In this document: positions 1 through 64,000 of the stretch, piece by piece | How the letters are laid out: each line of letters opens with the position of its first letter | Position numbering within the stretch: position 1 is the first letter of the stretch | DNA from: Calothrix sp. PCC 7716 | GTDB lineage: Bacteria; Cyanobacteriota; Cyanobacteriia; Cyanobacteriales; Nostocaceae | DNA: 64,000 nt | Assembly (NCBI RefSeq): GCF_019977735.1 | Contig: NZ_AP025018.1 | Coordinates: 2,976,001-3,040,000, forward strand | Direction: 5' to 3' | Notes under the pieces: generated by a model | The model's input: the letters and a program-made list of their open reading frames with translations, nothing else | Databases searched by the model: none | Told to the model about the DNA's origin: nothing | Made by a program: the position numbers and the translations under genes

Positions 1-452
1 CGCAAATTGGTCAAACAGCAGGTTCAATTGGTTATATTGAATACGGTTATGCCAAGCAAAACAACCTTAAGTTTGCTGCTTTGGAAAATAAAGGCGGAAA
101 ATTTATAAAACCTGATGAGCAATCAGGCGCCAAAACTTTAGAATCAGTAACATTACCTGAGAACTTGCGCGCGTTTATTGCCGACCCAGAAGGTGCTGAT
201 TCTTATCCAATTGTTAGCTACTCCTGGTTATTGGTTTACAAAAAATATCCTGATGCAGCTAAAGCTAAAGCAGTTGAAGCAATGGTTGAGTATGCTTTAA
301 CTGAAGGTCAAAAGGCCGCTACAGAGTTAGGTTACATTCCTTTACCTGCCAATGTAGTGCAAAAAGTAGCAGCCGCAGCAGACCCAATTAGTGCTGAATA
401 TAAGATTAGCGTCGGTGGTGGTGCTGGTGGCGCCAGTGCAACTAAACCATAA
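1..452 (+). CDS. pstS: Phosphate ABC transporter substrate-binding protein PstS, 3' part
   Basis: The reading frame is already open at base 3 (residues QIGQTAGSIGYIEYGYAKQN), so the gene starts outside the window; only the last ~149 residues are present. The GSIGYIEYGYA segment and the following PSYPIVSYSWLLVYK-like stretch are typical of the second lobe of the periplasmic phosphate-binding protein of the Pst system. It ends with a Gly/Ala-rich tail. It is followed 93 bp later by pstC, pstA and pstB on the same strand, which settles the identity. The TTG at base 81 is an internal codon, not a start. Family role: binds inorganic phosphate in the periplasm and delivers it to the PstC-PstA channel. 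Confidence 0.93.
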   Translation, partial: QIGQTAGSIGYIEYGYAKQNNLKFAALENKGGKFIKPDEQSGAKTLESVTLPENLRAFIADPEGADSYPIVSYSWLLVYKKYPDAAKAKAVEAMVEYALTEGQKAATELGYIPLPANVVQKVAAAADPISAEYKISVGGGAGGASATKP

Positions 453-476
453 ACGTATTGTTTAGACGTATTGTAC

Positions 477-496
477 AGACGTAACATGTTACGTCT
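477..496. repeat. Perfect 20-bp palindrome between pstS and pstC
   Basis: The sequence AGACGTAACATGTTACGTCT is its own reverse complement. It belongs to the same family as the GTAGAGACG palindromes at 45620-45649 and 59715-59756 (shared AGACG...CGTCT ends). Lying between pstS and pstC it could form a hairpin in the operon transcript and help explain the high PstS to PstC ratio usual in such operons; that role is inference. Confidence 0.7.
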
Positions 497-545
497 CTAC
501 GTGTTCGCTCCCACATTTATTTAGTATTGATGGGTAAATTGATTC

Positions 546-1496
546 ATGAGTAGTTTAGCTCAAGGTAGTCAGGCTTCGGCAAAATCGCGCTCAGAGGTTG
601 ACAAAAACCTAGACCGTGGTTTTATTTGGATAACAAAACTTTTTGCGATTGCAATTGCTGTCATTTTAGTATGGATATCAATTCAGGTTGCGCTACAAGC
701 AATGCCTGCTATTCAACAGTTTGGTGTAGGGTTTTTGTTTGAAACCGACTGGAACCCAGTAGTTAATGAGTACGGTGTACTTCCACAGGTATACGGAACT
801 CTTTTTAGCTCTTTGATTGGACTGTTAATATCTGTACCGCTTGGAGTTGGTGCTGCAATTCTTCTCTCCGAAGACTTTTTACCAGGAAAAGTCAAAATAG
901 TACTGGTGTTCATGGTAGAACTGCTAGCGGCAATTCCTAGCGTAGTTTACGGAGTTTGGGGACTTTTTGTTTTGGTTCCTTTATTAACAAATGTTGGGAA
1001 AGGTTTGAATGCGACCCTAGGATTCATACCATTCTTTAGTACTACTCCAACAGGTCCAAACATGTTGGTTGCAGGAATTATCCTAGCAATCATGACTTTA
1101 CCGATTATTACAGCAATTTCGCGCGATGCTCTCAACTCAGTTCCTCCTAGCTTGCGGCAAGCGTCTTTAGGATTAGGCGCCACACGTTGGGAAACTATAT
1201 TACAAGTTCTTGTGCCTGCTGCTTTTTCCGGAATAGTTAGTGCGGTGATGCTGGCACTTGGTCGAGCGATGGGTGAGACAATGGCGGTGACAATGTTGAT
1301 TGGTAACTCGAATAATATCAGCCCTTCGTTATTCTCACCAGCAAACACAATTTCTTCTCTACTTGCGAACCAATTTGCGGAAGCTAGCGGTTTGCAGGTT
1401 GGTGCTTTGATGTACGCAGCGTTGGTGTTGTTTTTCTTAACGTTCATAGTTAACGTCTTGGCGGAATTAATTGTGATGCGAGTCAAGCGAATATAG
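546..1496 (+). CDS. pstC: Phosphate ABC transporter permease PstC
   Basis: A 316-residue inner-membrane protein with about six hydrophobic segments. The first is near residues 28-50. The EAA-type cytoplasmic loop is visible as LRQASLGLGATRWETILQV around residues 204-222, followed by GRAMGETMAV, the signature of PstC/PstA permeases. Length is normal for the family. It pairs with PstA to form the phosphate channel and is energised by PstB. The start ATG directly follows a short AT-rich leader after the 477-496 palindrome. Gene order pstS-pstC-pstA-pstB is the standard one. Confidence 0.95.
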   Translation: MSSLAQGSQASAKSRSEVDKNLDRGFIWITKLFAIAIAVILVWISIQVALQAMPAIQQFGVGFLFETDWNPVVNEYGVLPQVYGTLFSSLIGLLISVPLGVGAAILLSEDFLPGKVKIVLVFMVELLAAIPSVVYGVWGLFVLVPLLTNVGKGLNATLGFIPFFSTTPTGPNMLVAGIILAIMTLPIITAISRDALNSVPPSLRQASLGLGATRWETILQVLVPAAFSGIVSAVMLALGRAMGETMAVTMLIGNSNNISPSLFSPANTISSLLANQFAEASGLQVGALMYAALVLFFLTFIVNVLAELIVMRVKRI

Positions 1497-1521
1497 TTAA
1501 TTAGATAGTGTTGAGTAAAAT

Positions 1522-2451
1522 ATGCCTTCTAATTTGTCAGATAGTTCAGGTAATTCGAGCGGATACACAATGGGTAGCTTAGTCCGCTCTCCTTCTGCTC
1601 CTAGGACGATGTTTAATTCCATCATGACTGGTGTTGCATTTTTTTGCGGCGCAGTTGCGATTTTTACCTTGGCAGCAGTACTTTCTTACATTTTGTACCG
1701 AGGGTTCGGTAGTATTAGCCCTAGAGTATTTACTGAATTACCACCGTTGCCATTTGGACCATCGCAGGGAGGTTTCGGTAACGCCATTCTTGGCACTTTC
1801 ATCATGGTATTGATTGGTGCTTTCATTAGTATCCCAGTGGGAGTTCTAGCTGCAATTTATTTAACCGAGTTTAGTTCTGGTAATTTAGCTCGATGGATAC
1901 GATTTGCTACAAACATTTTGAGCGGAGTACCTTCAATCATTGCAGGTGTATTTGCTTACGGTGTCGTAGTTCTGACCTTAAATAGATTGGGGTGGGGTTC
2001 ATACTCCGCAGTTGGTGGTGGATTTGCGTTGTCAATTTTGATGCTACCAATTATCGTTAGAACTACAGATGAATCATTGCAGTTAGTATCCAACGACTTA
2101 CGACAAGCTGCTGTCGGTGTCGGCGCCACAAAATTCCAAACAGTTGCCTCCGTAGTTCTGCCAGCAGCAGTACCAGCGATTGTTACAGGTGCAACTTTGG
2201 CAGTGGCACGCGCGGCAGGTGAAACAGCACCTTTATTGTTTACAGCTTTATTTTCATCAGGTTGGCCATCATTAACACCTCAAGGATTACTTCAACCAAC
2301 AGCATCTTTAGCTGTTTTGGTTTATAACTACGCGATTTCTCCTTATGAAAAGTGGAAGTCACTAGCTTGGGCAGCATCTTTGGTTTTGGTGCTAATGGTT
2401 TTAATAGCCAGTATCATTGCCAGACTTGCAACCAGACGCAAAACTTACTAA
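1522..2451 (+). CDS. pstA: Phosphate ABC transporter permease PstA
   Basis: A 309-residue membrane protein starting 25 bp after pstC. Hydrophobic segments alternate with the EAA loop (LRQAAVGVGATKFQTVASVV, about residues 194-213) and the motif ARAAGETAPLLFTALF, characteristic of PstA. A Ser/Gly-rich, hydrophilic N-terminus of ~35 residues precedes the first membrane segment. It forms the phosphate-translocating channel with PstC. Close spacing argues for one transcript with pstC. Confidence 0.95.
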   Translation: MPSNLSDSSGNSSGYTMGSLVRSPSAPRTMFNSIMTGVAFFCGAVAIFTLAAVLSYILYRGFGSISPRVFTELPPLPFGPSQGGFGNAILGTFIMVLIGAFISIPVGVLAAIYLTEFSSGNLARWIRFATNILSGVPSIIAGVFAYGVVVLTLNRLGWGSYSAVGGGFALSILMLPIIVRTTDESLQLVSNDLRQAAVGVGATKFQTVASVVLPAAVPAIVTGATLAVARAAGETAPLLFTALFSSGWPSLTPQGLLQPTASLAVLVYNYAISPYEKWKSLAWAASLVLVLMVLIASIIARLATRRKTY

Positions 2452-2535
2452 ACCAATCTGAAAAAGCATATTAAGAAAATTTCTTTTTAGCTTTATCAAA
2501 CACATTAAATAACACAGCACAATAGCACATACATT

Positions 2536-3342
2536 ATGGCTACTAACATTCGTACAGCCAATGATACAGATACAGTTCTGAGAACTGAAGGGTTAAATGT
2601 TTACTACGGTAACTTTTTAGCAGTCAGCAATGTTTGGCTTGATGTCCCTAGAAATCAAGCTGTAGCATTTATTGGTCCTTCTGGTTGCGGTAAAAGTACA
2701 ATTTTAAGATGTTATAACCGTCTTAATGACTTAATCGAAACTTTTCGGGCTGAAGGTAATGTTATTTACCAAGGTCATAACTTATATGCTCCTAATGTTG
2801 ACCCAGTAGAAGTACGTAGAAGAATTGGAATGGTTTTCCAGCGTCCAAACCCATTTCCCAAATCTATTTATGACAATATTGCTTGGGGCGCCAAGATTAA
2901 TGGCTTCAAAGGCAACATGGATCAACTTGTCGAAAGTAGCCTTAAAAAAGCTGCGTTATGGGATGAAGTTAAAGACAAACTTCGTCAAAACGGTTTGTCA
3001 TTATCTGGTGGACAACAACAGCGTCTGTGTATCGCGCGCGCAATTGCAGTTCAACCTGATGTTATCCTTATGGATGAACCATGTTCAGCACTTGACCCAA
3101 TTTCGACCTTGCGCGTTGAAGAATTGATTCACCAGTTAAAAGAGCAATATACAATTATAATCGTTACCCACAACATGCAACAAGCATCGCGCGTTGCTGA
3201 TAAAACAGCCTTTTTCAACGTTCAAACATCTGAAAAAGGTGGTCGTACAGGTTATTTAGTTGAATACGAACGCACTGAGAAAATTTTCCAAGACCCTCAA
3301 CAAGAAGCAACTAAAGAATACATCAGCGGTAAGTTTGGTTAA
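2536..3342 (+). CDS. pstB: Phosphate ABC transporter ATP-binding protein PstB
   Basis: A 268-residue ABC ATPase. Visible motifs: Walker [10 protein letters not shown] (~48-56), Q-loop [11 protein letters not shown] typical of PstB, ABC signature [14 protein letters not shown], Walker [13 protein letters not shown], and the H-loop [10 protein letters not shown]. The RPNPFPKS and CSALDPIST features separate PstB from other ABC ATPases. It hydrolyses ATP to drive phosphate import through PstC-PstA. It is the last gene of the operon: no phoU follows, and a strong terminator lies 40 bp downstream. Confidence 0.96.
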
Positions 3343-3382
3343 TTTTTAGCTGCGAAAAATGCAATGCGGATTGACAATTTTG

Positions 3383-3420
3383 AATCCTAGGTATTTCTTA
3401 CCTAGGATTTTGTTTTTTTT
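3383..3420 (+). terminator. Rho-independent terminator of the pst operon
   Basis: A perfect 11-bp stem (AATCCTAGGTA, loop TTTCT, TACCTAGGATT at 3399-3409) is followed by a run with nine T in eleven bases (3410-3420). Stem plus T-tract directly after pstB is a textbook intrinsic terminator. Confidence 0.88.
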
Positions 3421-3721
3421 ACAGCGTCATATTGAACGCAGTGTAAAGCGGAGCTTTTCCCGAAGGGAAACATCTAAAAAATTTACTAGAAGCAACCGCG
3501 TGAGCCTGAAAGCCTGTAATCATGACTTTAGTCATGGACAGTTTAAAACTTTTGACACATATACCATCAAAGTTTACCGTATATTATAGATATAAAAACA
3601 GTTAGGCGCCGAACGCTTATAAGCACCTGTAACCTGAATCTATGCAGCCAACGAATAATCTGGCATAACGGAAAAACTAGCATTGGCTTTATTTTGATAT
3701 TTTTATACGGAAAAGCTATAT
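3421..3721. other. Noncoding region with two hairpins, possible IS200/IS605 end remnant
   Basis: No gene is supported here. Two perfect hairpins are present: TTTCCC-GAA-GGGAAA at 3456-3470 and CATGAC-TTTA-GTCATG at 3521-3536. The second resembles the subterminal right-end hairpin of cyanobacterial IS200/IS605 elements, and the flanking unpaired text (ending about 3550) also looks like such an end, but no transposase or TnpB is nearby. A GGCGCC site lies at 3604. The promoter for the efflux operon starting at 3722 must be in this interval; I cannot assign it confidently. Confidence 0.35.
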
Positions 3722-5266
3722 ATGACATTAGACACATCAAATCCTGTAGATAGTGCGGGTTTTTTACCAGATATTCCAGAAAAAAAGAAAAAGCGTAAAA
3801 TTAGTTGGCTACCTTGGGTGCTAATCTTAGGGCTTTTAGGTGGAATTGGCTATGCGGTTTATCGTCAAGTAGTAATTGTTCCTGCTATTGAAGCTAAAAG
3901 CAAGGTTTTAACGCAACCTGTAGAAAGGAGAACTTTACCTGTAAAGGTTTCGGCGAATGGCACTATTAAGCCCGAACGGTCGATTAATATTAGTCCTAAG
4001 CAGTCAGGTGTTCTCAAATCGCTACTTGTAAAAGAAGGTGATACTGTTAAACAGGGACAAATTATTGCTTATATGGATGATTCCAACTTGCTTGGACAAC
4101 TTACTCAAGCAAGGGGACAGTTAGCACAGCAAGAATCTAATTTACAAAAGTTAATAGCAGGAAATCGTCCTCAAGATATTGCTTCCGCACAAGCTGCATT
4201 AGACGAAGCAGAAGCAAATTTACAAAAAGCTATAGTTGGTAACAGACCTCAAGATATTGGTCAAGCACAAGCGCGTTTACAACAGGCTACAGCAAGTTTA
4301 ACTAAAGCTGAAGATGATTTACGTCGTAATCAGCAGCTTTACACTAGTGGCGCCGTTTCGCTACAAGTTGTAAATCAAAGTCGTGCAGATAGAGACAGCG
4401 CACGAGGTCAAGTTACAGAAGCACAACAAGCATTGGCATTACAAAAAGCAGGTTCACGCACAGAAGATATTGACACTGCGCGCGCACAAGTTAGACAAAG
4501 ACAACAAGCTTTAGCGCTTTTAAAAGCGGGAACTCGACAAGAAGATATTTCAGGTGCGCGCGCTCAAGTAGAATCTGCGCGCGGTTCGTTACGAACTGTT
4601 CAAACTCAAATTAATGACACAATACTTCGGGCGCCTTTTGATGGTGTTGTAACGCAAAAATATTCTGACCCAGGCGCCTTTGTAACACCAACAACTTCAG
4701 GTAGTGCTGTATCTAGTGCAACATCTTCGTCTGTTGTATCTCTCGCTTCAACAAATCAGTTAGTAGCAAATGTTGCAGAAGTAAATATTAGTAAAATTAG
4801 TCTTGGGCAAAAAGTACTAGTTACAGCAGATGCTCATCCAGGTGTAGTTTTTGAAGGTCGAGTAACTCAAATTGCTGCTCAAGCTACCGTAGAGCAAAAC
4901 GTTACTAGCTTTCAAGTCAAAGCAGAAATCGTCTCGGATAACAAAAATCTACTGCGTTCGGGAATGAATGTAACGGCAGATTTTCAAGTTGGTCAATTAG
5001 AAAATGCCCTTTTAGTACCAACAGCAGCAGTTGTACGTCAACAAAGAAGAACAGGTGTATTTGTAGCAGGAGAAGATAATAAACCAGTGTTTACTCCTAT
5101 TGAAACAGGTGTAACAGTAAATAGATATACAGAAGTTAAATCTGGATTGAAAGGAAACGAAAGGGTATTACTTAGCTTTCCACCAGGTTCACGACCTCAG
5201 TCAACACCGCGTGGGGGAGTACTTCCTGGTGCAGGTGGTGGTGGTTCAAGACGTGCGGCGCCTTAA
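3722..5266 (+). CDS. MacA-like periplasmic adaptor (HlyD/RND-type membrane fusion protein)
   Basis: A 514-residue protein with one N-terminal membrane segment (LPWVLILGLLGGIGYAVY, ~30-47) and a long periplasmic part. A split biotinyl-lipoyl domain is visible: first half ISPKQSGVLKSLLVKEGDTV (~90-109) and second half TILRAPFDGVVTQKYSDPGA (~297-316). Between them is a Gln/Ala-rich coiled-coil hairpin with internally repeated GNRPQDI/GSRTEDI/GTRQEDI turns. The beta-barrel domain follows and the tail is Gly/Pro-rich. The hairpin is longer than in E. coli MacA. It is followed 27 bp later by a MacB-type permease and then an ATPase, so it is the adaptor of a tripartite efflux pump. The exported substrate cannot be told from sequence. 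It could equally serve glycolipid or peptide export, as DevB-type relatives do. Confidence 0.87.
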   Translation: MTLDTSNPVDSAGFLPDIPEKKKKRKISWLPWVLILGLLGGIGYAVYRQVVIVPAIEAKSKVLTQPVERRTLPVKVSANGTIKPERSINISPKQSGVLKSLLVKEGDTVKQGQIIAYMDDSNLLGQLTQARGQLAQQESNLQKLIAGNRPQDIASAQAALDEAEANLQKAIVGNRPQDIGQAQARLQQATASLTKAEDDLRRNQQLYTSGAVSLQVVNQSRADRDSARGQVTEAQQALALQKAGSRTEDIDTARAQVRQRQQALALLKAGTRQEDISGARAQVESARGSLRTVQTQINDTILRAPFDGVVTQKYSDPGAFVTPTTSGSAVSSATSSSVVSLASTNQLVANVAEVNISKISLGQKVLVTADAHPGVVFEGRVTQIAAQATVEQNVTSFQVKAEIVSDNKNLLRSGMNVTADFQVGQLENALLVPTAAVVRQQRRTGVFVAGEDNKPVFTPIETGVTVNRYTEVKSGLKGNERVLLSFPPGSRPQSTPRGGVLPGAGGGGSRRAAP

Positions 5267-5293
5267 TTTAATAATTTACATAAAAATGGCAAT

Positions 5294-6586
5294 ATGGCAA
5301 AGCCTTTACTTCAATACAACAAATCTAAATACAACAATCCTAAACCAAAAAGTAAGCGCCCTATTCCGGTAACAGAAATAATCTCAATGGCGGTTGAAAC
5401 GCTATGGAGTAACAAATTACGCACTGGATTAACAATGCTAGGTGTAATTATTGGGATAGCCTCGGTTATTGCCATAACATCTGTTGGTCAAGGTGTACAA
5501 AAAGGAACCGAGCAACAAATTCAAGCACTGGGGCCTGATGTTCTTTCGGTATTTTCTGGTTCTGCAAGAAGTGGAAATATTCGTCAGGGAACAGGAAGCA
5601 GCAGTACATTAACATGGGATGATGCGAAAGCAATTGCAGAACAGGCGCCGTCAGCACAAGCTGTATCTGCTTACTTACAAAGGAATGCACAAGTTGTTTA
5701 TGAAGGTCAAAACAACTCAACGCCAGTTTTTGGGACAGACTTAAACTACCCACAAGTTAGAGATATTGAAATTCAAAACGGCAGATATTTTAACCAAGAA
5801 GAACTCGACACTTCATCATTAGTTGCTGTAATTGGCCCAACAATAGAAAGTAATTTATTTAATCGTAGTGACCCATTAGGTAAACGAATTAGAATTCGAG
5901 GTGAAGCTTACGAAGTCATTGGGGTAACAGAGTCGAAAGGTTCGCAGGGAGGAATGGACAGAGATGAAGTCGTTTTTATTCCTTTAACTACTATGTCGGC
6001 AAGGTTAGTTGGTAATAATGCTTTATCAGGAGTTTCTGTAAATGCGATTTTAATTAAAGCGGGTGAAGAATTAGATGCTGTACAGTTTCAAGTTACCAAT
6101 CTCTTACGCTTACGTCACAATATTTATCCACCCCAAGAAGACGATTTTCGCATTACTAACCAAGCTGATATTATTAGTACTTTTACCAATATAGTTGGTT
6201 TATTTACAGTCATGGTTGTTGCCATTGCCGGAATATCATTAGTTGTTGGGGGAATTGGAATTGCCAATATTATGTTAGTGTCTGTTGTAGAACGAACGCG
6301 CGAAATTGGAATTCGCAAAGCAGTAGGCGCCACAAATTCAGCAATACTCAATCAATTTTTAACCGAAGCAATTGTAATTTCCACGCTTGGAGGAGGTATT
6401 GGAATTGGAAGTGGTATTTTAATTGCCTTTATTGCCGCAAATATTTTTAAGTTTCCGTTTGTTATTTCTGTATTATCAGTTATTGCTGGGCTAGCACTTT
6501 CACTATCTGTAGGTTTAGTCGCTGGCGTAATTCCTGCACGTAACGCTGCGAAATTAGACCCCATCACCGCTCTCAGAAGCGACTAA
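5294..6586 (+). CDS. MacB-like ABC transporter permease (FtsX superfamily)
   Basis: A 430-residue permease with no ATPase domain of its own. Architecture: first membrane segment after SNKLRTGLTMLGVIIGIASVIA (split here across residues ~40-60), a large periplasmic MacB-type domain (~70-275), and a C-terminal FtsX domain with three membrane segments beginning at FTNIVGLFTVMVVAIAGISL. The ERTREIGIRKAVGA coupling motif (~336-349) and the PARNAAKLDPITALR end are diagnostic. It works with the adaptor upstream and the ATPase downstream; in MacAB of enterobacteria ATPase and permease are one chain, here they are separate genes, as in many Gram-positives and cyanobacteria. Confidence 0.9.
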   Translation: MAKPLLQYNKSKYNNPKPKSKRPIPVTEIISMAVETLWSNKLRTGLTMLGVIIGIASVIAITSVGQGVQKGTEQQIQALGPDVLSVFSGSARSGNIRQGTGSSSTLTWDDAKAIAEQAPSAQAVSAYLQRNAQVVYEGQNNSTPVFGTDLNYPQVRDIEIQNGRYFNQEELDTSSLVAVIGPTIESNLFNRSDPLGKRIRIRGEAYEVIGVTESKGSQGGMDRDEVVFIPLTTMSARLVGNNALSGVSVNAILIKAGEELDAVQFQVTNLLRLRHNIYPPQEDDFRITNQADIISTFTNIVGLFTVMVVAIAGISLVVGGIGIANIMLVSVVERTREIGIRKAVGATNSAILNQFLTEAIVISTLGGGIGIGSGILIAFIAANIFKFPFVISVLSVIAGLALSLSVGLVAGVIPARNAAKLDPITALRSD

Positions 6587-6589
6587 AAG

Positions 6590-6674
6590 AGTGCTGAGTA
6601 GAAAGTGCTGAGTGCTGAGTATTACTCTAAACTCCTCTCTTCTACTCAGCACTCAGCACTCAGCACTCATTACT
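6590..6674. repeat. Heptanucleotide repeat hairpin (GTGCTGA/TCAGCAC arms)
   Basis: The left arm (6590-6622) consists of GTGCTGA heptamers with a TAGAAA interruption. The right arm (6642-6674) is their reverse complement, so the RNA can fold into a long hairpin. Heptamer tandem repeats of this kind are a known hallmark of filamentous cyanobacteria. Near-identical arrays lie at 48757-48934 and 50471-50627. Here the array sits between two co-directional genes of one transporter. Confidence 0.85.
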
Positions 6675-6684
6675 ATTTAAAATT

Positions 6685-7347
6685 ATGATTTACATGGAAT
6701 CGATTACTAAAACTTATCGTTTGGGAGAAATGAGTGTTCCTATATTAAAGGGAATTGAGCTGTTTATTGGGGAAGGGGAATATGTGGCAATAATGGGCGC
6801 CTCTGGTTCGGGAAAATCTACGTTAATGAATATTATTGGGTGTCTCGACCGTCCGACATCTGGACACTATATATTAGAGGGCAGAAACCTGACAACTTTT
6901 GATGATGATGAATTAGCTTATATTCGTAATCAAAGAATTGGTTTTGTATTTCAGCAATTTAACCTGTTGTCGCGCGCTACTGCTCTTGATAATGTCATGT
7001 TACCAATGGTTTACGCTAACGAACGTAAACCACAACGGCGCCAACGAGCATTACAAGCATTACAAAGAGTCGGTTTAGCTGAACGTGTAAATAACCGTCC
7101 CAGTCAACTATCAGGTGGACAACAACAGCGAGTTGCTATCGCGCGCGCTTTAGTAAACCGACCAGCACTAGTTTTGGCAGACGAACCAACAGGAGCATTA
7201 GATACAGAAACATCCCAAGAAGTAATGAATTTGCTCTCGGAACTCAACGAACAAGGTATCACAATTGTAATCGTTACCCACGAACCAGATATTGCCGCTC
7301 AAACCAAACGAATTATTCGAGTGCAAGACGGTTTGATATTACATTGA
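6685..7347 (+). CDS. MacB/LolD-type ABC transporter ATP-binding protein
   Basis: A 220-residue ABC ATPase with Walker A GASGSGKST (~36-44), Q-loop VFQQFNLL, signature [15 protein letters not shown], Walker B LVLADEPTGALD and H-loop VTHEP. The GALD and NLLSRATALDN pattern is typical of the LolD/MacB/FtsE branch. It should energise the MacB-like permease encoded 98 bp upstream; the gap holds only the heptamer hairpin. The start is ATG 6685 or the in-frame ATG 6694. Its last codons and stop fall inside a 59-bp segment duplicated at 8042-8100. Confidence 0.92.
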   Translation: MIYMESITKTYRLGEMSVPILKGIELFIGEGEYVAIMGASGSGKSTLMNIIGCLDRPTSGHYILEGRNLTTFDDDELAYIRNQRIGFVFQQFNLLSRATALDNVMLPMVYANERKPQRRQRALQALQRVGLAERVNNRPSQLSGGQQQRVAIARALVNRPALVLADEPTGALDTETSQEVMNLLSELNEQGITIVIVTHEPDIAAQTKRIIRVQDGLILH

Positions 7348-7457
7348 TTATCGGAAAACATTAGGCAGCAGATAGGTGGCGCCTGTGGGCAGCTTCGCGC
7401 CTAGCACCGCAATTATAAATATGCTATGATATACTTATTTTAATTGTGAGATAATAT

Positions 7458-7703
7458 ATGATTGATAGAGAAGTTACAGGAATTATAAATAAAGATTGCT
7501 TTGTTACTTTTGATGAAGAAATAGAAATAACAGAGCCTCAAAATGTAACTATAATTTTCAAAGGAACAAACCAAGATAGTAAACCTGCGAAGCTCAAAAC
7601 TCAACAGGAATTAACAGATGAAATTATTCAGGGTTTGCATGAAGCTATTACAGGTAAAACAGTTCCGCTATCAGCGCTATGGGATGAAGTAGATGCAGAC
7701 TGA
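7458..7703 (+). CDS. Putative antitoxin of a RelE-type module
   Basis: An 81-residue acidic protein. The N-terminal ~40 residues (VTGIINKDCFVTFDEEIEI...VTIIFKG) look like the short beta-rich leader found in many cyanobacterial antitoxins. The C-terminal helix-rich tail would bind the toxin. Its stop overlaps the start of a decayed RelE-like gene (ATG 7693), the usual antitoxin-then-toxin order with 11-nt overlap. The cognate toxin is broken, so it may be a leftover antitoxin. The identification rests mainly on context. Confidence 0.6.
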   Translation: MIDREVTGIINKDCFVTFDEEIEITEPQNVTIIFKGTNQDSKPAKLKTQQELTDEIIQGLHEAITGKTVPLSALWDEVDAD

Positions 7704-7987
7704 TGATAAGCCTGTCAAGGTAGAACTTACCTTTAATTAATAAATTGAGTGATGGTGAAATAGTCGGCGGCCGTTTAAAGGGATTCGACTATGAAGTATA
7801 TAAAGTAAGGGTAAAAAATAGTGATAATCAGAAGGGTGCTAGTGGTAGATATAGAGTTATTTACTATGTTAAAACATCCGATTTGGTTATTCTGTGTAAT
7901 ATTTATTCAAAATCAGATTGCGAAAGTATAGATGATAGCTTAATAGAAAAGTCTATTCAAGAATATTTAGAAGAAAATAACTTATAA
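7693..7987 (+). pseudogene. Decayed RelE/ParE-type toxin gene with internal deletion
   Basis: The ATG at 7693 opens MQTDDKPVKVELTFN, the expected N-terminus of cyanobacterial RelE-like toxins, but stops at TAA 7738-7740. In the +2-nt frame, starting KLSDGEIVG at 7742, the C-terminal half continues to 7987 (GFDYEVYKVRVKNSDNQKG, then GRYRVIYYVKT and a final IYSKSD). About 35 residues of helical middle that intact relatives carry are missing between the two pieces, so a deletion joined them out of frame. An 80-codon ORF from TTG 7745 alone would lack the N-terminal half and is unlikely to be a working RNase. Confidence 0.7.
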
Positions 7988-8005
7988 AATAGCTTGATAA
8001 ATCTA

Positions 8006-8100
8006 TAAATAACCGTCCCAGTCAACCTTCTTGTATTTTAGGACGGTTTGATATTATATTGATTATCGGAAAACATTAGGCAGTAAGTAGGTGGCGCCTG
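8006..8100. repeat. Second copy of the ABC-ATPase/exoD junction
   Basis: Two blocks repeat sequence from the upstream ATPase gene: 8006-8026 equals 7088-7108 (21/21) and 8042-8100 matches 7327-7385 (about 55 of 59). The first block comes from mid-gene and the second spans the ATPase stop and beyond. In between only 15 bp remain of the ~218 bp present in the original. The copy also encodes the C-terminal residues and stop of the exoD gene on the other strand. The toxin-antitoxin remnant lies exactly between the two copies. Confidence 0.85.
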
Positions 8101-8674
8101 CATACAAAAGGTAAAAAGCAAAACCGAAGAACAAAGTGTTCAAAACGGTAGCTATATAACCTAAGCACATTAATAAACCGTCAGACTCAATAGTCGCGAC
8201 CGCCAACAGTAACATTCCCACGGCAGGAATCATATTCGTAGCAGGAGGATATGGTGACATTAGTAATATTGCCAGCCAAGTCAAGCATATGCCATTCAGG
8301 CGCCAAGTTAAATCATTATCGGCAATTTTTTCAAAACGTGGTCGAGAAATTTTTTCTAAAACTTTGGTAACACGCTGTAAATTTTGCAGCAGAGCTTGGG
8401 CAAAACGTTTAGGAAATTGAAAAGTAGCAATTTTTTTTGGAAGCCACGGTGTACGCCTTCCCAAAGCCATTTGCCCAGCCATCAACAAGCAAGCAACACC
8501 GAGAGGAGTACTTAACCCTGGTGGCATAGGCAACAAAAATGGTAGTACCAATAATGCAATCACTAAGCTAAAACCCCGTTCTGAGGTTTCTGCAATAATA
8601 TCGCCCAGAGTCAAAGGTTTATCAGCTAAATGTTGCAATAAGGTCTTAATATCTTGAGAAAATCTCAGGTGCAT
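8063..8674 (-). CDS. exoD: ExoD family exopolysaccharide synthesis protein
   Basis: A 203-residue membrane protein. The N-terminus (LLQHLADKPLTLGDIIAETS, then GFSLVIALLVLPFLLPMPPG and a PLGVACLLMAGQMALGRR segment) matches the ExoD family, whose first member affects exopolysaccharide production in rhizobia; the biochemical role is unknown. Four to five hydrophobic segments are visible. The last ~12 codons (through LLPNVFR) lie in the repeat copy at 8042-8100, so the present C-terminus coincides with the duplication edge. It is convergent with the transporter genes. Confidence 0.85.
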   Translation of the reverse strand: MHLRFSQDIKTLLQHLADKPLTLGDIIAETSERGFSLVIALLVLPFLLPMPPGLSTPLGVACLLMAGQMALGRRTPWLPKKIATFQFPKRFAQALLQNLQRVTKVLEKISRPRFEKIADNDLTWRLNGICLTWLAILLMSPYPPATNMIPAVGMLLLAVATIESDGLLMCLGYIATVLNTLFFGFAFYLLYAGATYLLPNVFR

Positions 8675-8922
8675 AATACTTCAGAGTAATGGATATCGAT
8701 AAAATGATTATTACCAAACTTTACTCTAATCCATACCTAGAGTTTGTATCCGCACAATCAAGCATTAGTATTTTACCAATTTTCTAGCCGTTACAATCAG
8801 CTATATTTATGAATCTTTTGTACTAGTGTATATAGTTTTTCCTAGAGGATATAATTTTGACTGAATTTATTCTCTAGGAATTTTGCTTCTACGTACAAAC
8901 CGTACATACGAATCTTTTTATG

Positions 8923-11379
8923 TCATAAATGTAACGTTACCAAACCGTTTATAGAAGCAACGCTATCTACATTATTGACACTGCTCGAATTATTTACCCA
9001 GTGGATAGATGGTAATAAATGCTGATTTAAAGCCATTGCTTGCAAACAGCTATTTATACTTGAAGTTGCTTGATTATATGCTGTAATCTTTTGTTCGACT
9101 ACATTTAATAAACGTTGGTTTTGAGCAATTTTCTCTGTTGCTTCTTGTTCTAAAGTTTTCTCTAAATAGCTACGCGCGCTCGCATACTGTTGTAATATTG
9201 CATAAGCTTGTTTGTCTGCTAGCGGTAGAAGTTGATTTTTTAGAGTTTGGTTAATTGTTTGACGGAAGGTTTTGCGGATGGTGCTAGATACTTTTGGCTC
9301 AAAGTCTAACTTTAATAGTTGTCGAATTTCTGGTTCTGCGTCTACCATGCTTTCGCTGTCGTAACCAAGTGAGGTTTGCTGTAATGTTTTGCGAAAGTGG
9401 TTGATAGAAAAAGTGCCTTCTTCGTAGAATTTTGGACTTTCACGTACAAAACGGTCACATTCTACGCTTGCTGCATTGATTAAAGCTAAAGTTATTTCTT
9501 TCTCAATTAATCTCAGTTCAGTCTCAATACCGCTATCGTTACCCAGTAAGCGGTACAATTGACGATAGTAATCTGATGTATTGATACGGGCGCCTAAGCG
9601 TTTGAAGTAGTTGCTAATTAATCCTAAAGTATTTTGAACTAATACGTCTTCGAGTTGATTGGCAAGATAATAAAAAGCTTCTACTAGAATAGCTAATAGC
9701 GGCGCCGTTGCATTGCGAGGGTGACTAATAGTCGCGCGTCGATATGCATCTGCTACAGAGAATGATTCTAATAACTCATCTAAACGTTGAATCATTTTTG
9801 CTTGAAGCTGTCGAAAATCTGCTTCAAACGCATTACACTCATTGTTAATTGTATTGTTTACCTCTTGAGTAAGATGAGAGCGCAGTGCATTACCAATTTC
9901 TTGTAACTCGCGGTTGAGACGCTGTAACTCATGGCTTTTCATCGCTTCTATTTCACGCGGTTGACTATATAATTCGCGCTGCACTGTTTGATAATGATTC
10001 TTAATTTGAATACAAACTGTTTCTAAATCATCAGCAAGGTTTTTGAATAGTTGTGGACGTTTTTCTTCGTTGAGGTAACGAGTGATGGCGCCTCTAAATT
10101 CTTCAATTCCACTATCTCGAATTAATTGTTCGATTAACTCGCTACCCGACTCATCTAAAATTCGCGTATAGTTTTGATTGGGTGTTTCATACCCATTTAC
10201 CGATATCCGAAACTCAGTTGGAGATAACTTGCCAGAATTTACACAGTAATTATTAAAAGCGTAAACAAATTGTGGTGTTTCTTCTTTACCATTTAATCCT
10301 TTAACACTTTCAGCAAAGACTGTATCTAAACCATACCTATCACTATGATTAGTTTGTCGAATCAAACTACCATAAAAACCTAATAAACCACTCGTTTTAT
10401 AAACCCTGGCACTTTCACGAAACTGCACATTCAATAAACTTTCGAGTCTTTGCCGCAACTGGGAATTATACCAAGTTTCATCAATGCGGTTAAAAACATA
10501 AAAAACTCTATCACGTATCCCAGGATTATTAGTGATTGTTTCTATAAGCTGAGTTTCTTCTTTCGTCATTTCACCTGCTGCCGCAGATTTTAACACACAC
10601 ACAACCGCCGAAGTATCAGGATGCTGAATTTTGGCGTAAGCTAAAGCTGCATCACGAGCAACTGGCGCATCAATTCCAGGTGTATCTATAATTACATTAC
10701 CGTCTTGCAGTAAAGGATGATAACAGTAATATTCAATTCGCTTTAATACCGCACTGTTACTACCTCTACGCGCGTAACTAGCAGCTTCCTTGAGCGTTGT
10801 AAAATTGAACTCTTCCATCGAATAGGTTGCATTATCAAGAGTATTAATACGCTGCCTGTTTGCTACATACCCTTCTAATAATAAGATTAATGCCTTTGCT
10901 TGCTTGGCTAACTCTGATTTGGTTTCGCCACCTTCTTTCTCAATAATTGCCCTGCATCCTTGCTGCAATAATTCAACAACTTCAGCTTTATTTATATTGC
11001 TAACGTTAGCAAAACCTAATTGTTGACATATTGAAATAGCTTGCTCACGAACTTCTGCTTCACTCAAAAACGTCAATACTACTCGTTCTCTATCGGGCGC
11101 CGCGTACTCAATCTTACATTCCGTTCCCGTGGCGTGTCCTTCTGCACTATATAATAATTCACGTCCAAGTAGTGCATTGATTAACATAGACTTACCTGCA
11201 CTAAAGGCGCCTGCAAATACAATTTCAAACTTTGGAGAAATTGCTTTACCCAAAGAAGTTTGGACAGGAGTAATATCGCACGCACGTAACGCTGACTCTT
11301 GATGCAAAAGCTCTAAAATCTCATCTACTTGTGCTTTGAGGTTCTGACACTGCAACGGGGACTGTGACATGGTAGACAC
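8923..11379 (-). CDS. Dynamin-like GTPase
   Basis: An 818-residue protein. G1/P-loop GAFSAGKS at residues 57-64, G3 IIDTPGID near 235, and G4-like NRID near 298 place it in the bacterial dynamin-like/large GTPase group. The remainder is mostly helical with long charged helices (for example SYLEKTLEQEATEKIAQNQR near the end), consistent with a stalk. The hydrophobic patch near residues 555-585 could act as a membrane paddle. Such proteins bind and remodel membranes; some act in phage defence or repair. It is encoded alone, opposite in strand to the second and third GTPases at 13257-18629 and 18671-20443. The start ATG gives MSTMSQ; the second ATG three codons later is an alternative. Confidence 0.85.
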   Translation of the reverse strand: MSTMSQSPLQCQNLKAQVDEILELLHQESALRACDITPVQTSLGKAISPKFEIVFAGAFSAGKSMLINALLGRELLYSAEGHATGTECKIEYAAPDRERVVLTFLSEAEVREQAISICQQLGFANVSNINKAEVVELLQQGCRAIIEKEGGETKSELAKQAKALILLLEGYVANRQRINTLDNATYSMEEFNFTTLKEAASYARRGSNSAVLKRIEYYCYHPLLQDGNVIIDTPGIDAPVARDAALAYAKIQHPDTSAVVCVLKSAAAGEMTKEETQLIETITNNPGIRDRVFYVFNRIDETWYNSQLRQRLESLLNVQFRESARVYKTSGLLGFYGSLIRQTNHSDRYGLDTVFAESVKGLNGKEETPQFVYAFNNYCVNSGKLSPTEFRISVNGYETPNQNYTRILDESGSELIEQLIRDSGIEEFRGAITRYLNEEKRPQLFKNLADDLETVCIQIKNHYQTVQRELYSQPREIEAMKSHELQRLNRELQEIGNALRSHLTQEVNNTINNECNAFEADFRQLQAKMIQRLDELLESFSVADAYRRATISHPRNATAPLLAILVEAFYYLANQLEDVLVQNTLGLISNYFKRLGARINTSDYYRQLYRLLGNDSGIETELRLIEKEITLALINAASVECDRFVRESPKFYEEGTFSINHFRKTLQQTSLGYDSESMVDAEPEIRQLLKLDFEPKVSSTIRKTFRQTINQTLKNQLLPLADKQAYAILQQYASARSYLEKTLEQEATEKIAQNQRLLNVVEQKITAYNQATSSINSCLQAMALNQHLLPSIHWVNNSSSVNNVDSVASINGLVTLHL

Positions 11380-11492
11380 TTTACTAGTTACTATGCTTAC
11401 ATTCTAAGAATGACCATATTTAACTTGGCTCAGTATTATTACAGAGAAAACTTAAAGAGTTTAGTAATACAAGTATAATATAAGAATGTAGC

Positions 11493-11630
11493 CTATAAAT
11501 AATTGAAATAGTCCGGAAAACCGGATTCCTCTTGTTGGTTCTCACTTGGTAAATCATACATTGTTGGCAGAGTTGGGTGAAGAGGAAGGGGTAGGTCTGA
11601 CCGAGGGATATTGCTAAAACTAGAAGTCAT
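11493..11630 (-). pseudogene. Truncated copy of a Uma2 family gene (N-terminal 45 codons)
   Basis: The reverse strand reads ATG at 11630 through MTSSFSNIPRSDLPLPLHP and LPTMYDLPSENQQ and stops at TAG 11493-11495. It aligns codon by codon with the first ~42 residues of the Uma2 gene at 11715-12635 (MTSVFNYIPQSDPPLPPHL). The rest of the Uma2 fold is missing, so it is the remnant of a tandem duplicate. The rest of the 335-bp gap 11380-11714 shows nothing else I can support. Confidence 0.75.
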
Positions 11631-11714
11631 AAGTACTAAACCTCAACTTGACGTGCGGAAGCTTAAGAAAACGCTCAAAGAACGATTATTTAGATTTGGA
11701 TTGTAAAAATCATT

Positions 11715-12635
11715 CTATTGCTCAGGAATTATTCCTAGCTGACGCAATTGTTCTGCGAGTTTTGCCGCTTTTATTTTCTCTTCGGCAGCTTCTTGTTTAG
11801 CTAACTCAGCTTCTTGTTTAGCTTCAGTAGCTTTTTGTTCAGCTTCGGTAGCTTTTTGTTCAGCTTCGGTAGCTTTTTGTTTAGCCAGTTCAGCTTCTTG
11901 TTTAGCTAACTGTGCTTCTTGTTTAGCTAACTGTGCTTCTTGTTTCGCTGACTGTGCTTCCTCTTCAGCAAAAAGAATAAATTCTCCTTCAAGAGTAAAC
12001 CATCGTAACCATAACTGATCAATACCTAGAAATGTTCCTTGCCATAACCCCAAACTTAAACCTAATTCTGGCACTAATAAGCGTCCGTTGCTAAAATCCG
12101 TTGCTTCATAACGACCACCAACAAGATGATACGGCTGAACTTCGTTAGTGTAGCGACTAAACACTATATAGTAAGGGACTCGTAAAATATCTTTGTATAC
12201 TTTCCACTTTGTTGGAGGTTTATTTTCTTTTTGTTCGGTTTCTCCTAAATCTTCATCTTCTGTACCTGGGGATAATAGCTCAACTACGACAAAAGGATTT
12301 GCGTTCTCCTGCCAAGTTACATAACTTAATCTTAAATCTCGTCCTTGGTATAATTTTCCAACTCCAACCACACCAAACCAATCTGGACGTTTGTACCATA
12401 GGGTGTGGTTCTTATCATAGTAGAGATTGAGGTCAGCAGCGCTGTAAACTAGGTCAGGGTTCCAGTTAGTCGGCTGAAAAGTTAAACGTAAAAGTAAAGG
12501 TTGGAAAAAATGGAAATCGTCTGGCAAACCTGGTTCCTCCGGGTTCTCACTAGGTAAATCATACATTGTTGGCAGGGTTAAGTGAGGAGGGAGCGGTGGG
12601 TCTGATTGAGGAATATAGTTAAAAACGGAAGTCAT
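11715..12635 (-). CDS. Uma2 family PD-(D/E)XK endonuclease-like protein
   Basis: A 306-residue protein of the Uma2 (DUF820) family, very expanded in cyanobacteria. Visible nuclease-fold pieces: SAADLNLYYDKNHTLWYKRP, then PDWFGVV (acidic residue after the beta strand), FVVVELLSPGTEDED (catalytic-type E) and KWKVYKDILRVPYYIVF. The C-terminal ~75 residues are a charged coiled coil built from repeated KQEAQLA/KATEAEQ heptads, probably variable in length. I chose the ATG at 12635 rather than the longer frame to 12740 because MTSVFNYIPQ is where the truncated copy at 11493-11630 also starts. Substrate and role are unknown for this family; some members are thought to act on DNA in mobile-element or toxin contexts. 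Confidence 0.8.
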   Translation of the reverse strand: MTSVFNYIPQSDPPLPPHLTLPTMYDLPSENPEEPGLPDDFHFFQPLLLRLTFQPTNWNPDLVYSAADLNLYYDKNHTLWYKRPDWFGVVGVGKLYQGRDLRLSYVTWQENANPFVVVELLSPGTEDEDLGETEQKENKPPTKWKVYKDILRVPYYIVFSRYTNEVQPYHLVGGRYEATDFSNGRLLVPELGLSLGLWQGTFLGIDQLWLRWFTLEGEFILFAEEEAQSAKQEAQLAKQEAQLAKQEAELAKQKATEAEQKATEAEQKATEAKQEAELAKQEAAEEKIKAAKLAEQLRQLGIIPEQ

Positions 12636-12793
12636 GGTAGTAAACTCAAATAATAGTAAGTATAAAATATGAGGATTTATGTGGGGCTGGCAAAATTGGC
12701 AACGGATACAACGGATGTAACGGATGAGTGTTACAAACAATGATTTTTAAGGGCGCCTCTAAAACGCTATTTCACCCTATTGCCTATTGTTTT

Positions 12794-13024
12794 CTACTTG
12801 TGTAGTTGTTTGGTGCCTAGCAATTTGCATGTTTTTGCCGTAATGCTTCGCTCTCCAGACTCAGCAGTCGGAAATGCCTTTGCTACATCTGGTTCAAGTA
12901 AAACAAGATTAGTTCCAGCTTTATAGCGTTCTGCGTACTTTCCCTTAACACCCCCTGTCCTCGGTGAGAAGTCATATTCAAAAAGTAATTCATCTTCCAA
13001 CTCGTTTTCATTCTCATAAAGCAT
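12794..13024 (-). pseudogene. Small conserved cyanobacterial protein with frameshifted C-terminus
   Basis: The core (EYDFSPRTGGVKGKY, AERYKAGTNLVLLEPDVAKAF) matches a common small cyanobacterial protein often paired with toxin genes. Relatives continue with a VNEALR-type helix. Here that helix appears in a shifted frame (SEALRQKH) at about 12825-12860, while the in-frame text (GERSITAKTCK) is unlike the family. A 1-base indel near 12862 probably broke the tail. I take ATG 13024 as start; a longer frame to 13120 exists but its extra 32 residues are not recognisable. Confidence 0.5.
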
Positions 13025-13256
13025 AAAATCTCCGACGAGTGCTTTGTTGCTTCCTTTGATATGCTCCAAAAGGTCGGTATGAGATACGGCTAACCTTGCG
13101 GGCATATCAGGATAATCCAATAGTAGCGTATGGACTCTCCCTGAGTACCTAAATTTAAATTTCCGTAAGTTTGCGGTTAAAAAAAGATTTTGTAAATACT
13201 AGTATTGGAGAAAATATCAGAATTTACAAAATATAAAAATTAGGAATAAACAGTAG

Positions 13257-13949
13257 ATGCTAGGCAAGGGTGGCTTGTGGGACGATTCAGACTATCAAAA
13301 TGCTATTTGTAAATGTCAAAAAATTGCTTATGAAGACTACAAATTTACAGATTTGGCTCTTCAAGAAACTGAGACAACACTTAAAGATTTGAGAATCGGT
13401 ATCCAAGACACATTAGAATCTATTTGGAGCAATACTAGCAGCAATTCTACAGCTAAGACAGCTAAAGAAGTCGCAAAACAGCTTGAGGCTATAAAGCAAT
13501 CTCTTGAAGAAGAAATTGTCAAAAAAATTGAGAATGTACGCGAATCTCTAGATGCCAAACAACGCGCTCTCAATTATTTCACCATTGCCTTTATGGGTAA
13601 AACAAAGGCTGGTAAAAGTACTCTCCACGCCATTATGACAGGAGAAGGCTGGGATGCAATCGGTGTAGGCAAGCAACGCACTACTCGTTCTAATCGAGTT
13701 TATGAGTGGAACAATCTGCGTATTATCGATACTCCAGGAATTGGCGCCCCTGATGGTAAAACGGATGAAGAAATTGCCCAAAGTGTTATCAGTGAGTCTG
13801 ATGTCATCTGCTATGTGGTAACAAATGACAGTATTCAAGAAAGCGAATTTAAGTTTTTACGTTTACTTAAGGAAAATGCCAAGCCACTAATTATTCTGCT
13901 AAACGTACATAAAAATTTCCGAGATTCACGGCGTGGTTCTTATGAACTA
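13257..13949 (+). pseudogene. GTPase-Hsp70 fusion gene, 5' segment (split by IS630-family element)
   Basis: 231 codons encode a helical N-terminus (~1-105) and a G domain: P-loop GKTKAGKS at 114-121, G3 IIDTPGIGAPDG near 155-166, and a degenerate G4 (LLNVHKN). The frame runs into a TAG contributed by the inserted element. Joining base 13949 to base 15657 (dropping the element and one TA) continues the frame as [13 protein letters not shown] without any stop to 18629, giving 1221 residues. The fold resembles dynamin-like/LeoA-type GTPases. As it stands only a truncated G domain can be made from this segment. ATG 13257 follows an AT-rich leader with no clear Shine-Dalgarno. Confidence 0.85.
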
Positions 13950-15654
13950 TAGCAATCCTAAATCATTTGTGAAAAAACAAAACGTTTTGGATATTTAATC
14001 TTATTTACTAATAAAACTTAAGCTCGTCACCCCCTTCGGGGGTGACGGCGCCACAAAAATTAAAAAAAAAGTATGTAAGAAACTTTAAATGTAGACTTAC
14101 TTTAAAAAATATCACTCTGTTTACGCATAACGGCACCTGCTGCCGGTAAAAATTACACGCAGTAGCTTTAGACAAGAGAATTTGAAGTTTTGGTAAACAG
14201 TTTTAAAATAAACTATAAATATAGTCTAGATTCATTATACAGCAATAGTTACGGGCTTCTAAAGTTAATGAAACTCTCAAATTTCAGTTTAATTGGAGCA
14301 ACAATTACCACCATAAGCCACACACTCTTTATGCGCGCGGACAAAACTTTTATTAATGAATGCGTGTATATCAGGAGCGTCAAACCGTGTTCAAACCTGA
14401 ATAGTTATCAAAAATCGGGTCATACATAAACATTTTTGGGAAATCAAATATCTGATGGTGAGTGACGAATTCAAACAAACTTTTAACATGAGGAAAAGAT
14501 TTACATAAATGATAAAATTTTCTCACAAAATTTTTAGCGTGGAGCCAAATGTCTTCTACAGGGTTTTGCGTTGGGTCATTTGGAGCAAACCGAATACAAG
14601 TAACTTTCCATTCATCTTCATTTAAGTCTTTATTAATCTTATCTAAATAATCTTTAAATTCTAATGAACGGTGATAACTAGCCCCGTCCCAAATTAAAGC
14701 AATACGACTTTTAGGATACTGAGAAATTAAATATTCTACAAAAGCAATAGCATTTTTTGAATTACCCTTTTCACTAGGTTTAATTATAAACTCTTGTGTA
14801 TAATAGTTCAAGGCGCCGAAGTAAGTTTGTTTCTCCTTTTCGTTTAATATTGGAATTTGAATTCTTTCTTTTTTATTTCCCCAAATGTAACCACAAATAT
14901 CTCCCCATAACAGATGACATTCATCTTCAAAAAATACTACTAGCTCTCCTGATACTATCTGGCTTTGGTGTTTTTGAAGCCAAGCTGTTATTTCTAGTTT
15001 TTTTTTGCTACTAATTCTTCATCTTTACGAGGATTCTTTTTCTGTGTTTTCTTCCAACTAATATTGGCCTGTTTAAATAAGTCGTAATAACTTTGATTTG
15101 ACTCAAAGACTACACTAAAATTATCATCCAAATACTCTTTTAATTCTTCTAAATGCCAATAATTTTTTTGTTTAAGCCAATTTATTACTATTTGCCTTTG
15201 TATTGAATCAAGATAACTTTTAGACCCTTTATATTTTAGTTTTAGTCCTGCAACTCCTTGTTCCGCAAATATATATTTCCATTTGTTTATAAAACCCACA
15301 GACACTCCTAAAATATTTCTAATCATTGAATAGTTATAGTTTTGTATTACCATCTGTACAGCTAACGCTCGTTTTAATTCTCTAGGGTCTGGGTTCGATT
15401 GAATAAACTGTATTAACTCATCCATATGTACTATCTAACACCCTGTTAGCACTGCTAAACTTCAGTATACCAACAACTGTAATTTTTCACTTCGGATGCG
15501 CGGATTGCTATATTTAAAGTTTCTTAGATACTTATTTGTTTAACTTTTATGGCGCCGTGACCCCCCTTGGGGGTCACGAGCTTAAGTTTTGTTAGTAAGT
15601 AAGATTAACCATCCAAAACATTTCGCTTTTTTCACGACTCATTTAGGATTGCTA
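13950..15654. mobile_element. IS630-family insertion element inside the GTPase-Hsp70 gene
   Basis: The 1705-bp element is flanked by TA duplications (13948-13949 and 15655-15656), as IS630/Tc1 elements target TA. Its ends are imperfect inverted repeats of about 145 bp (13950-14094 and 15508-15654) starting TAGCAATCCTAAAT. Each arm holds its own GC-rich hairpin, at 14026-14046 and 15557-15577. The transposase is on the minus strand (14380-15425). A second TATAGCAATCC-like motif at the inner edge of the right arm (15501-15512, reverse strand) hints that a smaller element, or a 145-bp MITE-like arm, was captured. Confidence 0.9.
14380..15425 (-). CDS. IS630 family transposase, -1 frameshift expected
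   Basis: Two frames together form a 348-residue transposase. The first (15425-14994) has the helix-turn-helix part (RALAVQMVIQNYNYSMIRNI...). The second carries the DDE catalytic domain: FFEDECHLLW (first D), ALIWDGASYH (second D) and NPVEDIWLHAKNF (E). They meet at a run of nine A (minus strand, 15006-14998) read as GCA-AAA-AAA-AAC before TAG; slipping back one base yields KKKLEITAWL and continues. A-run slippage is a known way for IS630 elements to make the full protein, so this may be programmed rather than decay. Confidence 0.85.
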
Positions 15655-15656
15655 TA

Positions 15657-18629
15657 GATAAATTTATTAATAACCCCGATAAACTGTTCGCTTATGATGG
15701 TTCCAGTGGTTTAGGAGGTCATATTGAGCGCATACGTCGTTATGCGCGGCAGCATTATGGCAACGACTATTTTGAGATTGTTCCTGTAATGCTATTAGCA
15801 GCACAGTTATCTTGTGAACCTCAACACCAACATCATAAACATGAGCTTTTTAACGCAAGCCGGATGCAAAACTTTTATGAAGGAATTCGATTATCTTTAA
15901 TTGAGTACGGTGCTATTAGGCGCTCACAAACCTTACTTGGTTCTACAGCGATTGATATCGAGGCGCCTTACCAGTGGATTAAAAAACAGAGTGAGAACTA
16001 TAAAATTTTAAATAATACATTAAAAAATAAGCATAAGACTATCCAAAACAAAATTAAAAAATCAATTAATGATGCTTGCGAGTCTCTAAAGTATGAGATT
16101 GAATCTGTCTTTCAAGATGCTCTAAATACTATTCCATCTTTTGCAGAAGACTATTGGAACCATTCAGAAACTAGTTTGCAACAAGGATGGGAACAAAAAT
16201 TAAAAAATATTCGGTTTGAAGAGCGTTTAAGTATAGCATATCAAGAAGTTATCACAACTTTTGGTCAGCAAGTTGAAGAATATCTTAAAGAAATAGGAAA
16301 TGAATTACAAATAATTGCCCAACTGGGTGGTATGACATTTAGCTTTAAAAAACAGGATTCAGATGATGAGCGCAATTTTTTTCGTATTGGAGGAGGAATT
16401 ATAGCAGTAGCAGGAGCAGTGATGGCATTTATCCCTCCTGTAGCTGGTGCTGCTTTCATTGTTAGTATTCTTGGAGGTGTTATTAGTTTTATTGGTGGTT
16501 TTTTTAAATCAAAAGACCAAAAGCGTAGAGAAGCTGTTGCAAATATATCGAGTTCTTTAGAGAATCAAGTCAATAACCAGAAGCAAATAACTTTATCTAA
16601 AGCTGTAGAACAAATGTATATAGTTTGTGGTGATGTTGCAAACAATATTGATAAATATTTTAATGACTTAATTGAAGGTTTAGAGGCAATTGCACAACAG
16701 CTTGATTCTGTTAAAAGTAAGCTTACAAGCCAAGTTAACAATTTTAATAATGCTTATGCAAAACGGATTATTGATTGGAGTCTTAAGTGTTATGAACCGC
16801 TGATAAGCGAGAGTGTAGATAGTACTATTGCTAGAGTAAACAGGAATTTTGGAAGGAAGATAAATATTGAAGTAAAAGTTTTTATCCAGTTACAAAGAAC
16901 TCAGGATGAAATTAATAGGGTTATACAAGAAGATATCTGTATTCAAATCTCTCAACCCACAATACCAGCAGGGACACCAAATTTCAATATTCCAACCCCT
17001 ACTTTGCCACAACCAGAGGCAGCAACAAAGCCAAAAGAAAAATTTCAGGGAGTTATAGGTATTGACCTTGGTACAACTAACTCAGTTATGGCTGTGATCA
17101 AAAATGGCTTATCAATGGTAATCCCTAATAAGGAGGGGTTTAGCACTACTCCTTCTGTAGTAGCTTATACTTACGGAAGTACTTGTCTTGTTGGACAAGC
17201 TGCAAAGCGCCAAGCTATAAAAAACCCTCTAAACACCTTTGACTCGGTGATGCGCTTTGTTGGTAAAAAATATGATGAAGTTACTGAGCAGGCTAAAGAA
17301 GTTCTCTATCAGGTTTTGCAGGATACTCAAGGTAAGATTAAGATTGACTGTCCAGTTTTGGGTAAGCAATTTACACCAGAAGAAATTTTAGCTGAGATTT
17401 TGCGTAAGTTAGCAGATGATGCCACCCAATATTTAGATGCACAAGTTATTAAAGTTGTACTTACAGTTCCAGCATACTTTGATGATATACAACGTCATGC
17501 TGTTAAAGAAGCTGGTTGTCTTGCTGGGTTGGATGTGTTACGGATTATCCCTAACCCTACAGCAGCAGCAATGGCTTATGGTCGAGACAAAGAAAATCAT
17601 GAAACTACTTTGTTCTTTGATTTAGGCGGTGGTCACTTGAGTATTTCAATTTTAGAGATTGGGGATGGAGTTTTTGAAGTTTTGTCCTATTCCGGAGATA
17701 CTCAACTTGGTGGAAATGACTTCGACCAAAAAATTATAGACTGGGTGGCTCAAGAATTTAAACACCTCGATGGTAATCCTCTTTATTATTACAAACAAGC
17801 TTGGCAGAGGTTAAGAGAAGCAGCAGAACAAGCAAAAATTGAACTTTCCAACACTACACAAACAACAATTGATTTACCCTGGATGACGAATACGACCTCT
17901 GTTCACAGAAATACGCATCTAAAGCTAACGTTAGCTCGACAAAAGTTTGAGCAGTTATGCGCTGATTTAATTAACCGCTGTCGTGTCAGTGTGGAAAATG
18001 CTCTTAAAGATGCCCACTTAGACAAAAGTGATATTGATAAAGTTATTTTAGTGGGTGGTTCTACCCGTATTCCTGCTGTTCAGAAATTCTTGCAACACTT
18101 CTTTGGTAAAGAACCTAAGCAGGGATTAAATATTGATGAATTAGTAGCTCTCGGAGCATCTGTACAAGCAGGAGTTTTAGATGGGAATGTTACAGGTATT
18201 CTCTTATTAGATGTAAATCCACTATCTCTGGGAGTCGAAACTCTTGGTGGAGTAATGACTAAAATTATTCCTCGTAACACCAGTACTCCTACTAAAAAAT
18301 CAGAAGTTTTTACGACTGCTGCTGATGGGCAAACTTATGTAGATATCCATGTGCTTCAAGGAGAAGCAGAACTAGCTAGCAATAATAAGAGTTTGGGCAT
18401 TTTACGTTTGGATGGCATTTCACTATCTCCTCGTGGAGTGCCCCAAATTGAGGTGATTTTCGAGATTGATGCAAATGGAGTACTGATTGTTATTGCTAAG
18501 GAAAAAGGCACTGGTAAAGTTCAATCTATGACTATTACTGGAGCTTTTACTTTATCTCAAGAGTACCAAAAGCATAAGGTAAACCTAGCTTCAAGTGTGC
18601 CTAATTTAATTAGTGCATTTTTATTGTAA
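15657..18629 (+). pseudogene. GTPase-Hsp70 fusion gene, 3' segment (dynamin stalk plus DnaK-like domains)
   Basis: Open from 15657 (first internal ATG 15789, giving 946 residues). In reconstructed numbering: rest of the G domain and helical stalk (~232-690) with a hydrophobic paddle-like stretch near 473-512 ([18 protein letters not shown]). Then an Hsp70 nucleotide-binding domain from ~696 ([12 protein letters not shown]; adenosine motif [13 protein letters not shown]), the linker [14 protein letters not shown], and a beta substrate-binding domain. It ends right after [11 protein letters not shown], so the alpha-helical lid is absent. The phosphate-2 motif reads [10 protein letters not shown] instead of DLGGGTFDVS. 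Whether the 946-residue part is still expressed from an internal or IS-borne start is unknown. A GTPase gene follows 41 bp downstream. Confidence 0.88.
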
Positions 18630-18670
18630 AAATTGACCTGATAGAAATTTAAATATTGAAAAAACAAACC

Positions 18671-20443
18671 ATGACAGAACACAAAGAAGAAAACAAAAAT
18701 TTTAAAGCTGCTGCGCTCGCCGCAAATTTTGAAGTTACACTTGCAAGATTTGATGATTTGCTACTTCGCGCTGATAAGCCTGAAATAGCGATTATTCGCC
18801 AAAAAATGCAAGATGAACTCGATAAACATCGGCAACAAGGATTCCTAACAGTTGCCTTTGTAGGACAGTATAGTGCTGGTAAGTCTACTATTATATCTGC
18901 TCTAACAGGACAGCGCGATATTCGTATTGGCGCCGATATTACAACCGATACAACTGCTAGTTACAATTGGAATGGTATCAAGTTGATTGATACACCAGGG
19001 TTATTTACTGACCGTAGTGACCATGATGAAATTACTTATGATGCTATTCGTCAAGCTGACCTGTTGGTTTTTTCTCTCACTTACATGCTTTTCGATGCAA
19101 TAACAGCAGAGAACTTCAAAAAGCTAGCTTACGAACTTGGCTATCGTTGGAAGATGATGCTTGTCGTCAATAAAATGTCTGATGGTGCAGGAGAAGAAGA
19201 GGAATTAATTGCTAACTACCGTCATAGTATGGCAGTAGCACTTGAGCCTTACAACCTTGATGAACTTCCACTTTGTTTTATCGATGCCAAAGATTATTGT
19301 GAGGGAGTAGACGAGAAAGATGAATTTTTAATCGAAATTAGTCGCTTCCAAACTTTGATCGACTCTCTCAACTCTTTTGTGCGGCGCCGTGGTTTCTTTA
19401 CTCGTTTCGATACACCTGTCCGAATTGCCCTAAGCTATATTGATGAAGCTCAGTTAAGCTTGACACGGGACTCTAACGAAGACTCAGCTTTTTTTGAATT
19501 ACTTAACCGTCTCTCACGTACAGTACGGCAAGAACGCGACCGTCTCCGAACTAAAGTTCGAGGGATTGCACTAAGGCTATCAGCGGCAGTTGCAAATGAG
19601 GGCACAGTTTTAAGCAGAGCAGTAGGAAGTAATGTAGATATTGAAGCTTTAGCTAAACAAGCTGAAAGCAATGTCCTTTCTCTCTGTGAAAAAGCAACAG
19701 CAGAAATGGAGAAGGCAGTTAAGGAAGCCGTAGAATCGCTTCAAGAAGAAGTTAAAAATGTGCTTAACAGTGATTTAGCTCAAGCTTTTGTTGCTCGTTT
19801 GGAAGTAAACCAAACATTTTCTGCTCGGAATGTATACCCTGGCATAAATATGGAGCGATTAAGAGAGCAGGTAGAGATGCTCGAATATATTGGTAAGAAA
19901 GTAGGAGTTGGCATAACAAAATTAGCGACAAAGACAGCAAGTAACTCTACAGGGCGAGTGTTTTTACGAACAAGGGACGTAGCTGGAAGTCCACTTCATA
20001 AAGGTATTCGTACTATTGGAAAATTTTTAGGTTTTAAATTCAAGCCTTGGCGGGCAGTAAATATCGCTAAAGGTATAGGCAACGTAGCTAAGTTTCTTGG
20101 TCCTTTGCTTTCGGTCGGTATGTTAGCAGTAGATATATACGCTAAGGAGGAAGAAGAACAACAAGACAAAAGATTGTCTGATGCAAGACGCGATATTACG
20201 AGCCAGTTTATCGCATTAGGAAAAGACCTTGAAGGTCAGACTGAAATGCAACTTAAAGAAGTTGAAGTACAAGTTTACGGGGAGATTGAAAAGCAAATTA
20301 CTGAAGCTCGTTACAATGAAGAAGAAGCTATTACCTCTTCAAACCAATGGGTAGGAGAACTTGCAGCACTCCGTAAAGAATTTGAGAAGATTATTTTTGA
20401 AATAAATAACTCAAGTGATGAAGAGTCGTATGAAATGACTTAG
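18671..20443 (+). CDS. Dynamin-like (LeoA-type) GTPase partner
   Basis: A 590-residue protein from ATG 18671; the frame also opens at TTG 18656 but ATG is preferred. G1 GQYSAGKST at 65-73, G3 LIDTPGLF near 105, G4 VVNKMSD near 166. The central and C-terminal parts are helical with a basic/hydrophobic segment (GKFLGFKFKPWRAVNIAKG, then FLGPLLSVGMLAVDIY) and an acidic, Glu-rich coiled tail. It lies 41 bp after the GTPase-Hsp70 gene on the same strand, so the two were very likely one operon. Paired dynamin-like GTPases often act as heteromers on membranes (the LeoABC case); a shared function with the Hsp70 fusion is inferred from position. Confidence 0.82.
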   Translation: MTEHKEENKNFKAAALAANFEVTLARFDDLLLRADKPEIAIIRQKMQDELDKHRQQGFLTVAFVGQYSAGKSTIISALTGQRDIRIGADITTDTTASYNWNGIKLIDTPGLFTDRSDHDEITYDAIRQADLLVFSLTYMLFDAITAENFKKLAYELGYRWKMMLVVNKMSDGAGEEEELIANYRHSMAVALEPYNLDELPLCFIDAKDYCEGVDEKDEFLIEISRFQTLIDSLNSFVRRRGFFTRFDTPVRIALSYIDEAQLSLTRDSNEDSAFFELLNRLSRTVRQERDRLRTKVRGIALRLSAAVANEGTVLSRAVGSNVDIEALAKQAESNVLSLCEKATAEMEKAVKEAVESLQEEVKNVLNSDLAQAFVARLEVNQTFSARNVYPGINMERLREQVEMLEYIGKKVGVGITKLATKTASNSTGRVFLRTRDVAGSPLHKGIRTIGKFLGFKFKPWRAVNIAKGIGNVAKFLGPLLSVGMLAVDIYAKEEEEQQDKRLSDARRDITSQFIALGKDLEGQTEMQLKEVEVQVYGEIEKQITEARYNEEEAITSSNQWVGELAALRKEFEKIIFEINNSSDEESYEMT

Positions 20444-20511
20444 CAATAAATAAGCCTGGAGAGATGATATTAAGTTTCTGTTGGTGGGTGCCAACCAACC
20501 AACACCCCATA

Positions 20512-20934
20512 TTACCGTTTTCTCCTTGGACGTAGCTCAAAAGTTAAATCCGAGCGATAAAAACAGACATCAAACTCTGTAAAAAAGTTCATATGCCCAA
20601 GAATTAAAGGAGCCTCTCTAGATTCTGTCCATGCAAATGCTAGTAAAACTGGCGCGAAAATATCAACTGTAGCAGTTACAATTAAACCTCGTGCTTGAAA
20701 ACCAGCAAGATTTCCAGTTAACATAACTGAGGTTGTTTGTTCTTCCCATACTGCACCTAGTTGTAAACCAATATCATAAGGCAACACATTAACACTGGCG
20801 CCTGTATCCAATAAACCCATAGCTTGTACTGAACGGTTATTGTACGCAAGCGTTAGGGGTAAGTAAGGCATATTACTGGAAACACCAAGATTGTTTCTAC
20901 GTTCAGTAAAAGAAAACCGTTTACCTTCAAGCAT
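20512..20934 (-). CDS. Retropepsin-like aspartyl protease family protein
   Basis: A 140-residue single-domain protein. The motif GLLDTGASVNVLPYDIG (~40-56) is the catalytic D-T-G-A of the retropepsin fold, preceded by a beta hairpin (YLPLTLAYNNRSV) and followed by a second-half region with LILGHMNFFTEFDV resembling the usual ILG-x-x-FL motif. Such single-lobe proteases work as homodimers. Its start overlaps the 3' end of the upstream gene by 8 nt, so they are translationally coupled. Small aspartyl-protease genes of this type are common in cyanobacteria and often paired with a short partner; the target is unknown. Confidence 0.75.
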   Translation of the reverse strand: MLEGKRFSFTERRNNLGVSSNMPYLPLTLAYNNRSVQAMGLLDTGASVNVLPYDIGLQLGAVWEEQTTSVMLTGNLAGFQARGLIVTATVDIFAPVLLAFAWTESREAPLILGHMNFFTEFDVCFYRSDLTFELRPRRKR

Positions 20935-21157
20935 TGCCTTCCTGTTTTGCTGCGGTTAAAAGCTCAGATAATGTTTGAGCAGCTTCGTGTGCATCATAAG
21001 GAGACCACACAACTGCCTCAGTGGATGCTAACTGTTCCAGTAGAAGTTTTTCTGACTCTTGTTTTAATTCAGCTAAAAGGCGAGATGCGATAGCGTCTTG
21101 CTTTTCTTCTGGGAGTTTTTCAATTTCTGCAAAAACGAAGCGAAGTAATTCAGTCAT
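20927..21157 (-). CDS. Small helical protein upstream of the aspartyl protease
   Basis: 76 residues from ATG 21157 (the frame extends two codons to a TTG). It is acidic and helical with a LPEEKQDAIASRLLAELKQE stretch typical of short antitoxin-like partners in cyanobacteria. It overlaps the protease start by 8 nt and is first in the two-gene unit. I recognise no defined family; an antitoxin-like or adaptor role is a guess from size and position. Confidence 0.6.
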   Translation of the reverse strand: MTELLRFVFAEIEKLPEEKQDAIASRLLAELKQESEKLLLEQLASTEAVVWSPYDAHEAAQTLSELLTAAKQEGNA

Positions 21158-21282
21158 AAACAAATAGAATACAATCCTGGTTTTATTTTAAATCAAACTT
21201 CTGCGCTTTTGTTTGGCTTCATGTGGTGCCGTTAGCTAAAAGTTTAATCACTCAGGTTTCGCAAACGAAAAACGGGGACATC

Positions 21283-23787
21283 CTATTTACTTTTTTCAAC
21301 CTCCTCCAATCGTAAAAAATGTAGCTGTCCTAAGTCATCGCTAGCAACGACTGTGACATCATCTGGTAAAACTGCACAGTAATTTATTTTCCCATCTCCT
21401 ATGAAAGCTGCAAGTTTTTCTCCTGTTCGTAAATTACATACTTTCAAAGTGCTTCGATAGAAACTAGAAATCAAGTATTTGCTATCTGAAGTAATGGCAA
21501 CAGGGTTTACCAAGTTATTGTGACTCTCAAGAGTACACAGTAGTTCTCCTGTGTGCCAATTCCATACTTTTAAAGTATCATCTTCACTATCAGAAAAGAA
21601 GGTGTTACCAGAACTAGAAATTACGTTGTTGCCATCTGGGGTAAGGACTACTGCGTATAGCTCACTGTTATAACCTTCAAGAGTATGTATTAGTTCCCCC
21701 GTTTGCCAATTCCAGACTTTGAGGGTGTAATCATTGGAACCAGAAATTACATAGTTACCATCCAGGGTAAGGACAATTGCATTAACCGAACCCCTATGAC
21801 CTTCAAGAGTACGCACTAGTTCTCCGGTTCGCCAATTCCAAACTTTAAGGGTGTTGTCATTGGAACCAGAAATCACGTAGTTGTTATCTAAGGTAATGAC
21901 AACTGCCTTTACTGAATCACGGTGTCCCTCAAGGGTACGCACTAATTCCCCTGTTTTCCAATTCCAGACTTCTAAGATGCCTTTAGGAAAACTATTAATA
22001 TCTTTATGAGTGAAGTTCTTACAAGCGGCAGAGATTACATATTCATCATCCAGAGTAAGGGCAATTGCCTTTATAAAACCATGATGACCTCTAAAAATAT
22101 GCATTACCTCGCCTGTTTGCCAATTTCTAACCTTTATGCTTTGTTCTAAAACAGAAATTAGATATTTACCGTCTTGAGTTAAAGTGAATGCATTTTCAAA
22201 CTGATCTGAACCTTTAAGGGTACGCAATGCTTCGCCCATTTTAAAATTCCAGACAAATAGAGTCCAGTTGTTTAAAATAAAAATTATGTAGTACTTACTA
22301 TTATTAGTTAGGGCAATTACTTTTTTTACACATTTACTATTACCCTCAATGACACGCGCTACTTCCTTTGTTTGGCAATTCCAGACTTTAAGGGTGTTAT
22401 CATCTGAACCAGAAATTATGTATTTGCCATCTAGTGTGAGGTTAACTGCGTTTACTGAGTCACGGTGCCCCTCAAGAGTACGCATTAATTCCCCGGTTTT
22501 CCAACTCCAGATTTTAATAGTATTATCATCGGAACCAGAAATTAAGTATTTGCCATCTGGAGTAAGGGCAACAGTGTTTACTGAACGATTATGACCTTTA
22601 AGGATACGTACTATTTTTCCAGTTTGCCAATTCCAGACTTTTAAGCTGTCATCATAAGTGTAGTCTGATAATTTTTTATAGGGACAAAAAATTACGTAGT
22701 TGCTATCAGGTGTAAAAGCAACTGCTTTTACCGACACACTATCAATATTAAGATTGAATACTAATTCTCCAGTCTGCCAATTCCATACTTTTAAGTTGTC
22801 ATCATAATTAGTAGAATCGAAAGATAATTTGTCACCCGAACCGGAAATTAGGTACTTGTCATTTGGGGTAAGGGCAACAGTATTTATAGATCGGCTATGG
22901 CCTTCAAGGGTACGCAATAGTTCCCCAGTCTGCCAATTCCAAACTTTGAGGGTGTTGTCATCGGAACCAGAAATTAGGTACTTGCCATCCGAGGTAATGG
23001 TGACTGAATTTACATGACTACTATGACCTTCAATAGTACGCACTAGTTCTCCTGTTTGCCAATTCCAAATTTGGAGGATTTTATTGGAGCCAGAAACTAG
23101 GTATTTGCCATCTGGGGTAAGGAGAAATGCTTTCACCGATTTATAATCATTTGTGATGGTACGTACAAGTTCCCCAGTCTGCCAATTCCAAACTTTAAGG
23201 GTGTTGTCATCTGAACTAGAAATTACATATTTGTCATCCAGCGTGATAACGACTGCATTTATCGAACCTTGATGACCACTCAAAGTACGTACTAAGGAAT
23301 CCCCAGGAGGTGTTAAACTTGGTGTTTGAGGAAGTAAGCAAGGAATTTTTAACTTTTGGGTTTTGGATAATAGTGCTTTAATTTCCTCATTTTGAAAAGA
23401 CAGCAAACGCCCTAATAATTGCCCTGCCAATTGCGTTTTATCTTCATTTAGGACATGCGCTGAAAGTTGCAAGGCTCCTTGAATTAATTTCAATACTCCC
23501 GCCTGCTCGCTGGAAAATGAACTCTTAGGATTTAAAGCTAAGTTGTAATCTTCTATTAGCGCTTGAATTGGAATTTCAGTATAAAAAACCTTAGCTTCTA
23601 TAAAATCGAAATCAGTTAGCCATTGATAAAATTGCTCTAAGCGATTAGCCTCAACCATGTGGCTAGGTAAATGTTTTAAGGCATAGTCTCTATCTTCAGA
23701 CACCAGGCTATCTAAATGTTTCCTGATATCCTTAACTTCTACACCCCCGCTAAACTTATCGACAATCCTCTCTCTAAGTTTCTTCAT
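21283..23787 (-). CDS. WD40 repeat protein, sensor half of a STAND-like pair
   Basis: 834 residues. About 185 N-terminal helical residues (starting MKKLRERIVDKFSGGVEVKD) lead into an array of about fifteen WD40 units ending in VWNWQTGEL-type strands; fifteen blades would suit two stacked propellers. Several units are nearly identical in sequence, showing recent internal duplication, while units 4, 5 and 10 carry insertions (KLSFDSTNYDD, KKLSDYTYDD, KNFTHKDINSFPKG). The start ATG overlaps the stop of the NTPase gene as ATGA (23784-23787), so translation is coupled. In related proteins NTPase and WD40 array are one chain; here they are separate genes. No GGCGCC site occurs in the gene, unlike its neighbours. 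Confidence 0.88.
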   Translation of the reverse strand: MKKLRERIVDKFSGGVEVKDIRKHLDSLVSEDRDYALKHLPSHMVEANRLEQFYQWLTDFDFIEAKVFYTEIPIQALIEDYNLALNPKSSFSSEQAGVLKLIQGALQLSAHVLNEDKTQLAGQLLGRLLSFQNEEIKALLSKTQKLKIPCLLPQTPSLTPPGDSLVRTLSGHQGSINAVVITLDDKYVISSSDDNTLKVWNWQTGELVRTITNDYKSVKAFLLTPDGKYLVSGSNKILQIWNWQTGELVRTIEGHSSHVNSVTITSDGKYLISGSDDNTLKVWNWQTGELLRTLEGHSRSINTVALTPNDKYLISGSGDKLSFDSTNYDDNLKVWNWQTGELVFNLNIDSVSVKAVAFTPDSNYVIFCPYKKLSDYTYDDSLKVWNWQTGKIVRILKGHNRSVNTVALTPDGKYLISGSDDNTIKIWSWKTGELMRTLEGHRDSVNAVNLTLDGKYIISGSDDNTLKVWNCQTKEVARVIEGNSKCVKKVIALTNNSKYYIIFILNNWTLFVWNFKMGEALRTLKGSDQFENAFTLTQDGKYLISVLEQSIKVRNWQTGEVMHIFRGHHGFIKAIALTLDDEYVISAACKNFTHKDINSFPKGILEVWNWKTGELVRTLEGHRDSVKAVVITLDNNYVISGSNDNTLKVWNWRTGELVRTLEGHRGSVNAIVLTLDGNYVISGSNDYTLKVWNWQTGELIHTLEGYNSELYAVVLTPDGNNVISSSGNTFFSDSEDDTLKVWNWHTGELLCTLESHNNLVNPVAITSDSKYLISSFYRSTLKVCNLRTGEKLAAFIGDGKINYCAVLPDDVTVVASDDLGQLHFLRLEEVEKSK

Positions 23788-25313
23788 AAAAAGTCGTCAC
23801 CATATGCCTGGACAATATCTTTACGGTATAAAAAATCAGAGAAACTTTGGTGATAAATGCTGTATCGGTTTTCATCCTCTACAACCGTTTCCCGTAAAAA
23901 CTGTTTCCACTCATCAAGTACCAACTGTACTTTCACTGATTTTTCATTAGATAACTCAGCAAGTAAGCGACGGGAAACTGGTTCACGCAGTTCGGCTAAA
24001 AAGTATACAATTGGCACTTTGTGCATAGGTAAGGGTTTATCGAGCATCCCCATACGGCGCCAATGGTCTTCATAATATGCCATAAGACCTTGCGGTAAAC
24101 TATCAATGCTTAAATCGCGGAATTTCCCGTTCTCTATATCCGCTAGTGCATACCGCAAATACATAAAATTATTATCACTTTTGTTTCCTAACTGGATGAC
24201 AAAATCCTCCACCGTAACTCCTTGCTCATCAATCCATTTTCGTAACTGCTTGGAATTTTGGGTACGAGTGCGAATGTAATTTTGGATGTCTTGCAAACTT
24301 TCGGCTTGGTACTGCATCAAGTCGAATCGATGGGGAGGAGAGTTAAGATTTAAAGGTAAATTTATTGGTCGTTGGGTGAGGACAAAGTAAACTCCTTTAG
24401 GCAAAGTCATGGGTAGATAAAGAATATTACTGCCTTTATGGTCAGTTTGGTCAACTTCGTCGAGTGCATCAACGGCAATAACCAGCTTTTCTCCCGATTT
24501 TAGTTTGGCGCCAGCTTCTTCGAGTAATTTACTCAAAAACTTACCATCGCGCGTTGCTTGCGGTGGTATCTCCAAGGGATAAGGTAAGTTGTAGCGAGAA
24601 ATAATTTGACTTGTGACACTCTGCAAAAATTGCTCGGCGCGGTTATTGCCTTGAGAACGAATATTAAAATAATTTATGCAGGCCGTGCGTTTTACATACT
24701 CAGCAAGAATAGCACTTTTACCCACTCCTGGGTCTGCCTCAATAATAAAGTATCCTTTTGGCTGACTGCCCAAAAAGTCCTGTATCGCTTTAAACACATA
24801 ATCGCGCCCAGTAAAGCCCTCAGTTTTTTCCTGAATCAGGGCTTGAAACTCACCACGTACTCCCACTGGTAGCGATTTTTGCAACTGTTCTTTTAACTGG
24901 TTGACTTGTTGGGCAGCTTTTTTAGCTTCGACAGCTACTAACAATCGTTCCATTGTGTCGAGCGCGCGGAAGCTGTAATCGTAGTCAAACACATCGTTAT
25001 TATGCTTAATTTCGTTGCGGATATTACGTAATTCCTCTACCCAGCTACGTTCTCGATTATCAAGCTTATTGCGTTCGTAAAAAGCTTCCCAGTGCTTTTG
25101 TAATAACTTAATTACTGCTGCGGGGTCATTCCATTTTAGATTGGCGCCGTCAAAATAGTAATGTTCCAAACTCCGTTGAGCATTCTGCAACCAGTTTGAG
25201 CCGTACTTATCCTCCATTTTACGGCTGATAAAGGGTTTAAGCGCTGGAGGAAGAATTTCTTCGAGCGCTCTATCGACCAACTGTTTATTTGATTTGCGCG
25301 CGCTCTGACTCAT
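23784..25313 (-). CDS. HEPN-NTPase (STAND/NACHT-like) protein
   Basis: 509 residues. The N-terminal ~130 residues resemble a Swt1-like HEPN domain and contain R99-N-E-I-K-H104, matching the R-x4-6-H active-site pattern of HEPN RNases. Next is an NTPase: Walker A ADPGVGKS at 193-200, Walker B KLVIAVDALDEVD near 273-285, then an arginine-rich sensor region (YFVLTQRP). The C-terminal ~150 residues are helical. It overlaps the WD40 gene by 4 nt. Together they give effector, switch and sensor, the layout of STAND conflict ATPases such as Avs or nSTAND proteins. Activity is inferred, not shown. Confidence 0.85.
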   Translation of the reverse strand: MSQSARKSNKQLVDRALEEILPPALKPFISRKMEDKYGSNWLQNAQRSLEHYYFDGANLKWNDPAAVIKLLQKHWEAFYERNKLDNRERSWVEELRNIRNEIKHNNDVFDYDYSFRALDTMERLLVAVEAKKAAQQVNQLKEQLQKSLPVGVRGEFQALIQEKTEGFTGRDYVFKAIQDFLGSQPKGYFIIEADPGVGKSAILAEYVKRTACINYFNIRSQGNNRAEQFLQSVTSQIISRYNLPYPLEIPPQATRDGKFLSKLLEEAGAKLKSGEKLVIAVDALDEVDQTDHKGSNILYLPMTLPKGVYFVLTQRPINLPLNLNSPPHRFDLMQYQAESLQDIQNYIRTRTQNSKQLRKWIDEQGVTVEDFVIQLGNKSDNNFMYLRYALADIENGKFRDLSIDSLPQGLMAYYEDHWRRMGMLDKPLPMHKVPIVYFLAELREPVSRRLLAELSNEKSVKVQLVLDEWKQFLRETVVEDENRYSIYHQSFSDFLYRKDIVQAYGDDFL

Positions 25314-25440
25314 TAGTCTGCATCTCCTGGGAACCCAAAGCTGGTAACTCTCCTATTATGAGCAATTTTTGTAACTTCGGTTCCCAAAAGTTAAATTTTT
25401 ATATGTGTATTTAAAATTACATATTATTTAAGATTATTAT

Positions 25441-25469
25441 GGAACGGGCAAGGATGCCCATTCCACAAG
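25441..25469. repeat. Dispersed GGGCAAGGATGCCC palindromic repeat
   Basis: The text GGAACGGGCAAGGATGCCCA followed by TTCCACAAG recurs, in either orientation, at 29773-29802, 29822-29851 and 62606-62679. It can fold on itself (GGGCA-AGGA-TGCCC). Here it follows the 5' end of the NTPase gene in the 218-bp gap to the next gene. Confidence 0.75.
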
Positions 25470-25531
25470 ATAGATGCTCATTCTGCAAGATGGTTAATTG
25501 AATTTTTGGAGATATTTAAGTTTGGAGATCT

Positions 25532-26257
25532 TTAAGCTGACTCGCTAATGATAGCTTGTAAAAGTGCATTGATTGTTTCGGATTTTGATTCTTTGCCATA
25601 CTTTTCCTCAAAAAGTTGAATTTCTGCTTCACACTCTTCTGAGGATTCACAGTCTAATTCAAAATATCCATCGTCTTTATACCCGTATAAAACCCCACTC
25701 GAATTAATTTTTCTTATAAATGGTTTAACAGGAGTAATGCGTTGATAAGTACTAAAGTAACCGCTTAGATAACCATAAAAGTAGCTAATGAAATAATTAA
25801 TCTCATGCCGCGAAAACTCATCCTCAAATGGTTTTTGTGTGTTATTATAATCTTTATCTTCTAAGCCTTCATGTATAATTTTGTACAAGTTAAAATAAAC
25901 AGAGCCTCTACGGTCACTTATATTCATTAAGTAATAATAAGTTTGTTCAGATTTTTTTATAAGGAGCAATACGGGAAAGCTGAATGAACCTCTGTGACGG
26001 TCAAAAGAATTACTGCTTTTACCAAATATTGATTCTAGTGTTACAAAAATTTCAGCTAAATTTAATTCATTCCCTCTATCATCTTTAGAACGAAATAGGG
26101 AGTGGTAGAACCAAAAATCCGGTTCTTCGATTGGTAAGCTATTATCCCTGAATAGGTCGTATTCTGAATCATCTAGCCTGAAAAGGTCATACTTTATACC
26201 TTTGCATTCCAGGTCTATCTTATTTCGCTCTTTTATTTGCCTAATTACTTGCATCAT
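25532..26257 (-). CDS. Hypothetical protein
   Basis: 241 residues, not recognised. It is acidic and rich in aromatic residues (YFISYFYGYLSGYFSTYQ near 157-174), with no signal peptide or clear membrane helix; the sequence looks like a compact alpha/beta cytosolic protein. Base composition is more AT-rich than neighbours and it has no GGCGCC site, so it may be recently acquired. It lies upstream of the HEPN-NTPase/WD40 pair on the same strand, 218 bp away, with a dispersed repeat between, so membership of that module is possible but not shown. MM at the start leaves 26257 or 26254 as first base. Confidence 0.6.
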   Translation of the reverse strand: MMQVIRQIKERNKIDLECKGIKYDLFRLDDSEYDLFRDNSLPIEEPDFWFYHSLFRSKDDRGNELNLAEIFVTLESIFGKSSNSFDRHRGSFSFPVLLLIKKSEQTYYYLMNISDRRGSVYFNLYKIIHEGLEDKDYNNTQKPFEDEFSRHEINYFISYFYGYLSGYFSTYQRITPVKPFIRKINSSGVLYGYKDDGYFELDCESSEECEAEIQLFEEKYGKESKSETINALLQAIISESA

Positions 26258-26384
26258 AGACTTTACTTAACCCAGGCAATATCATTTCAGTACAATAATA
26301 CTGTTTTATGTTGCTGCTATCAACTACTATTGTAATTGTTGCCTTCATATCTTGAAATGCTTCTTGCCATAACCTCAGAGAATT

Positions 26385-26525
26385 ATGACTCAAACTCCCA
26401 CCACCCAACACCTTTCAGAGGAAGCGATTAATCTGCTGGTCAACGAATTGCCTAATTATATAAAAGCTGCGCTCAGCTTTGAGGATTGTTTGATTGCTCA
26501 ACGTATAAAAACTCAGGATAAATAA
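26385..26525 (+). CDS. Possible small protein (46 residues)
   Basis: ATG 26385 to TAA 26525 encodes a 46-residue peptide (MTQTPTTQHLSEEAINLLVN then ELPNYIKAALSFEDCLIAQR). The amphipathic helix pattern looks protein-like rather than random, but no family is recognised and no clear ribosome site is seen. The rest of the 476-bp gap 26258-26733 holds only the short tandem repeat at 26587-26629. Confidence 0.35.
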   Translation: MTQTPTTQHLSEEAINLLVNELPNYIKAALSFEDCLIAQRIKTQDK

Positions 26526-26586
26526 GTTTGATGTAATTGATAACCAAAACTATATTTACTTTCGCGTTCTCGCATGAAAATCTTGA

Positions 26587-26629
26587 AGATGCTTCGTTCC
26601 AAGATGCTTCGTTCCAGATGCTTCGTTCC
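26587..26629. repeat. Three tandem copies of AGATGCTTCGTTCC
   Basis: Copies start at 26587, 26602 and 26616; the first is followed by one extra A. The unit is a simple 14-bp tandem repeat in noncoding DNA upstream of the AraC regulator. Confidence 0.8.
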
Positions 26630-26733
26630 TCAGCATGACAAGAGTCTACAGTGTAAAGCTTACGGTTGTTATTGTTGCGTTTAGATGTGTCGGCGCCTTA
26701 ATCTGATTTAAGCACCCTACGATAATATATCTG

Positions 26734-27651
26734 ATGGCGCCAGTAACAACATCCACTGTTACCGTAATTGATTATCATTCCTCACCGGAAGCATCTAATT
26801 TGGTGCTGCCAAAACCTGCTATTCGTCAAATTACTTGTAAGGACTGGCATTTTGAAACGCAGCGTCAACCTGCCCATGATACTGGCGAACACCGTCATAG
26901 TATGAGTTTGATAACTATGGTGACATCGAAAACACCTATTAATCAATCTATTGATGGGCAGACGCAGCGAAATTTAGTTGGTGATAATAATGTGTTTATT
27001 CTTCCTGCGGGTTTATTGCATCGCTGTAACTGGCGCCAAGATATAGAATTTATGTGTATAGGATTTGACGCACATGTATTTATACAGGTAGGGCAAGAAT
27101 TAGTTAATCCTGACCGAATCGAATTAATACCGCATTTTGCTACGGTGGAAGACTCGCTAATTCAAGGGATTTTACTTACTCTTAAAGATGAATTGGTTAC
27201 TTCTAGGGTTGCCAGTGATTTATTTATTGACCAACTTAAAACGACATTAGTAACTCATATTTTACGTAAATATGGAGTTCGTAAGGTACAAATTGCAACT
27301 TATGCGGATGGTTTGCCGCGTCACAAGCTGAACCATGTATTAGATTACATTCAAGCAAACCTTAATAATAGTCTTGGGTTAGAAGAATTAGCGCAACAAG
27401 TAGGAATGAGTCAATTCTATTTTAGCCGCTTGTTTAAACAGTCTTTAGGAATTACACCGCATCAGTATGTAATTCAGCAACGAGTTGAACGAGCAAAGCT
27501 TTTACTTCTAAAAGGAGAGCTTAGTTTAGCGGACATTGCCCTGGAGTGTGGGTTTGCTAATCAAGGACATTTTAACCGACATTTTAAACTGCTTACAGGC
27601 GCCACTCCCAAAGAAATAGCAAGAACGTATAAAAACGGCAAAAATATATAA
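26734..27651 (+). CDS. AraC family transcriptional regulator
   Basis: 305 residues. The N-terminal cupin-like sensor region contains HDTGEHRHSMSLITMV and NNVFILPAGLLHRC. The C-terminal two-helix-turn-helix DNA-binding domain (~200-300) is clear: LEELAQQVGMSQFYFSRLFK then LSLADIALECGFANQGHFNR and the end GATPKEIARTYK. It is the first gene of a same-strand series with the NTF2-like, dehydrogenase and small isomerase-like genes, so it probably controls them. The ligand is unknown. GGCGCC sites flank the start (26691, 26735). Confidence 0.9.
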   Translation: MAPVTTSTVTVIDYHSSPEASNLVLPKPAIRQITCKDWHFETQRQPAHDTGEHRHSMSLITMVTSKTPINQSIDGQTQRNLVGDNNVFILPAGLLHRCNWRQDIEFMCIGFDAHVFIQVGQELVNPDRIELIPHFATVEDSLIQGILLTLKDELVTSRVASDLFIDQLKTTLVTHILRKYGVRKVQIATYADGLPRHKLNHVLDYIQANLNNSLGLEELAQQVGMSQFYFSRLFKQSLGITPHQYVIQQRVERAKLLLLKGELSLADIALECGFANQGHFNRHFKLLTGATPKEIARTYKNGKNI

Positions 27652-27691
27652 GACTTCTTCGGCACGTTTTAGTTATTGTAAATGCAAAGAA

Positions 27692-28009
27692 TCCCCCCTA
27701 GCCCCCCTTAATAAGGGGGGAACAAGAATCATTCTTAGCCCCCCCTTATTAAGGCTACGGTGTACACACAAGTCTAAAAAAGGGGCAGGGGAAGCTTTTA
27801 AGGCTTCGGATGCAGGGAGGGGAGGAGTAACTTGAAGCAATATGGAGCCGTATTTGACTCTTTTTTGATGCATAATTTCCTCTGAATAGTTCCTCAATTT
27901 CCCCACTTCTCCCGTTTCCAGCCCCCAAAAACACCCCCTGCTCCCCTGCCCCCAATGCCAAAAAGTTATGTGTACACGGTAGCTTATTAAGGGGGGGTTG
28001 GGGGGGGAT
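27692..28009. repeat. C/G-run inverted-repeat element (MITE-like) in noncoding gap
   Basis: The left side has two CCCCCCTTAATAAGGGGGG-type palindromes. Arms 27739-27768 (from CCCCCCCTTATTAAGG to TGTACACA) and 27969-27997 (TGTGTACACGG to AAGGGGGGG) are inverted copies with few mismatches, enclosing ~200 bp. Related C/G-run palindromes occur at 31409-31440 and 61202-61318. No gene is supported in this 377-bp gap; small minus-strand frames here are artefacts of the repeat. Confidence 0.65.
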
Positions 28010-28028
28010 CAATATCAGGAGAACAAAA

Positions 28029-28424
28029 ATGGAACTTCGTGCGCGCGTTCAAGAATTATTAGACTTTTTCAAAACAAACCCACCCGTTGAGGAAATATAT
28101 GAACGCTTCTATGATGAAAACGTTGTAGTGCAAGAAAACTTAGAGGCGCCGCGTGTTGGACGGGCACTAAGTATCGAACGTCAAAAGCGCATGAACGCGA
28201 ACGTTAAAGAAATACATAATTTTCATATAGGGTCTGTTTTGGTAGATGGAGATAAATCTGTTGTAGAAATGCACATCGAAGCTACAACTCAAGATGGATA
28301 TCGTATACATATTGAGGAATTGGGGATGCAAACATGGAAAAATGGAAGAATTGTCCATGAACGCTATTTTTATGACCCAAGTAGTTTTCAAGGACTTGCG
28401 AAAGAAATCAAGCAAATACACTAA
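28029..28424 (+). CDS. NTF2-like (SnoaL-type) protein
   Basis: 131 residues with the cone-fold pattern: N-terminal helices (LRARVQELLDFFKTN, EIYERFYDENVVVQE), then strands (HNFHIGSVLVDGDKSVVEMH) and the terminal IVHERYFYDPS. Members are small isomerases, hydrolases or binding proteins. It lies directly ahead of a dehydrogenase (6-bp gap), so it probably acts on a related substrate. The specific reaction cannot be read from sequence. Confidence 0.75.
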   Translation: MELRARVQELLDFFKTNPPVEEIYERFYDENVVVQENLEAPRVGRALSIERQKRMNANVKEIHNFHIGSVLVDGDKSVVEMHIEATTQDGYRIHIEELGMQTWKNGRIVHERYFYDPSSFQGLAKEIKQIH

Positions 28425-28430
28425 ATACAA

Positions 28431-29438
28431 ATGAAAGCTTACCAAATTCAAGACGCTTCAGGTATTGATGGTTTAAAGCTTGTGGAAATTCCAGAACCAT
28501 CACCAGGTTTTGGGCAAGTTTTAATCAAAGTTCAAGCAACTTCGCTTAATTATCGAGATACTGCTGTAGTTGCAGGCGCCTATCCCAATCAAAAATTACC
28601 ATTAATTCCTTTATCTGATGGTGCCGGTGAAGTAGTAGCGGTGGGTGAAGGTGTTACGCGCGTCAAAGTTGGTGATAGAGTAGCAGGTTGTTTTTTTCAA
28701 GACTGGGTAGCAGGCAAGTTAACCAGGCAAAAAATTCTATCAGCTTTGGGTGGTTCTATTGATGGAATGTTAGCTGAGTATGTTGTGCTAAATCAAGATG
28801 GAGTGGTTATATTGCCAGATCATTTTTCTTATGAAGATGGCGCCACTCTTCCTTGTGCTGCTGTTACTGCATGGCAAGCATTAGTAACTAGAGGTGGGTT
28901 AGCAGCAGGAGAAACGGTACTTTTGCTAGGTACGGGTGGTGTTTCTATTTTTGCACTACAATTTGCCCGCATTGCTGGCGCCAAAATTATTATTACATCC
29001 AGCAGCGACGAAAAATTAGAACGTGCGAAAGAAATGGGCGCCGCTGAAACTATTAATTATAAAACTTATCCAAACTGGCATGAAAAAGTTCGTGAAGTGA
29101 CACAGCAAGAAGGTGTAGACCAAGTTATTGAAGTTGGTGGTGCTGGAACATTAGATAAATCATTACGTGCTGTTCGTGTTGGTGGTCGCGTTAGCTTAAT
29201 TGGTGTTTTAGCTGGTACTGGTGGGAATGTAAACCATACAAATATCCTCTTAAAAAGTATCGATGTGCAGGGAATTTATGTTGGCAGTCGAGAAATGTTT
29301 GAAGTAATGAATAAAGCTATTACCCTACACAAAATTCGTCCTGTTATCGATAAAGTTTTTCCATTCAATGATGCACCCGAAGCTTATCGCCATCTACAAA
29401 GCGGCGCCCACTTTGGCAAAGTCGTAATTACATTTTAG
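28431..29438 (+). CDS. Medium-chain NAD(P)-dependent dehydrogenase (quinone oxidoreductase-like)
   Basis: 335 residues. GroES-like part (~1-130) with YRDTAVVAGAYPNQKLPLIP and GDRVAG. Nucleotide-binding Rossmann fold with LLLGTGGVSIFALQFARIAGAK-like text around 163-184 (GTGGVS nucleotide loop). The usual structural-zinc cysteines are absent, as in the quinone reductase subgroup. The C-terminus (FNDAPEAYRHLQSGAHFGK) is typical. Co-directional with the NTF2-like and the 96-residue gene, so one operon is likely. Confidence 0.88.
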   Translation: MKAYQIQDASGIDGLKLVEIPEPSPGFGQVLIKVQATSLNYRDTAVVAGAYPNQKLPLIPLSDGAGEVVAVGEGVTRVKVGDRVAGCFFQDWVAGKLTRQKILSALGGSIDGMLAEYVVLNQDGVVILPDHFSYEDGATLPCAAVTAWQALVTRGGLAAGETVLLLGTGGVSIFALQFARIAGAKIIITSSSDEKLERAKEMGAAETINYKTYPNWHEKVREVTQQEGVDQVIEVGGAGTLDKSLRAVRVGGRVSLIGVLAGTGGNVNHTNILLKSIDVQGIYVGSREMFEVMNKAITLHKIRPVIDKVFPFNDAPEAYRHLQSGAHFGKVVITF

Positions 29439-29455
29439 ATTTTTTGGAGAAAATT

Positions 29456-29746
29456 ATGCAGTTTTTAGTTATTGCTAAAGTTGTTCCAGGTGTTCCAATG
29501 GATAAAGTATTACCCTTGGTTAAACCAGAAGCAGCTAAAGTTTGGGAATATTATGCAGCCGATGCGGTTCGTAATACTTATTATATAGCTGACATGAGTG
29601 GAGCAGTGTTGCTTTGGGAGGCGCCTAGCTTAGAAGCAGTAACCGAGATGGTATCTCAATTACCAATGGTGCAAGAAGGTGTTTTGCAAACTGAAATTAC
29701 ACCATTAAAACCTTACACAGGAACAGAATCATTGTTTGCAAAATAA
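29456..29746 (+). CDS. Small muconolactone isomerase-like protein
   Basis: 96 residues from ATG 29456, placed 6 nt after GGAGA (29446-29450); the frame opens four codons earlier at 29444 but lacks a ribosome site. The pattern (MQFLVIAKVVPGVPMDKVLP, YYIADMSGAVLLWEA, VSQLPMVQEGVLQTEITPLK) fits the dimeric alpha-beta barrel fold of muconolactone isomerase-like proteins. It follows the dehydrogenase by 17 bp. Function in the pathway is inferred. Confidence 0.7.
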   Translation: MQFLVIAKVVPGVPMDKVLPLVKPEAAKVWEYYAADAVRNTYYIADMSGAVLLWEAPSLEAVTEMVSQLPMVQEGVLQTEITPLKPYTGTESLFAK

Positions 29747-29772
29747 ACTTTCATCTCTTGTGGAATATATAT

Positions 29773-29851
29773 CTCTTGTGGAATGGGCATCCTTGCCCGT
29801 TCCTAACATAAATAGTTTGCATGGGGCGGGCAGGGATGCCCGCTCCACAAG
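29773..29851. repeat. Inverted pair of the GGGCATCCTTGCCC dispersed repeat
   Basis: Copy 1 is TCTTGTGGAATGGGCATCCT continuing to TTGCCCGTTCC (29773-29802); copy 2 (29822-29851) is its inverted form ending CCACAAGA. The pair can form a hairpin between the isomerase-like gene and the chimeric dehydrogenase. A partial CTCTTGTGGAATATATAT precedes it. Confidence 0.75.
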
Positions 29852-29893
29852 AAACAAGACAAATATCCTATTTCAAATAAAAGAAAAAATACA

Positions 29894-30499
29894 ATGAAAG
29901 CAGTACTAGTTCACCAATTCGGCGCCCCTGAAGTTCTCACTGTCGAAGAAATTTCTGCACCAACACCAAATGCAGGACAAGTATTAATTAAAGTTCATGC
30001 GGCAGGTGTTAGTCCACTGGATACATACGTGCGCGAACAAAGTCACGGTGCCCCAATACCTCCTTTACCATATATTCCCGGCTTTGAAGCAGCAGGTGTA
30101 ATTGAAACAGTAGGGGAAGGTGTCACCAAGTTTAAAACGGGCGACCGTGTTTATGTAAATACTTTTCTCGGAGCATATGCTGAATTAATTGTGCATGATG
30201 CTGAATCAGTCTATCCTTTACCTGATGTTACTTCGTTTGCACAGGGTACTGCTGCTGTTAATTCTTATCCTACAGCTTACTATGGGCTATTCAATCTAGC
30301 TAAAGCTAAAGCTGGTGGTTTGGCAATTACTTTAGGTGACGTTGGTGGTTTTGCATCTGATGCATCAAACAGCTATTCACTAAAACAGCTCCAAGTTGGT
30401 CAACAAACATTTGCTGGCCCCACTGGTAGCGGTACAGCTTCTGTAACTAATTTAACAGACATCTTTAGCAATGCTGGTCAAGCTATTGCTGTTAAATAA
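29894..30499 (+). CDS. Chimeric gene: truncated dehydrogenase joined to an unrelated tail
   Basis: 201 residues. Residues 1-~140 are the GroES-like N-terminal part of a medium-chain dehydrogenase (MKAVLVHQFGAPEVLTVEEI ... SYPTAYYGLFNLAKAKAG). At the point where the Rossmann fold should begin the sequence changes to a Gly/Ser/Thr-rich tail (GGLAITLGDVGGFASDASNS to SNAGQAIAVK). No nucleotide-binding motif remains, so it cannot be a normal dehydrogenase. The tail begins at a double glycine and resembles small cyanobacterial peptides with double-Gly leaders; that comparison is from memory and weak. It is either a recombination product or a dead fragment. Confidence 0.6.
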   Translation: MKAVLVHQFGAPEVLTVEEISAPTPNAGQVLIKVHAAGVSPLDTYVREQSHGAPIPPLPYIPGFEAAGVIETVGEGVTKFKTGDRVYVNTFLGAYAELIVHDAESVYPLPDVTSFAQGTAAVNSYPTAYYGLFNLAKAKAGGLAITLGDVGGFASDASNSYSLKQLQVGQQTFAGPTGSGTASVTNLTDIFSNAGQAIAVK

Positions 30500-30655
30500 T
30501 CTCTATTTATAAGTCTCTTAAAACCACATTCTTTTTATAACTTTACACGGTGCCAGTAATTTAATATTGGCGCCGTTTATTCAATATTTTGACATTAGAC
30601 ACATACCTTTCAGCAATCAGGGAATAATTGTGCTGAAACATAGTTGAAAATATGA

Positions 30656-31393
30656 TTACGTCATTTGAACTCCAATATCTAAAGTTGCTCCATAGCCGTT
30701 TTCAGCAGGAGTAAGCTTGAGTAACATTTGGGCGCCACCATCATTAAATATTCCGTCTTGAGCATTGTTTGCTGTGTGTTGTCCTTTGCTTGCATAAGGC
30801 GCCAAAGTGTATACTTGGTTGGAAATTGAGTCATCAAAGTATAGCTGTGATATAAATTCGTAACCTTGTCCTGATGTTGCCTGTGTGCGAACTTTAACGT
30901 GTATATGAGTAGTTCTACCTGGATACCAACCAGGATAAATCGTTGTAAAATTAACTGTTCCGTTTGCGTCTGTTGTTTGATAACCGCGTAGGAATTTTTT
31001 GCCAACGGTATTAAAGCTTCGGTCTTGTACGTCTGAATAAACCCCTAGTGCGTCACAGTGCCAAATATCTACAATTGCATTTTCTAAAGGTACACATCCG
31101 TTACTGCTAACTTGGGAAATTTTTAGTGTTAATTGCAGTGGTACGCCTTCTTTGACTGTACCGTCTGTTGGGTCGGTACGAATATCAGAACGGTTGAGCT
31201 TGTCGTCTACGAAGTATGGTCCTTCAGTTTGCTGTGGACTTACTACACATGCAAGTGAGGTAAGTTTAGCTTTTGAACTATATTGTGCTTGTGCGGAGCT
31301 AGATTTTCTACTTGTGCATCCTATTACTAGTATTGCTGTTCCGGCTGCGCGAAGTAAAGATAGTGTTTGTCTTCGAGTTAGTGGATTTTTCAT
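30656..31393 (-). CDS. Secreted intradiol ring-cleavage dioxygenase
   Basis: 245 residues from ATG 31393. The N-terminus has a twin-arginine-like RRQTLSLLRAAG plus a lipobox-like VIGC, so it is likely exported and anchored. Iron-ligand motifs of intradiol dioxygenases are visible: WHCDALGVYSD (Tyr), YPGWYPGRTTHIHVKV (Tyr and two His). A usual AQQTEGPYF start of the domain is present (VVSPQQTEGPYFVDDK). The family opens catechol-type rings between the hydroxyls. A longer frame to 31516 exists but would run over the neighbouring gene and start at an implausible site. Confidence 0.85.
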   Translation of the reverse strand: MKNPLTRRQTLSLLRAAGTAILVIGCTSRKSSSAQAQYSSKAKLTSLACVVSPQQTEGPYFVDDKLNRSDIRTDPTDGTVKEGVPLQLTLKISQVSSNGCVPLENAIVDIWHCDALGVYSDVQDRSFNTVGKKFLRGYQTTDANGTVNFTTIYPGWYPGRTTHIHVKVRTQATSGQGYEFISQLYFDDSISNQVYTLAPYASKGQHTANNAQDGIFNDGGAQMLLKLTPAENGYGATLDIGVQMT

Positions 31394-31408
31394 ACGTTTT
31401 ACAAGTTG

Positions 31409-31474
31409 ATCCCCCCTAACCCCCCGATGATTTGGGGGGAATAAGTTGCAGTAGGGTGGGGCACTGCCCACCTT
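31409..31474. repeat. C/G-run palindrome plus GTGGG-CACTGCCCAC palindrome
   Basis: 31409-31440 reads CCCCCCTAACCCCCCGATGA then TTTGGGGGGAA, a degraded member of the 27692-28009 family. 31453-31474 carries AGGGTGGGGCACTGCCCACC, related to the GGTGGGCAGTGCCCACC copy at 50013-50029. Both lie between the dioxygenase and lactonase genes. Confidence 0.7.
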
Positions 31475-31505
31475 ACCCTTCCAATAGAAGGTACATTCCG
31501 ATAAG

Positions 31506-32366
31506 CTACCCGCCAAAATTATGAGAGGGAAATCCTGAAGTATCTGTGGCTAGAGTAAATAAATCGCCAGAATAAAAACTATTTTGAATTTCTGTCTCAC
31601 TTAAACCGACTGATGCTGTTGTAATGTAAAGCGTCGTCATATCTTGATTACCAAAAGTGCAGCTAGTAGGACGTGCGACTGGCATCTTTACTCGCATCAT
31701 TTCTTTGCCAGAGGGGTCAAACCGGATAATACACCAACCGTCCCACATTGCCGACCAGATGCAACCTTCTCTATCTACTGTTAAACCATCTGGGACAAAG
31801 GATTCAGTTGTTAAATCAATAAATACTCGACGGTTACTAATATCGCCACTTTTCGCATCGAAATCAAAGGCGTAAATAGTTTTGAGGGGCGAATCAGTAA
31901 TATAAAATGTCTTTTCGTCAGGACTCCATCCTAAGCCATTAGATATTGTCAGTCCGGTTAGTAGTGTGTGTAAGGAACCATCGGGGTCATAACGGTACAA
32001 ACGACCTTTTGGTTCTTCAGGATTCATCGAACCAAACCAAAAACGTCCTGCTGCATCACACTTACCATCATTAAAGCGCATGTCATGGTGATTATGTTCT
32101 ATATCTATAATTGGCGTCACTTGACCGTGAAGAGTATCTAAAAAAGCTAGTCGGTTACGTTGAGCCATAATGAGACGATTAGTCCCTGCTGGTGCAATAC
32201 AACCTACCACTTCACCCACATTAAAATATTTGCTGGCGCCTGTAGCCGGATTATACTGGTGTACGCGATGGTTGTAGATATCAACCCAGTACAACAGTTG
32301 CTCCGATTGGTTCCAACATGGTCCTTCCCCTAAACGTGCCCTGACTTCGAGAATGTTTTTCAGCAC
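31506..32366 (-). CDS. SMP-30/gluconolactonase family protein
   Basis: 286 residues from GTG 32366, chosen because family members begin at LKNILEVRARLGEGPCW; the frame is open to 32498 but the added part is AT-rich and unlike the family. Motifs: LGEGPCWNQSEQLLYWVDI, MRFNDGKCDAAGRFWFGSM (metal-binding N-D region), and SNGLGWSPDEKTFYITDS. Six-bladed propeller lactonases of this family hydrolyse sugar lactones. Same strand as the dioxygenase, 112 bp apart. Confidence 0.82.
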   Translation of the reverse strand: MLKNILEVRARLGEGPCWNQSEQLLYWVDIYNHRVHQYNPATGASKYFNVGEVVGCIAPAGTNRLIMAQRNRLAFLDTLHGQVTPIIDIEHNHHDMRFNDGKCDAAGRFWFGSMNPEEPKGRLYRYDPDGSLHTLLTGLTISNGLGWSPDEKTFYITDSPLKTIYAFDFDAKSGDISNRRVFIDLTTESFVPDGLTVDREGCIWSAMWDGWCIIRFDPSGKEMMRVKMPVARPTSCTFGNQDMTTLYITTASVGLSETEIQNSFYSGDLFTLATDTSGFPSHNFGG

Positions 32367-32489
32367 GAGTATTATGCAACGCTCATTAACATCACTTGGA
32401 ACATTATAATTTAATTGTAGGTTGGGTGTCCGATTGGAACCCAACTTTAACCCAAGTTTTCCATTGGGATATTGTATCAGGAGTAAATA

Positions 32490-32622
32490 TTGAAACAATG
32501 AAGTTACGCTCTCATATTGGCGCCGACGGTATATTGCTTTTCATATCGGCCTACTGATTTAAAAGATACTCCTATTTAGGTGGTAGTGATTGTACAGCCT
32601 TTACCCGATAAGGATAAGATAG
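32490..32622 (+). pseudogene. Decayed copy of the following antitoxin gene
   Basis: The DNA from TTG 32490 matches the start of the antitoxin gene at 32733 (both read GAAACAATGAA then TCTCATATTGG, then GATTTAAAA, then GATTGTACAGCC versus GGTTGTACAGCC) with many substitutions and indels. The start is TTG in place of ATG and frames are broken. It marks a tandem duplication of the antitoxin 5' end; beyond ~32622 similarity fades. Confidence 0.65.
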
Positions 32623-32732
32623 CTTAATCAGCTAAAAAACACTTAAATTATATATGGTGGTTAGCTATTTGGGCACAAAGTAGTCTAAACCGCTAAAATC
32701 TAAATATCTGATATATTTTATTGGGAGTAGAT

Positions 32733-33017
32733 ATGGAAACAATGAAATTTCAATCTCATATTGGTGCAGATGGAGTATTGCTTTTTCAGATGCCTACTGA
32801 TTTAAAAAACACTTCTGTTGAAGTTGTAGTGGTTGTACAGCCGTTAGCTAATGCGGATGTTGCGTCATCTGAAGAAGTTCGTTATAACGCTTGGGGAAAG
32901 CCAACTACTCAAAAATCAATAAGTGATGCAATTACTAGAATGCAACAACTACGGCAAGAAGTGGCATTAGATAAAGAGTCCATTCGTTCCATGATAGAAG
33001 AGGGGCGAAGATATTAA
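32733..33017 (+). CDS. Antitoxin of a PIN-domain toxin-antitoxin pair
   Basis: 94 residues from ATG 32733; a GGGAG ribosome site (32723-32727) is 5 nt upstream, so this ATG is preferred over an upstream in-frame one at 32721. The N-terminus (KFQSHIGADGVLLFQMP) is a short beta-rich DNA-binding-like leader common in cyanobacterial antitoxins. The C-terminus (SISDAITRMQQLRQEVALDK) is an amphipathic helix. It abuts the PIN gene directly (stop 33015-33017, next start 33018). Confidence 0.7.
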   Translation: METMKFQSHIGADGVLLFQMPTDLKNTSVEVVVVVQPLANADVASSEEVRYNAWGKPTTQKSISDAITRMQQLRQEVALDKESIRSMIEEGRRY

Positions 33018-33467
33018 ATGCAGTTTTTTTTAGATTGTTCTGTATCAATAAGTTGGTGTTTGGTAGATGAAAATAGCGACTATGCTAACTCGATATTAGC
33101 TATGATGCCTTACTCTAAAGCATTCGTGCCTGAGATTTGGTCGCTAGAGATTGCGAATGTGCTACTGGTAGCTGAACGACGTAACCGGATGACGCAGAAA
33201 CAATCATCAGAAGCTATTGATTTACTACAGTCGCTTTTAATTCAGGTTGATACGTCAACACATGCTAATGCATTGGGTGCAACTTTGGTACTAGGGCGCC
33301 AGGAAGTTTTAGCTGCTTACGATGCAGCTTATTTGGAATTAGCGCTGCGGTTGCAATTGCCGCTGGCAACTCTTGATACTCGGTTGGCAGAAGCTGCCAC
33401 AAGGTGTGGCGTGGATTTGGTTGAAGCTTACGAAAAATGCATAGGAGTTGCAAAAGCATTTATCTAA
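33018..33467 (+). CDS. PIN-domain toxin (VapC-like)
   Basis: 149 residues. PIN-fold acidic residues are visible: D6 in FFLDCSVSISW, E near 44 in PEIWSLEIANVLL, and D's in AAYDAAYLELALRLQLPLAT followed by TLDTRLAEAA. PIN toxins are Mg-dependent RNases. It starts at the base after the antitoxin stop, so the two are one transcript. The 3' end overlaps the convergent gene at 33464 by 4 bp. Confidence 0.85.
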   Translation: MQFFLDCSVSISWCLVDENSDYANSILAMMPYSKAFVPEIWSLEIANVLLVAERRNRMTQKQSSEAIDLLQSLLIQVDTSTHANALGATLVLGRQEVLAAYDAAYLELALRLQLPLATLDTRLAEAATRCGVDLVEAYEKCIGVAKAFI

Positions 33468-33901
33468 AAAAATTTTCGTCCCTCTTCTTCTATGCCTGAT
33501 AGTTCCACAGCTTCTTTTAGCAAGGGGTTGGTTTTTTGTTGTTGACAATCGAATACTGAGTAATCTGGGTTGAAATTAGTTTGCTCTTTGTGTAAAAGTA
33601 ATACTACTGGTTTGACTTGAACCAGTTGAGTAAATTCTCTTATGAATTCAACCTTGTCAACTCCGAGTATTGAAGCAATTTCTTGAGCATCAGGCACCGG
33701 GGTTAAATCTCTGAAACATCTGAGAATGTATTGTTCGATAGTATCATATTTCCTTGCTGTTTTTTTGGGTAGATAAAACACCTCATTAGAGTAGGCGCCT
33801 ATAATTTCTTTGCCACTCATTGCTTCGCGGTGCTTGTCTGTAATTGTTGTTTTAATCCATGAATTTATTGGCTGGTACATATCCTTTATGATTTTTAGCA
33901 A
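33464..33901 (-). CDS. Small helix-rich gene overlapping the SF1 helicase gene
   Basis: 145 residues, not a recognised family. The middle (DTIEQYILRCFRDLTPVPDA then EIASILGVDKVEFIREFTQL) looks like a winged-helix or dimerisation domain. The start at 33901 overlaps the 3' end of the helicase gene by 50 nt, and an internal ATG at 33880 is an alternative start. It is probably the last gene of a two-gene unit with the helicase. Its role is unknown. Confidence 0.6.
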   Translation of the reverse strand: MLKIIKDMYQPINSWIKTTITDKHREAMSGKEIIGAYSNEVFYLPKKTARKYDTIEQYILRCFRDLTPVPDAQEIASILGVDKVEFIREFTQLVQVKPVVLLLHKEQTNFNPDYSVFDCQQQKTNPLLKEAVELSGIEEEGRKFF

Positions 33902-36900
33902 TGTCTAAAATATGTTTATATATTGGGCTAGCTTCGCTTTCTAATTCTACATAGTTATGTGAGGAACCAGTGATAATTAGTAAGCTTTTGGCTCTACTTA
34001 TTGCTACATTAATGCGCTCTGGAGTCTGTAAAAACTCGCTTGGTAATACTTCGGGTTTGTTCAAAACAAGACTTACAAATATTATATCCTTTTCCATGCC
34101 TTGAAATTCGTCTACTGTTCCAATGGTAAGTGTAACGTTTGGAGGTAAATCAAGTTTTTTTTGGTTATATAAGCTTTTAATTAGGTCTGTTTGAGCTTTA
34201 TATACAGAGATAATACCAATTTCTTTTTTATGTGATGCATCCTTCTTGAAGCTGTTCTTCATTTTCATGATAATTGAAAATATTAATTCTGCTTCGAGCG
34301 GGTTTTGCCGACCTGTTCCAATTTGCTGATGATGCCAATTGCTGTTATCTAATGGTAAATCAACCCACATTAAATGATGTTTGCTATTTATCAACTTGGG
34401 AATTGATATTTTATGCGCGCGTTCGCTGTCTTGCTTTGAGTAACCAAGAATTAGTTTATTTCCATAAAACGGGTTAACTCCTGACATAATTTGTGAGTGC
34501 ATACGGTATTGATTGATTAGCATTATGGTTCGAGAAGCTTGAATCTTTTCTAAATACTCATATCGCTCTTTAAACAAAGATTTAGTTAATTGTTTTTGAA
34601 GTTCAACAGCATCTACTCCTAAAGTTTTAGCTGCTTCAATAAAATAAGCTTCGTCTTTAAATATAGGTGGCAGTTGTTTCCAATCTCCAGCTAAAACTAT
34701 TTTTTTACCTACTAAGCAAGGAATAACCATTTCGGTTATTGTTGCTTTAGATACTTCGTCAATAATAGTAACATCAAATTCCGAAAAGCGGTTTAAAAAA
34801 GTTTTCTGATTGCCTGCTTGTATACAAGTGGCGCCTACAACATTAGCATGTTTTAAAAAAAGTTCATATGACTCATCACTAATTTCTATATCACCGCTGC
34901 GAATTTGAGCAATCCAATCTTCTTTGATTTGAATTTTAATTTCTAGCCTTTTAACTTCCGTTTCACCACCAATTGACGATAACCAAGGTTCTCTTTGTAA
35001 TTTTAATAATTCTAAATCAGGAATAGGTTTATTACAGAACTCTGGCACAGAGTTTTGAGTTCGTAATTCTTCCCATAGACGATGACCTAATTGATGTTTC
35101 TCATCTTTACATTTTATCTGAGACATTATGCTATCATATTCTTCGTTAAAAGAGTTGGCTTTATCTAAAGCTGATTGCTCACTCAGCGCATATTCATTCT
35201 GCGAAGATAAGTTGAACTCAGATACAGTCAGAAGTCCATTTTGAAAGGGTTGAATAATTTTATTTTCCGCGATGGGAATAAACTTTTCTATAGAAGCAGC
35301 CATAGAAACAACATTTTTGTTAACTTTGAGCAATTCTTCAATTTCAAGACTGTTTTCAACTTCTATCAGGTCTATAGTGTCAACAAAAGGCTCAAATACT
35401 TCATTAAGTGCTGTTTTTAAATAGTTTGCCTCACCAAAACACAACTGAGCATCTTCTAATAACTTTTTATAGCGACGTTGTTCACCTTGAAGGTTTATTT
35501 CTTCTTGTTCGTACTGACTAGTAAGCTCTATGACTTTAGCTTCTGCAATTTGTAATTCTGAATTATACTCGTCGTGTATTTTTATTGCAAGGTCAGAGGT
35601 TTTTGCATGGTAAAAGTGGCGTTGAGCGTTATTAAATATATTTTCGAGAGAGCATTTTAATTGCTCTTTGGCATGGTATAATGTAGGTTTGTAAAGGCGC
35701 CCAACAAAGATTAGTGTCGATAGCTTTTCGAGATTTATCAATTTGTCGTATATATATTTATGTTGATTTATTTTGTTTGGTAATAAATTTATTTCCGCTT
35801 CCTCCCAAGAACGGATTAACTGAACAAAATTTATTTGGCGCCTCAAAATTTGAAAAGCATCAATTATAATAGTTATAGTTATTTTTGATTTATTTCGGTT
35901 TCTAAATTTACTTAATCTCTCACATATACTAGTGTAGGTAGAACTCAAAGAAACTACTTCTGATGACTCATCTGTAATTCCATGATTAAGTATATTTTTG
36001 AGATTTTGCACACTATTTTGCAGCATATTTAGCTCGAAACGTATTTTTTTAATCTTGTCTTCCATCTCTTGTGTAAGTTTTAGAGAATTCTGTCGCTCTA
36101 AAATATTCAGTTTAATATCTCGATATAATTTAGCAAAATCTTTTTTAAAATTGTGAATATAGCCACCTGGTTTAATATCTAAAATTAGTTGTTTAATCTC
36201 AGTTGCTATTTCCAATAAGTCCGATTCAGTTTGGTTTAAGTTAGGAGCAACTTTATAAACTTTGAATTCAGTTAAGAATTGCAGTAATTCAGAATTAGAC
36301 TCATAAGTAAATTGATGAGTTTGAAATTCTTGAATAAATAATTTTATACATTTTTCAATATTTATAGTCTTTAAATATCTATCTTTAAATTCAAGTGCTG
36401 CTTCTTGATATTTGTCAGCTATACCTTTTTTATTTTCAGCTATAGCTAGTAATTGAATACTTTGTTGATGCCAACTAACCCATCGAATAACATCTTCCCA
36501 GCAATTAATAAATAAATCAACTTGCTCAAATTTCTTTTTCATCTCCTGCAAATTTTTGTCACAATCTTCTGCTACAGACTTTAACCACGTTATGACAGCG
36601 TTTTTTTCAAAATATTCTAGAACGTCTTCACTAATCTTTGTAATTTCACCTAACCTAACAGCAAGTATACTTTGGTGCTTTGGTAGTTTTGAAAATATAT
36701 TGTCCACTGCTGAGTTAAACTGGCAAGATAGAAGAACTTTTTGACCCTGAAGAGGTATTATAGAACAAAGCACAACAATAACTGTTGATTTTCCTGTTGC
36801 TGGTGGTCCTTGTAATACAAAAAAGTCAGGTGACGCTAGAATCATTCTTATCGCTAGTTTCTGATGCTCGTTTAGCTTGTGTATATTTAGGTGCTTATAT

Positions 36901-37610
36901 AAGGGTATTGGCGCCAAAGGTAATGTTTCAGGAAGTTTTAGCTCTTTATTCTGACCAAAAAGAAATACATCCAGAGCAGGTTGACAACTACGTTTTTCTA
37001 TCAAACGTTTAATGGCATCTTTTTGTACACGAATTGGATGCAAGTCACCAACTAGAGAGTTCGTAATGATTCCGCTGACAGAAGTGAGTTCTAAATATTC
37101 TTTACTCAATGAGACTTTTAGAGTATGTGTTTGTGAATTCAGTGATTCAAATTTGGCAGATACTCGCTCAAAATCTAAAAAATCTATTTCTTGCTTTAGT
37201 TCTATAAGACATCTTTCTGACGTTCGTAATTCCGATTGTTCTATGATTTTCGGTGGTAGATGTCCAATTACGGCGCCAATATTATTTGTTAATAAGAAAA
37301 AACTATCGCCTTGATAGTGCTGCTGATAAAATTCTTTGAAAGAGAGGTTATGAGAAACTACAGATATAAGCTTATACTTTTTTGGTGGCTTAATAGTATA
37401 TAAGTTTATATTATCGCCTTGACGACACTGCTTAATAGTTTTTAATAGTTCCGATGAAATAACTGAAGCAAGAGTTAAATATATGCACTTTGAAGTCTTG
37501 TCAATTCGGTAAGAAACAAAAGGGACTTGAAATTGCTTTTGTTCAATGAATCGTTCACATACATCCAGGTAACTTACCCAGAATTTTTGTAGATTCGCTT
37601 TTATAGTCAT
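33852..37610 (-). CDS. Large SF1 (UPF1-like) helicase with long coiled-coil insertion
   Basis: 1252 residues. Helicase motif I GPPATGKST lies near residue 267, Walker B/motif II VTIIDEVSKA near 947, and later motifs follow: GDWKQLPPIF, INQYRMHSQIM, TVDEFQGMEKDIIFVSL, INVAISRAKSLLIITG. Between motifs I and II an unusual ~650-residue block is dominated by charged heptads (for example KIRFELNMLQNSVQNLKNIL). An N-terminal ~240-residue domain precedes. UPF1-like SF1 helicases unwind DNA or RNA; many in bacteria are found near defence genes. The gene is followed by a small overlapping gene (33464-33901). Only a few GGCGCC sites fall in it (34829 to 37272). Confidence 0.85.
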   Translation of the reverse strand: MTIKANLQKFWVSYLDVCERFIEQKQFQVPFVSYRIDKTSKCIYLTLASVISSELLKTIKQCRQGDNINLYTIKPPKKYKLISVVSHNLSFKEFYQQHYQGDSFFLLTNNIGAVIGHLPPKIIEQSELRTSERCLIELKQEIDFLDFERVSAKFESLNSQTHTLKVSLSKEYLELTSVSGIITNSLVGDLHPIRVQKDAIKRLIEKRSCQPALDVFLFGQNKELKLPETLPLAPIPLYKHLNIHKLNEHQKLAIRMILASPDFFVLQGPPATGKSTVIVVLCSIIPLQGQKVLLSCQFNSAVDNIFSKLPKHQSILAVRLGEITKISEDVLEYFEKNAVITWLKSVAEDCDKNLQEMKKKFEQVDLFINCWEDVIRWVSWHQQSIQLLAIAENKKGIADKYQEAALEFKDRYLKTINIEKCIKLFIQEFQTHQFTYESNSELLQFLTEFKVYKVAPNLNQTESDLLEIATEIKQLILDIKPGGYIHNFKKDFAKLYRDIKLNILERQNSLKLTQEMEDKIKKIRFELNMLQNSVQNLKNILNHGITDESSEVVSLSSTYTSICERLSKFRNRNKSKITITIIIDAFQILRRQINFVQLIRSWEEAEINLLPNKINQHKYIYDKLINLEKLSTLIFVGRLYKPTLYHAKEQLKCSLENIFNNAQRHFYHAKTSDLAIKIHDEYNSELQIAEAKVIELTSQYEQEEINLQGEQRRYKKLLEDAQLCFGEANYLKTALNEVFEPFVDTIDLIEVENSLEIEELLKVNKNVVSMAASIEKFIPIAENKIIQPFQNGLLTVSEFNLSSQNEYALSEQSALDKANSFNEEYDSIMSQIKCKDEKHQLGHRLWEELRTQNSVPEFCNKPIPDLELLKLQREPWLSSIGGETEVKRLEIKIQIKEDWIAQIRSGDIEISDESYELFLKHANVVGATCIQAGNQKTFLNRFSEFDVTIIDEVSKATITEMVIPCLVGKKIVLAGDWKQLPPIFKDEAYFIEAAKTLGVDAVELQKQLTKSLFKERYEYLEKIQASRTIMLINQYRMHSQIMSGVNPFYGNKLILGYSKQDSERAHKISIPKLINSKHHLMWVDLPLDNSNWHHQQIGTGRQNPLEAELIFSIIMKMKNSFKKDASHKKEIGIISVYKAQTDLIKSLYNQKKLDLPPNVTLTIGTVDEFQGMEKDIIFVSLVLNKPEVLPSEFLQTPERINVAISRAKSLLIITGSSHNYVELESEASPIYKHILDIAKNHKGYVPANKFMD

Positions 37611-38217
37611 GATAAACTATCCTTTCTGATACACTCTAGATAAAGGCGCCTTGTTACATATGCGTTAAATTTTCTTGATGTTTGATGCGGACAATAAAAT
37701 AATACTTAATTACTAACGCGCACCACACATGAATTAATTTTTGTATAGCAACCGATATCAGAGAGTGAAAATCACGGCGCCCAGATACCCAACTTTAAGC
37801 AGCGTTAAAGTCGGGTATATGAATTACATCTTCACAAATGATTTACGATTGGTATGTTATTTCGATATCAATTTTTAATGATTCGTGTATGAATAGTCAT
37901 CAGTAGTATCACTTATATTACAATATAGTGAGTACTGCCTAGCAAAAAGCTACAGACCAGGACGCAATATTTTTTCAGCGACTTGAGGCAACCAGCGTTG
38001 AAGAAAAAATAGCAGTTTGACTTATTGACACCAGAAGAAACTGCTGAACTGGAGGCAATAGGCGAACTAGACACTATATTTAGTTATATTAACGCAATTA
38101 ACGCATCACAATCGTGACAATTTCAAACAGCATCCAAGAACTTGTACGAAAGCATCAATATAGTTTTTTTACCACAGAGACACAGAGTACACAGAGAGGA
38201 GAGTTAGAGAGAGGCGC
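37611..38217. other. 607-bp noncoding gap with hairpin and gene remnant
   Basis: A stem-loop at 37786-37817 (TACCCAACTTTAA, loop, TTAAAGTCGGGTA) has 12 of 13 canonical pairs plus one G-T. From ~38023 a frame reads FDLLTPEETAELEAIGELD and stops at TGA 38117; a TAG just upstream leaves no start, so it looks like a fragment of a small antitoxin-like gene. 38170-38194 carries the ACCACAGAGACACAGAG repeat also found at 50047-50080 and 55142-55158. No intact gene was seen. Confidence 0.5.
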
Positions 38218-38733
38218 CTACCTTACTTTTACTTCTTGCTTAAGATTTTCTGTCTGCCGCATAGCAGCTAAATGCTCTAAGTAAAAATCATCAATTTTTG
38301 CAATAAATTTATCATTAACAATTTCTACTCCTAACGCATCACTGACAGCTAAAAAATCTAGGAATGATGCATTTTGATAGTCTTTATCTTCAAAGGATTT
38401 AATTTCTTCTTCGGTGCGATTGCATAGTGCAGCAAGTTCTTTTTGGGTAATTTTAAAAGCTATTCTAGCTTTAATTAATAACTGAGATATTTTATTCATG
38501 CACTCCACTTTGAGCGCAATAGGTTCGTTGGGATTATGAGCAATTAAGGCTTCATATTCTGCTATTTGTTCTTGTAGGTCTTCGCATTGAGACGTGACAC
38601 CATCATAGTGAATCTGCCAAACGTCTGGTTGATTTTTTTTCTTGTGGTCGTCTTGCTCTAACATGGTGATTGCTCGACCCATGCCTTCTACCCAATTTTT
38701 GGTAATATTATACTCTAGCTCGTTTTTAATCAT
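38218..38733 (-). CDS. XRE/HigA-like DNA-binding protein
   Basis: 171 residues from ATG 38733 (a GTG three codons earlier is possible). The C-terminal half has an XRE-type helix-turn-helix: ARIAFKITQKELAALCNRTE, then EIKSFEDKDYQNASFLDFL and SDALGVEI. The N-terminal ~75 residues are helical (TSQCEDLQEQIAEYEALIAH). This is the layout of HigA-type antitoxins/regulators whose toxin partner is encoded nearby; no toxin gene is seen beside it, so it may be a lone regulator. Confidence 0.72.
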   Translation of the reverse strand: MIKNELEYNITKNWVEGMGRAITMLEQDDHKKKNQPDVWQIHYDGVTSQCEDLQEQIAEYEALIAHNPNEPIALKVECMNKISQLLIKARIAFKITQKELAALCNRTEEEIKSFEDKDYQNASFLDFLAVSDALGVEIVNDKFIAKIDDFYLEHLAAMRQTENLKQEVKVR

Positions 38734-39060
38734 GGCTCCCACCTTAAAAGGTCTATTGCTATAATACCTTTTCTCATTTTTGAGTCGTAATTGTAAACTT
38801 TTATATTGAAATTACATCAAAATTCCATCGAATTTCAATAATTTTTCAATTGATACTCTATGCGTTACGGTTTCATAATAGAACTTGAAAAGAAAAAGCG
38901 CATGGGTTCTTTAGCTGAGGTACATTATGATTAAAAAACTAAAGGTACTCTTTGAGGGGGGAAGAGGCAGGATTTTGTTTGGCTTGTATTGCTCATTCTA
39001 ATAGTTTTAGCTACTTTACGTTAGATTTATAGTGTAGTAACTATTACTTAATTCTTACCA
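38734..39060. other. 327-bp intergenic region, no confident gene
   Basis: A 24-codon frame starting at ATG 38870 (MRYGFIIELEKKKRMGSLAE) could be a fragment of a toxin-type gene, but is too short to call. The promoters of the XRE gene (leftward) and the kinase-GUN4 gene (rightward) must both be here. I see no repeat of note. Confidence 0.4.
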
Positions 39061-40434
39061 ATGCCAACTTGGGAACCAAATCAACCAATACAAAACGGAA
39101 GGTTCATTATTCAAAAAGTGCTTGGAGGTGGAGGCTTTGGTGTCACCTATAGTGCAATTGAATACCCTATGGGCAAATTAGTTGTTATCAAAACCTTAAA
39201 ACCCCAACAGCAAAGTCAACCAGATTTTAACAGACGACAGCTAAATTTTGTCAATGAAGGAATGCGTTTAGCCACATGCAATCACCCGCATATTGTTAGA
39301 GCGCGCGAATTCATTGACGAAAATGGACTTTTAGGGATGGTAATGGAATATGTTGATGGTTCGGATTTGGCGTTTTATCTTAAATTCCGAGGAAAATTAA
39401 AGGAAACAGAAGCTTTAACTTATATTGACCAGGTTGGAAAAGCCCTAGAATATGTCCACGAACAAGGATTATTCCATTTGGACGTTAAGCCCAATAATAT
39501 TTTGTTGCGTCGTGGTACAAAAGAAGCTGTACTAATTGATTTTGGTTTGGCACAAGAATTTACAACTGGTCAAATAGGAAATATTGCAAGTGGTGGAACT
39601 GTTGGTTATGCACCTATTGAACAGCATGAAAAACGAGGTTTACTTGGTGATTATACTGATGTTTATGCTTTAGCTGCAACACTATATACTCTCTTAACAG
39701 ATATTGTGCCTGTTCAGGCTAATTTTAGGAAGGTTGAACAATTACCACCACCGAAACAGTATAATTCTAAAATTAGTAGCCATGTGAATGATGCTATTGT
39801 CAAGGGGATGGCATTGGAACCTCAAGATAGACCGCAAACTGTGCGGGAGTTTAGAGAGTTACTGGGTGTTTTAACTGGCGCCACAGTTACAAATGTTAAT
39901 GAAATAAAAATCAATAGTTATAACGCTCCTAAAGTTGTAACACCAGTCCAAAGCCAACCAAATATCCAACCAAATATCAATTACGCTGAACTAGAAAGCT
40001 TGTTAAGAGCTTCTCAGTGGAGAGAAGCAGATTATAAAACCTATCAACTGATGCTTCAAGCGGTTAATCGTCAAGCGTTTGGTTGGATGAGAAAAGAGGA
40101 ATTACATAACTTTCCTTGTTCCGTTCTTCTTTATATTGACAAACTATGGAAATTATACAGTAACGGTATATTTGGCTTAACTGTTCAGCAGCAAATCTGG
40201 CGTGATATTAGTATTTCCTCTCAAAATCTAAATATTGCAACTTTTTATACCTTTAGTGAGGAAGTGGGCTGGCGAAGGAATAATGAATGGTTAAAATATG
40301 ATAAGTTTACTTTTAACTTAGAGGCTCAAAAAGGACACCTTCCTTCATTTGGATATGGTGTTCAGCCCTTCCATGAATGGCAACCCAGTTTGCAAGATTT
40401 CTTCCCTCGCATTAGTAGTTGTCTATCACAATAA
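39061..40434 (+). CDS. Serine/threonine kinase fused to GUN4 domain
   Basis: 457 residues. Kinase part ~10-270: GGGGFGVTYSA (glycine loop), VVIKTLK (catalytic Lys), HLDVKPNNILL (catalytic loop, HRD replaced by HLD), IDFGLAQE (DFG) and GTVGYAPIEQ. C-terminal GUN4 domain ~305-457: YAELESLLRASQWREADYKT, FPCSVLLYIDKLWKLYSNGI and FNLEAQKGHLPSFG. GUN4 binds porphyrins (Mg-protoporphyrin/bilins) and stimulates Mg-chelatase in phototrophs; kinase-GUN4 fusions are common in cyanobacteria, where they presumably couple tetrapyrrole status to phosphorylation. First gene of a cluster with the SPFH and FHA-kinase genes. Confidence 0.9.
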   Translation: MPTWEPNQPIQNGRFIIQKVLGGGGFGVTYSAIEYPMGKLVVIKTLKPQQQSQPDFNRRQLNFVNEGMRLATCNHPHIVRAREFIDENGLLGMVMEYVDGSDLAFYLKFRGKLKETEALTYIDQVGKALEYVHEQGLFHLDVKPNNILLRRGTKEAVLIDFGLAQEFTTGQIGNIASGGTVGYAPIEQHEKRGLLGDYTDVYALAATLYTLLTDIVPVQANFRKVEQLPPPKQYNSKISSHVNDAIVKGMALEPQDRPQTVREFRELLGVLTGATVTNVNEIKINSYNAPKVVTPVQSQPNIQPNINYAELESLLRASQWREADYKTYQLMLQAVNRQAFGWMRKEELHNFPCSVLLYIDKLWKLYSNGIFGLTVQQQIWRDISISSQNLNIATFYTFSEEVGWRRNNEWLKYDKFTFNLEAQKGHLPSFGYGVQPFHEWQPSLQDFFPRISSCLSQ

Positions 40435-40646
40435 CAAAATCATTGTTTTTGTCTTCCGATGCATAAATTCCACCACTTTAAAGAGAGATGATCTTATAGT
40501 CGCGCGCTCTTAAGCTAATTACTCTGTGTATCAACGTAAATTCGTTGTTACGAGTTTTTAGAAATAGTTCCTTTAATGGTTATGGTGCCGAACGATACCC
40601 AAATAACGTAGTTAACTGCAATTCTTTATTATTAGGAAGATACCGT

Positions 40647-43382
40647 ATGACTATGAAAACTAATTCATTTATCAGCAGTTTGGTAACGGTTTCAATAGGT
40701 TTAAGTAGCATTTTTATCATGAGGCAGTCTAGTAATCTAGTGAATTACCGATATTCTGCCACTTCAGTGGAACACACCTCAAATCTACTGTCTAGTCAGG
40801 CGCCAAATAAATCTGTATTATTACAAGCTAGCTTAAAGCAACCTGTAACAACAGCGGGAATATCTATAGGTTGGGTGGGTGGTATTTTCTTAGTATTGGG
40901 AGCTATTGGATATGTCATAGTAGTAAAAAAAGGAATTGTAGTAATTAAAAATGATGAAGTTGGAATTGTGATTAAGAAATTTAACCTTAATCCTCTTACT
41001 CCTAAACTTCAACAAGGACACTTAATTGCTTTGCATGGAGAAGCTGGTTCTCAAGCAAAAGTACTTGCTCCTGGTTCCCATTGGGGTTATTTCCCTCACA
41101 TGTATACCGTCCGCAAGGAGAAAGCAATTCAAATTCTACCGGAGGAAATTGGACTAGTTGTTGCCAAAGATGGCGCCAATATATCACCTGAACAAGTGGG
41201 ACAACATTTCGGTAAACCTGTTGAATGTAAAGACTTTCAGGATGCGGTTGCATTTATTCAAAATGGCGGTCAAAAAGGTAAACAGTTAGCAATTCTACAG
41301 TCTGGTACTTACCGAATTAACACTGAACTTTTTGAAATTACCAAGGCGCCAGTAATTAATGTTTCTCCAGATGAAATTGGACTAGTTGTTGCCAAAGATG
41401 GTGCGGATATACCATCTGAACAATTGGGACAACTTTTTGGTAAGCCTGTTGAATGTAATAACTTTCAAGATGCAGATGCATTTATTAAAAATGGCGGTCA
41501 AAAGGGTAAACAATTAGCAATTCTACAATCTGGCACTTACCGAATTAATACTGAACTTTTTGAAATTACCAAGAATTCTGGAATTTCTATTCCCCCAGAT
41601 AAAATTGGATTAGTTGTTGCTAACGATGGCGCCACTATACCGTTAGGACGACAGTTGGGGAAAGTTGTAAATTGTAATGACTTTCAGGATGCCCATGCAT
41701 TTATTCAAAATGGAGGTGAAAGGGGTAAACAGCTAGCAATTTTAAAACCTGGTGAGTACGATATTAACACCGAGCTATTTAGCGTTTACACTCAGTCAGT
41801 AATTAATATTCCCCAAGGAGAAATTGGACTAGTGGTTGCCCTAGATGGCACCAATAAACCTGAACAACAACAACTGGGTAAAGTTGTAGAGTGCAATAAT
41901 TTTCAGGATGCTTATGCGTTTATTCAAAATGGCGGTCAAAAGGGTAGACAATTAGCAATTTTAACATCTGGAGTTTACCAGATTAACACAAATTTATTCA
42001 CTGTTATTACTGCTGCTAATGCTACTCAGTATGGTATGAATAAGAGTGATTTACGGGTATATACTATCGAAGCTGGAAATATAGGTATTGTAACTACCTA
42101 CGATGGTATACCAATTCAATCTGATGAGATAGCTGGGGCGCCTGTCGATGGTCATAATAATTTCCAGAATGGGCAAAAGTTTATTGATGGCAAAGGACGC
42201 AGAGGTTTACAAGAAGAAATTTTACCACCTGGGTCATGGAATATAAATCCTTGGTTTGCTTCAGTTGAGCAGGTAGAACTGACTGATGTTCCAGTTGGTT
42301 CAGTTGGGGTTGTTATCTCTCAAGTTGGTAAACATTCTGAGAATAAAGATGGTGTCGTCGAACCTGGATATAGAGGAGTTTGGAACCAACCTCTCCGTCC
42401 TGGTAAACACGTAATTAACACAAAAGTGATGGATGTGGAGATAGTACCAACTCAACCAATAACATTAGACTGGTCAAACAAAAAAAAGCCATCTACTAAC
42501 TACGATGCAAGTTTGAATGCGATAAAACTTTGCTCCAAAGATGGTTCTTTCCATTTTCATGTAGAAGTAACGCAAGTTATTCGCGTGCCAGAAGAAAAGG
42601 CGCCTACAATGATTTATCGTGTTGGCAAGAAAGATAATAATTCGGCAAATAGTTCTATAAAAGCTTTAATTGTTAAGATATTACAACCAGCAGTTGAGAA
42701 TTACTTCCGTGATTCTGCACAAAATTCCGAAGCGCTAGACTTTCTTGACCAACGTAATTATCAAGCAAGACAAGCACATGATTTTATTAAATCAGCACTC
42801 AACGATTATGGTGTTGAAGCAGAAAAAACTTTAATTGGTGAGATTGACCTGCCTGATAATTTGCTTCATATTTTAACAGAACGCAAAATGGCAGAGGAAG
42901 AGCGCAAAACGATGGATGAGCAAAGAAAAACTGAAAAAGTACGCCTCGAACTTGCGCGCGAGTTAGCGGAAACTAAGATTCAAGAAAGTTTAGTCATAGC
43001 TCAAAAATCTGTAGAGATTGCTCAACTCGAAGCTATGGCACAACAATATAGAATTAATCTTGAAATCGAACGAACTCGCGAACTACGTGAAATAGAATTA
43101 GTAGTTCTAGCAAAAACTATTGATATCATTGGTCGTGAAGGTTGGCTAGATATTGAAAAATTGAAGGAGTTAGTCAAACTTCAGCTTCCAGAGGTTTGGG
43201 TTAACAATTCTAGCGATGGGGGTTCTGGATTAATCGATGCGGTAATGCCTCAAGTGTTAAGAACTCTTAAAAATAGTACAAATGGTTCAAGTAATGGCTT
43301 ATCAACACACCAAACAAGTAAAACGTTAGAGACTTCATCTACTTCAAATCATACTTTACCAGCAGCATATCCTGAAGATTAA
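40647..43382 (+). CDS. SPFH (flotillin/band 7-like) protein with amplified internal repeats
   Basis: About 911 residues from ATG 40647 (AGGA 40634-40637 upstream); an upstream frame from 40545 is less likely. A membrane segment (GWVGGIFLVLGAIGYVIVV) is followed by an N-terminal region and four tandem ~75-residue units beginning EIGLVVAKDGA and ending SGTYRINTELFEI, plus a more diverged fifth (GNIGIVTTYDGIPIQ). Relatives in this family carry about one such unit. Then come the SPFH core (~600-790) and a coiled-coil (ERKMAEEERKTMDEQRKTEK). The protein probably forms membrane scaffolds. It lies between two kinase genes on the same strand, so a signalling or stress-related role is plausible. Confidence 0.82.
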   Translation: MTMKTNSFISSLVTVSIGLSSIFIMRQSSNLVNYRYSATSVEHTSNLLSSQAPNKSVLLQASLKQPVTTAGISIGWVGGIFLVLGAIGYVIVVKKGIVVIKNDEVGIVIKKFNLNPLTPKLQQGHLIALHGEAGSQAKVLAPGSHWGYFPHMYTVRKEKAIQILPEEIGLVVAKDGANISPEQVGQHFGKPVECKDFQDAVAFIQNGGQKGKQLAILQSGTYRINTELFEITKAPVINVSPDEIGLVVAKDGADIPSEQLGQLFGKPVECNNFQDADAFIKNGGQKGKQLAILQSGTYRINTELFEITKNSGISIPPDKIGLVVANDGATIPLGRQLGKVVNCNDFQDAHAFIQNGGERGKQLAILKPGEYDINTELFSVYTQSVINIPQGEIGLVVALDGTNKPEQQQLGKVVECNNFQDAYAFIQNGGQKGRQLAILTSGVYQINTNLFTVITAANATQYGMNKSDLRVYTIEAGNIGIVTTYDGIPIQSDEIAGAPVDGHNNFQNGQKFIDGKGRRGLQEEILPPGSWNINPWFASVEQVELTDVPVGSVGVVISQVGKHSENKDGVVEPGYRGVWNQPLRPGKHVINTKVMDVEIVPTQPITLDWSNKKKPSTNYDASLNAIKLCSKDGSFHFHVEVTQVIRVPEEKAPTMIYRVGKKDNNSANSSIKALIVKILQPAVENYFRDSAQNSEALDFLDQRNYQARQAHDFIKSALNDYGVEAEKTLIGEIDLPDNLLHILTERKMAEEERKTMDEQRKTEKVRLELARELAETKIQESLVIAQKSVEIAQLEAMAQQYRINLEIERTRELREIELVVLAKTIDIIGREGWLDIEKLKELVKLQLPEVWVNNSSDGGSGLIDAVMPQVLRTLKNSTNGSSNGLSTHQTSKTLETSSTSNHTLPAAYPED

Positions 43383-43398
43383 GATTTATTATTTTCTC

Positions 43399-44808
43399 AT
43401 GCCAGCCAAAATTACCCTTACTGTTACCCAAGGCAAACTCCAAGGACGACAATTTATTTTTGACTCCCGCACTACCTGTATTCTTGGTAGAAATGTAGAT
43501 TGTAATCCAAAATTGCCTGATAATGAAGACCATCGCACTATTTCCCGCTACCATTGTTTACTAGATATAAATCCCCCTGCTATTCGGATACGAGATTTTG
43601 GTAGTAGAAATGGTACTTACGTCAATAGCAAAAAAATTGGACAACGGCAAGCTGAACAAACTCCAGAAGAAGGCGCCAAGCTTCAATTTGCTGAACATGA
43701 CTTGCAAGATGGTGATGAAATCAAACTGGGTAACACTATTTTTAAAATTAGCATTGAAAGTGACCCACAGGAAATAAATATTTCTAACTTTATTTCTAAC
43801 TTTATTTCCAACTTTTTTCCTAGCACTGTTTATATAGACGACAACTCAGAACAACTTACACAGCCGCTAAATTTTTTGAATAAAATTAAAGGCTTGTTGA
43901 AATTAGCTGACAGTGGCGACAATAATTTAATTGCAATTCGGGGTTATCAAATTGTTAAACTGCTAGGAAAAGGTGGATTTGGAGAAGTTTATTTAGCAAA
44001 ACATAATCAATCTGGTAAATTTGTCGCACTCAAGGTAATGTTACCATCTGTGGCTGCTGCTGGTGAGCAAGCTTATCAAATGTTTCTTAGGGAAACAGAG
44101 AACACTAAAGCTTTACGACATCCTAATGTAGTAGAGTTAATAGACTATGGATACTCTGAAAACATTTTCTTCTTTACAATGGAGTATTGTAAGGGTGGTA
44201 ATGTATTTGATTTAGTACGGCAACAGGATAAGCCACTATCTATTGATTTAGCGTTGGCAATCATACTACAAATTCTTGACGGTTTGGAATATACCCACAA
44301 TGCTCAAATTCCTTATGTCAAACTGGATGGTGGTGGGTTTGGTAGAGGTAGGGGTTTAGTTCACCGTGACCTTAAACCTAATAATATCTTTTTGGACTGG
44401 GTTGATGTTGATAAAAAATTTGTTGCTAAAGTTGGTGATTATGGTTTATCTAAAGCTTTTGATATCGCAGGTTTAAGCGGTCAAACTATGAGCGGCGCCA
44501 AAGCTGGGACTCCATTTTTTATGCCTCGTCAGCAAGTACTTAACTTTAAATATACCCAACCAGATGTAGATATTTGGGCTACAGCAGCTTGTTTGTACTA
44601 TATGCTTACAGAAAATTTACCGCGCAACTTCACTGGTGCCGACGCTTTCTTAACGGTTTTGCAAAATGACCCAGTACCAATTAAAGCGCGAAATGCGTCA
44701 ATTCCACAACCACTTGCAGAGGTAATTGATTTAGCATTGGTGGAAAAACCAGAAATTTACTTTAAAACAGCAATAGAATTTAAGCAAGCATTGCTCTCAG
44801 TATTATAA
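43399..44808 (+). CDS. FHA domain serine/threonine kinase
   Basis: 469 residues. FHA domain ~25-110 (CILGRNVDCNPKLPDNEDHR, SRYHCLLDINPPAIRIRDFG, SRNGTYVN). Kinase ~185-469: LGKGGFGEVYLAK, FVALKVML, VHRDLKPNNIFLD, VGDYGLSKAF (DFG changed to DYG) and AGTPFFMPRQQ. The activation segment lies between DYG and GTPFF. 16 bp after the SPFH gene, so likely the same transcript. FHA binds phosphothreonine, so it may recognise phosphorylated products of a kinase. Confidence 0.9.
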   Translation: MPAKITLTVTQGKLQGRQFIFDSRTTCILGRNVDCNPKLPDNEDHRTISRYHCLLDINPPAIRIRDFGSRNGTYVNSKKIGQRQAEQTPEEGAKLQFAEHDLQDGDEIKLGNTIFKISIESDPQEINISNFISNFISNFFPSTVYIDDNSEQLTQPLNFLNKIKGLLKLADSGDNNLIAIRGYQIVKLLGKGGFGEVYLAKHNQSGKFVALKVMLPSVAAAGEQAYQMFLRETENTKALRHPNVVELIDYGYSENIFFFTMEYCKGGNVFDLVRQQDKPLSIDLALAIILQILDGLEYTHNAQIPYVKLDGGGFGRGRGLVHRDLKPNNIFLDWVDVDKKFVAKVGDYGLSKAFDIAGLSGQTMSGAKAGTPFFMPRQQVLNFKYTQPDVDIWATAACLYYMLTENLPRNFTGADAFLTVLQNDPVPIKARNASIPQPLAEVIDLALVEKPEIYFKTAIEFKQALLSVL

Positions 44809-44850
44809 AACATGTTGAGGTTGATTTAGAAAGAAAAATTATATGAACTA

Positions 44851-45573
44851 TTAGTCTAATAATTTTACTTTTAAAGTGTAACCTCGTCTGCCTTCAGTTT
44901 TAAGGAATTCAGGTTCATGTGAGTCTAACTCAATCTTTTTGCGAATTTCATAAATTAAGTGAGCTAGGTCGCTATTATTGCGCTCAAAAGCATCATCGTA
45001 AATAGCTTTTATTAGCTCTTCACTATTACAGACAGTAAGTTGATTATTATTTAGCTGATTTTTTTTAGCCATGTAATCAATAAGCTTTTGAGCTTGCGGA
45101 CGCAGGTTTATTGCTTCTGATGTATCATCTACCCGCCAAAGTTTTTGCTGGCTGAAGCTATAAGCTAAATAGACATGTCTAAATTGCTCAACTGCATTAG
45201 TTGTTAAATTTTCAAGATTTTTAAATGTTAGCTTCCAAAATACAGGTTTATCTTGTGACAAAAATTTATCCAGAATCTCAATAACATCATTATCTTTTAA
45301 ACGTAATTTGCCATCAGTACGTACATCGATTCTTTGATTTTCACCCCGTTTAACAAAAGTTCCATTCGCGCTTGGTTTATCATCTACTACCCACCAATAA
45401 TTATCATTAAATTCAAGGACACAATGTTGTCTCGAAATTGTTCTTTTGGGGTTAGGTAGCACAATATCGTTTTGAGTATCACGTCCCACTGTTAAACGAA
45501 CTTTTTCAATGTTTATTATATAGCTATCGCCATCTGGTGGTTGAATTTCTAGTGACGGGTACGCTGAATGCAT
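44851..45573 (-). CDS. FHA domain fused to a winged-helix DNA-binding domain
   Basis: 240 residues. FHA domain ~25-115 (VGRDTQNDIVLPNPKRTISR, QHCVLEF, SANGTFVKRG). The C-terminal ~100 residues resemble an OmpR/PhoB winged helix: LIDYMAKKNQLNNNQLTVCN, then LAHLIYEIRKKIELDSHEPE and FLKTEGRRGYTLKVK, the usual R-R-K-le ... TvrG-GY pattern. This would be a phosphothreonine-reading transcription factor. It is convergent with the kinase genes, so its link to them is by neighbourhood. Confidence 0.78.
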   Translation of the reverse strand: MHSAYPSLEIQPPDGDSYIINIEKVRLTVGRDTQNDIVLPNPKRTISRQHCVLEFNDNYWWVVDDKPSANGTFVKRGENQRIDVRTDGKLRLKDNDVIEILDKFLSQDKPVFWKLTFKNLENLTTNAVEQFRHVYLAYSFSQQKLWRVDDTSEAINLRPQAQKLIDYMAKKNQLNNNQLTVCNSEELIKAIYDDAFERNNSDLAHLIYEIRKKIELDSHEPEFLKTEGRRGYTLKVKLLD

Positions 45574-45619
45574 AATAATTTCCTAAATTCATAGAATATT
45601 TGTATTAATTGTCATCACG

Positions 45620-45649
45620 TGTAGAGACGCGACATGTCGCGTCTCTACA
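45620..45649. repeat. Perfect 30-bp palindrome
   Basis: TGTAGAGACGCGACATGTCG followed by CGTCTCTACA is fully self-complementary. It lies between the FHA-winged-helix gene and the RsmB-like gene, upstream of the former. Related palindromes occur at 477-496 and 59715-59756. Confidence 0.85.
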
Positions 45650-45662
45650 ACAATGGCGTATT

Positions 45663-46619
45663 TTAAATTTGGGTGTATCGAATTCCTAGTTGTTGTAAGG
45701 TTTCTTCATTTATTTTTGTTACATTTTCGGTTTCGGTGTTTTTAAATAGTGCTGCGAAGGCGCCTGCTCCCAAACCTGACTGTGGAAACATTCTATAACA
45801 TGGTATCGTAGTTAAATGTGACTGGTAGTCTTTTAAATGACTTACTTCGACTGGTTCATACTGAGGAAATTTTTGTAGTAACCATTCGCATACTTGTTCG
45901 TTTTCTTCGGGTGAGTAGGTACAGGTTGTATATGCAAGATAACCTTGCGGCGCCACTATTTGAGCGGAGTTGGCGATAATTCTTTTTTGACGGTTGGCGT
46001 TTTTATTGATGTTGGTGGGATGGAAGCATCCTGGTACTTTTTCTCCTTTGGCTAGTAAAGATTGTCCGGAGCAGGGTGCATCGACAATTACTAGGTCACT
46101 TGATTTTGGTATGGCTTCGGCTAAAATACTTGAATCACGGTTTAATACTGCTGTTGGTGTAATTTTACAGCGTTTGAAATTAGAGAATAGCATTCCTATA
46201 CGTTTACCTATGACTTCGTTGGCAATTAGTGACTCAGGTTGCAGAACTCTCCAGGCAAAGATGCTTTTTCCTCCCGGCGCCGCACACATATCAAATATCA
46301 AGTTAATTGGTTGAGATATTTTTAAAAAAATTGACGCGGCAAATACTGATGAAAAATCTAAACAGTAAAAATATCCTTGCTCATGTAAAGGATGTTGACC
46401 GGGTTTTTGATTTAATTCTAATCTGTCTACAAATGCTGGTTGCCAATCAACTGGTTTGGCTATACTTAAGCTGAAGTCGTTTGGCTTGTCTCGACACCAA
46501 AGGATGCTAGGGTTGTACACCTGCGGATTGATTAATGCATTAATAAACTCTTCTTGTTGCTCAGTATCTACATACAGGCGCCGTGATAGTTTGAGTAATA
46601 AATTAGATATTTTTTCCAT
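45663..46619 (-). CDS. RsmB/NOP family RNA cytosine-5 methyltransferase
   Basis: 318 residues from ATG 46619; the longer frame to 46652 adds an unlikely hydrophobic head. Motifs: CAAPGGKSIFA (AdoMet binding), VIVDAPCSGQS (motif IV) and YTTCTYSPEENE (motif VI with the catalytic Cys). The N-terminal ~80 residues are the family's RNA-binding/substrate part, and the C-terminal section ending LGIRYTQI is short. It methylates cytosine C5 in rRNA or tRNA; the exact target is not evident. Confidence 0.9.
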   Translation of the reverse strand: MEKISNLLLKLSRRLYVDTEQQEEFINALINPQVYNPSILWCRDKPNDFSLSIAKPVDWQPAFVDRLELNQKPGQHPLHEQGYFYCLDFSSVFAASIFLKISQPINLIFDMCAAPGGKSIFAWRVLQPESLIANEVIGKRIGMLFSNFKRCKITPTAVLNRDSSILAEAIPKSSDLVIVDAPCSGQSLLAKGEKVPGCFHPTNINKNANRQKRIIANSAQIVAPQGYLAYTTCTYSPEENEQVCEWLLQKFPQYEPVEVSHLKDYQSHLTTIPCYRMFPQSGLGAGAFAALFKNTETENVTKINEETLQQLGIRYTQI

Positions 46620-46738
46620 AATAATATGTGTAAAAGTTATATAGATATTCAACCAAGAATTAAACTGTCACATTTGAACAAACCGTTAATAAACATAGCA
46701 TCATACTAAAAAATACTATTTGCCCGCATTTAATCGTC

Positions 46739-48118
46739 ATGTTACTAGACAATTTTCGCGCAAAATTACGCAATTCACTACAAGTATGGCGCGATGCTGG
46801 CATAATTAACGATGTACAGTACCAGCAAATCACTCAGTATCAAGCAAATCTAGAAAAAACAGTACAAAACCGTAGCGCTAAAACTGTGATTGTTCTAGCA
46901 AGCATACTTATAGTTACTGGTGCTATTACTTTTATTGCTGGGATAGAGCAAGTAGTAACGCGAGAAATCAAAGTTTTGCTGCTACTGAGTTTATTGGCTG
47001 CATCAAATATTACTGGATTTTACCTGTGGCAGCAACCTATCAAAGCACAGTTAGAAGGTAAACCAGTCTTTAGGAAATACATACTGGGAAAGAGTTTATT
47101 GATTCTTAGCGCTCTGCTGTTAGGTGTAAATTTATCGGTAATAGCGCAATTATTCCATATCAATCAGGCAAATTACGAATTGTTGCTGATGTGGGGTGCA
47201 GGTGTTACCTTGATGGCATATAGCTACGAAGAGCAAACGCTGGCAATATTTGGACTAGTTATTGTACTAGTTTGTTATCTTATTTTTTCAAACGAACTAC
47301 CATATCTCAATAATGATGTTAAGTGGATAGTAATTATACTCCAACATATACCTCTGTTACTATGGGTTGTGTTTGTACCACTGTCTATTTGGTGTAAGTC
47401 GCGCACCTGTTTTATTCTAACGGCTATAGCTTTTACTCTAACTTTGCTGTTTAATATCAAGCCGTTACAATATCTCAACACTACAAATAACTTTTCTTGG
47501 TTAGCTGCGTTTGCGTTCATACTCCCACCTGCTTTGCTGTGGAGTTATGATGATTTATTATTTCCCAAAGTTAGTAAACGTTACTTTCAACGAGTTGCAC
47601 GCAATCTTGCTTTAGCGTGTTTATGCATATTTTTTTACATACTTGGATTTAATTATCACTGGCAGGCGCCGGATTTAACGCTTTCGTATATAAAGCCAGT
47701 AAATGTTTCATTAAATAATGCTGCTTCTATTGATATTGCTTTTTTAAGTGTAATTGCAGTAACTCAATGGCTATTTTTAATACAACACAAATTTAGCTGG
47801 AAGAACTTAGTCATTTTAAGTTGGATTGTAATTTGTGGATTGGCGCCTTTTTGGAATTATCTATATATTGATATACCCAATGTCCCAGTTATACTTTTCA
47901 ACGCTATGAATATTCTCTTCTGCTTACTGTTAATACGTCATGCCATGCAAACGCGCGAACGTAAAGAATTTTGGGGTGGCGTTTTAATGCTAACACTGTT
48001 AGTCCTAACTCGAATATATGAGTACCAAACTGATTTACTCTTCGGCAGCTTAGTACTTACATTGTATGGATTAGCAGTAATAGGAACGGGTACGTGGTTT
48101 GAAACCAAAATTAGATAA
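46739..48118 (+). CDS. DUF2157 domain membrane protein
   Basis: 459 residues with many transmembrane segments (12 or so) from ~49 on. The N-terminal cytosolic part (FRAKLRNSLQVWRDAGIIND) plus the VLASILIVTGAITFIAGIEQ start of the membrane region is typical of DUF2157 proteins. The biochemical role is unknown. It is followed 11 bp later by a GDYXXLXY protein, the usual partner of DUF2157. Confidence 0.85.
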   Translation: MLLDNFRAKLRNSLQVWRDAGIINDVQYQQITQYQANLEKTVQNRSAKTVIVLASILIVTGAITFIAGIEQVVTREIKVLLLLSLLAASNITGFYLWQQPIKAQLEGKPVFRKYILGKSLLILSALLLGVNLSVIAQLFHINQANYELLLMWGAGVTLMAYSYEEQTLAIFGLVIVLVCYLIFSNELPYLNNDVKWIVIILQHIPLLLWVVFVPLSIWCKSRTCFILTAIAFTLTLLFNIKPLQYLNTTNNFSWLAAFAFILPPALLWSYDDLLFPKVSKRYFQRVARNLALACLCIFFYILGFNYHWQAPDLTLSYIKPVNVSLNNAASIDIAFLSVIAVTQWLFLIQHKFSWKNLVILSWIVICGLAPFWNYLYIDIPNVPVILFNAMNILFCLLLIRHAMQTRERKEFWGGVLMLTLLVLTRIYEYQTDLLFGSLVLTLYGLAVIGTGTWFETKIR

Positions 48119-48129
48119 AACTTCTTTTC

Positions 48130-48756
48130 ATGATTCAAAAAGATTTGCCGTACTGGCGCCTGTTAGTTAGTTTAGCTTTGCAATTGAGTACTATTATCAC
48201 ATTACTGGCGCCTTCTATATTTACACAGTACACAGGTAAAACTGTTATTTTATCCACAATGCCTGTAGACGCTAATGACACATTGCGCGGTCGATACGTC
48301 GCTTTAGAGTATGATATTTCGCGACTTGAGACGTTGAAAAAATTACCTGGTTGGAATGATTTGGTAAAAAAATATCCTGGTATTAATTCGCTGTATTATC
48401 CAGTTGCAGAAGGAACTAACTTATATGTAATTTTACATAACGAATCTAAAAATAAACCTTGGCGCCCGTTACGAGTCACAACTGCATTACCTGCAAGTTT
48501 ACCAGAAAATCAAGTTGCACTACGAGGTCGCTATCAATATGGTTCGATAGTTTACGGATTAGAAAAATATTACATGCCTGAAGTTCAAGCGGATTTTAGC
48601 AAGCAGGATATTTTCCAAACTCGTCAAATTCGACTTGGACAAATTAAGCCTATTATTATGCATATCAAAGTTGATTCACAAGGTAATGCGGCGCCGCTAG
48701 AGATGAATGTTACCGATACGGATGCGAATGGGAGGATTCACAAGTATCGGTTTTAG
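48130..48756 (+). CDS. GDYXXLXY family membrane-anchored protein
   Basis: 208 residues. One membrane segment near the N-terminus (LALQLSTIITLLAPSIFTQY). The family motif is present as RGRYVALEYDI (~57-67; GDYxxLxY in relatives). The rest is a beta-rich extracytoplasmic domain. It forms a two-gene unit with the DUF2157 protein, which occurs widely in bacteria; no reaction is known. Confidence 0.88.
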   Translation: MIQKDLPYWRLLVSLALQLSTIITLLAPSIFTQYTGKTVILSTMPVDANDTLRGRYVALEYDISRLETLKKLPGWNDLVKKYPGINSLYYPVAEGTNLYVILHNESKNKPWRPLRVTTALPASLPENQVALRGRYQYGSIVYGLEKYYMPEVQADFSKQDIFQTRQIRLGQIKPIIMHIKVDSQGNAAPLEMNVTDTDANGRIHKYRF

Positions 48757-48934
48757 TGAAAAGTGCTGAGTGTTGAGTGCTGAGTGCTGAGTGCTGAGTG
48801 CTGAGTGCTGAGTGGAGTTAGGAGTTAGGAGTTAGGAGTTAGGAGTGAGGAGTTAGGAGTGAGGAGTGAGAAGTTATGAGTTGAATACTCAGCACTCAGC
48901 ACTTTCTACTCAGCACTTTCTACTCAGCACTTCT
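48757..48934. repeat. Heptanucleotide repeat array with inverted arms
   Basis: Left half: about six GTGCTGA units and then GTTAGGA/GTGAGGA heptamers; right half: TCAGCAC units in inverse orientation. It sits between convergent genes (48130-48756 and 48920-49642) and overlaps the 3' end of the latter, so it may act as a bidirectional terminator. Same family as 6590-6674 and 50471-50627. Confidence 0.85.
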
Positions 48935-49642
48935 TGGGTATTTACTTTTTAATAGGGTACAAACTCCGACTGCTGCGAGTGCGCTAAGAGGTATGCTTGA
49001 TTCTGGTATTTCTCGCTTTGGTTCTTCTGGTTTTTTGATGTAGTATTCGTAGACTACTTCTACTTTTGCTCCCGCTAAGGTCTGAAATATTTGAGCTAGG
49101 TTGCCTGCACCTGTACCAGAAGACTTTGCGACTGCGGTAACTGGTAGTGTTAATGTGTCTGAACCGATAAACAAACCAAAGTCACTTGTGAATGATGTTG
49201 ATGCTGTTTTACTGTTGGATAAGTTGTTGTAGGTGGCGCCTGACAGTCCACTGAAGTCTTGTGTTCCGTCGTCTGCGGCAAATGACTTTGCTATTGATGC
49301 TGTGGGGAGCGTTGTTAATAAGATGCTTTTATCTGGTTTGAGTAAGCTAACTTCAGCAGATAAGTTCGCTGTGACATCAGCTGGTTCTGCATCTAGATTT
49401 TCTAGTTGTATTGAACCCTGAACTTCTGACCCTAGTTGCACAAATACTTTTTGTAATTCACCTAATTTCGGGTCAAATTTTGGTAGAGTAACGAATTTAT
49501 TAAAGTTGGTTTTTTGAACATTAACTGAACTTTCGTATTTTACTGTTGTTAAAGTTGCTGCTTGGACTGCTGTTATTGGCGCCGTAAAAGCAACCAAAAT
49601 TGCCGCCGCAAATTGTATAGAAAAATGGCGATGCATTATCAT
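48920..49642 (-). CDS. Secreted choice-of-anchor (PEP-CTERM-like) protein
   Basis: 240 residues. A signal peptide is clear (HFSIQFAAAILVAFTAPITA-VQA). The body is a beta-rich domain (choice-of-anchor E type) with TLTTVKYESSVNV. The C-terminus has a PEP-like motif (REIPESSIPL), a hydrophobic stretch (SALAAVGVCTLL) and basic residues (KSKYPR), fitting PEP-CTERM sorting. ATG 49642 is preferred because AAGGG is ~5 nt upstream. Probably an extracellular or sheath protein. The stop is inside the heptamer array. Confidence 0.8.
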   Translation of the reverse strand: MIMHRHFSIQFAAAILVAFTAPITAVQAATLTTVKYESSVNVQKTNFNKFVTLPKFDPKLGELQKVFVQLGSEVQGSIQLENLDAEPADVTANLSAEVSLLKPDKSILLTTLPTASIAKSFAADDGTQDFSGLSGATYNNLSNSKTASTSFTSDFGLFIGSDTLTLPVTAVAKSSGTGAGNLAQIFQTLAGAKVEVVYEYYIKKPEEPKREIPESSIPLSALAAVGVCTLLKSKYPRSAE

Positions 49643-50222
49643 GATTCCCTTCTGAAGTAATTTTTAAGTTTTTATAGTCATACACCCTTTGCTAAGAGAG
49701 TAATGGGAATCACCGTATTTAAGCAATATCACTTACAGTATCTTGATTGAATCTTTATTAATCGATTTGCTTAATATTTATGATTATAGTTTTTATCTAA
49801 ATTGAATATTTTTTTATAAAAAATTTATTGAATTTTCATAAAGTTACTGTAAAAGAAGCTCATCTAAATTCAATTATTTTTTAATTTTAGTTATATATTG
49901 TGAATCTATAAAGTTTTATCTTAAATATATAAAGCTTTTACATTATAAAAAACCATGACAATGCAAGGTAGTGGTTCATGTCATAAGTTTTGGTTAGTTA
50001 GCGCCTGTCGTAGGGTGGGCAGTGCCCACCATACAACTCTCTTAACTCTTGCCTCTGTGAACTCTGTGTCTCTGTGGTAAAAATAAATACTATCGAAACT
50101 CTTACTATGACGTTTATTTCTTGAGGATGAGGATTTATGCCTAGCTAGGGCGATACGCTAAAAAGTAGCTTACAACACTAAAAGCGACAAGTTAAAAGTT
50201 ATATTCTACCAAGAGGCTAAAA
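49643..50222. other. 580-bp noncoding gap with two dispersed repeats
   Basis: 49743-49960 is very AT-rich and has no gene I can support. 50011-50032 holds the GGTGGGCAGTGCCCACC palindrome (related copy at 31453-31474) and 50047-50080 holds the inverted ACCACAGAGACACAGAG repeat (other copies 38170-38194, 55142-55158). The promoter of the secreted protein (leftward) and the one of the DUF2171 gene (rightward) lie in this gap. Confidence 0.6.
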
Positions 50223-50471
50223 ATGGATTTAGAAGAAATTAGAGAAGATAAAGCAATTTATGCTTTACGCGGAGCTGCTGATGTGCATATTGGCACTGTA
50301 GATAAGCTCGAAGATGGCAAGTATATTAAACTAACTAAAACTAGCGCGGCTGATGGACAGCATCATTGGTTCCCTATTGACTGGGTGAGAGCAGTCGATG
50401 AGCGCGCGGTGTATTTGAATAAAACAGTTGATGAAGTTTCAGAACAGTTGATCAACGAACAACCAACTTAG
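50223..50471 (+). CDS. DUF2171 domain protein
   Basis: 82 residues. The pattern (IYALRGAADVHIGTVDKLED, GKYIKLTKTSAADGQHHWFP, IDWVRAVDERAVYLNKT) matches the DUF2171 small beta-barrel family. Function unknown; often stress-related in cyanobacteria. The stop codon merges into the following heptamer array. Confidence 0.8.
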   Translation: MDLEEIREDKAIYALRGAADVHIGTVDKLEDGKYIKLTKTSAADGQHHWFPIDWVRAVDERAVYLNKTVDEVSEQLINEQPT

Positions 50472-50627
50472 TGCTGAGTAGAAAGTGCTGAGTGCTGAGT
50501 GCTGAGTAGAAAGTGCTGAGTGCTGAGTAGAAGTTAGGAGTTAGGAGTTAGGAGTTATAAGTTAAGAGTAAATAGTTAAATACTCAGTACTCAGCACTCA
50601 GCACTCAGCACTCATTACTCATTACTG
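50471..50627. repeat. Heptanucleotide repeat array with inverted arms
   Basis: GTGCTGA units with AGAAA spacers, GTTAGGA units, then inverted TCAGCAC units ending at 50613 or so. It lies between the convergent DUF2171 and SppA genes. Same family as 6590-6674 and 48757-48934. Confidence 0.85.
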
Positions 50628-50628
50628 A

Positions 50629-52467
50629 TTATTCGATTTTGAGGTTAAATGGTAAACGCGCGTATACGTTGAGTGGGTCGTTGAGGTTTTGTAATACTTG
50701 AATTTCTTGCTGGAGTTTTTGCAGTTCTGAGTTTAGCAGGTGCTTGGGATCAGATTTTTTCTCGTTGATGCCCAAAGCGGTTTGCACTTCATCTGCCGCA
50801 CGGCTGAAAAAACGTTCTTCAAAAGTGCCTCGTTTAGGATATTCTTGTAGTTTCCAATTTTCTCCTAGTTTTGCTATTTCAGCAGCATGTCCGATGGCTG
50901 CGTCTAAACCACCTATTTCATCTATTAAACCTATATCTTTTGCGGCAGTTCCCGACCATACTCGACCTTGGGCAATTTCTGCAACTTTTTCTTGGGGTAA
51001 TTTACGTCCTTTAGATACTTTGCTAAGGAACAAATTATATATACGGTCTACGCTGCGTTGATATACTGCTAATTCTTCGGGTGATTTGGGACGTGCGATC
51101 GTTTGGTTATCTGCGAATTTGCCTGTTTTGACTGCATCCCAAGTTATACCGTTATCGTTGGCAAGCTTTTGGAAGTTAAGTAATAATCCAAATACTCCGA
51201 TGGAACCTGTAATTGTATTGGGTTCGGCAAAAATACGGTTGGAGTCTGCGGCTATCCAGTAACCACCTGATGCTGCAACGTCACCCATTGATACTACAAC
51301 GGGTATGTTGTTTTCGCGAGTTAATTTTACCTCGCGTTGAATTACTTCGGCAGCAGTGGCACTACCACCGGGACTGTTAATTCGCAGTACTACTGCTTTG
51401 ACGTTTTTGTCTTGGCGAATTCTGTTGAAGATTCTGGCATATCGAGTTCCTCCAACTTGTCCGGTTTCACCTTGTCCGTCTACTATTTCACCCTCTGCAT
51501 ATACTACAGCTATTTTATTTGCTGTCGAAATTTCTGAGTCAAGCTTTTTATCTGTTGCTTCGGCGTAGTCAGAGAGACTAATTTGTTTAAAGGTTCTATC
51601 TTCGCGTTTAGCGTCGGTTAAGGTTTTAAGTTCATCAACTACTTGGTCTTGGTAAGCGACTTTATCTACTAAAGTTAGCTTTTTGGCTTCTGCTGCTTCT
51701 AATAAAGGCTGACTGTCAGCTATATTTTGCAACTTAGCTGGGGCAATTTTACGACTGCTTCCAACCGCACTTCGCCATTCGCTCCATACGTCACCTAGTA
51801 GTTTCTGTGTTTGTTCGCGGTTTTCGGGACTTAGTTTATTAAGTACAAAAGGTTCTACGGCGCCCTTAAATTTACCAACCCGTATTACCTGTACACCTAC
51901 ACCATACTTTTGTAAGGCGCCACTTAGAAACATTGGTTGTGAACTAAAACCGTTGACTTCCATTGCTCCCAAAGGATTTACTACTACAGTATCAGCAACT
52001 GAACTTACATAGTACTCGCGTTCGCTCCATTCCATGCCGTATGCAATGACTTTTTTACCTGCTGCACGGAACTTTTCTAAAGCTTGTCGAACTTCTTTGA
52101 GGGTGGCAAACCCAGCGGCGCCACCAGTTCCTGCTCCTTTTGTTGCATCAAGATAAATACCAACAATACGCTTATCGGTTCGAGCTTTTTCTATAGCATC
52201 TAGAACGTTTCGCAAAGTCATGCGTTGTTCTTCTGAACCTGAGAGTGCTTGTTGAAATACTTCGCTTGAACTGGGAGCAGCATCGGTAATATTCATCGAC
52301 AAGTCAAATACTAAAACCGACTTGTCTTTAACTTGGGGTCCACTATCGCTTGATGCGGCCGCAAATAGCAGTACCAAAAGACCTGTGGCGCCGACCCCGC
52401 AAAATATAAATAGCCCCAGCAAGCTTCCAATTAAGCTAGCAAATGTTTGTTTGAAAAAATTACCCAT
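50629..52467 (-). CDS. sppA: Signal peptide peptidase SppA, 67K type
   Basis: 612 residues. One membrane segment near the N-terminus (~12-35, SLIGSLLGLFIFCGVGATGL). Tandem-repeat SppA layout: N-terminal lobe with VIAYGMEWSEREYYVSSVAD (catalytic Lys lies in this lobe) and C-terminal lobe with the Ser motif GDVAASGGYWIAADSN and the preceding RINSPGGSATAAEV. Both lobes and length are normal for cyanobacterial SppA, including the C-terminal ~80-residue extension. It degrades signal peptides or membrane proteins, including stress and light-acclimation roles in cyanobacteria. Confidence 0.93.
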   Translation of the reverse strand: MGNFFKQTFASLIGSLLGLFIFCGVGATGLLVLLFAAASSDSGPQVKDKSVLVFDLSMNITDAAPSSSEVFQQALSGSEEQRMTLRNVLDAIEKARTDKRIVGIYLDATKGAGTGGAAGFATLKEVRQALEKFRAAGKKVIAYGMEWSEREYYVSSVADTVVVNPLGAMEVNGFSSQPMFLSGALQKYGVGVQVIRVGKFKGAVEPFVLNKLSPENREQTQKLLGDVWSEWRSAVGSSRKIAPAKLQNIADSQPLLEAAEAKKLTLVDKVAYQDQVVDELKTLTDAKREDRTFKQISLSDYAEATDKKLDSEISTANKIAVVYAEGEIVDGQGETGQVGGTRYARIFNRIRQDKNVKAVVLRINSPGGSATAAEVIQREVKLTRENNIPVVVSMGDVAASGGYWIAADSNRIFAEPNTITGSIGVFGLLLNFQKLANDNGITWDAVKTGKFADNQTIARPKSPEELAVYQRSVDRIYNLFLSKVSKGRKLPQEKVAEIAQGRVWSGTAAKDIGLIDEIGGLDAAIGHAAEIAKLGENWKLQEYPKRGTFEERFFSRAADEVQTALGINEKKSDPKHLLNSELQKLQQEIQVLQNLNDPLNVYARLPFNLKIE

Positions 52468-52578
52468 TATAGCCCACTTTCAATTAGTCAATAGTTAATA
52501 GCCAATTAGCAAATGACGAATGACAAAAACTAATGACTATTGATATATTTATATTTCCGCTTCCTCTACCACTATTAC

Positions 52579-53628
52579 CTATTTTAAACGTTGCAAACTT
52601 CCTGAAGATCGAAGGGAAGCTAAAGTAGTGTTACCAGTACAGAATAACACTGTTGTGATTTCGGCGATTAAAACTGATGCTAAATCGTAAACTGCCGCTT
52701 CTGAATCTGCTGCTGCACGTAAAAATGGCATTGCTAACCCAGCAATATTGGCGCCCAGTGCAATAGCTTTGGCTACATCCAAACCATCACGTAGTCCTCC
52801 CGATGCAATTAAAGAAATATGGGGATCAACTGCCCGAATACTACTTATACATTCTGCTGTCGGTAAACCCCAATCTGCAAAAGTTCTGCCTAGGCGCCTT
52901 TGCAAAACTGTTTCTGCGCGTTCACCTTCGACTTTTGCCCAAGAAGTACCACCTGCTCCTGCCACATCAATAACTTTTACACCAGCAGCAATGAGCTTTT
53001 GCGCCATTTGTTGAGAAATACCATTACCTACTTCTTTTGCTATCACTGGTACTGTTAACTTTGAGCACAATATATTTATTTTGTCAAGTAATCCTTTAAA
53101 GTTTTTATCACCGCGCGGTTGAATGCATTCTTGAAGGGGGTTTAGGTGTAAAATTAGTGCATCAGCTTCGAGCATGTCCACAATTTGTAGACATTGGTCT
53201 AAGCCGTATTTATAGTTAAGCTGAACGGCGCCTAAGTTAGCAAACAGTAATGCATCTGGTGCGTGTTTACGAATTGCAAAAGTATCGATAACTTGGGGTT
53301 TTTCTACTGCTACCCGCTGTGACCCCACACCCATTGCAATTTTATAGTCTTGTGCGACTTGGGCAAGACGAAAATTGATGATACCCGCTTGTTCGGTACC
53401 CCCAGTCATTGAGGAAATTAATAGAGGTGCGTTGAGTGTCTTGCCCAGAAAGGTTTGACTAAGATTTATTTCATCGCAGTCGATTTCTGGCAAGCAGCAG
53501 TGAGTAAAGCGGTATTTCTCAAATCCGTTGGTGGTTTGTCGAAACTGGACATCCTCTTCTAAGCAGATACGGATGTGGTCAGCTTTGCGCGATTGTGTTT
53601 GTGCCGAGATATTTACAGGAACGTTCAC
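52579..53628 (-). CDS. fni: Isopentenyl-diphosphate delta-isomerase, type 2
   Basis: 349 residues. FMN-binding TIM barrel with [20 protein letters not shown] and [12 protein letters not shown], the [11 protein letters not shown] segment, and the phosphate-binding [20 protein letters not shown] motif. Type 2 isomerases use reduced FMN and Mg2+ to interconvert isopentenyl and dimethylallyl diphosphate; cyanobacteria generally use this type. The next gene, tldD, is divergent 68 bp away. Confidence 0.95.
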
Positions 53629-53696
53629 GAGTTTTAAGTTAATAAAGTATGTCGTTTTTCGTTCAATATAATATAGTTACTCGCACACCAGAGAAA

Positions 53697-55094
53697 ATGG
53701 CAACAAAATTAGCTAACTTACAAAACCTACTTTCCGACTTAATAAAGCGCTATTCTCCACGTGTCGATTATTTAATGATTCGTTTTGAAGAAGCTCTTGG
53801 GACAGATATTTTGTTGCGTGGTGACAAAGTAGAAACTCTTAGCGAAGCAATTTCAATTGGTGGACATGTCCGTGCATGTTACAAAGGTGGCTGGGGTTTA
53901 AGTAGTTTTAACCGCATTGATACTATTACAGAACGTATTGAAGAAGCTATTGCTGCTGCACGCATGATAGGTGATGACGAAACTATACTGGCGCCTATCA
54001 AACCAGTACGAGCAAGTTGCACTTTACCATTAACAGGAACTGATCCCCGCAAAATTCCTCTGGTAAAGAAAAAAGAATTATGTGATTTTTATACAGACCT
54101 ACTTAAAAGTGTAGATGGTCGCATTACTACAACTTCGGTTCGCTATGCTGACAGCGCGCAAAAAGTCATGATTGCTACCAGTGAAGGTACATTTATTGAA
54201 CAATCTTGGGTTGACATGGAAATGCGTTTCGCTGCAACTGCAAGAAATGGTGAAACTGTACAAACTGGACGTGAGACTACAGGTTCACGTAAAGCGTTTG
54301 AAGATTTGACTAATTTGGACGACCAAGTTAAAAGTGCTGCGACACGCGCGATTAATGCTTTATCTTTACCATCGGTTTTGGGTAATACTTATACTGTGGT
54401 TATTGACCCGATATTAACAGGCTTGTTCGTTCACGAAGCTTTTGGGCATTTAAGCGAAGCTGATATGGCGTATGAAAATCCTGATTTACTTGAGGTTATG
54501 ACGATAGGGCGCCGTTTTGGAAGTGAAGAATTACAAATTTTTGACGGTGCGGCGCCTGCTGGACACAGAGGAAGTTATTTTTATGATGATGAAGGTGTAC
54601 CTGCGACAACTACACAGTTAATTAAAGATGGTGTCTTGGTAGGGAGACTACATTCACGGGAAACTGCTGGGAAATTAGATGAGGCGCCGACTGGTAACGC
54701 TAGATGTTTAAATTATCACTATGCCCCTATAGTACGCATGACGAATACCTGGATTGAACGCGGCAAAACACCAGTATCCGATTTATTTAGCGACATTAAA
54801 GAAGGTGTATATGCACGAAACTGGCTAGGTGGAATGACGAATGGTGAAATGTTTACATTTAGTGCTGGGGAAGCATGGATGATTCGTAACGGTAAAATTG
54901 CCGAACCAGTTAAAGATGTAACGTTATCAGGAAATGTGTTTCAAACTTTAGAAGATATCGAAGCTATTGGTAATGACTTTTACTGGGATGAGTCAGGAGG
55001 ATGTGGTAAAGGTGGGCAAAATGGTTTACCTGTAGGTTGCGGTGGTCCAAGTCTAAGAATTCGAGATGTAGTAGTGGGTGGAGAAGCTACGTAA
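53697..55094 (+). CDS. tldD: TldD/PmbA family metalloprotease TldD
   Basis: 465 residues from ATG 53697 (family members begin near this point); the frame is open to 53649. The HEAFGH zinc motif (~250-255) and downstream DEAPTGNARCLNYHYAPIVR and GCGKGGQNGLPVGCGGPSLR are typical of TldD. It forms a heterodimeric protease with PmbA/TldE, which is not in the window, and is involved in cleavage of modified peptides in other bacteria. Zinc-binding residues in the C-terminal Cys motif are present. Confidence 0.92.
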   Translation: MATKLANLQNLLSDLIKRYSPRVDYLMIRFEEALGTDILLRGDKVETLSEAISIGGHVRACYKGGWGLSSFNRIDTITERIEEAIAAARMIGDDETILAPIKPVRASCTLPLTGTDPRKIPLVKKKELCDFYTDLLKSVDGRITTTSVRYADSAQKVMIATSEGTFIEQSWVDMEMRFAATARNGETVQTGRETTGSRKAFEDLTNLDDQVKSAATRAINALSLPSVLGNTYTVVIDPILTGLFVHEAFGHLSEADMAYENPDLLEVMTIGRRFGSEELQIFDGAAPAGHRGSYFYDDEGVPATTTQLIKDGVLVGRLHSRETAGKLDEAPTGNARCLNYHYAPIVRMTNTWIERGKTPVSDLFSDIKEGVYARNWLGGMTNGEMFTFSAGEAWMIRNGKIAEPVKDVTLSGNVFQTLEDIEAIGNDFYWDESGGCGKGGQNGLPVGCGGPSLRIRDVVVGGEAT

Positions 55095-55456
55095 TAAGCA
55101 CTTCAGTGCTTTCTTCTATAAATTTAGATGGTATATATATTTACCACAGAGACACAGAGAAGGTTGGCAACGGATTATAAACGGATGAAACGGATGGTTG
55201 ATTTTAAATAATTAAATTTTGTTTGTAAGCAATAACTTATCCACGTTTATATCCGTTGCAAACAACACACCTTTCTTTAATGACGTGAAACAGTAGTTAT
55301 TTTTTTACGAACCGCGCGCGAACGCAAAGAAAATATGTAGCTGCATCGAACGATGTGTGTATAAGTTAGCTTTGGTAAGGCTTGGAATACATTTACATAT
55401 AGAATACGCTAAAATCATTAGTATGATTTAACCAACGTTAGGGAGGGATTAAGAAA
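55095..55456. other. 362-bp noncoding gap with dispersed repeats
   Basis: 55142-55158 is ACCACAGAGACACAGAG (also 38170-38194 and, inverted, 50047-50080). 55164-55193 reads TTGGCAACGGATTATAAACG and relates to 12688-12724; a degenerate inverse (ATATCCGTTGCAA) follows at 55249-55261, so the two may pair. A GGGAGGGA ribosome site lies at 55441-55448 for the next gene. No gene was supported. Confidence 0.6.
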
Positions 55457-56212
55457 ATGTTTACAATCTCCACAGAAGAATTAGTGAAAGAAAGTCAAGA
55501 AATTGCACAGTTAAAAATTATCAAAGAAGAACTAGAAAAACTTTTTTGTATTCAATTTACTGCATCTATCGAGCTTCAGGAAGATTGCCATGAAATTATA
55601 GCCATTATAGAAAGTATTGGCGATAGCAACAACTTAAAAACTACTGCTGATAAAGCTTTACAAACATCAAAATATTTGAGCATTTTAGCAAATAAATATC
55701 ATGATTTAATTTCCGAAAAAGATATTAATATTATTGTTTCACATTCAAATAATCTCAAATTATGGGCTGACGTTTTTATCGCCGTTTCTGAAGTTCATCA
55801 AGACTTCACAGAAAATAGTAGTTTAGAAACTTTAAAAGAGTGGACAGAATGGATTGAACTTTTCTCAGAAGCAATAGATGGTCAGAATAATTTTTCAGAA
55901 GAAACTTGGATAAATATAGATAAATTAGCAAAAAAAATAATAGCTGTCGCTTCTGTTAAAAATGATAATGAATCTCAAAATAACCATTACAAGAGGCGCC
56001 TAAAAAATTCAGCTAGCTTTATACTCAGTTCATCTGAAAGTAACAAATCAAGTACATCTCGGAGACTAGTTATAGGTAAACAATCTTACCAAGAATTATT
56101 GGAAGAAAGCCAAAGAAGAATTCATCGAATTGACGAATTAGAGGCAAAAAACGCCGAAGAAGCCAAAATGCAATCAGATATAGTAGATTTTCTTGAAAAA
56201 TTCCTAAAATAG
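55457..56212 (+). CDS. Hypothetical helical protein
   Basis: 251 residues, no known family. Low GC and Asn/Lys/Glu-rich, mostly helical (STEELVKESQEIAQLKIIKE at the start; KQSYQELLEESQRRIHRIDE and QSDIVDFLEKFLK at the end). No signal peptide or membrane helix. A strong ribosome site (GGGAGG, 55441-55446) is ~10 nt before the ATG, supporting translation. Only one GGCGCC (55995). The gene next to it (56250-56744) is a dead PIN toxin gene. Confidence 0.6.
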   Translation: MFTISTEELVKESQEIAQLKIIKEELEKLFCIQFTASIELQEDCHEIIAIIESIGDSNNLKTTADKALQTSKYLSILANKYHDLISEKDINIIVSHSNNLKLWADVFIAVSEVHQDFTENSSLETLKEWTEWIELFSEAIDGQNNFSEETWINIDKLAKKIIAVASVKNDNESQNNHYKRRLKNSASFILSSSESNKSSTSRRLVIGKQSYQELLEESQRRIHRIDELEAKNAEEAKMQSDIVDFLEKFLK

Positions 56213-56249
56213 TATAAAATTCATAAGTATACTTGTTGCAGTTACCAAA

Positions 56250-56744
56250 ATGACCATCGTAATGCTTGACTCGCACCCTCTGTCACTTGTATCACATCCA
56301 AGTTCAAAAGCATAAGCGTTAAATTGTAAGAGTTGGGTCAAGCAACTAATTAATCATAAAATATTTGTAGTCACTCCAGAAATAATTGATTATGAACTGC
56401 GTCGGGCATTAATTTATGCAAATAAAGTAGAAGGAATAGAAAATTTAGATAAACTAGAAGACATTGGAATAATTTATGCCCCAATAACAACAGCAGTTAT
56501 GCGAAAAGCATCTGAGTTATGGGGTTGGGCAAGAAAAACAGGACAACAAACTGCGAACGCAGATAAAATAGATGTTGATGTTATTTTAGCAGCACAATCA
56601 ATTATCTGATCTCAAGAGACAGGAGAATATTCCATTATCGCGACTTCCAATGTAAGTGACTTACAAAGATATACGGATGCTAGAAGATGGGAAGATATAA
56701 CGGTAGAATATTGCTTTAATCCACAGCCTTCAAAGTCGCAGTAG
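56250..56744 (+). pseudogene. PIN-domain toxin pseudogene with two internal stops
   Basis: 165 codons in one frame from ATG 56250 to TAG 56742-56744, interrupted by TAA at 56313-56315 and TGA at 56607-56609. The remaining text keeps a PIN-like layout: LDSHPLSLVSHP near the start, TPEIIDYELRRALIYANKVE, VDVILAAQSII, IIATSNVSDLQRYTDARRW and near the end EDITVEYCF. No frame shift is needed to read through, so loss is by two point changes. Confidence 0.8.
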
Positions 56745-56772
56745 AATAGTAGAATAAAAATTATTATTATTA

Positions 56773-57507
56773 TTAAAGCATTTTTTCTAAAAAGATTTTT
56801 GCCCGCGCGCATTTGGGATTTGCAAAAAATTCGCTTGGTGTAGTATCTTCGGCTAAAGTTCCTTGGTCTAGAAACATAATTCTACTAGCAACTGAGCGCG
56901 CAAACCCCATTTCGTGAGTAACTATTGCCATTGTTATACCAGTTTGCGCTAGTTGTTTCATTACTTCTAATACATCTTTGACCATTTCGGGGTCGAGTGC
57001 GCTTGTTGGTTCGTCGAATAGTATCATTTCTGGTTCCATTGCTAACGCGCGCGCGATAGCTACTCGTTGTTTTTGACCTCCTGATAATTTCGATGGATAA
57101 ACGTCTGCTTTTTCGGATAATCCTACTTTTTTGAGTAATTCTAAACCTTGTGAGTTTGCTTGTTGCTTATTTATTCCTTTGACTTTGATGGGAGCATAAG
57201 TCACGTTTTGCAGCACTGTCATGTGAGGAAATAAGTTGAAGTGCTGAAATACCATTACTAAAGAGGTGCGGATTTTGGCAATGTTTATTTTGGGATTGGT
57301 TATTTCTTGGTCTTTAAAGTATATTTGTCCTTTGGTAGGGCGTTCGAGTAAGTTCATGCAGCGCAAAAAGGTTGACTTGCCAGAACCAGAGGGTCCAAGA
57401 ATTGCAACTACTTCGCCTTTGTTGATTTGCGTTGAAATGTCTTTTAGTACATCGAGCTTACCAAAAGACTTATATAAAAATTCTGTACGAATAATTGCTT
57501 CACTCAC
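56773..57507 (-). CDS. Polar amino acid ABC transporter ATP-binding protein (GlnQ-like)
   Basis: 244 residues: Walker A GPSGSGKST, Q-loop VFQHFNLFPHMTVLQNV, signature LSGGQKQRVAIARAL, Walker B ILFDEPTSALD and H-loop VTHEMGFA. The FNLFPHMTVLQNV and PTSALDPEMV features mark the GlnQ/HisP group. It overlaps the fused binding protein-permease gene by 8 nt (57500-57507), which is upstream on this strand, so they form one transporter operon. Confidence 0.92.
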   Translation of the reverse strand: MSEAIIRTEFLYKSFGKLDVLKDISTQINKGEVVAILGPSGSGKSTFLRCMNLLERPTKGQIYFKDQEITNPKINIAKIRTSLVMVFQHFNLFPHMTVLQNVTYAPIKVKGINKQQANSQGLELLKKVGLSEKADVYPSKLSGGQKQRVAIARALAMEPEMILFDEPTSALDPEMVKDVLEVMKQLAQTGITMAIVTHEMGFARSVASRIMFLDQGTLAEDTTPSEFFANPKCARAKIFLEKML

Positions 57508-58981
57508 TGCGTCTTAACCTTTTTTCTAAGATGAATGCACTTTGTGTTAAACCCATGACTAAAATATAATAAATCAATCCAGCAAATAGTAAAGGCTCAA
57601 AGTAAATATATTTATTGGCGCCGACAATTTGGGCACTGCGTAATATTTCCACTACACCAATTGTTGACACTAACGCCGAATCTTTCAATAGTCCAATGGT
57701 TTCATTTACTAATGCAGGCAAAATATTCTTTAAAGCTTGAGGTAAAATTATATCCTTCATCATCAACCATTTGGGAATACCCATAGATATGGAAGCTTCA
57801 CTTTGCCCTTTATCTACTGCCTGAATTCCACCCCGGATGGTTTCTGACATGTAGGCACCGGAGTTCAGTGTAAAAGTTAATACACCTGCTTGTAATGCGG
57901 AAATATTATAACCTGTAAGTTGGGGTGTTGCGTAATAAACCAATGCTAACTGTAAAAGCAGTGGAGTACCTCGAAACACTGAGGTGTAAGCATTGGCAAG
58001 TGACTGAAGCGGTTTAATATCAGAAATTTTGAGTAAAGATAATACCGTTCCCCAAATTAATCCTAAGAATACAGAGATAATAGTGAATAATAAAGTTAAG
58101 GGAATACCTCGAAGAATAAAAGGAATATCTTTACTAATTCTACTAAAATCTAAATTCAGTCCTGTTTTGACTTCTGTTGAGGATAAATTAGCAATGTTTG
58201 TGTTTTTAGAAAACCATTTAGTCGCAAGTTGCTTTAGTGTACCATTATCCTTCATTTTTTGAAGCACTCGATTGAAAGGCACCACTAAAGAAGAGTTCTT
58301 AGCAAAAGCAATTGCCGAACCAGAATTTTCTTGTGAAGGAATAGCATTAAACTCTAAATCTGGGTTACTTCCTGCAAATCCTGACGCTACATTATTTTCA
58401 ATAATTGCCGCATCAATACGCTTAGATTTAAGTTCTTGAATAGCTTCTGGAACTCGATTAAGCTGCTTGATTTGAATTCCTGTTACTTTTTTAGCAATTT
58501 CCTTAAGATTTTTTTCTTGAATGCTTCCTAATTGCACCCCGACTGTTTTACCTGATAACTGTTGAACTTTGAGCAGGTTGCTACCCTTCGGCGCCACAAT
58601 TGTATCTTGAGCAGTATAATAAATAATAGAGAAATCAACGTTTTTTAGACGTTCTGGCGTTGGAGACATACCAGCCATTACAAAATCAACCCTATTTGTA
58701 GCAAGCGCAGGAATTAAGCCATTAAAGTCAGACTCAATCACATTAAGTTTAAATTTTAATTCCTTCGCAATATAATTAGCAATATCAATATCAAACCCAA
58801 TAATATTTCCTGAGCCTTCCGTATCGTAATACTCATAAGGTGGATAATCGGGAGAGGTTATCATTGTCAGTGTGTCTTTGCCAATTAACGCTTGTAAAGG
58901 GTTGCTTTGACTGAGAATGATGCTAATTGCCAGTGTTGCTGCAAGAAGTATGTTAAATATAGACTTTTTCCGCTTTTTCAT
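57500..58981 (-). CDS. Amino acid ABC transporter, fused substrate-binding protein and permease
   Basis: 493 residues. N-terminal signal/anchor (FNILLAATLAISIILS), then a type 3 solute-binding domain (~32-260: ITSPDYPPYEYYDTEG, IGFDIDIANYIAKELKF, GFAGSN, LKQLATKWFSKN). The C-terminal ~205 residues are a HisM/GlnP-type permease (LRGIPLTLLFTIISVFLGLI; EAA loop EASISMGIPKWLMMKDIILP; GTPLLLQLALVYY). Binding domain and permease in one chain is known for glutamine/glutamate transporters. The substrate is probably a polar amino acid. Confidence 0.9.
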   Translation of the reverse strand: MKKRKKSIFNILLAATLAISIILSQSNPLQALIGKDTLTMITSPDYPPYEYYDTEGSGNIIGFDIDIANYIAKELKFKLNVIESDFNGLIPALATNRVDFVMAGMSPTPERLKNVDFSIIYYTAQDTIVAPKGSNLLKVQQLSGKTVGVQLGSIQEKNLKEIAKKVTGIQIKQLNRVPEAIQELKSKRIDAAIIENNVASGFAGSNPDLEFNAIPSQENSGSAIAFAKNSSLVVPFNRVLQKMKDNGTLKQLATKWFSKNTNIANLSSTEVKTGLNLDFSRISKDIPFILRGIPLTLLFTIISVFLGLIWGTVLSLLKISDIKPLQSLANAYTSVFRGTPLLLQLALVYYATPQLTGYNISALQAGVLTFTLNSGAYMSETIRGGIQAVDKGQSEASISMGIPKWLMMKDIILPQALKNILPALVNETIGLLKDSALVSTIGVVEILRSAQIVGANKYIYFEPLLFAGLIYYILVMGLTQSAFILEKRLRRSE

Positions 58982-59089
58982 TTATCCAATAACGTAGATG
59001 CACAGCCCATTATATGGGAATAAAAGAAAACTGGCGCCTGAATCCTTGCACGTAATATAATAAGTAATATTTTATACGTTAATTGCACC

Positions 59090-59674
59090 ATGATTAAGCA
59101 TTTGATGATTGCTTTGAGTTTAACGGTACTAACTGGGTTATCTCACGTACAGATGGTAATGCCAGCAACTGCCGCTAACCAAACTAATCTTTTAACCAAA
59201 AAACTCTTACTTGCTCAATCTTCAAGCAACCAAACCCCAAAAGCTTCATTAATTCCTCATGTGAAAGCAAAGCTGGGTGGTATTAGTCTATCAATGACTG
59301 AAGCACAAGTCCGCAAAATTCTGGGCAAACCTAAAAGTGTCAAAAATGAGGATAGTCCAGCAGTCGGTAAACTTCGATACTTGGAATACAACGATATCTC
59401 TGTGGGTTTGGTTGAGGATGGCGATAATTCTAATAAATTTTCTGTATATAGATTTTCTACGAGAAGTCGTAAATATGCCACGCCAGGTGGTATACGTGTG
59501 GGAGACAATCGAGCGAAAGTCATAAAAGCTTATGGTCAAGTATCTCCACAGCAGGAAGGTCAGAAAGGTTATTTAAGTTATCAAATCGATTTGAAAGATA
59601 TTCCCGCTGCTTTTATTTTTGAAATTGAAGCTGGTCGGGTGACAGAGATTAGCTGTATTGAACAGTTAACTTAA
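59090..59674 (+). CDS. Secreted protein with a BamE/SmpA-like beta domain
   Basis: 194 residues. Signal peptide MIKHLMIALSLTVLTGLSHV ending near PATAA. The mature part has LGGISLSMTEAQVRKILGKP, resembling the short helix-strand unit of SmpA/OmlA-type proteins (as in BamE, DUF4124-like sequences), repeated in GGIRVGDNRAKVIKAYGQVS. No other domain is recognised. Function is unknown; it is probably periplasmic. Confidence 0.6.
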   Translation: MIKHLMIALSLTVLTGLSHVQMVMPATAANQTNLLTKKLLLAQSSSNQTPKASLIPHVKAKLGGISLSMTEAQVRKILGKPKSVKNEDSPAVGKLRYLEYNDISVGLVEDGDNSNKFSVYRFSTRSRKYATPGGIRVGDNRAKVIKAYGQVSPQQEGQKGYLSYQIDLKDIPAAFIFEIEAGRVTEISCIEQLT

Positions 59675-59714
59675 AACCTGATTGATATTTTTTGGTCGGC
59701 GCCATAATAAACAT

Positions 59715-59756
59715 GTAGAGACGTGAATGTAAAGACGTGATTAATCACGTCTCTAC
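59715..59756. repeat. Nested palindromes of the GTAGAGACG family
   Basis: Outer arms GTAGAGACGTGA (59715-59726) and TCACGTCTCTAC (59745-59756) pair perfectly; inside, AGACGTGATTAATCACGTCT (59733-59752) is itself a perfect 20-bp palindrome. Either fold excludes the other. It follows the secreted protein and precedes the TIR gene. Confidence 0.85.
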
Positions 59757-59828
59757 CAATATATATATTAATTATAGTATAATTTAACTTATCTGCTTAA
59801 CTTCTTACCCTAGAGCGAAACTGAAGTT

Positions 59829-60659
59829 ATGAAAAAAACAAATGTATTTATAAGTTACGCAACACCAGACCAAGCAGTAGCAAAAATACTGATGGAAGCA
59901 CTTCGTTTTAAAGGGCTTGATGTTTCGCTTTCAGAACTTCATGCTGGTATAAATTGGATTGAATTTAACCGTACTACGTTATCAGCAAATGCTTACTTAA
60001 TACTGTTACTATCCAAATCAACAAGTTTTTGCTGTAATCATGATATTGAAGTTGTCCTGAGAGAATTGCAATTCCGAGACATTACTCTTATACCAGTACT
60101 ACTAGATGATTGTGATATTCCATTATCACTTACTCCTTACCAGCATTTCGATCTGAGAAACCCAGTCGAAGAAAACCTGGAGAAACTTGTTGATGCACTC
60201 AAAAATACTTCAGAGATTGACTTTGAAAAATTATCTTCGCCAATATTTGAACAACTCGTTGTGGAACTTCTTCAAAAACTTGGCTTTATTAATTTGCAGA
60301 TGGAGGAAAAAAATAATGGCATTAATGGTGTCGTAGAGTTTCGTCACAAAGACCCGTTTGGCGCCGAAACTCGCGATATATATGCTCTTGAAACTAAATT
60401 ATATCGAGAGTCGCGTGCTGATCTACGAAGTATTAGAAAACTAGCTCTTCATGCAAAAAGCAATTCAAATATAGATAAAGCACTTGTCGTTACTGACGGA
60501 AATCTTACATCTGTTGCTCTTGATTGGGTTAATGATGCACCAAAAGTTACTGGAGTTCCTATCCGTGTAGTTGATGGAACTGAGTTAAAACGGCTTCTTC
60601 TACAAAATACTGATTTGGTATCTAAATACTTTGCTGCTAGTAACGGTGCAATTAGATGA
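59829..60659 (+). CDS. TIR domain fused to Mrr-type restriction endonuclease-like domain
   Basis: 276 residues. TIR domain ~1-112 (NVFISYATPDQAVAKILMEA, LIPVLLDDCD). Then an Mrr-like endonuclease domain ~136-255 (FEQLVVELLQKLGFINLQME, GINGVVEFRHKDPF, ALETKLYRES with E188-x-K190). The first catalytic Asp seen in Mrr enzymes at GxxDxGID is replaced by Asn in NNGINGVVEF. TIR domains in bacteria often hydrolyse NAD+ or signal in defence. The stop overlaps the next gene as ATGA, so translation is coupled. ATG is used; an AGCGAAACTGAAG purine-rich leader precedes. Confidence 0.82.
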   Translation: MKKTNVFISYATPDQAVAKILMEALRFKGLDVSLSELHAGINWIEFNRTTLSANAYLILLLSKSTSFCCNHDIEVVLRELQFRDITLIPVLLDDCDIPLSLTPYQHFDLRNPVEENLEKLVDALKNTSEIDFEKLSSPIFEQLVVELLQKLGFINLQMEEKNNGINGVVEFRHKDPFGAETRDIYALETKLYRESRADLRSIRKLALHAKSNSNIDKALVVTDGNLTSVALDWVNDAPKVTGVPIRVVDGTELKRLLLQNTDLVSKYFAASNGAIR

Positions 60660-61195
60660 GTCGAGTAAGTGATTTGACCAATCGACTTGATAATTGTCCT
60701 GCTGGAGACAAAGGTTGGAGAGAATTTGAAGATTTATGTGTGGAGATTCTTGAATTTCTATTCGTTCCACCTTTAGTGAGACCAATTATTCAAGCACGAA
60801 CATATTCTGGTACAAATAGACGCGATGCTGTATTTCCTAACCGTAATTTTGATGAAAAGCATAATTGGGGTTTGCTTCTTCGAGAATTAGAAGCAAGAAT
60901 GGTTCTTTTTGAGTTCAAAAACTATGACAAAATTGAAATAGGGTCTCAAGAAGTTATTCAAACTGAGAATTATTTAACTGACCCTATGGGGCGACTTGCA
61001 ATTATAGTATGTAGCAAGATTCCGAATAATGCCGCCCATATTCAACGTAACAATCTTTATAGTCGGCGCCGTAAAGTTATTCTTTTTATTACAAAGGAAG
61101 ATTTGAAGGAGATGCTCTTTCTTAAAGAAAGAGGGGAAGACCCATGCGATTTAATTGTTGACTTTGTAGAACGTTTTTATTTACAGCATGAGTGA
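60656..61195 (+). CDS. PD-(D/E)XK restriction endonuclease-like protein
   Basis: 179 residues. A helix with E24 (WREFEDLCVEIL), then strand/turn NRRDAVFPN with D57 and VLFEFKNYD with E86-x-K88, the D...ExK triad of this fold. The central strand and helix spacing is normal for Mrr/REase-like domains. It starts 4 nt inside the TIR gene, so the two form a two-gene module. The first protein has a broken catalytic triad and this one an apparently intact one. Confidence 0.8.
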   Translation: MSRVSDLTNRLDNCPAGDKGWREFEDLCVEILEFLFVPPLVRPIIQARTYSGTNRRDAVFPNRNFDEKHNWGLLLRELEARMVLFEFKNYDKIEIGSQEVIQTENYLTDPMGRLAIIVCSKIPNNAAHIQRNNLYSRRRKVILFITKEDLKEMLFLKERGEDPCDLIVDFVERFYLQHE

Positions 61196-61201
61196 AATTT
61201 A

Positions 61202-61318
61202 TCCCCCCAACCCCCCTTAATAAGGGGGGCTAAGAGTGATATTTTTTGATTATATTTAATAATTTAATATGGCTAAAAATAAAAAATTTCCCCCTTATTA
61301 AGGGGGACTAAGGGGGAT
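61202..61318. repeat. C/G-run inverted-repeat element
   Basis: Arms TCCCCCCAACCCCCCTTAAT (from 61202) plus AAGGGGGGCTAA and, in inverse, TTTCCCCCTTATTAAGGGGG (from 61288) plus ACTAAGGGGGATT. Between is ~55 bp of AT-rich DNA. Related to 27692-28009 and 31409-31440. It separates two convergent genes. Confidence 0.7.
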
Positions 61319-61322
61319 TAAA

Positions 61323-62444
61323 TTATGCAGGGTTTGCTTGCATTTTCTTTTGAAGCAAGTTAATGACGGAAGCTTTTTCTAGGATTCCGAGTAGTACGCC
61401 GTTATCACGAATGACAGCAAGTGCGGATAACTTTTGTTGTTCTAGTAGTTGTACTACATCTAGCAATGATTTATCAGATTCTACAGTTGTGGATGCTTCG
61501 ATTGGTCGCATTACTTCGCTTACCGGAGTTTCTGACCATAGTGTTGTAGGTACCGCGCGCAAGTTATCTACTGATACTGCTCCTACTAATTCTCCAAGGG
61601 CGCCTGTTACTAAGAACCTACGATATTGCCCGTTTAATATTTGTTCGTCTGCAAACTCTCTCAAGCTCATATTGAAATTAACAATTGGGCTATCTGGAGT
61701 TATTGCATCTGCTGCGGTTAGTCCTGTTAGTCGTTCTTGTATGGTTGCCGCTCTTGAAGCATTGCCAGCATTTTGCAACAGGAAGTAACCTATCAATAAG
61801 TTCCAAGAGTTGGCGAAACTACCAAACATTAGTAGGGGAATTAAGCCAGAAGCAATTGCTACCCAACCAAATATTTGACCAACTCGACTGGCAAAAGCTA
61901 CACCTTTATAAGGGTTGCCTGTAATTTTCCAGACGATGGCTTTTAATATATTTCCACCATCTAGTGGTAAGCCAGGAATTAGATTAAATAGTGCTAATGA
62001 TAAGTTAACAGATGCTAGCACCATTAGGATTGCAGCGAGTGGCCCACCAAGAGAGGCGCCGAAACCAATAGCTGTAAATATAGCAAATAGTAATAAGCTA
62101 ACTAAAGGGCCTGCAATAGCTACCCAGAAAGCATCAGCTGGGGTTTTTGATTCTTTTTCTAAGCTTGCTAAACCACCAAATATAAAGAGTGTGATTGACT
62201 TTACATCAATACCTTGACGAATGGCAACGAAGCTATGTCCCAATTCATGAGCAACGACAGAAGCAAATAATAATAGTGCTGTTGTCACTCCCAGTAGTGT
62301 TGCAAGTCCACCACCCAGGTAAGGAAATTGCCCTGCTAGTCCACTGCTATAGCTCCAAGTTACTAAACCTAAGATTAAGAACCAGGATGGGTGGATGTAA
62401 AAAGGAATGTTAAAGAGGTTGCCTATCCGAATTGTTCCATTCAT
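61323..62444 (-). CDS. Site-2 protease family protein with CBS domains
   Basis: 373 residues with about six membrane segments. Zinc motif HELGHSFVAIRQG (H-E-x-x-H), second-motif NLIPGLPLDGGNIL with the catalytic Asp, and a C-terminal ~125-residue CBS pair (AITPDSPIVNFNMSLREFAD, VSEVMRPIEASTTVESDKSL). Such CBS-containing M50 proteases are common in cyanobacteria and resemble SpoIVFB/Rip1-type enzymes that cleave regulators in the membrane. Substrate unknown. Confidence 0.92.
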   Translation of the reverse strand: MNGTIRIGNLFNIPFYIHPSWFLILGLVTWSYSSGLAGQFPYLGGGLATLLGVTTALLLFASVVAHELGHSFVAIRQGIDVKSITLFIFGGLASLEKESKTPADAFWVAIAGPLVSLLLFAIFTAIGFGASLGGPLAAILMVLASVNLSLALFNLIPGLPLDGGNILKAIVWKITGNPYKGVAFASRVGQIFGWVAIASGLIPLLMFGSFANSWNLLIGYFLLQNAGNASRAATIQERLTGLTAADAITPDSPIVNFNMSLREFADEQILNGQYRRFLVTGALGELVGAVSVDNLRAVPTTLWSETPVSEVMRPIEASTTVESDKSLLDVVQLLEQQKLSALAVIRDNGVLLGILEKASVINLLQKKMQANPA

Positions 62445-62557
62445 GGCGCCTACCTTTGAGTTCGATGTCTCTATAGTAACGAAATGTTAAGCAATTTTAA
62501 TCTTTGTAATGGTAGTGGTGTCCGTCTGTTATGGTGTGGTTTTTTCTAAAGATACTT

Positions 62558-62680
62558 TTGTTAATACTCTTGTGGGGTGTTAATACTCTTGTGGGGTGTT
62601 AATACTCTTGTGGGGTGGGCATCCTTGCCCGCCTTCAGGAATAGGACTTTTGACGGGCAGGGATGCCCGTTCCACAAGAT
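62558..62680. repeat. Tandem 19-bp repeat followed by the GGGCATCCTTGCCC pair
   Basis: GTTAATACTCTTGTGGGGT occurs three times in tandem (62560, 62579, 62598). It leads into GGGTGGGCATCCTTGCCCGC (62613-62632) and its inverse GACGGGCAGGGATGCCCGTT (62652-62671), so a hairpin can form. Related copies at 25441-25469 and 29773-29851. The rest of the 279-bp gap shows nothing else. Confidence 0.8.
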
Positions 62681-62723
62681 GTTCTGTGTGTAGCAATATT
62701 ATAATTATTTGTGAAGAAAGATC

Positions 62724-64000
62724 ATGTTTGAAGTAGGCGCGGTTTTAACAGCTACCTTTGATATCCGTCTAATTATTCTTTCAGTTGCTATTGCAATAGT
62801 TGGTTCTTGTATTGCTTTAGATATATCTGAACAAATTTTGATTGCATCAGGACGCGCGCGCGTTTGGTGGCTGTTAGGTGGCGCCACTACTTTGGGTATT
62901 AGTATCTGGGTGATGCATTTTACAGCTATTCTTTCGTATAAATTACCTATAAAAGTTGATTATAATTACACAATTGTGATGATTTCAATGGTTGTGGCAA
63001 TTGTGGGTTCGGCTATTGGATTTTTTATTGTTACACGCTCTTCAACAGTGGGATGGCTAACTATATTTGCTGGCAGTCTTTTTATTGGTGGCGCCGTTAT
63101 TGGGATGCACTTTACTGCTATGTCATCGCTGTTAGTCCCAGCTAAAGAGTCGCATGACCTCAAATTATTTATTTTAAGTGGTTTAGTGGCAATTACTGCA
63201 TCTTTTATGGGATTATGGGTAACATTCTACAAACAGATAAGGGCGCCTTGGAGTGTACAAAAAGTTGGCAGTTCTTTGTTAATGGGAATTGCGATTTGTG
63301 GAATGCATTATATTGCAATCGCAGGTATTCGCTACCGTGTGGTAAAATCTTTGAATGTCTCCGAGTTTGCTCCCGTAGACAACACACCATTGGTAATTGC
63401 CATTAGCATTGCGACTTTAATTACCTTGACATTAGCACAACTCTCTGCATTTTTTGGTAGGCGCCTGAGTGCAGAAGTCGCACAAACAGAAGTTTTGCGA
63501 CAAAGCGAAGAACAGCTAGAACTACTTGTTAAGCAGCGCACCGCAGAATTAGAAACGGCTTTAGAAGCAGCAGAAACAGCTAACAAAGCCAAGACACAAT
63601 TTTTAGCTAATATGAATCATGAACTGCGAACACCGTTAAATGGAATTATAGGGTTTTCGAGCGTCCTTTTAGAGCAAACTGTTGGTGCATTGAACGATAA
63701 GCAGCGACAATATATAAATGTAATACACGAGTGTGGATATCAGCAGTTAAACTTAATTAACGATTTGCTAGATATAGCCAAAATTGAGGCAGGAAGAGAA
63801 GAGTTAGAAATAGTTACTTTATCGGTAGAAGAAGTTTGTAATTTGTGTATTTCAGTGGTTAGGGAGCAGGCGTCGAGACGTGGTTTACAATTATTATTAG
63901 AGATTTCGCCTGAAGTAACAACTTGTAACGCTGACGAACGCCGTTTAAAACAGATTTTATTGAATTTACTTTCAAATGCCGTTAAGTTTACCGAATCTGG
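62724..64000 (+). CDS. MHYT domain sensor histidine kinase, 5' part
   Basis: 425 codons and part of a 426th; the gene runs past the window. N-terminal membrane MHYT sensor with the repeated motifs WVMHFTA, GMHFTAM and GMHYIA in hydrophobic segments (~1-240). Then a coiled region ([20 protein letters not shown]) and the kinase core: H-box [16 protein letters not shown] and the start of the N-box [16 protein letters not shown] domains are thought to bind metal or sense small gases. ATG 62724 gives MFEVGAVL. Confidence 0.9.

Follow-up and report, generated by a model that had tools for sequence, protein, structure and literature searches.

The window, i.e., the whole stretch of 64,000 nucleotides of Calothrix sp. 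PCC 7716 that was analysed (from a genome of 12.4 Mb), contains a gene for a dynamin-like protein, LeoBC, which carries a divergent Hsp70 at its C-terminus and is followed, 26 bases downstream on the same strand, by a gene for a second dynamin-like protein, LeoA. The LeoBC gene is not intact in this genome, being split by an IS630 element (Table 1).

Table 1. Features of the LeoBC–LeoA locus, in window coordinates.
Feature	Coordinates	Strand	Description and profile match
LeoBC first piece	13257..13949	+	N-terminal helices and GTPase domain (GKTKAGKS, DTPG); PADLOC LeoBC 23-193 of 601, E 3.6e-56
IS630 element	13950..15654	-	1705 bp; transposase frames 14994-15425 and 14380-14811
LeoBC second piece	15657..16976	+	Remaining GTPase domain, helical stalk with hydrophobic tip, small C-terminal domain; PADLOC LeoBC 194-594 of 601, E 2.8e-55
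Pseudo-Hsp70	17046..18629	+	Nucleotide-binding domain, linker, beta substrate-binding domain, no lid; Pfam HSP70 1-507 of 599, E 8.1e-194
LeoA	18656..20443	+	PADLOC LeoA 3-555 of 559, E 7.2e-119

The 5′ open reading frame of LeoBC spans 13257–13952 and encodes 231 amino acids, and its stop codon, TAG, is formed by the first bases of the IS630 element. The 3′ frame, covering the rest of LeoBC and the Hsp70 part, is open from 15657 to 18629 (990 amino acids). For LeoA, the listed start is a TTG at 18656, with an in-frame ATG at 18671. An earlier reading of the DNA, made from the sequence only, had joined 13257–13949 and 15657–18629 into one gene of 1221 residues. These coordinates and this length hold on the ORF reading, and the join is correct because the PADLOC LeoBC profile PDLC03841 continues over the break from its position 193 to 194, the same-genus relative Calothrix sp. 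FI2-JRJ7 reads GPYEL-EKFINN without a break (the window equivalents are GSYEL before the element and DKFINN after it), and the LeoBC remnant of Dulcicalothrix desertica PCC 7102 reads straight across the codon that holds the element in the window. Thus, the two segments are almost certainly one gene cut by IS630, with the architecture given in Table 1. Two unrelated neighbouring genes were also considered at this position and are ruled out by the profile continuity and the unbroken ortholog.

The interrupting element belongs to the IS630 family, as the sequence-only reading had proposed, and shows a family transposase, terminal inverted repeats (31 nt at 90%, plus 97 nt at 85% further inward) and a TA duplication (13948–13949 and 15655–15656). 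Its two ORFs match transposase NF033545, each under the whole-protein cut-off because the transposase gene is read in two frames that join at an A9 run near 15006. The genome has another copy (C1:9142055–9143756), which interrupts a different, unrelated ORF and is identical over 1702/1702 bases compared, showing that the jump into LeoBC is recent, in line with the earlier proposal. That proposal went further and had the element excise cleanly and restore the gene, which would make it a reversible switch. The recent mobility indicated by the identical copy and the TA on both flanks are consistent with such a switch. However, the related ISY100 cuts in a staggered manner, which predicts that excision would leave bases behind (PMC2170065) and argues against the claimed clean excision; moreover, the second copy sits in an unrelated ORF, and neither FI2-JRJ7 nor D. 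desertica has an IS at this LeoBC codon. The switch is therefore extremely improbable. The removed length of 1707 bp, or 569 codons, which had been offered as support, is discarded as uninformative, because removal of any insertion restores the frame that it broke and a multiple of three is a 1-in-3 event.

Both LeoA and LeoBC are matched nearly end to end by the Eleos profiles of PADLOC (PDLC03839 and PDLC03841). Eleos is the name of this LeoA + LeoBC defence system, and as judged by profile and gene order the pair is an Eleos-type dynamin pair, LeoBC then LeoA. The sequence-only reading had recognised a dynamin-like GTPase followed by the nucleotide-binding and beta substrate-binding domains of an Hsp70 without the lid, an order borne out by the PADLOC and Pfam matches; it had identified neither the LeoBC of an Eleos-type pair with an adjoining LeoA nor the loss of the catalytic residues of the Hsp70 part. 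The FI2-JRJ7 ortholog matches positions 6–593 of the 601 of the LeoBC profile (E 1.3e-115) and is 91% identical to the window LeoBC in the first piece (FI2-JRJ7 residues 1–231) and 86% identical in the second. It was modelled with AlphaFold2 from a 25-row alignment (mean pLDDT 77.2, pTM 0.74; residues 458–513 below 50). In a Foldseek search with this model, bacterial dynamins ranked at the top, with BDLP (2j69, E 5.1e-11) followed by LeoA (4aur, E 5.1e-10), and the SynDLP structure Slr0869 (7zw6) came only at rank 12. The TM-scores were low (0.2–0.4), perhaps due to differing hinge angles between the model and the structures, and the predicted dynamin fold is called on the Foldseek E-values together with the LeoBC profile.

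The C-terminal part is an Hsp70 by its Pfam profile, with the folds of the nucleotide-binding domain (NBD) and the beta substrate-binding domain (SBD). It ends at about residue 510 of E. coli DnaK, i.e., without the α-helical lid. In E. coli numbering, it carries the substitutions K70M, N170P, E171N, T199H, F200L and D201S, which affect the catalytic residues K70, E171, T199 and D201. All six residues are kept in E. coli DnaK and in 39/39 canonical cyanobacterial DnaKs, comprising 21/21 from seven genus genomes and 18/18 further ones from the order (19 loci were taken, and one without a usable frame was left out). Among the invariant columns, 41/165 are changed in the NBD and 12/62 in the SBD. 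With both site sets picked by hand, the changes are enriched at catalytic sites (4/4 changed, p 0.003) and depleted at binding sites (0/15, p 0.011). The retained residues include the nucleotide contacts, the linker and the peptide groove, namely D8, T11, T12, D194, G196–G198, E267, K270, S274, G342 and R345 as well as the linker LLLD, R167, E217 and V436; the J-domain contacts R167, E217, L391, L392 and D393 are likewise retained.

Judging from these substitutions, the ATPase of the fused Hsp70 is very probably dead. In DnaK, the side chains of K70 and T11 are reported to sense the γ-phosphate, and their non-polar replacement disables allostery, while T199A greatly lowers the ATPase activity and leaves allostery intact (PMC12406271). 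In that study a response to ATP is also reported for the variants E171D and E171Q, and the loss of E171 alone is therefore not decisive. K70M may prevent the domain from adopting the ATP-bound form to which DnaJ docks, despite the kept J-domain contacts.

The fused Hsp70 is 62–65% identical to DnaK2s, whereas the DnaK2s sampled from the order are 87–95% identical to the organism's own DnaK2. In a tree it forms a single branch with a length of 1.07 that joins within the DnaK2s; this placement is weakly supported and calls for caution about long-branch effects. Among the matches listed across 291 order genomes, the best other Hsp70 reaches 65% identity, and these matches are stand-alone frames of up to 733 residues. 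These data fit best a fast-evolving offshoot of the cell's own DnaK2. Compared with this DnaK2 over 505 codons, the fused Hsp70 differs at 147, 88 and 314 sites in the first, second and third codon positions, respectively, and contains 0 stops, as against 16.5 expected from a neutral simulation to the same divergence (minimum 7 in 300). The dN/dS of LeoBC is 0.28 and 0.33 against FI2-JRJ7 and 0.26 against D. desertica (111 codons); the LeoA remnant of D. desertica gives 0.45 (185 codons), and the neighbouring SynDLP gene gives 0.09–0.10. Based on the lack of stops, the codon-position differences and the dN/dS values, the parts of the locus were under constraint over a large share of their past, and this constraint was looser on LeoBC and LeoA than on SynDLP. 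The constraint on the Hsp70 part may predate the fusion, and the loss of catalysis may have come before or after it, a single full pseudo-Hsp70 being known.

The spread of LeoBC was followed by its stalk region in overlapping genome sets, with weak matches counted and, in the order and phylum searches, at most four candidates scored per genome; matches were obtained in 21/100 relatives (E 0.001), 66/388 genomes of the order and 19/386 of the phylum, all 19 of the latter falling within the order. No stalk match was present in four other genomes of the genus. One order genome (G234) gave a 1314-residue frame at 21% identity. A species-wide scan (84,980 species, each represented by one genome) returned 47 LeoBC loci; it used two short peptide patterns, which divergent LeoBCs may escape. 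Phage records and, by a pattern-based search, IMG/VR yielded no LeoBC relative, and 1 of 72,556 plasmid records contained one.

An Hsp70 part was detected at none of the 88 LeoBC loci searched (L029–L116, from overlapping sets; tblastn, E 1e-3). The stub in FI2-JRJ7 is below the reach of tblastn and was read directly. An uninterrupted relative has the same domain order as far as its sequence extends: the FI2-JRJ7 gene is unbroken at the join, and only ~20 Hsp70 residues are kept there. Thus, the LeoBC–Hsp70 fusion is real and rare, occurring in the window and, as a stub, in FI2-JRJ7, and at no other LeoBC locus examined. The accessory modules of LeoBC differ among relatives. In the 47 scan loci, a TerB-like domain is found N-terminally in 43 and a YbjN domain C-terminally in 2; LeoA accompanies LeoBC in 41, several of the remainder being cut by contig ends. 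A single protein combines LeoBC and LeoA in some relatives, and in one of these it has TPRs at the N-terminus. A tree built from 25 LeoBCs places the Hsp70 form as the sister of both YbjN forms (100/100), and no convincing TerB or YbjN remnant was found near the window gene (the best match, E 0.064, lay elsewhere). The pseudo-Hsp70 was probably gained C-terminally by LeoBC within one small Calothrix/Dulcicalothrix clade.

Upstream in the window, the SynDLP gene (8923–11379) matches Slr0869 (7zw6, E 0), and in FI2-JRJ7 and D. desertica the locus is likewise bordered by ExoD, SynDLP and Uma2. SynDLP is found in at least 143 of 195 order genomes; it was also considered as the source of the Hsp70 link and rejected, as none of 30 SynDLP loci (L155–L184, the window's included, with ~1.5 kb flanks) had an Hsp70 match. 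This particular locus is present in three genomes, and each of the copies looks damaged in its own way, by the IS630 element in the window. In FI2-JRJ7, the gene ends after GTTNS of the Hsp70 at a repeat with 12 copies (97–100%), several of them at contig ends, and neither the remaining Hsp70 nor a LeoA of ~90% identity was found in this genome; the copy was possibly truncated at the multi-copy repeat or cut by MAG assembly. In D. desertica, a deletion fuses LeoBC to LeoA, so that its LeoBC may or may not once have carried an Hsp70. Because the locus is broken in each genome holding it, its use within this genus is doubtful.

We tentatively favour a defence-type dynamin pair in which the dead, DnaK2-derived module senses infection, either as a client trap or as an integrated decoy. 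LeoA and LeoBC would assemble on the membrane upon infection, with the accessory module of LeoBC setting when this occurs. The pseudo-Hsp70 would be that sensing module, keeping the peptide groove and many surface contacts of DnaK and yet probably being unable to cycle, and such a sensor role is plausible, short of probable. It could trap phage or misfolded clients or serve as a decoy for phage factors that bind DnaK, and binding to it would set the dynamin part free or bring it into clusters; the TerB-like, YbjN and TPR modules may act likewise elsewhere. The more specific version, in which phage proteins that seize DnaK bind the ATPase-less, lidless copy of the host chaperone on LeoBC, a copy that evolved fast after its fusion, and thereby trigger the dynamin pair, is rather unlikely when taken by itself. 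Under it, the C-terminus of LeoBC would accept interchangeable sensors of a chaperone-like kind, either YbjN or Hsp70. As precedents, dead copies of cell enzymes have been suggested to act as decoys in prokaryotic conflict systems of other kinds (PMC7159879), DynA of Bacillus subtilis is reported to delay phage lysis (PMC8844932), and phage defence by bNACHT25 needs DnaJ and is abolished by mutations that break DnaJ–DnaK cooperation (PMC12169576). No demonstration of Eleos activity for a cyanobacterial LeoBC was found in the literature consulted.

The pair could instead remodel membranes for the cell's own needs, e.g., vesicle formation or upkeep of thylakoids and envelope, in which case the Hsp70 part would hold cargo or unfolded proteins at the membrane and there would be no role in defence. 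Such a role would agree with the suggestion that DnaK-like proteins beside cyanobacterial dynamins take part in protein sorting during membrane remodelling (PMC5827413) and with the reported influence of E. coli LeoA and LeoB on vesicle release (PMC4159319). However, the patchy spread (66/388 order genomes) and the repeated damage to the locus are unlike housekeeping, LeoBC evolves faster than its conserved SynDLP neighbour (dN/dS 0.28–0.33 vs. 0.09), and a HEPN-STAND gene and an MkoA-like helicase share the window, making this explanation somewhat unlikely.

It is unlikely, too, that the Hsp70 part is baggage, i.e., an accidental dnaK fusion that was inactivated and was drifting before the IS arrived. 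The single very long branch and the 41 changed invariant NBD columns would suit drift, and selection after the fusion is not visible without a second full copy. In contrast, the 505-codon frame without a stop, the bias of its differences to third positions and the retained nucleotide contacts, linker and groove argue for constraint, although some of this evidence could stem from constraint that acted before the fusion. Hsp70s are known to disassemble coats, and an active Hsp70 in cis might dismantle the dynamin assembly as Hsc70 does clathrin coats. The kept linker and J-domain contacts would serve such a role. However, K70, E171, T199 and D201 are lost and the lid is absent, and loss of K70 is reported to disable allostery (PMC12406271), so that an active chaperone is very improbable.

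The preferred reading, a dead chaperone module on a defence-type dynamin, would bring two threads together on one chain, i.e., the part that dynamin-like proteins play in phage defence and the reading of the DnaJ/DnaK cycle by immune proteins. A dead copy of a host chaperone on such a dynamin is what an integrated decoy would be expected to look like, and therefore a single soluble domain would be enough to ask whether decoys of host targets occur in the immune proteins of bacteria. The repeated damage to the locus within one genus bears on the cost of such systems. No description of a single-chain dynamin–Hsp70 with a dead ATPase was found in the open-licence literature.

Several known systems share parts of this arrangement. 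Eleos, which has been placed among dynamin-like defence systems (PMC11811056), shares the profiles (PDLC03839 and PDLC03841), the gene order and the strand; in contrast, the window LeoBC has a C-terminal pseudo-Hsp70, lacks the TerB-like N-terminus and is encoded by a broken gene. LeoA, LeoB and LeoC of enterotoxigenic E. coli are likewise a dynamin pair, and their LeoA structure (4aur) ranks second among the Foldseek matches of the LeoBC model, but LeoB and LeoC are split genes there, and the text mentions neither Hsp70 nor DnaK (PMC4159319). LeoA by itself was reported neither to bind nor to hydrolyse nucleotide, and the authors proposed its activation with LeoBC (PMC4159319). With bNACHT25, the common trait is the reliance of an immune protein on the DnaJ/DnaK chaperone cycle; it is, however, a NACHT protein rather than a dynamin and uses the host DnaJ, with no Hsp70 of its own mentioned in the text available (PMC12169576). 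GTPase-centred conflict systems combine a GTPase and an HSP70 in one system, as here, whereas their HSP70 is a separate gene and their GTPases are of other families, the accessible text being without the word dynamin (PMC7159879). A dynamin with a DnaJ-like C-terminus has already been published (PMC6104087). The 'chaperone clade' of cyanobacterial dynamins also links a dynamin with a DnaK-domain protein; there, as described in the part of the paper available, the DnaK is a separate downstream gene, unlike the single chain of the window, and neither the dynamins concerned nor the activity of the DnaK is specified (PMC5827413).

The LeoBCs closest to that of the window, at about 57% identity, are those of four loci (L031, L046, L071 and L072), and each carries a TerB-like domain at the N-terminus and a YbjN domain at the C-terminus. 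LeoBC and LeoA are found as a single chain at loci L041 (1398 residues) and L042 (1711 residues), the latter with a TPR array at its N-terminus, and likewise on one chain at L056, in a frame of 1417. A deletion remnant is present in D. desertica PCC 7102 (L043), where the middle of LeoBC is joined to the last third of LeoA in a frame that remains open over 342 residues.

The second copy of the IS630 element, elsewhere in the same genome, is identical to the window element at 1702 of 1702 bases. This copy also cuts an ORF, which is open for 499 codons on each side, up to the locus end, and whose right part resembles, by its motif, the start of a subtilase.

Features of the window and the second IS630 copy (L145)
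Feature	Position	Strand
SynDLP ortholog (cyanobacterial dynamin; Slr0869, 7zw6)	8923-11379	-
Large repeat protein gene (repeats WD40-like by sequence)	21283-23787	-
HEPN_Swt1 + STAND-type NTPase gene	23784-25313	-
Superfamily-1-type helicase, AAA_11/AAA_12	33852-37610	-
Protein kinase domain + GUN4-like domain, one chain	39061-40434	+
IS630 element, second copy	G000:C1:9142055-9143756	

SynDLP has a match in 143 of 195 genomes of the order, with a dN/dS of 0.09-0.10 within the genus. The repeat protein and HEPN_Swt1/STAND-type NTPase genes overlap (21283-25313, minus strand) and likely constitute a conflict system. The helicase has PADLOC matches to MkoA (E 2.8e-89); the system of MkoA goes by the name Mokosh.
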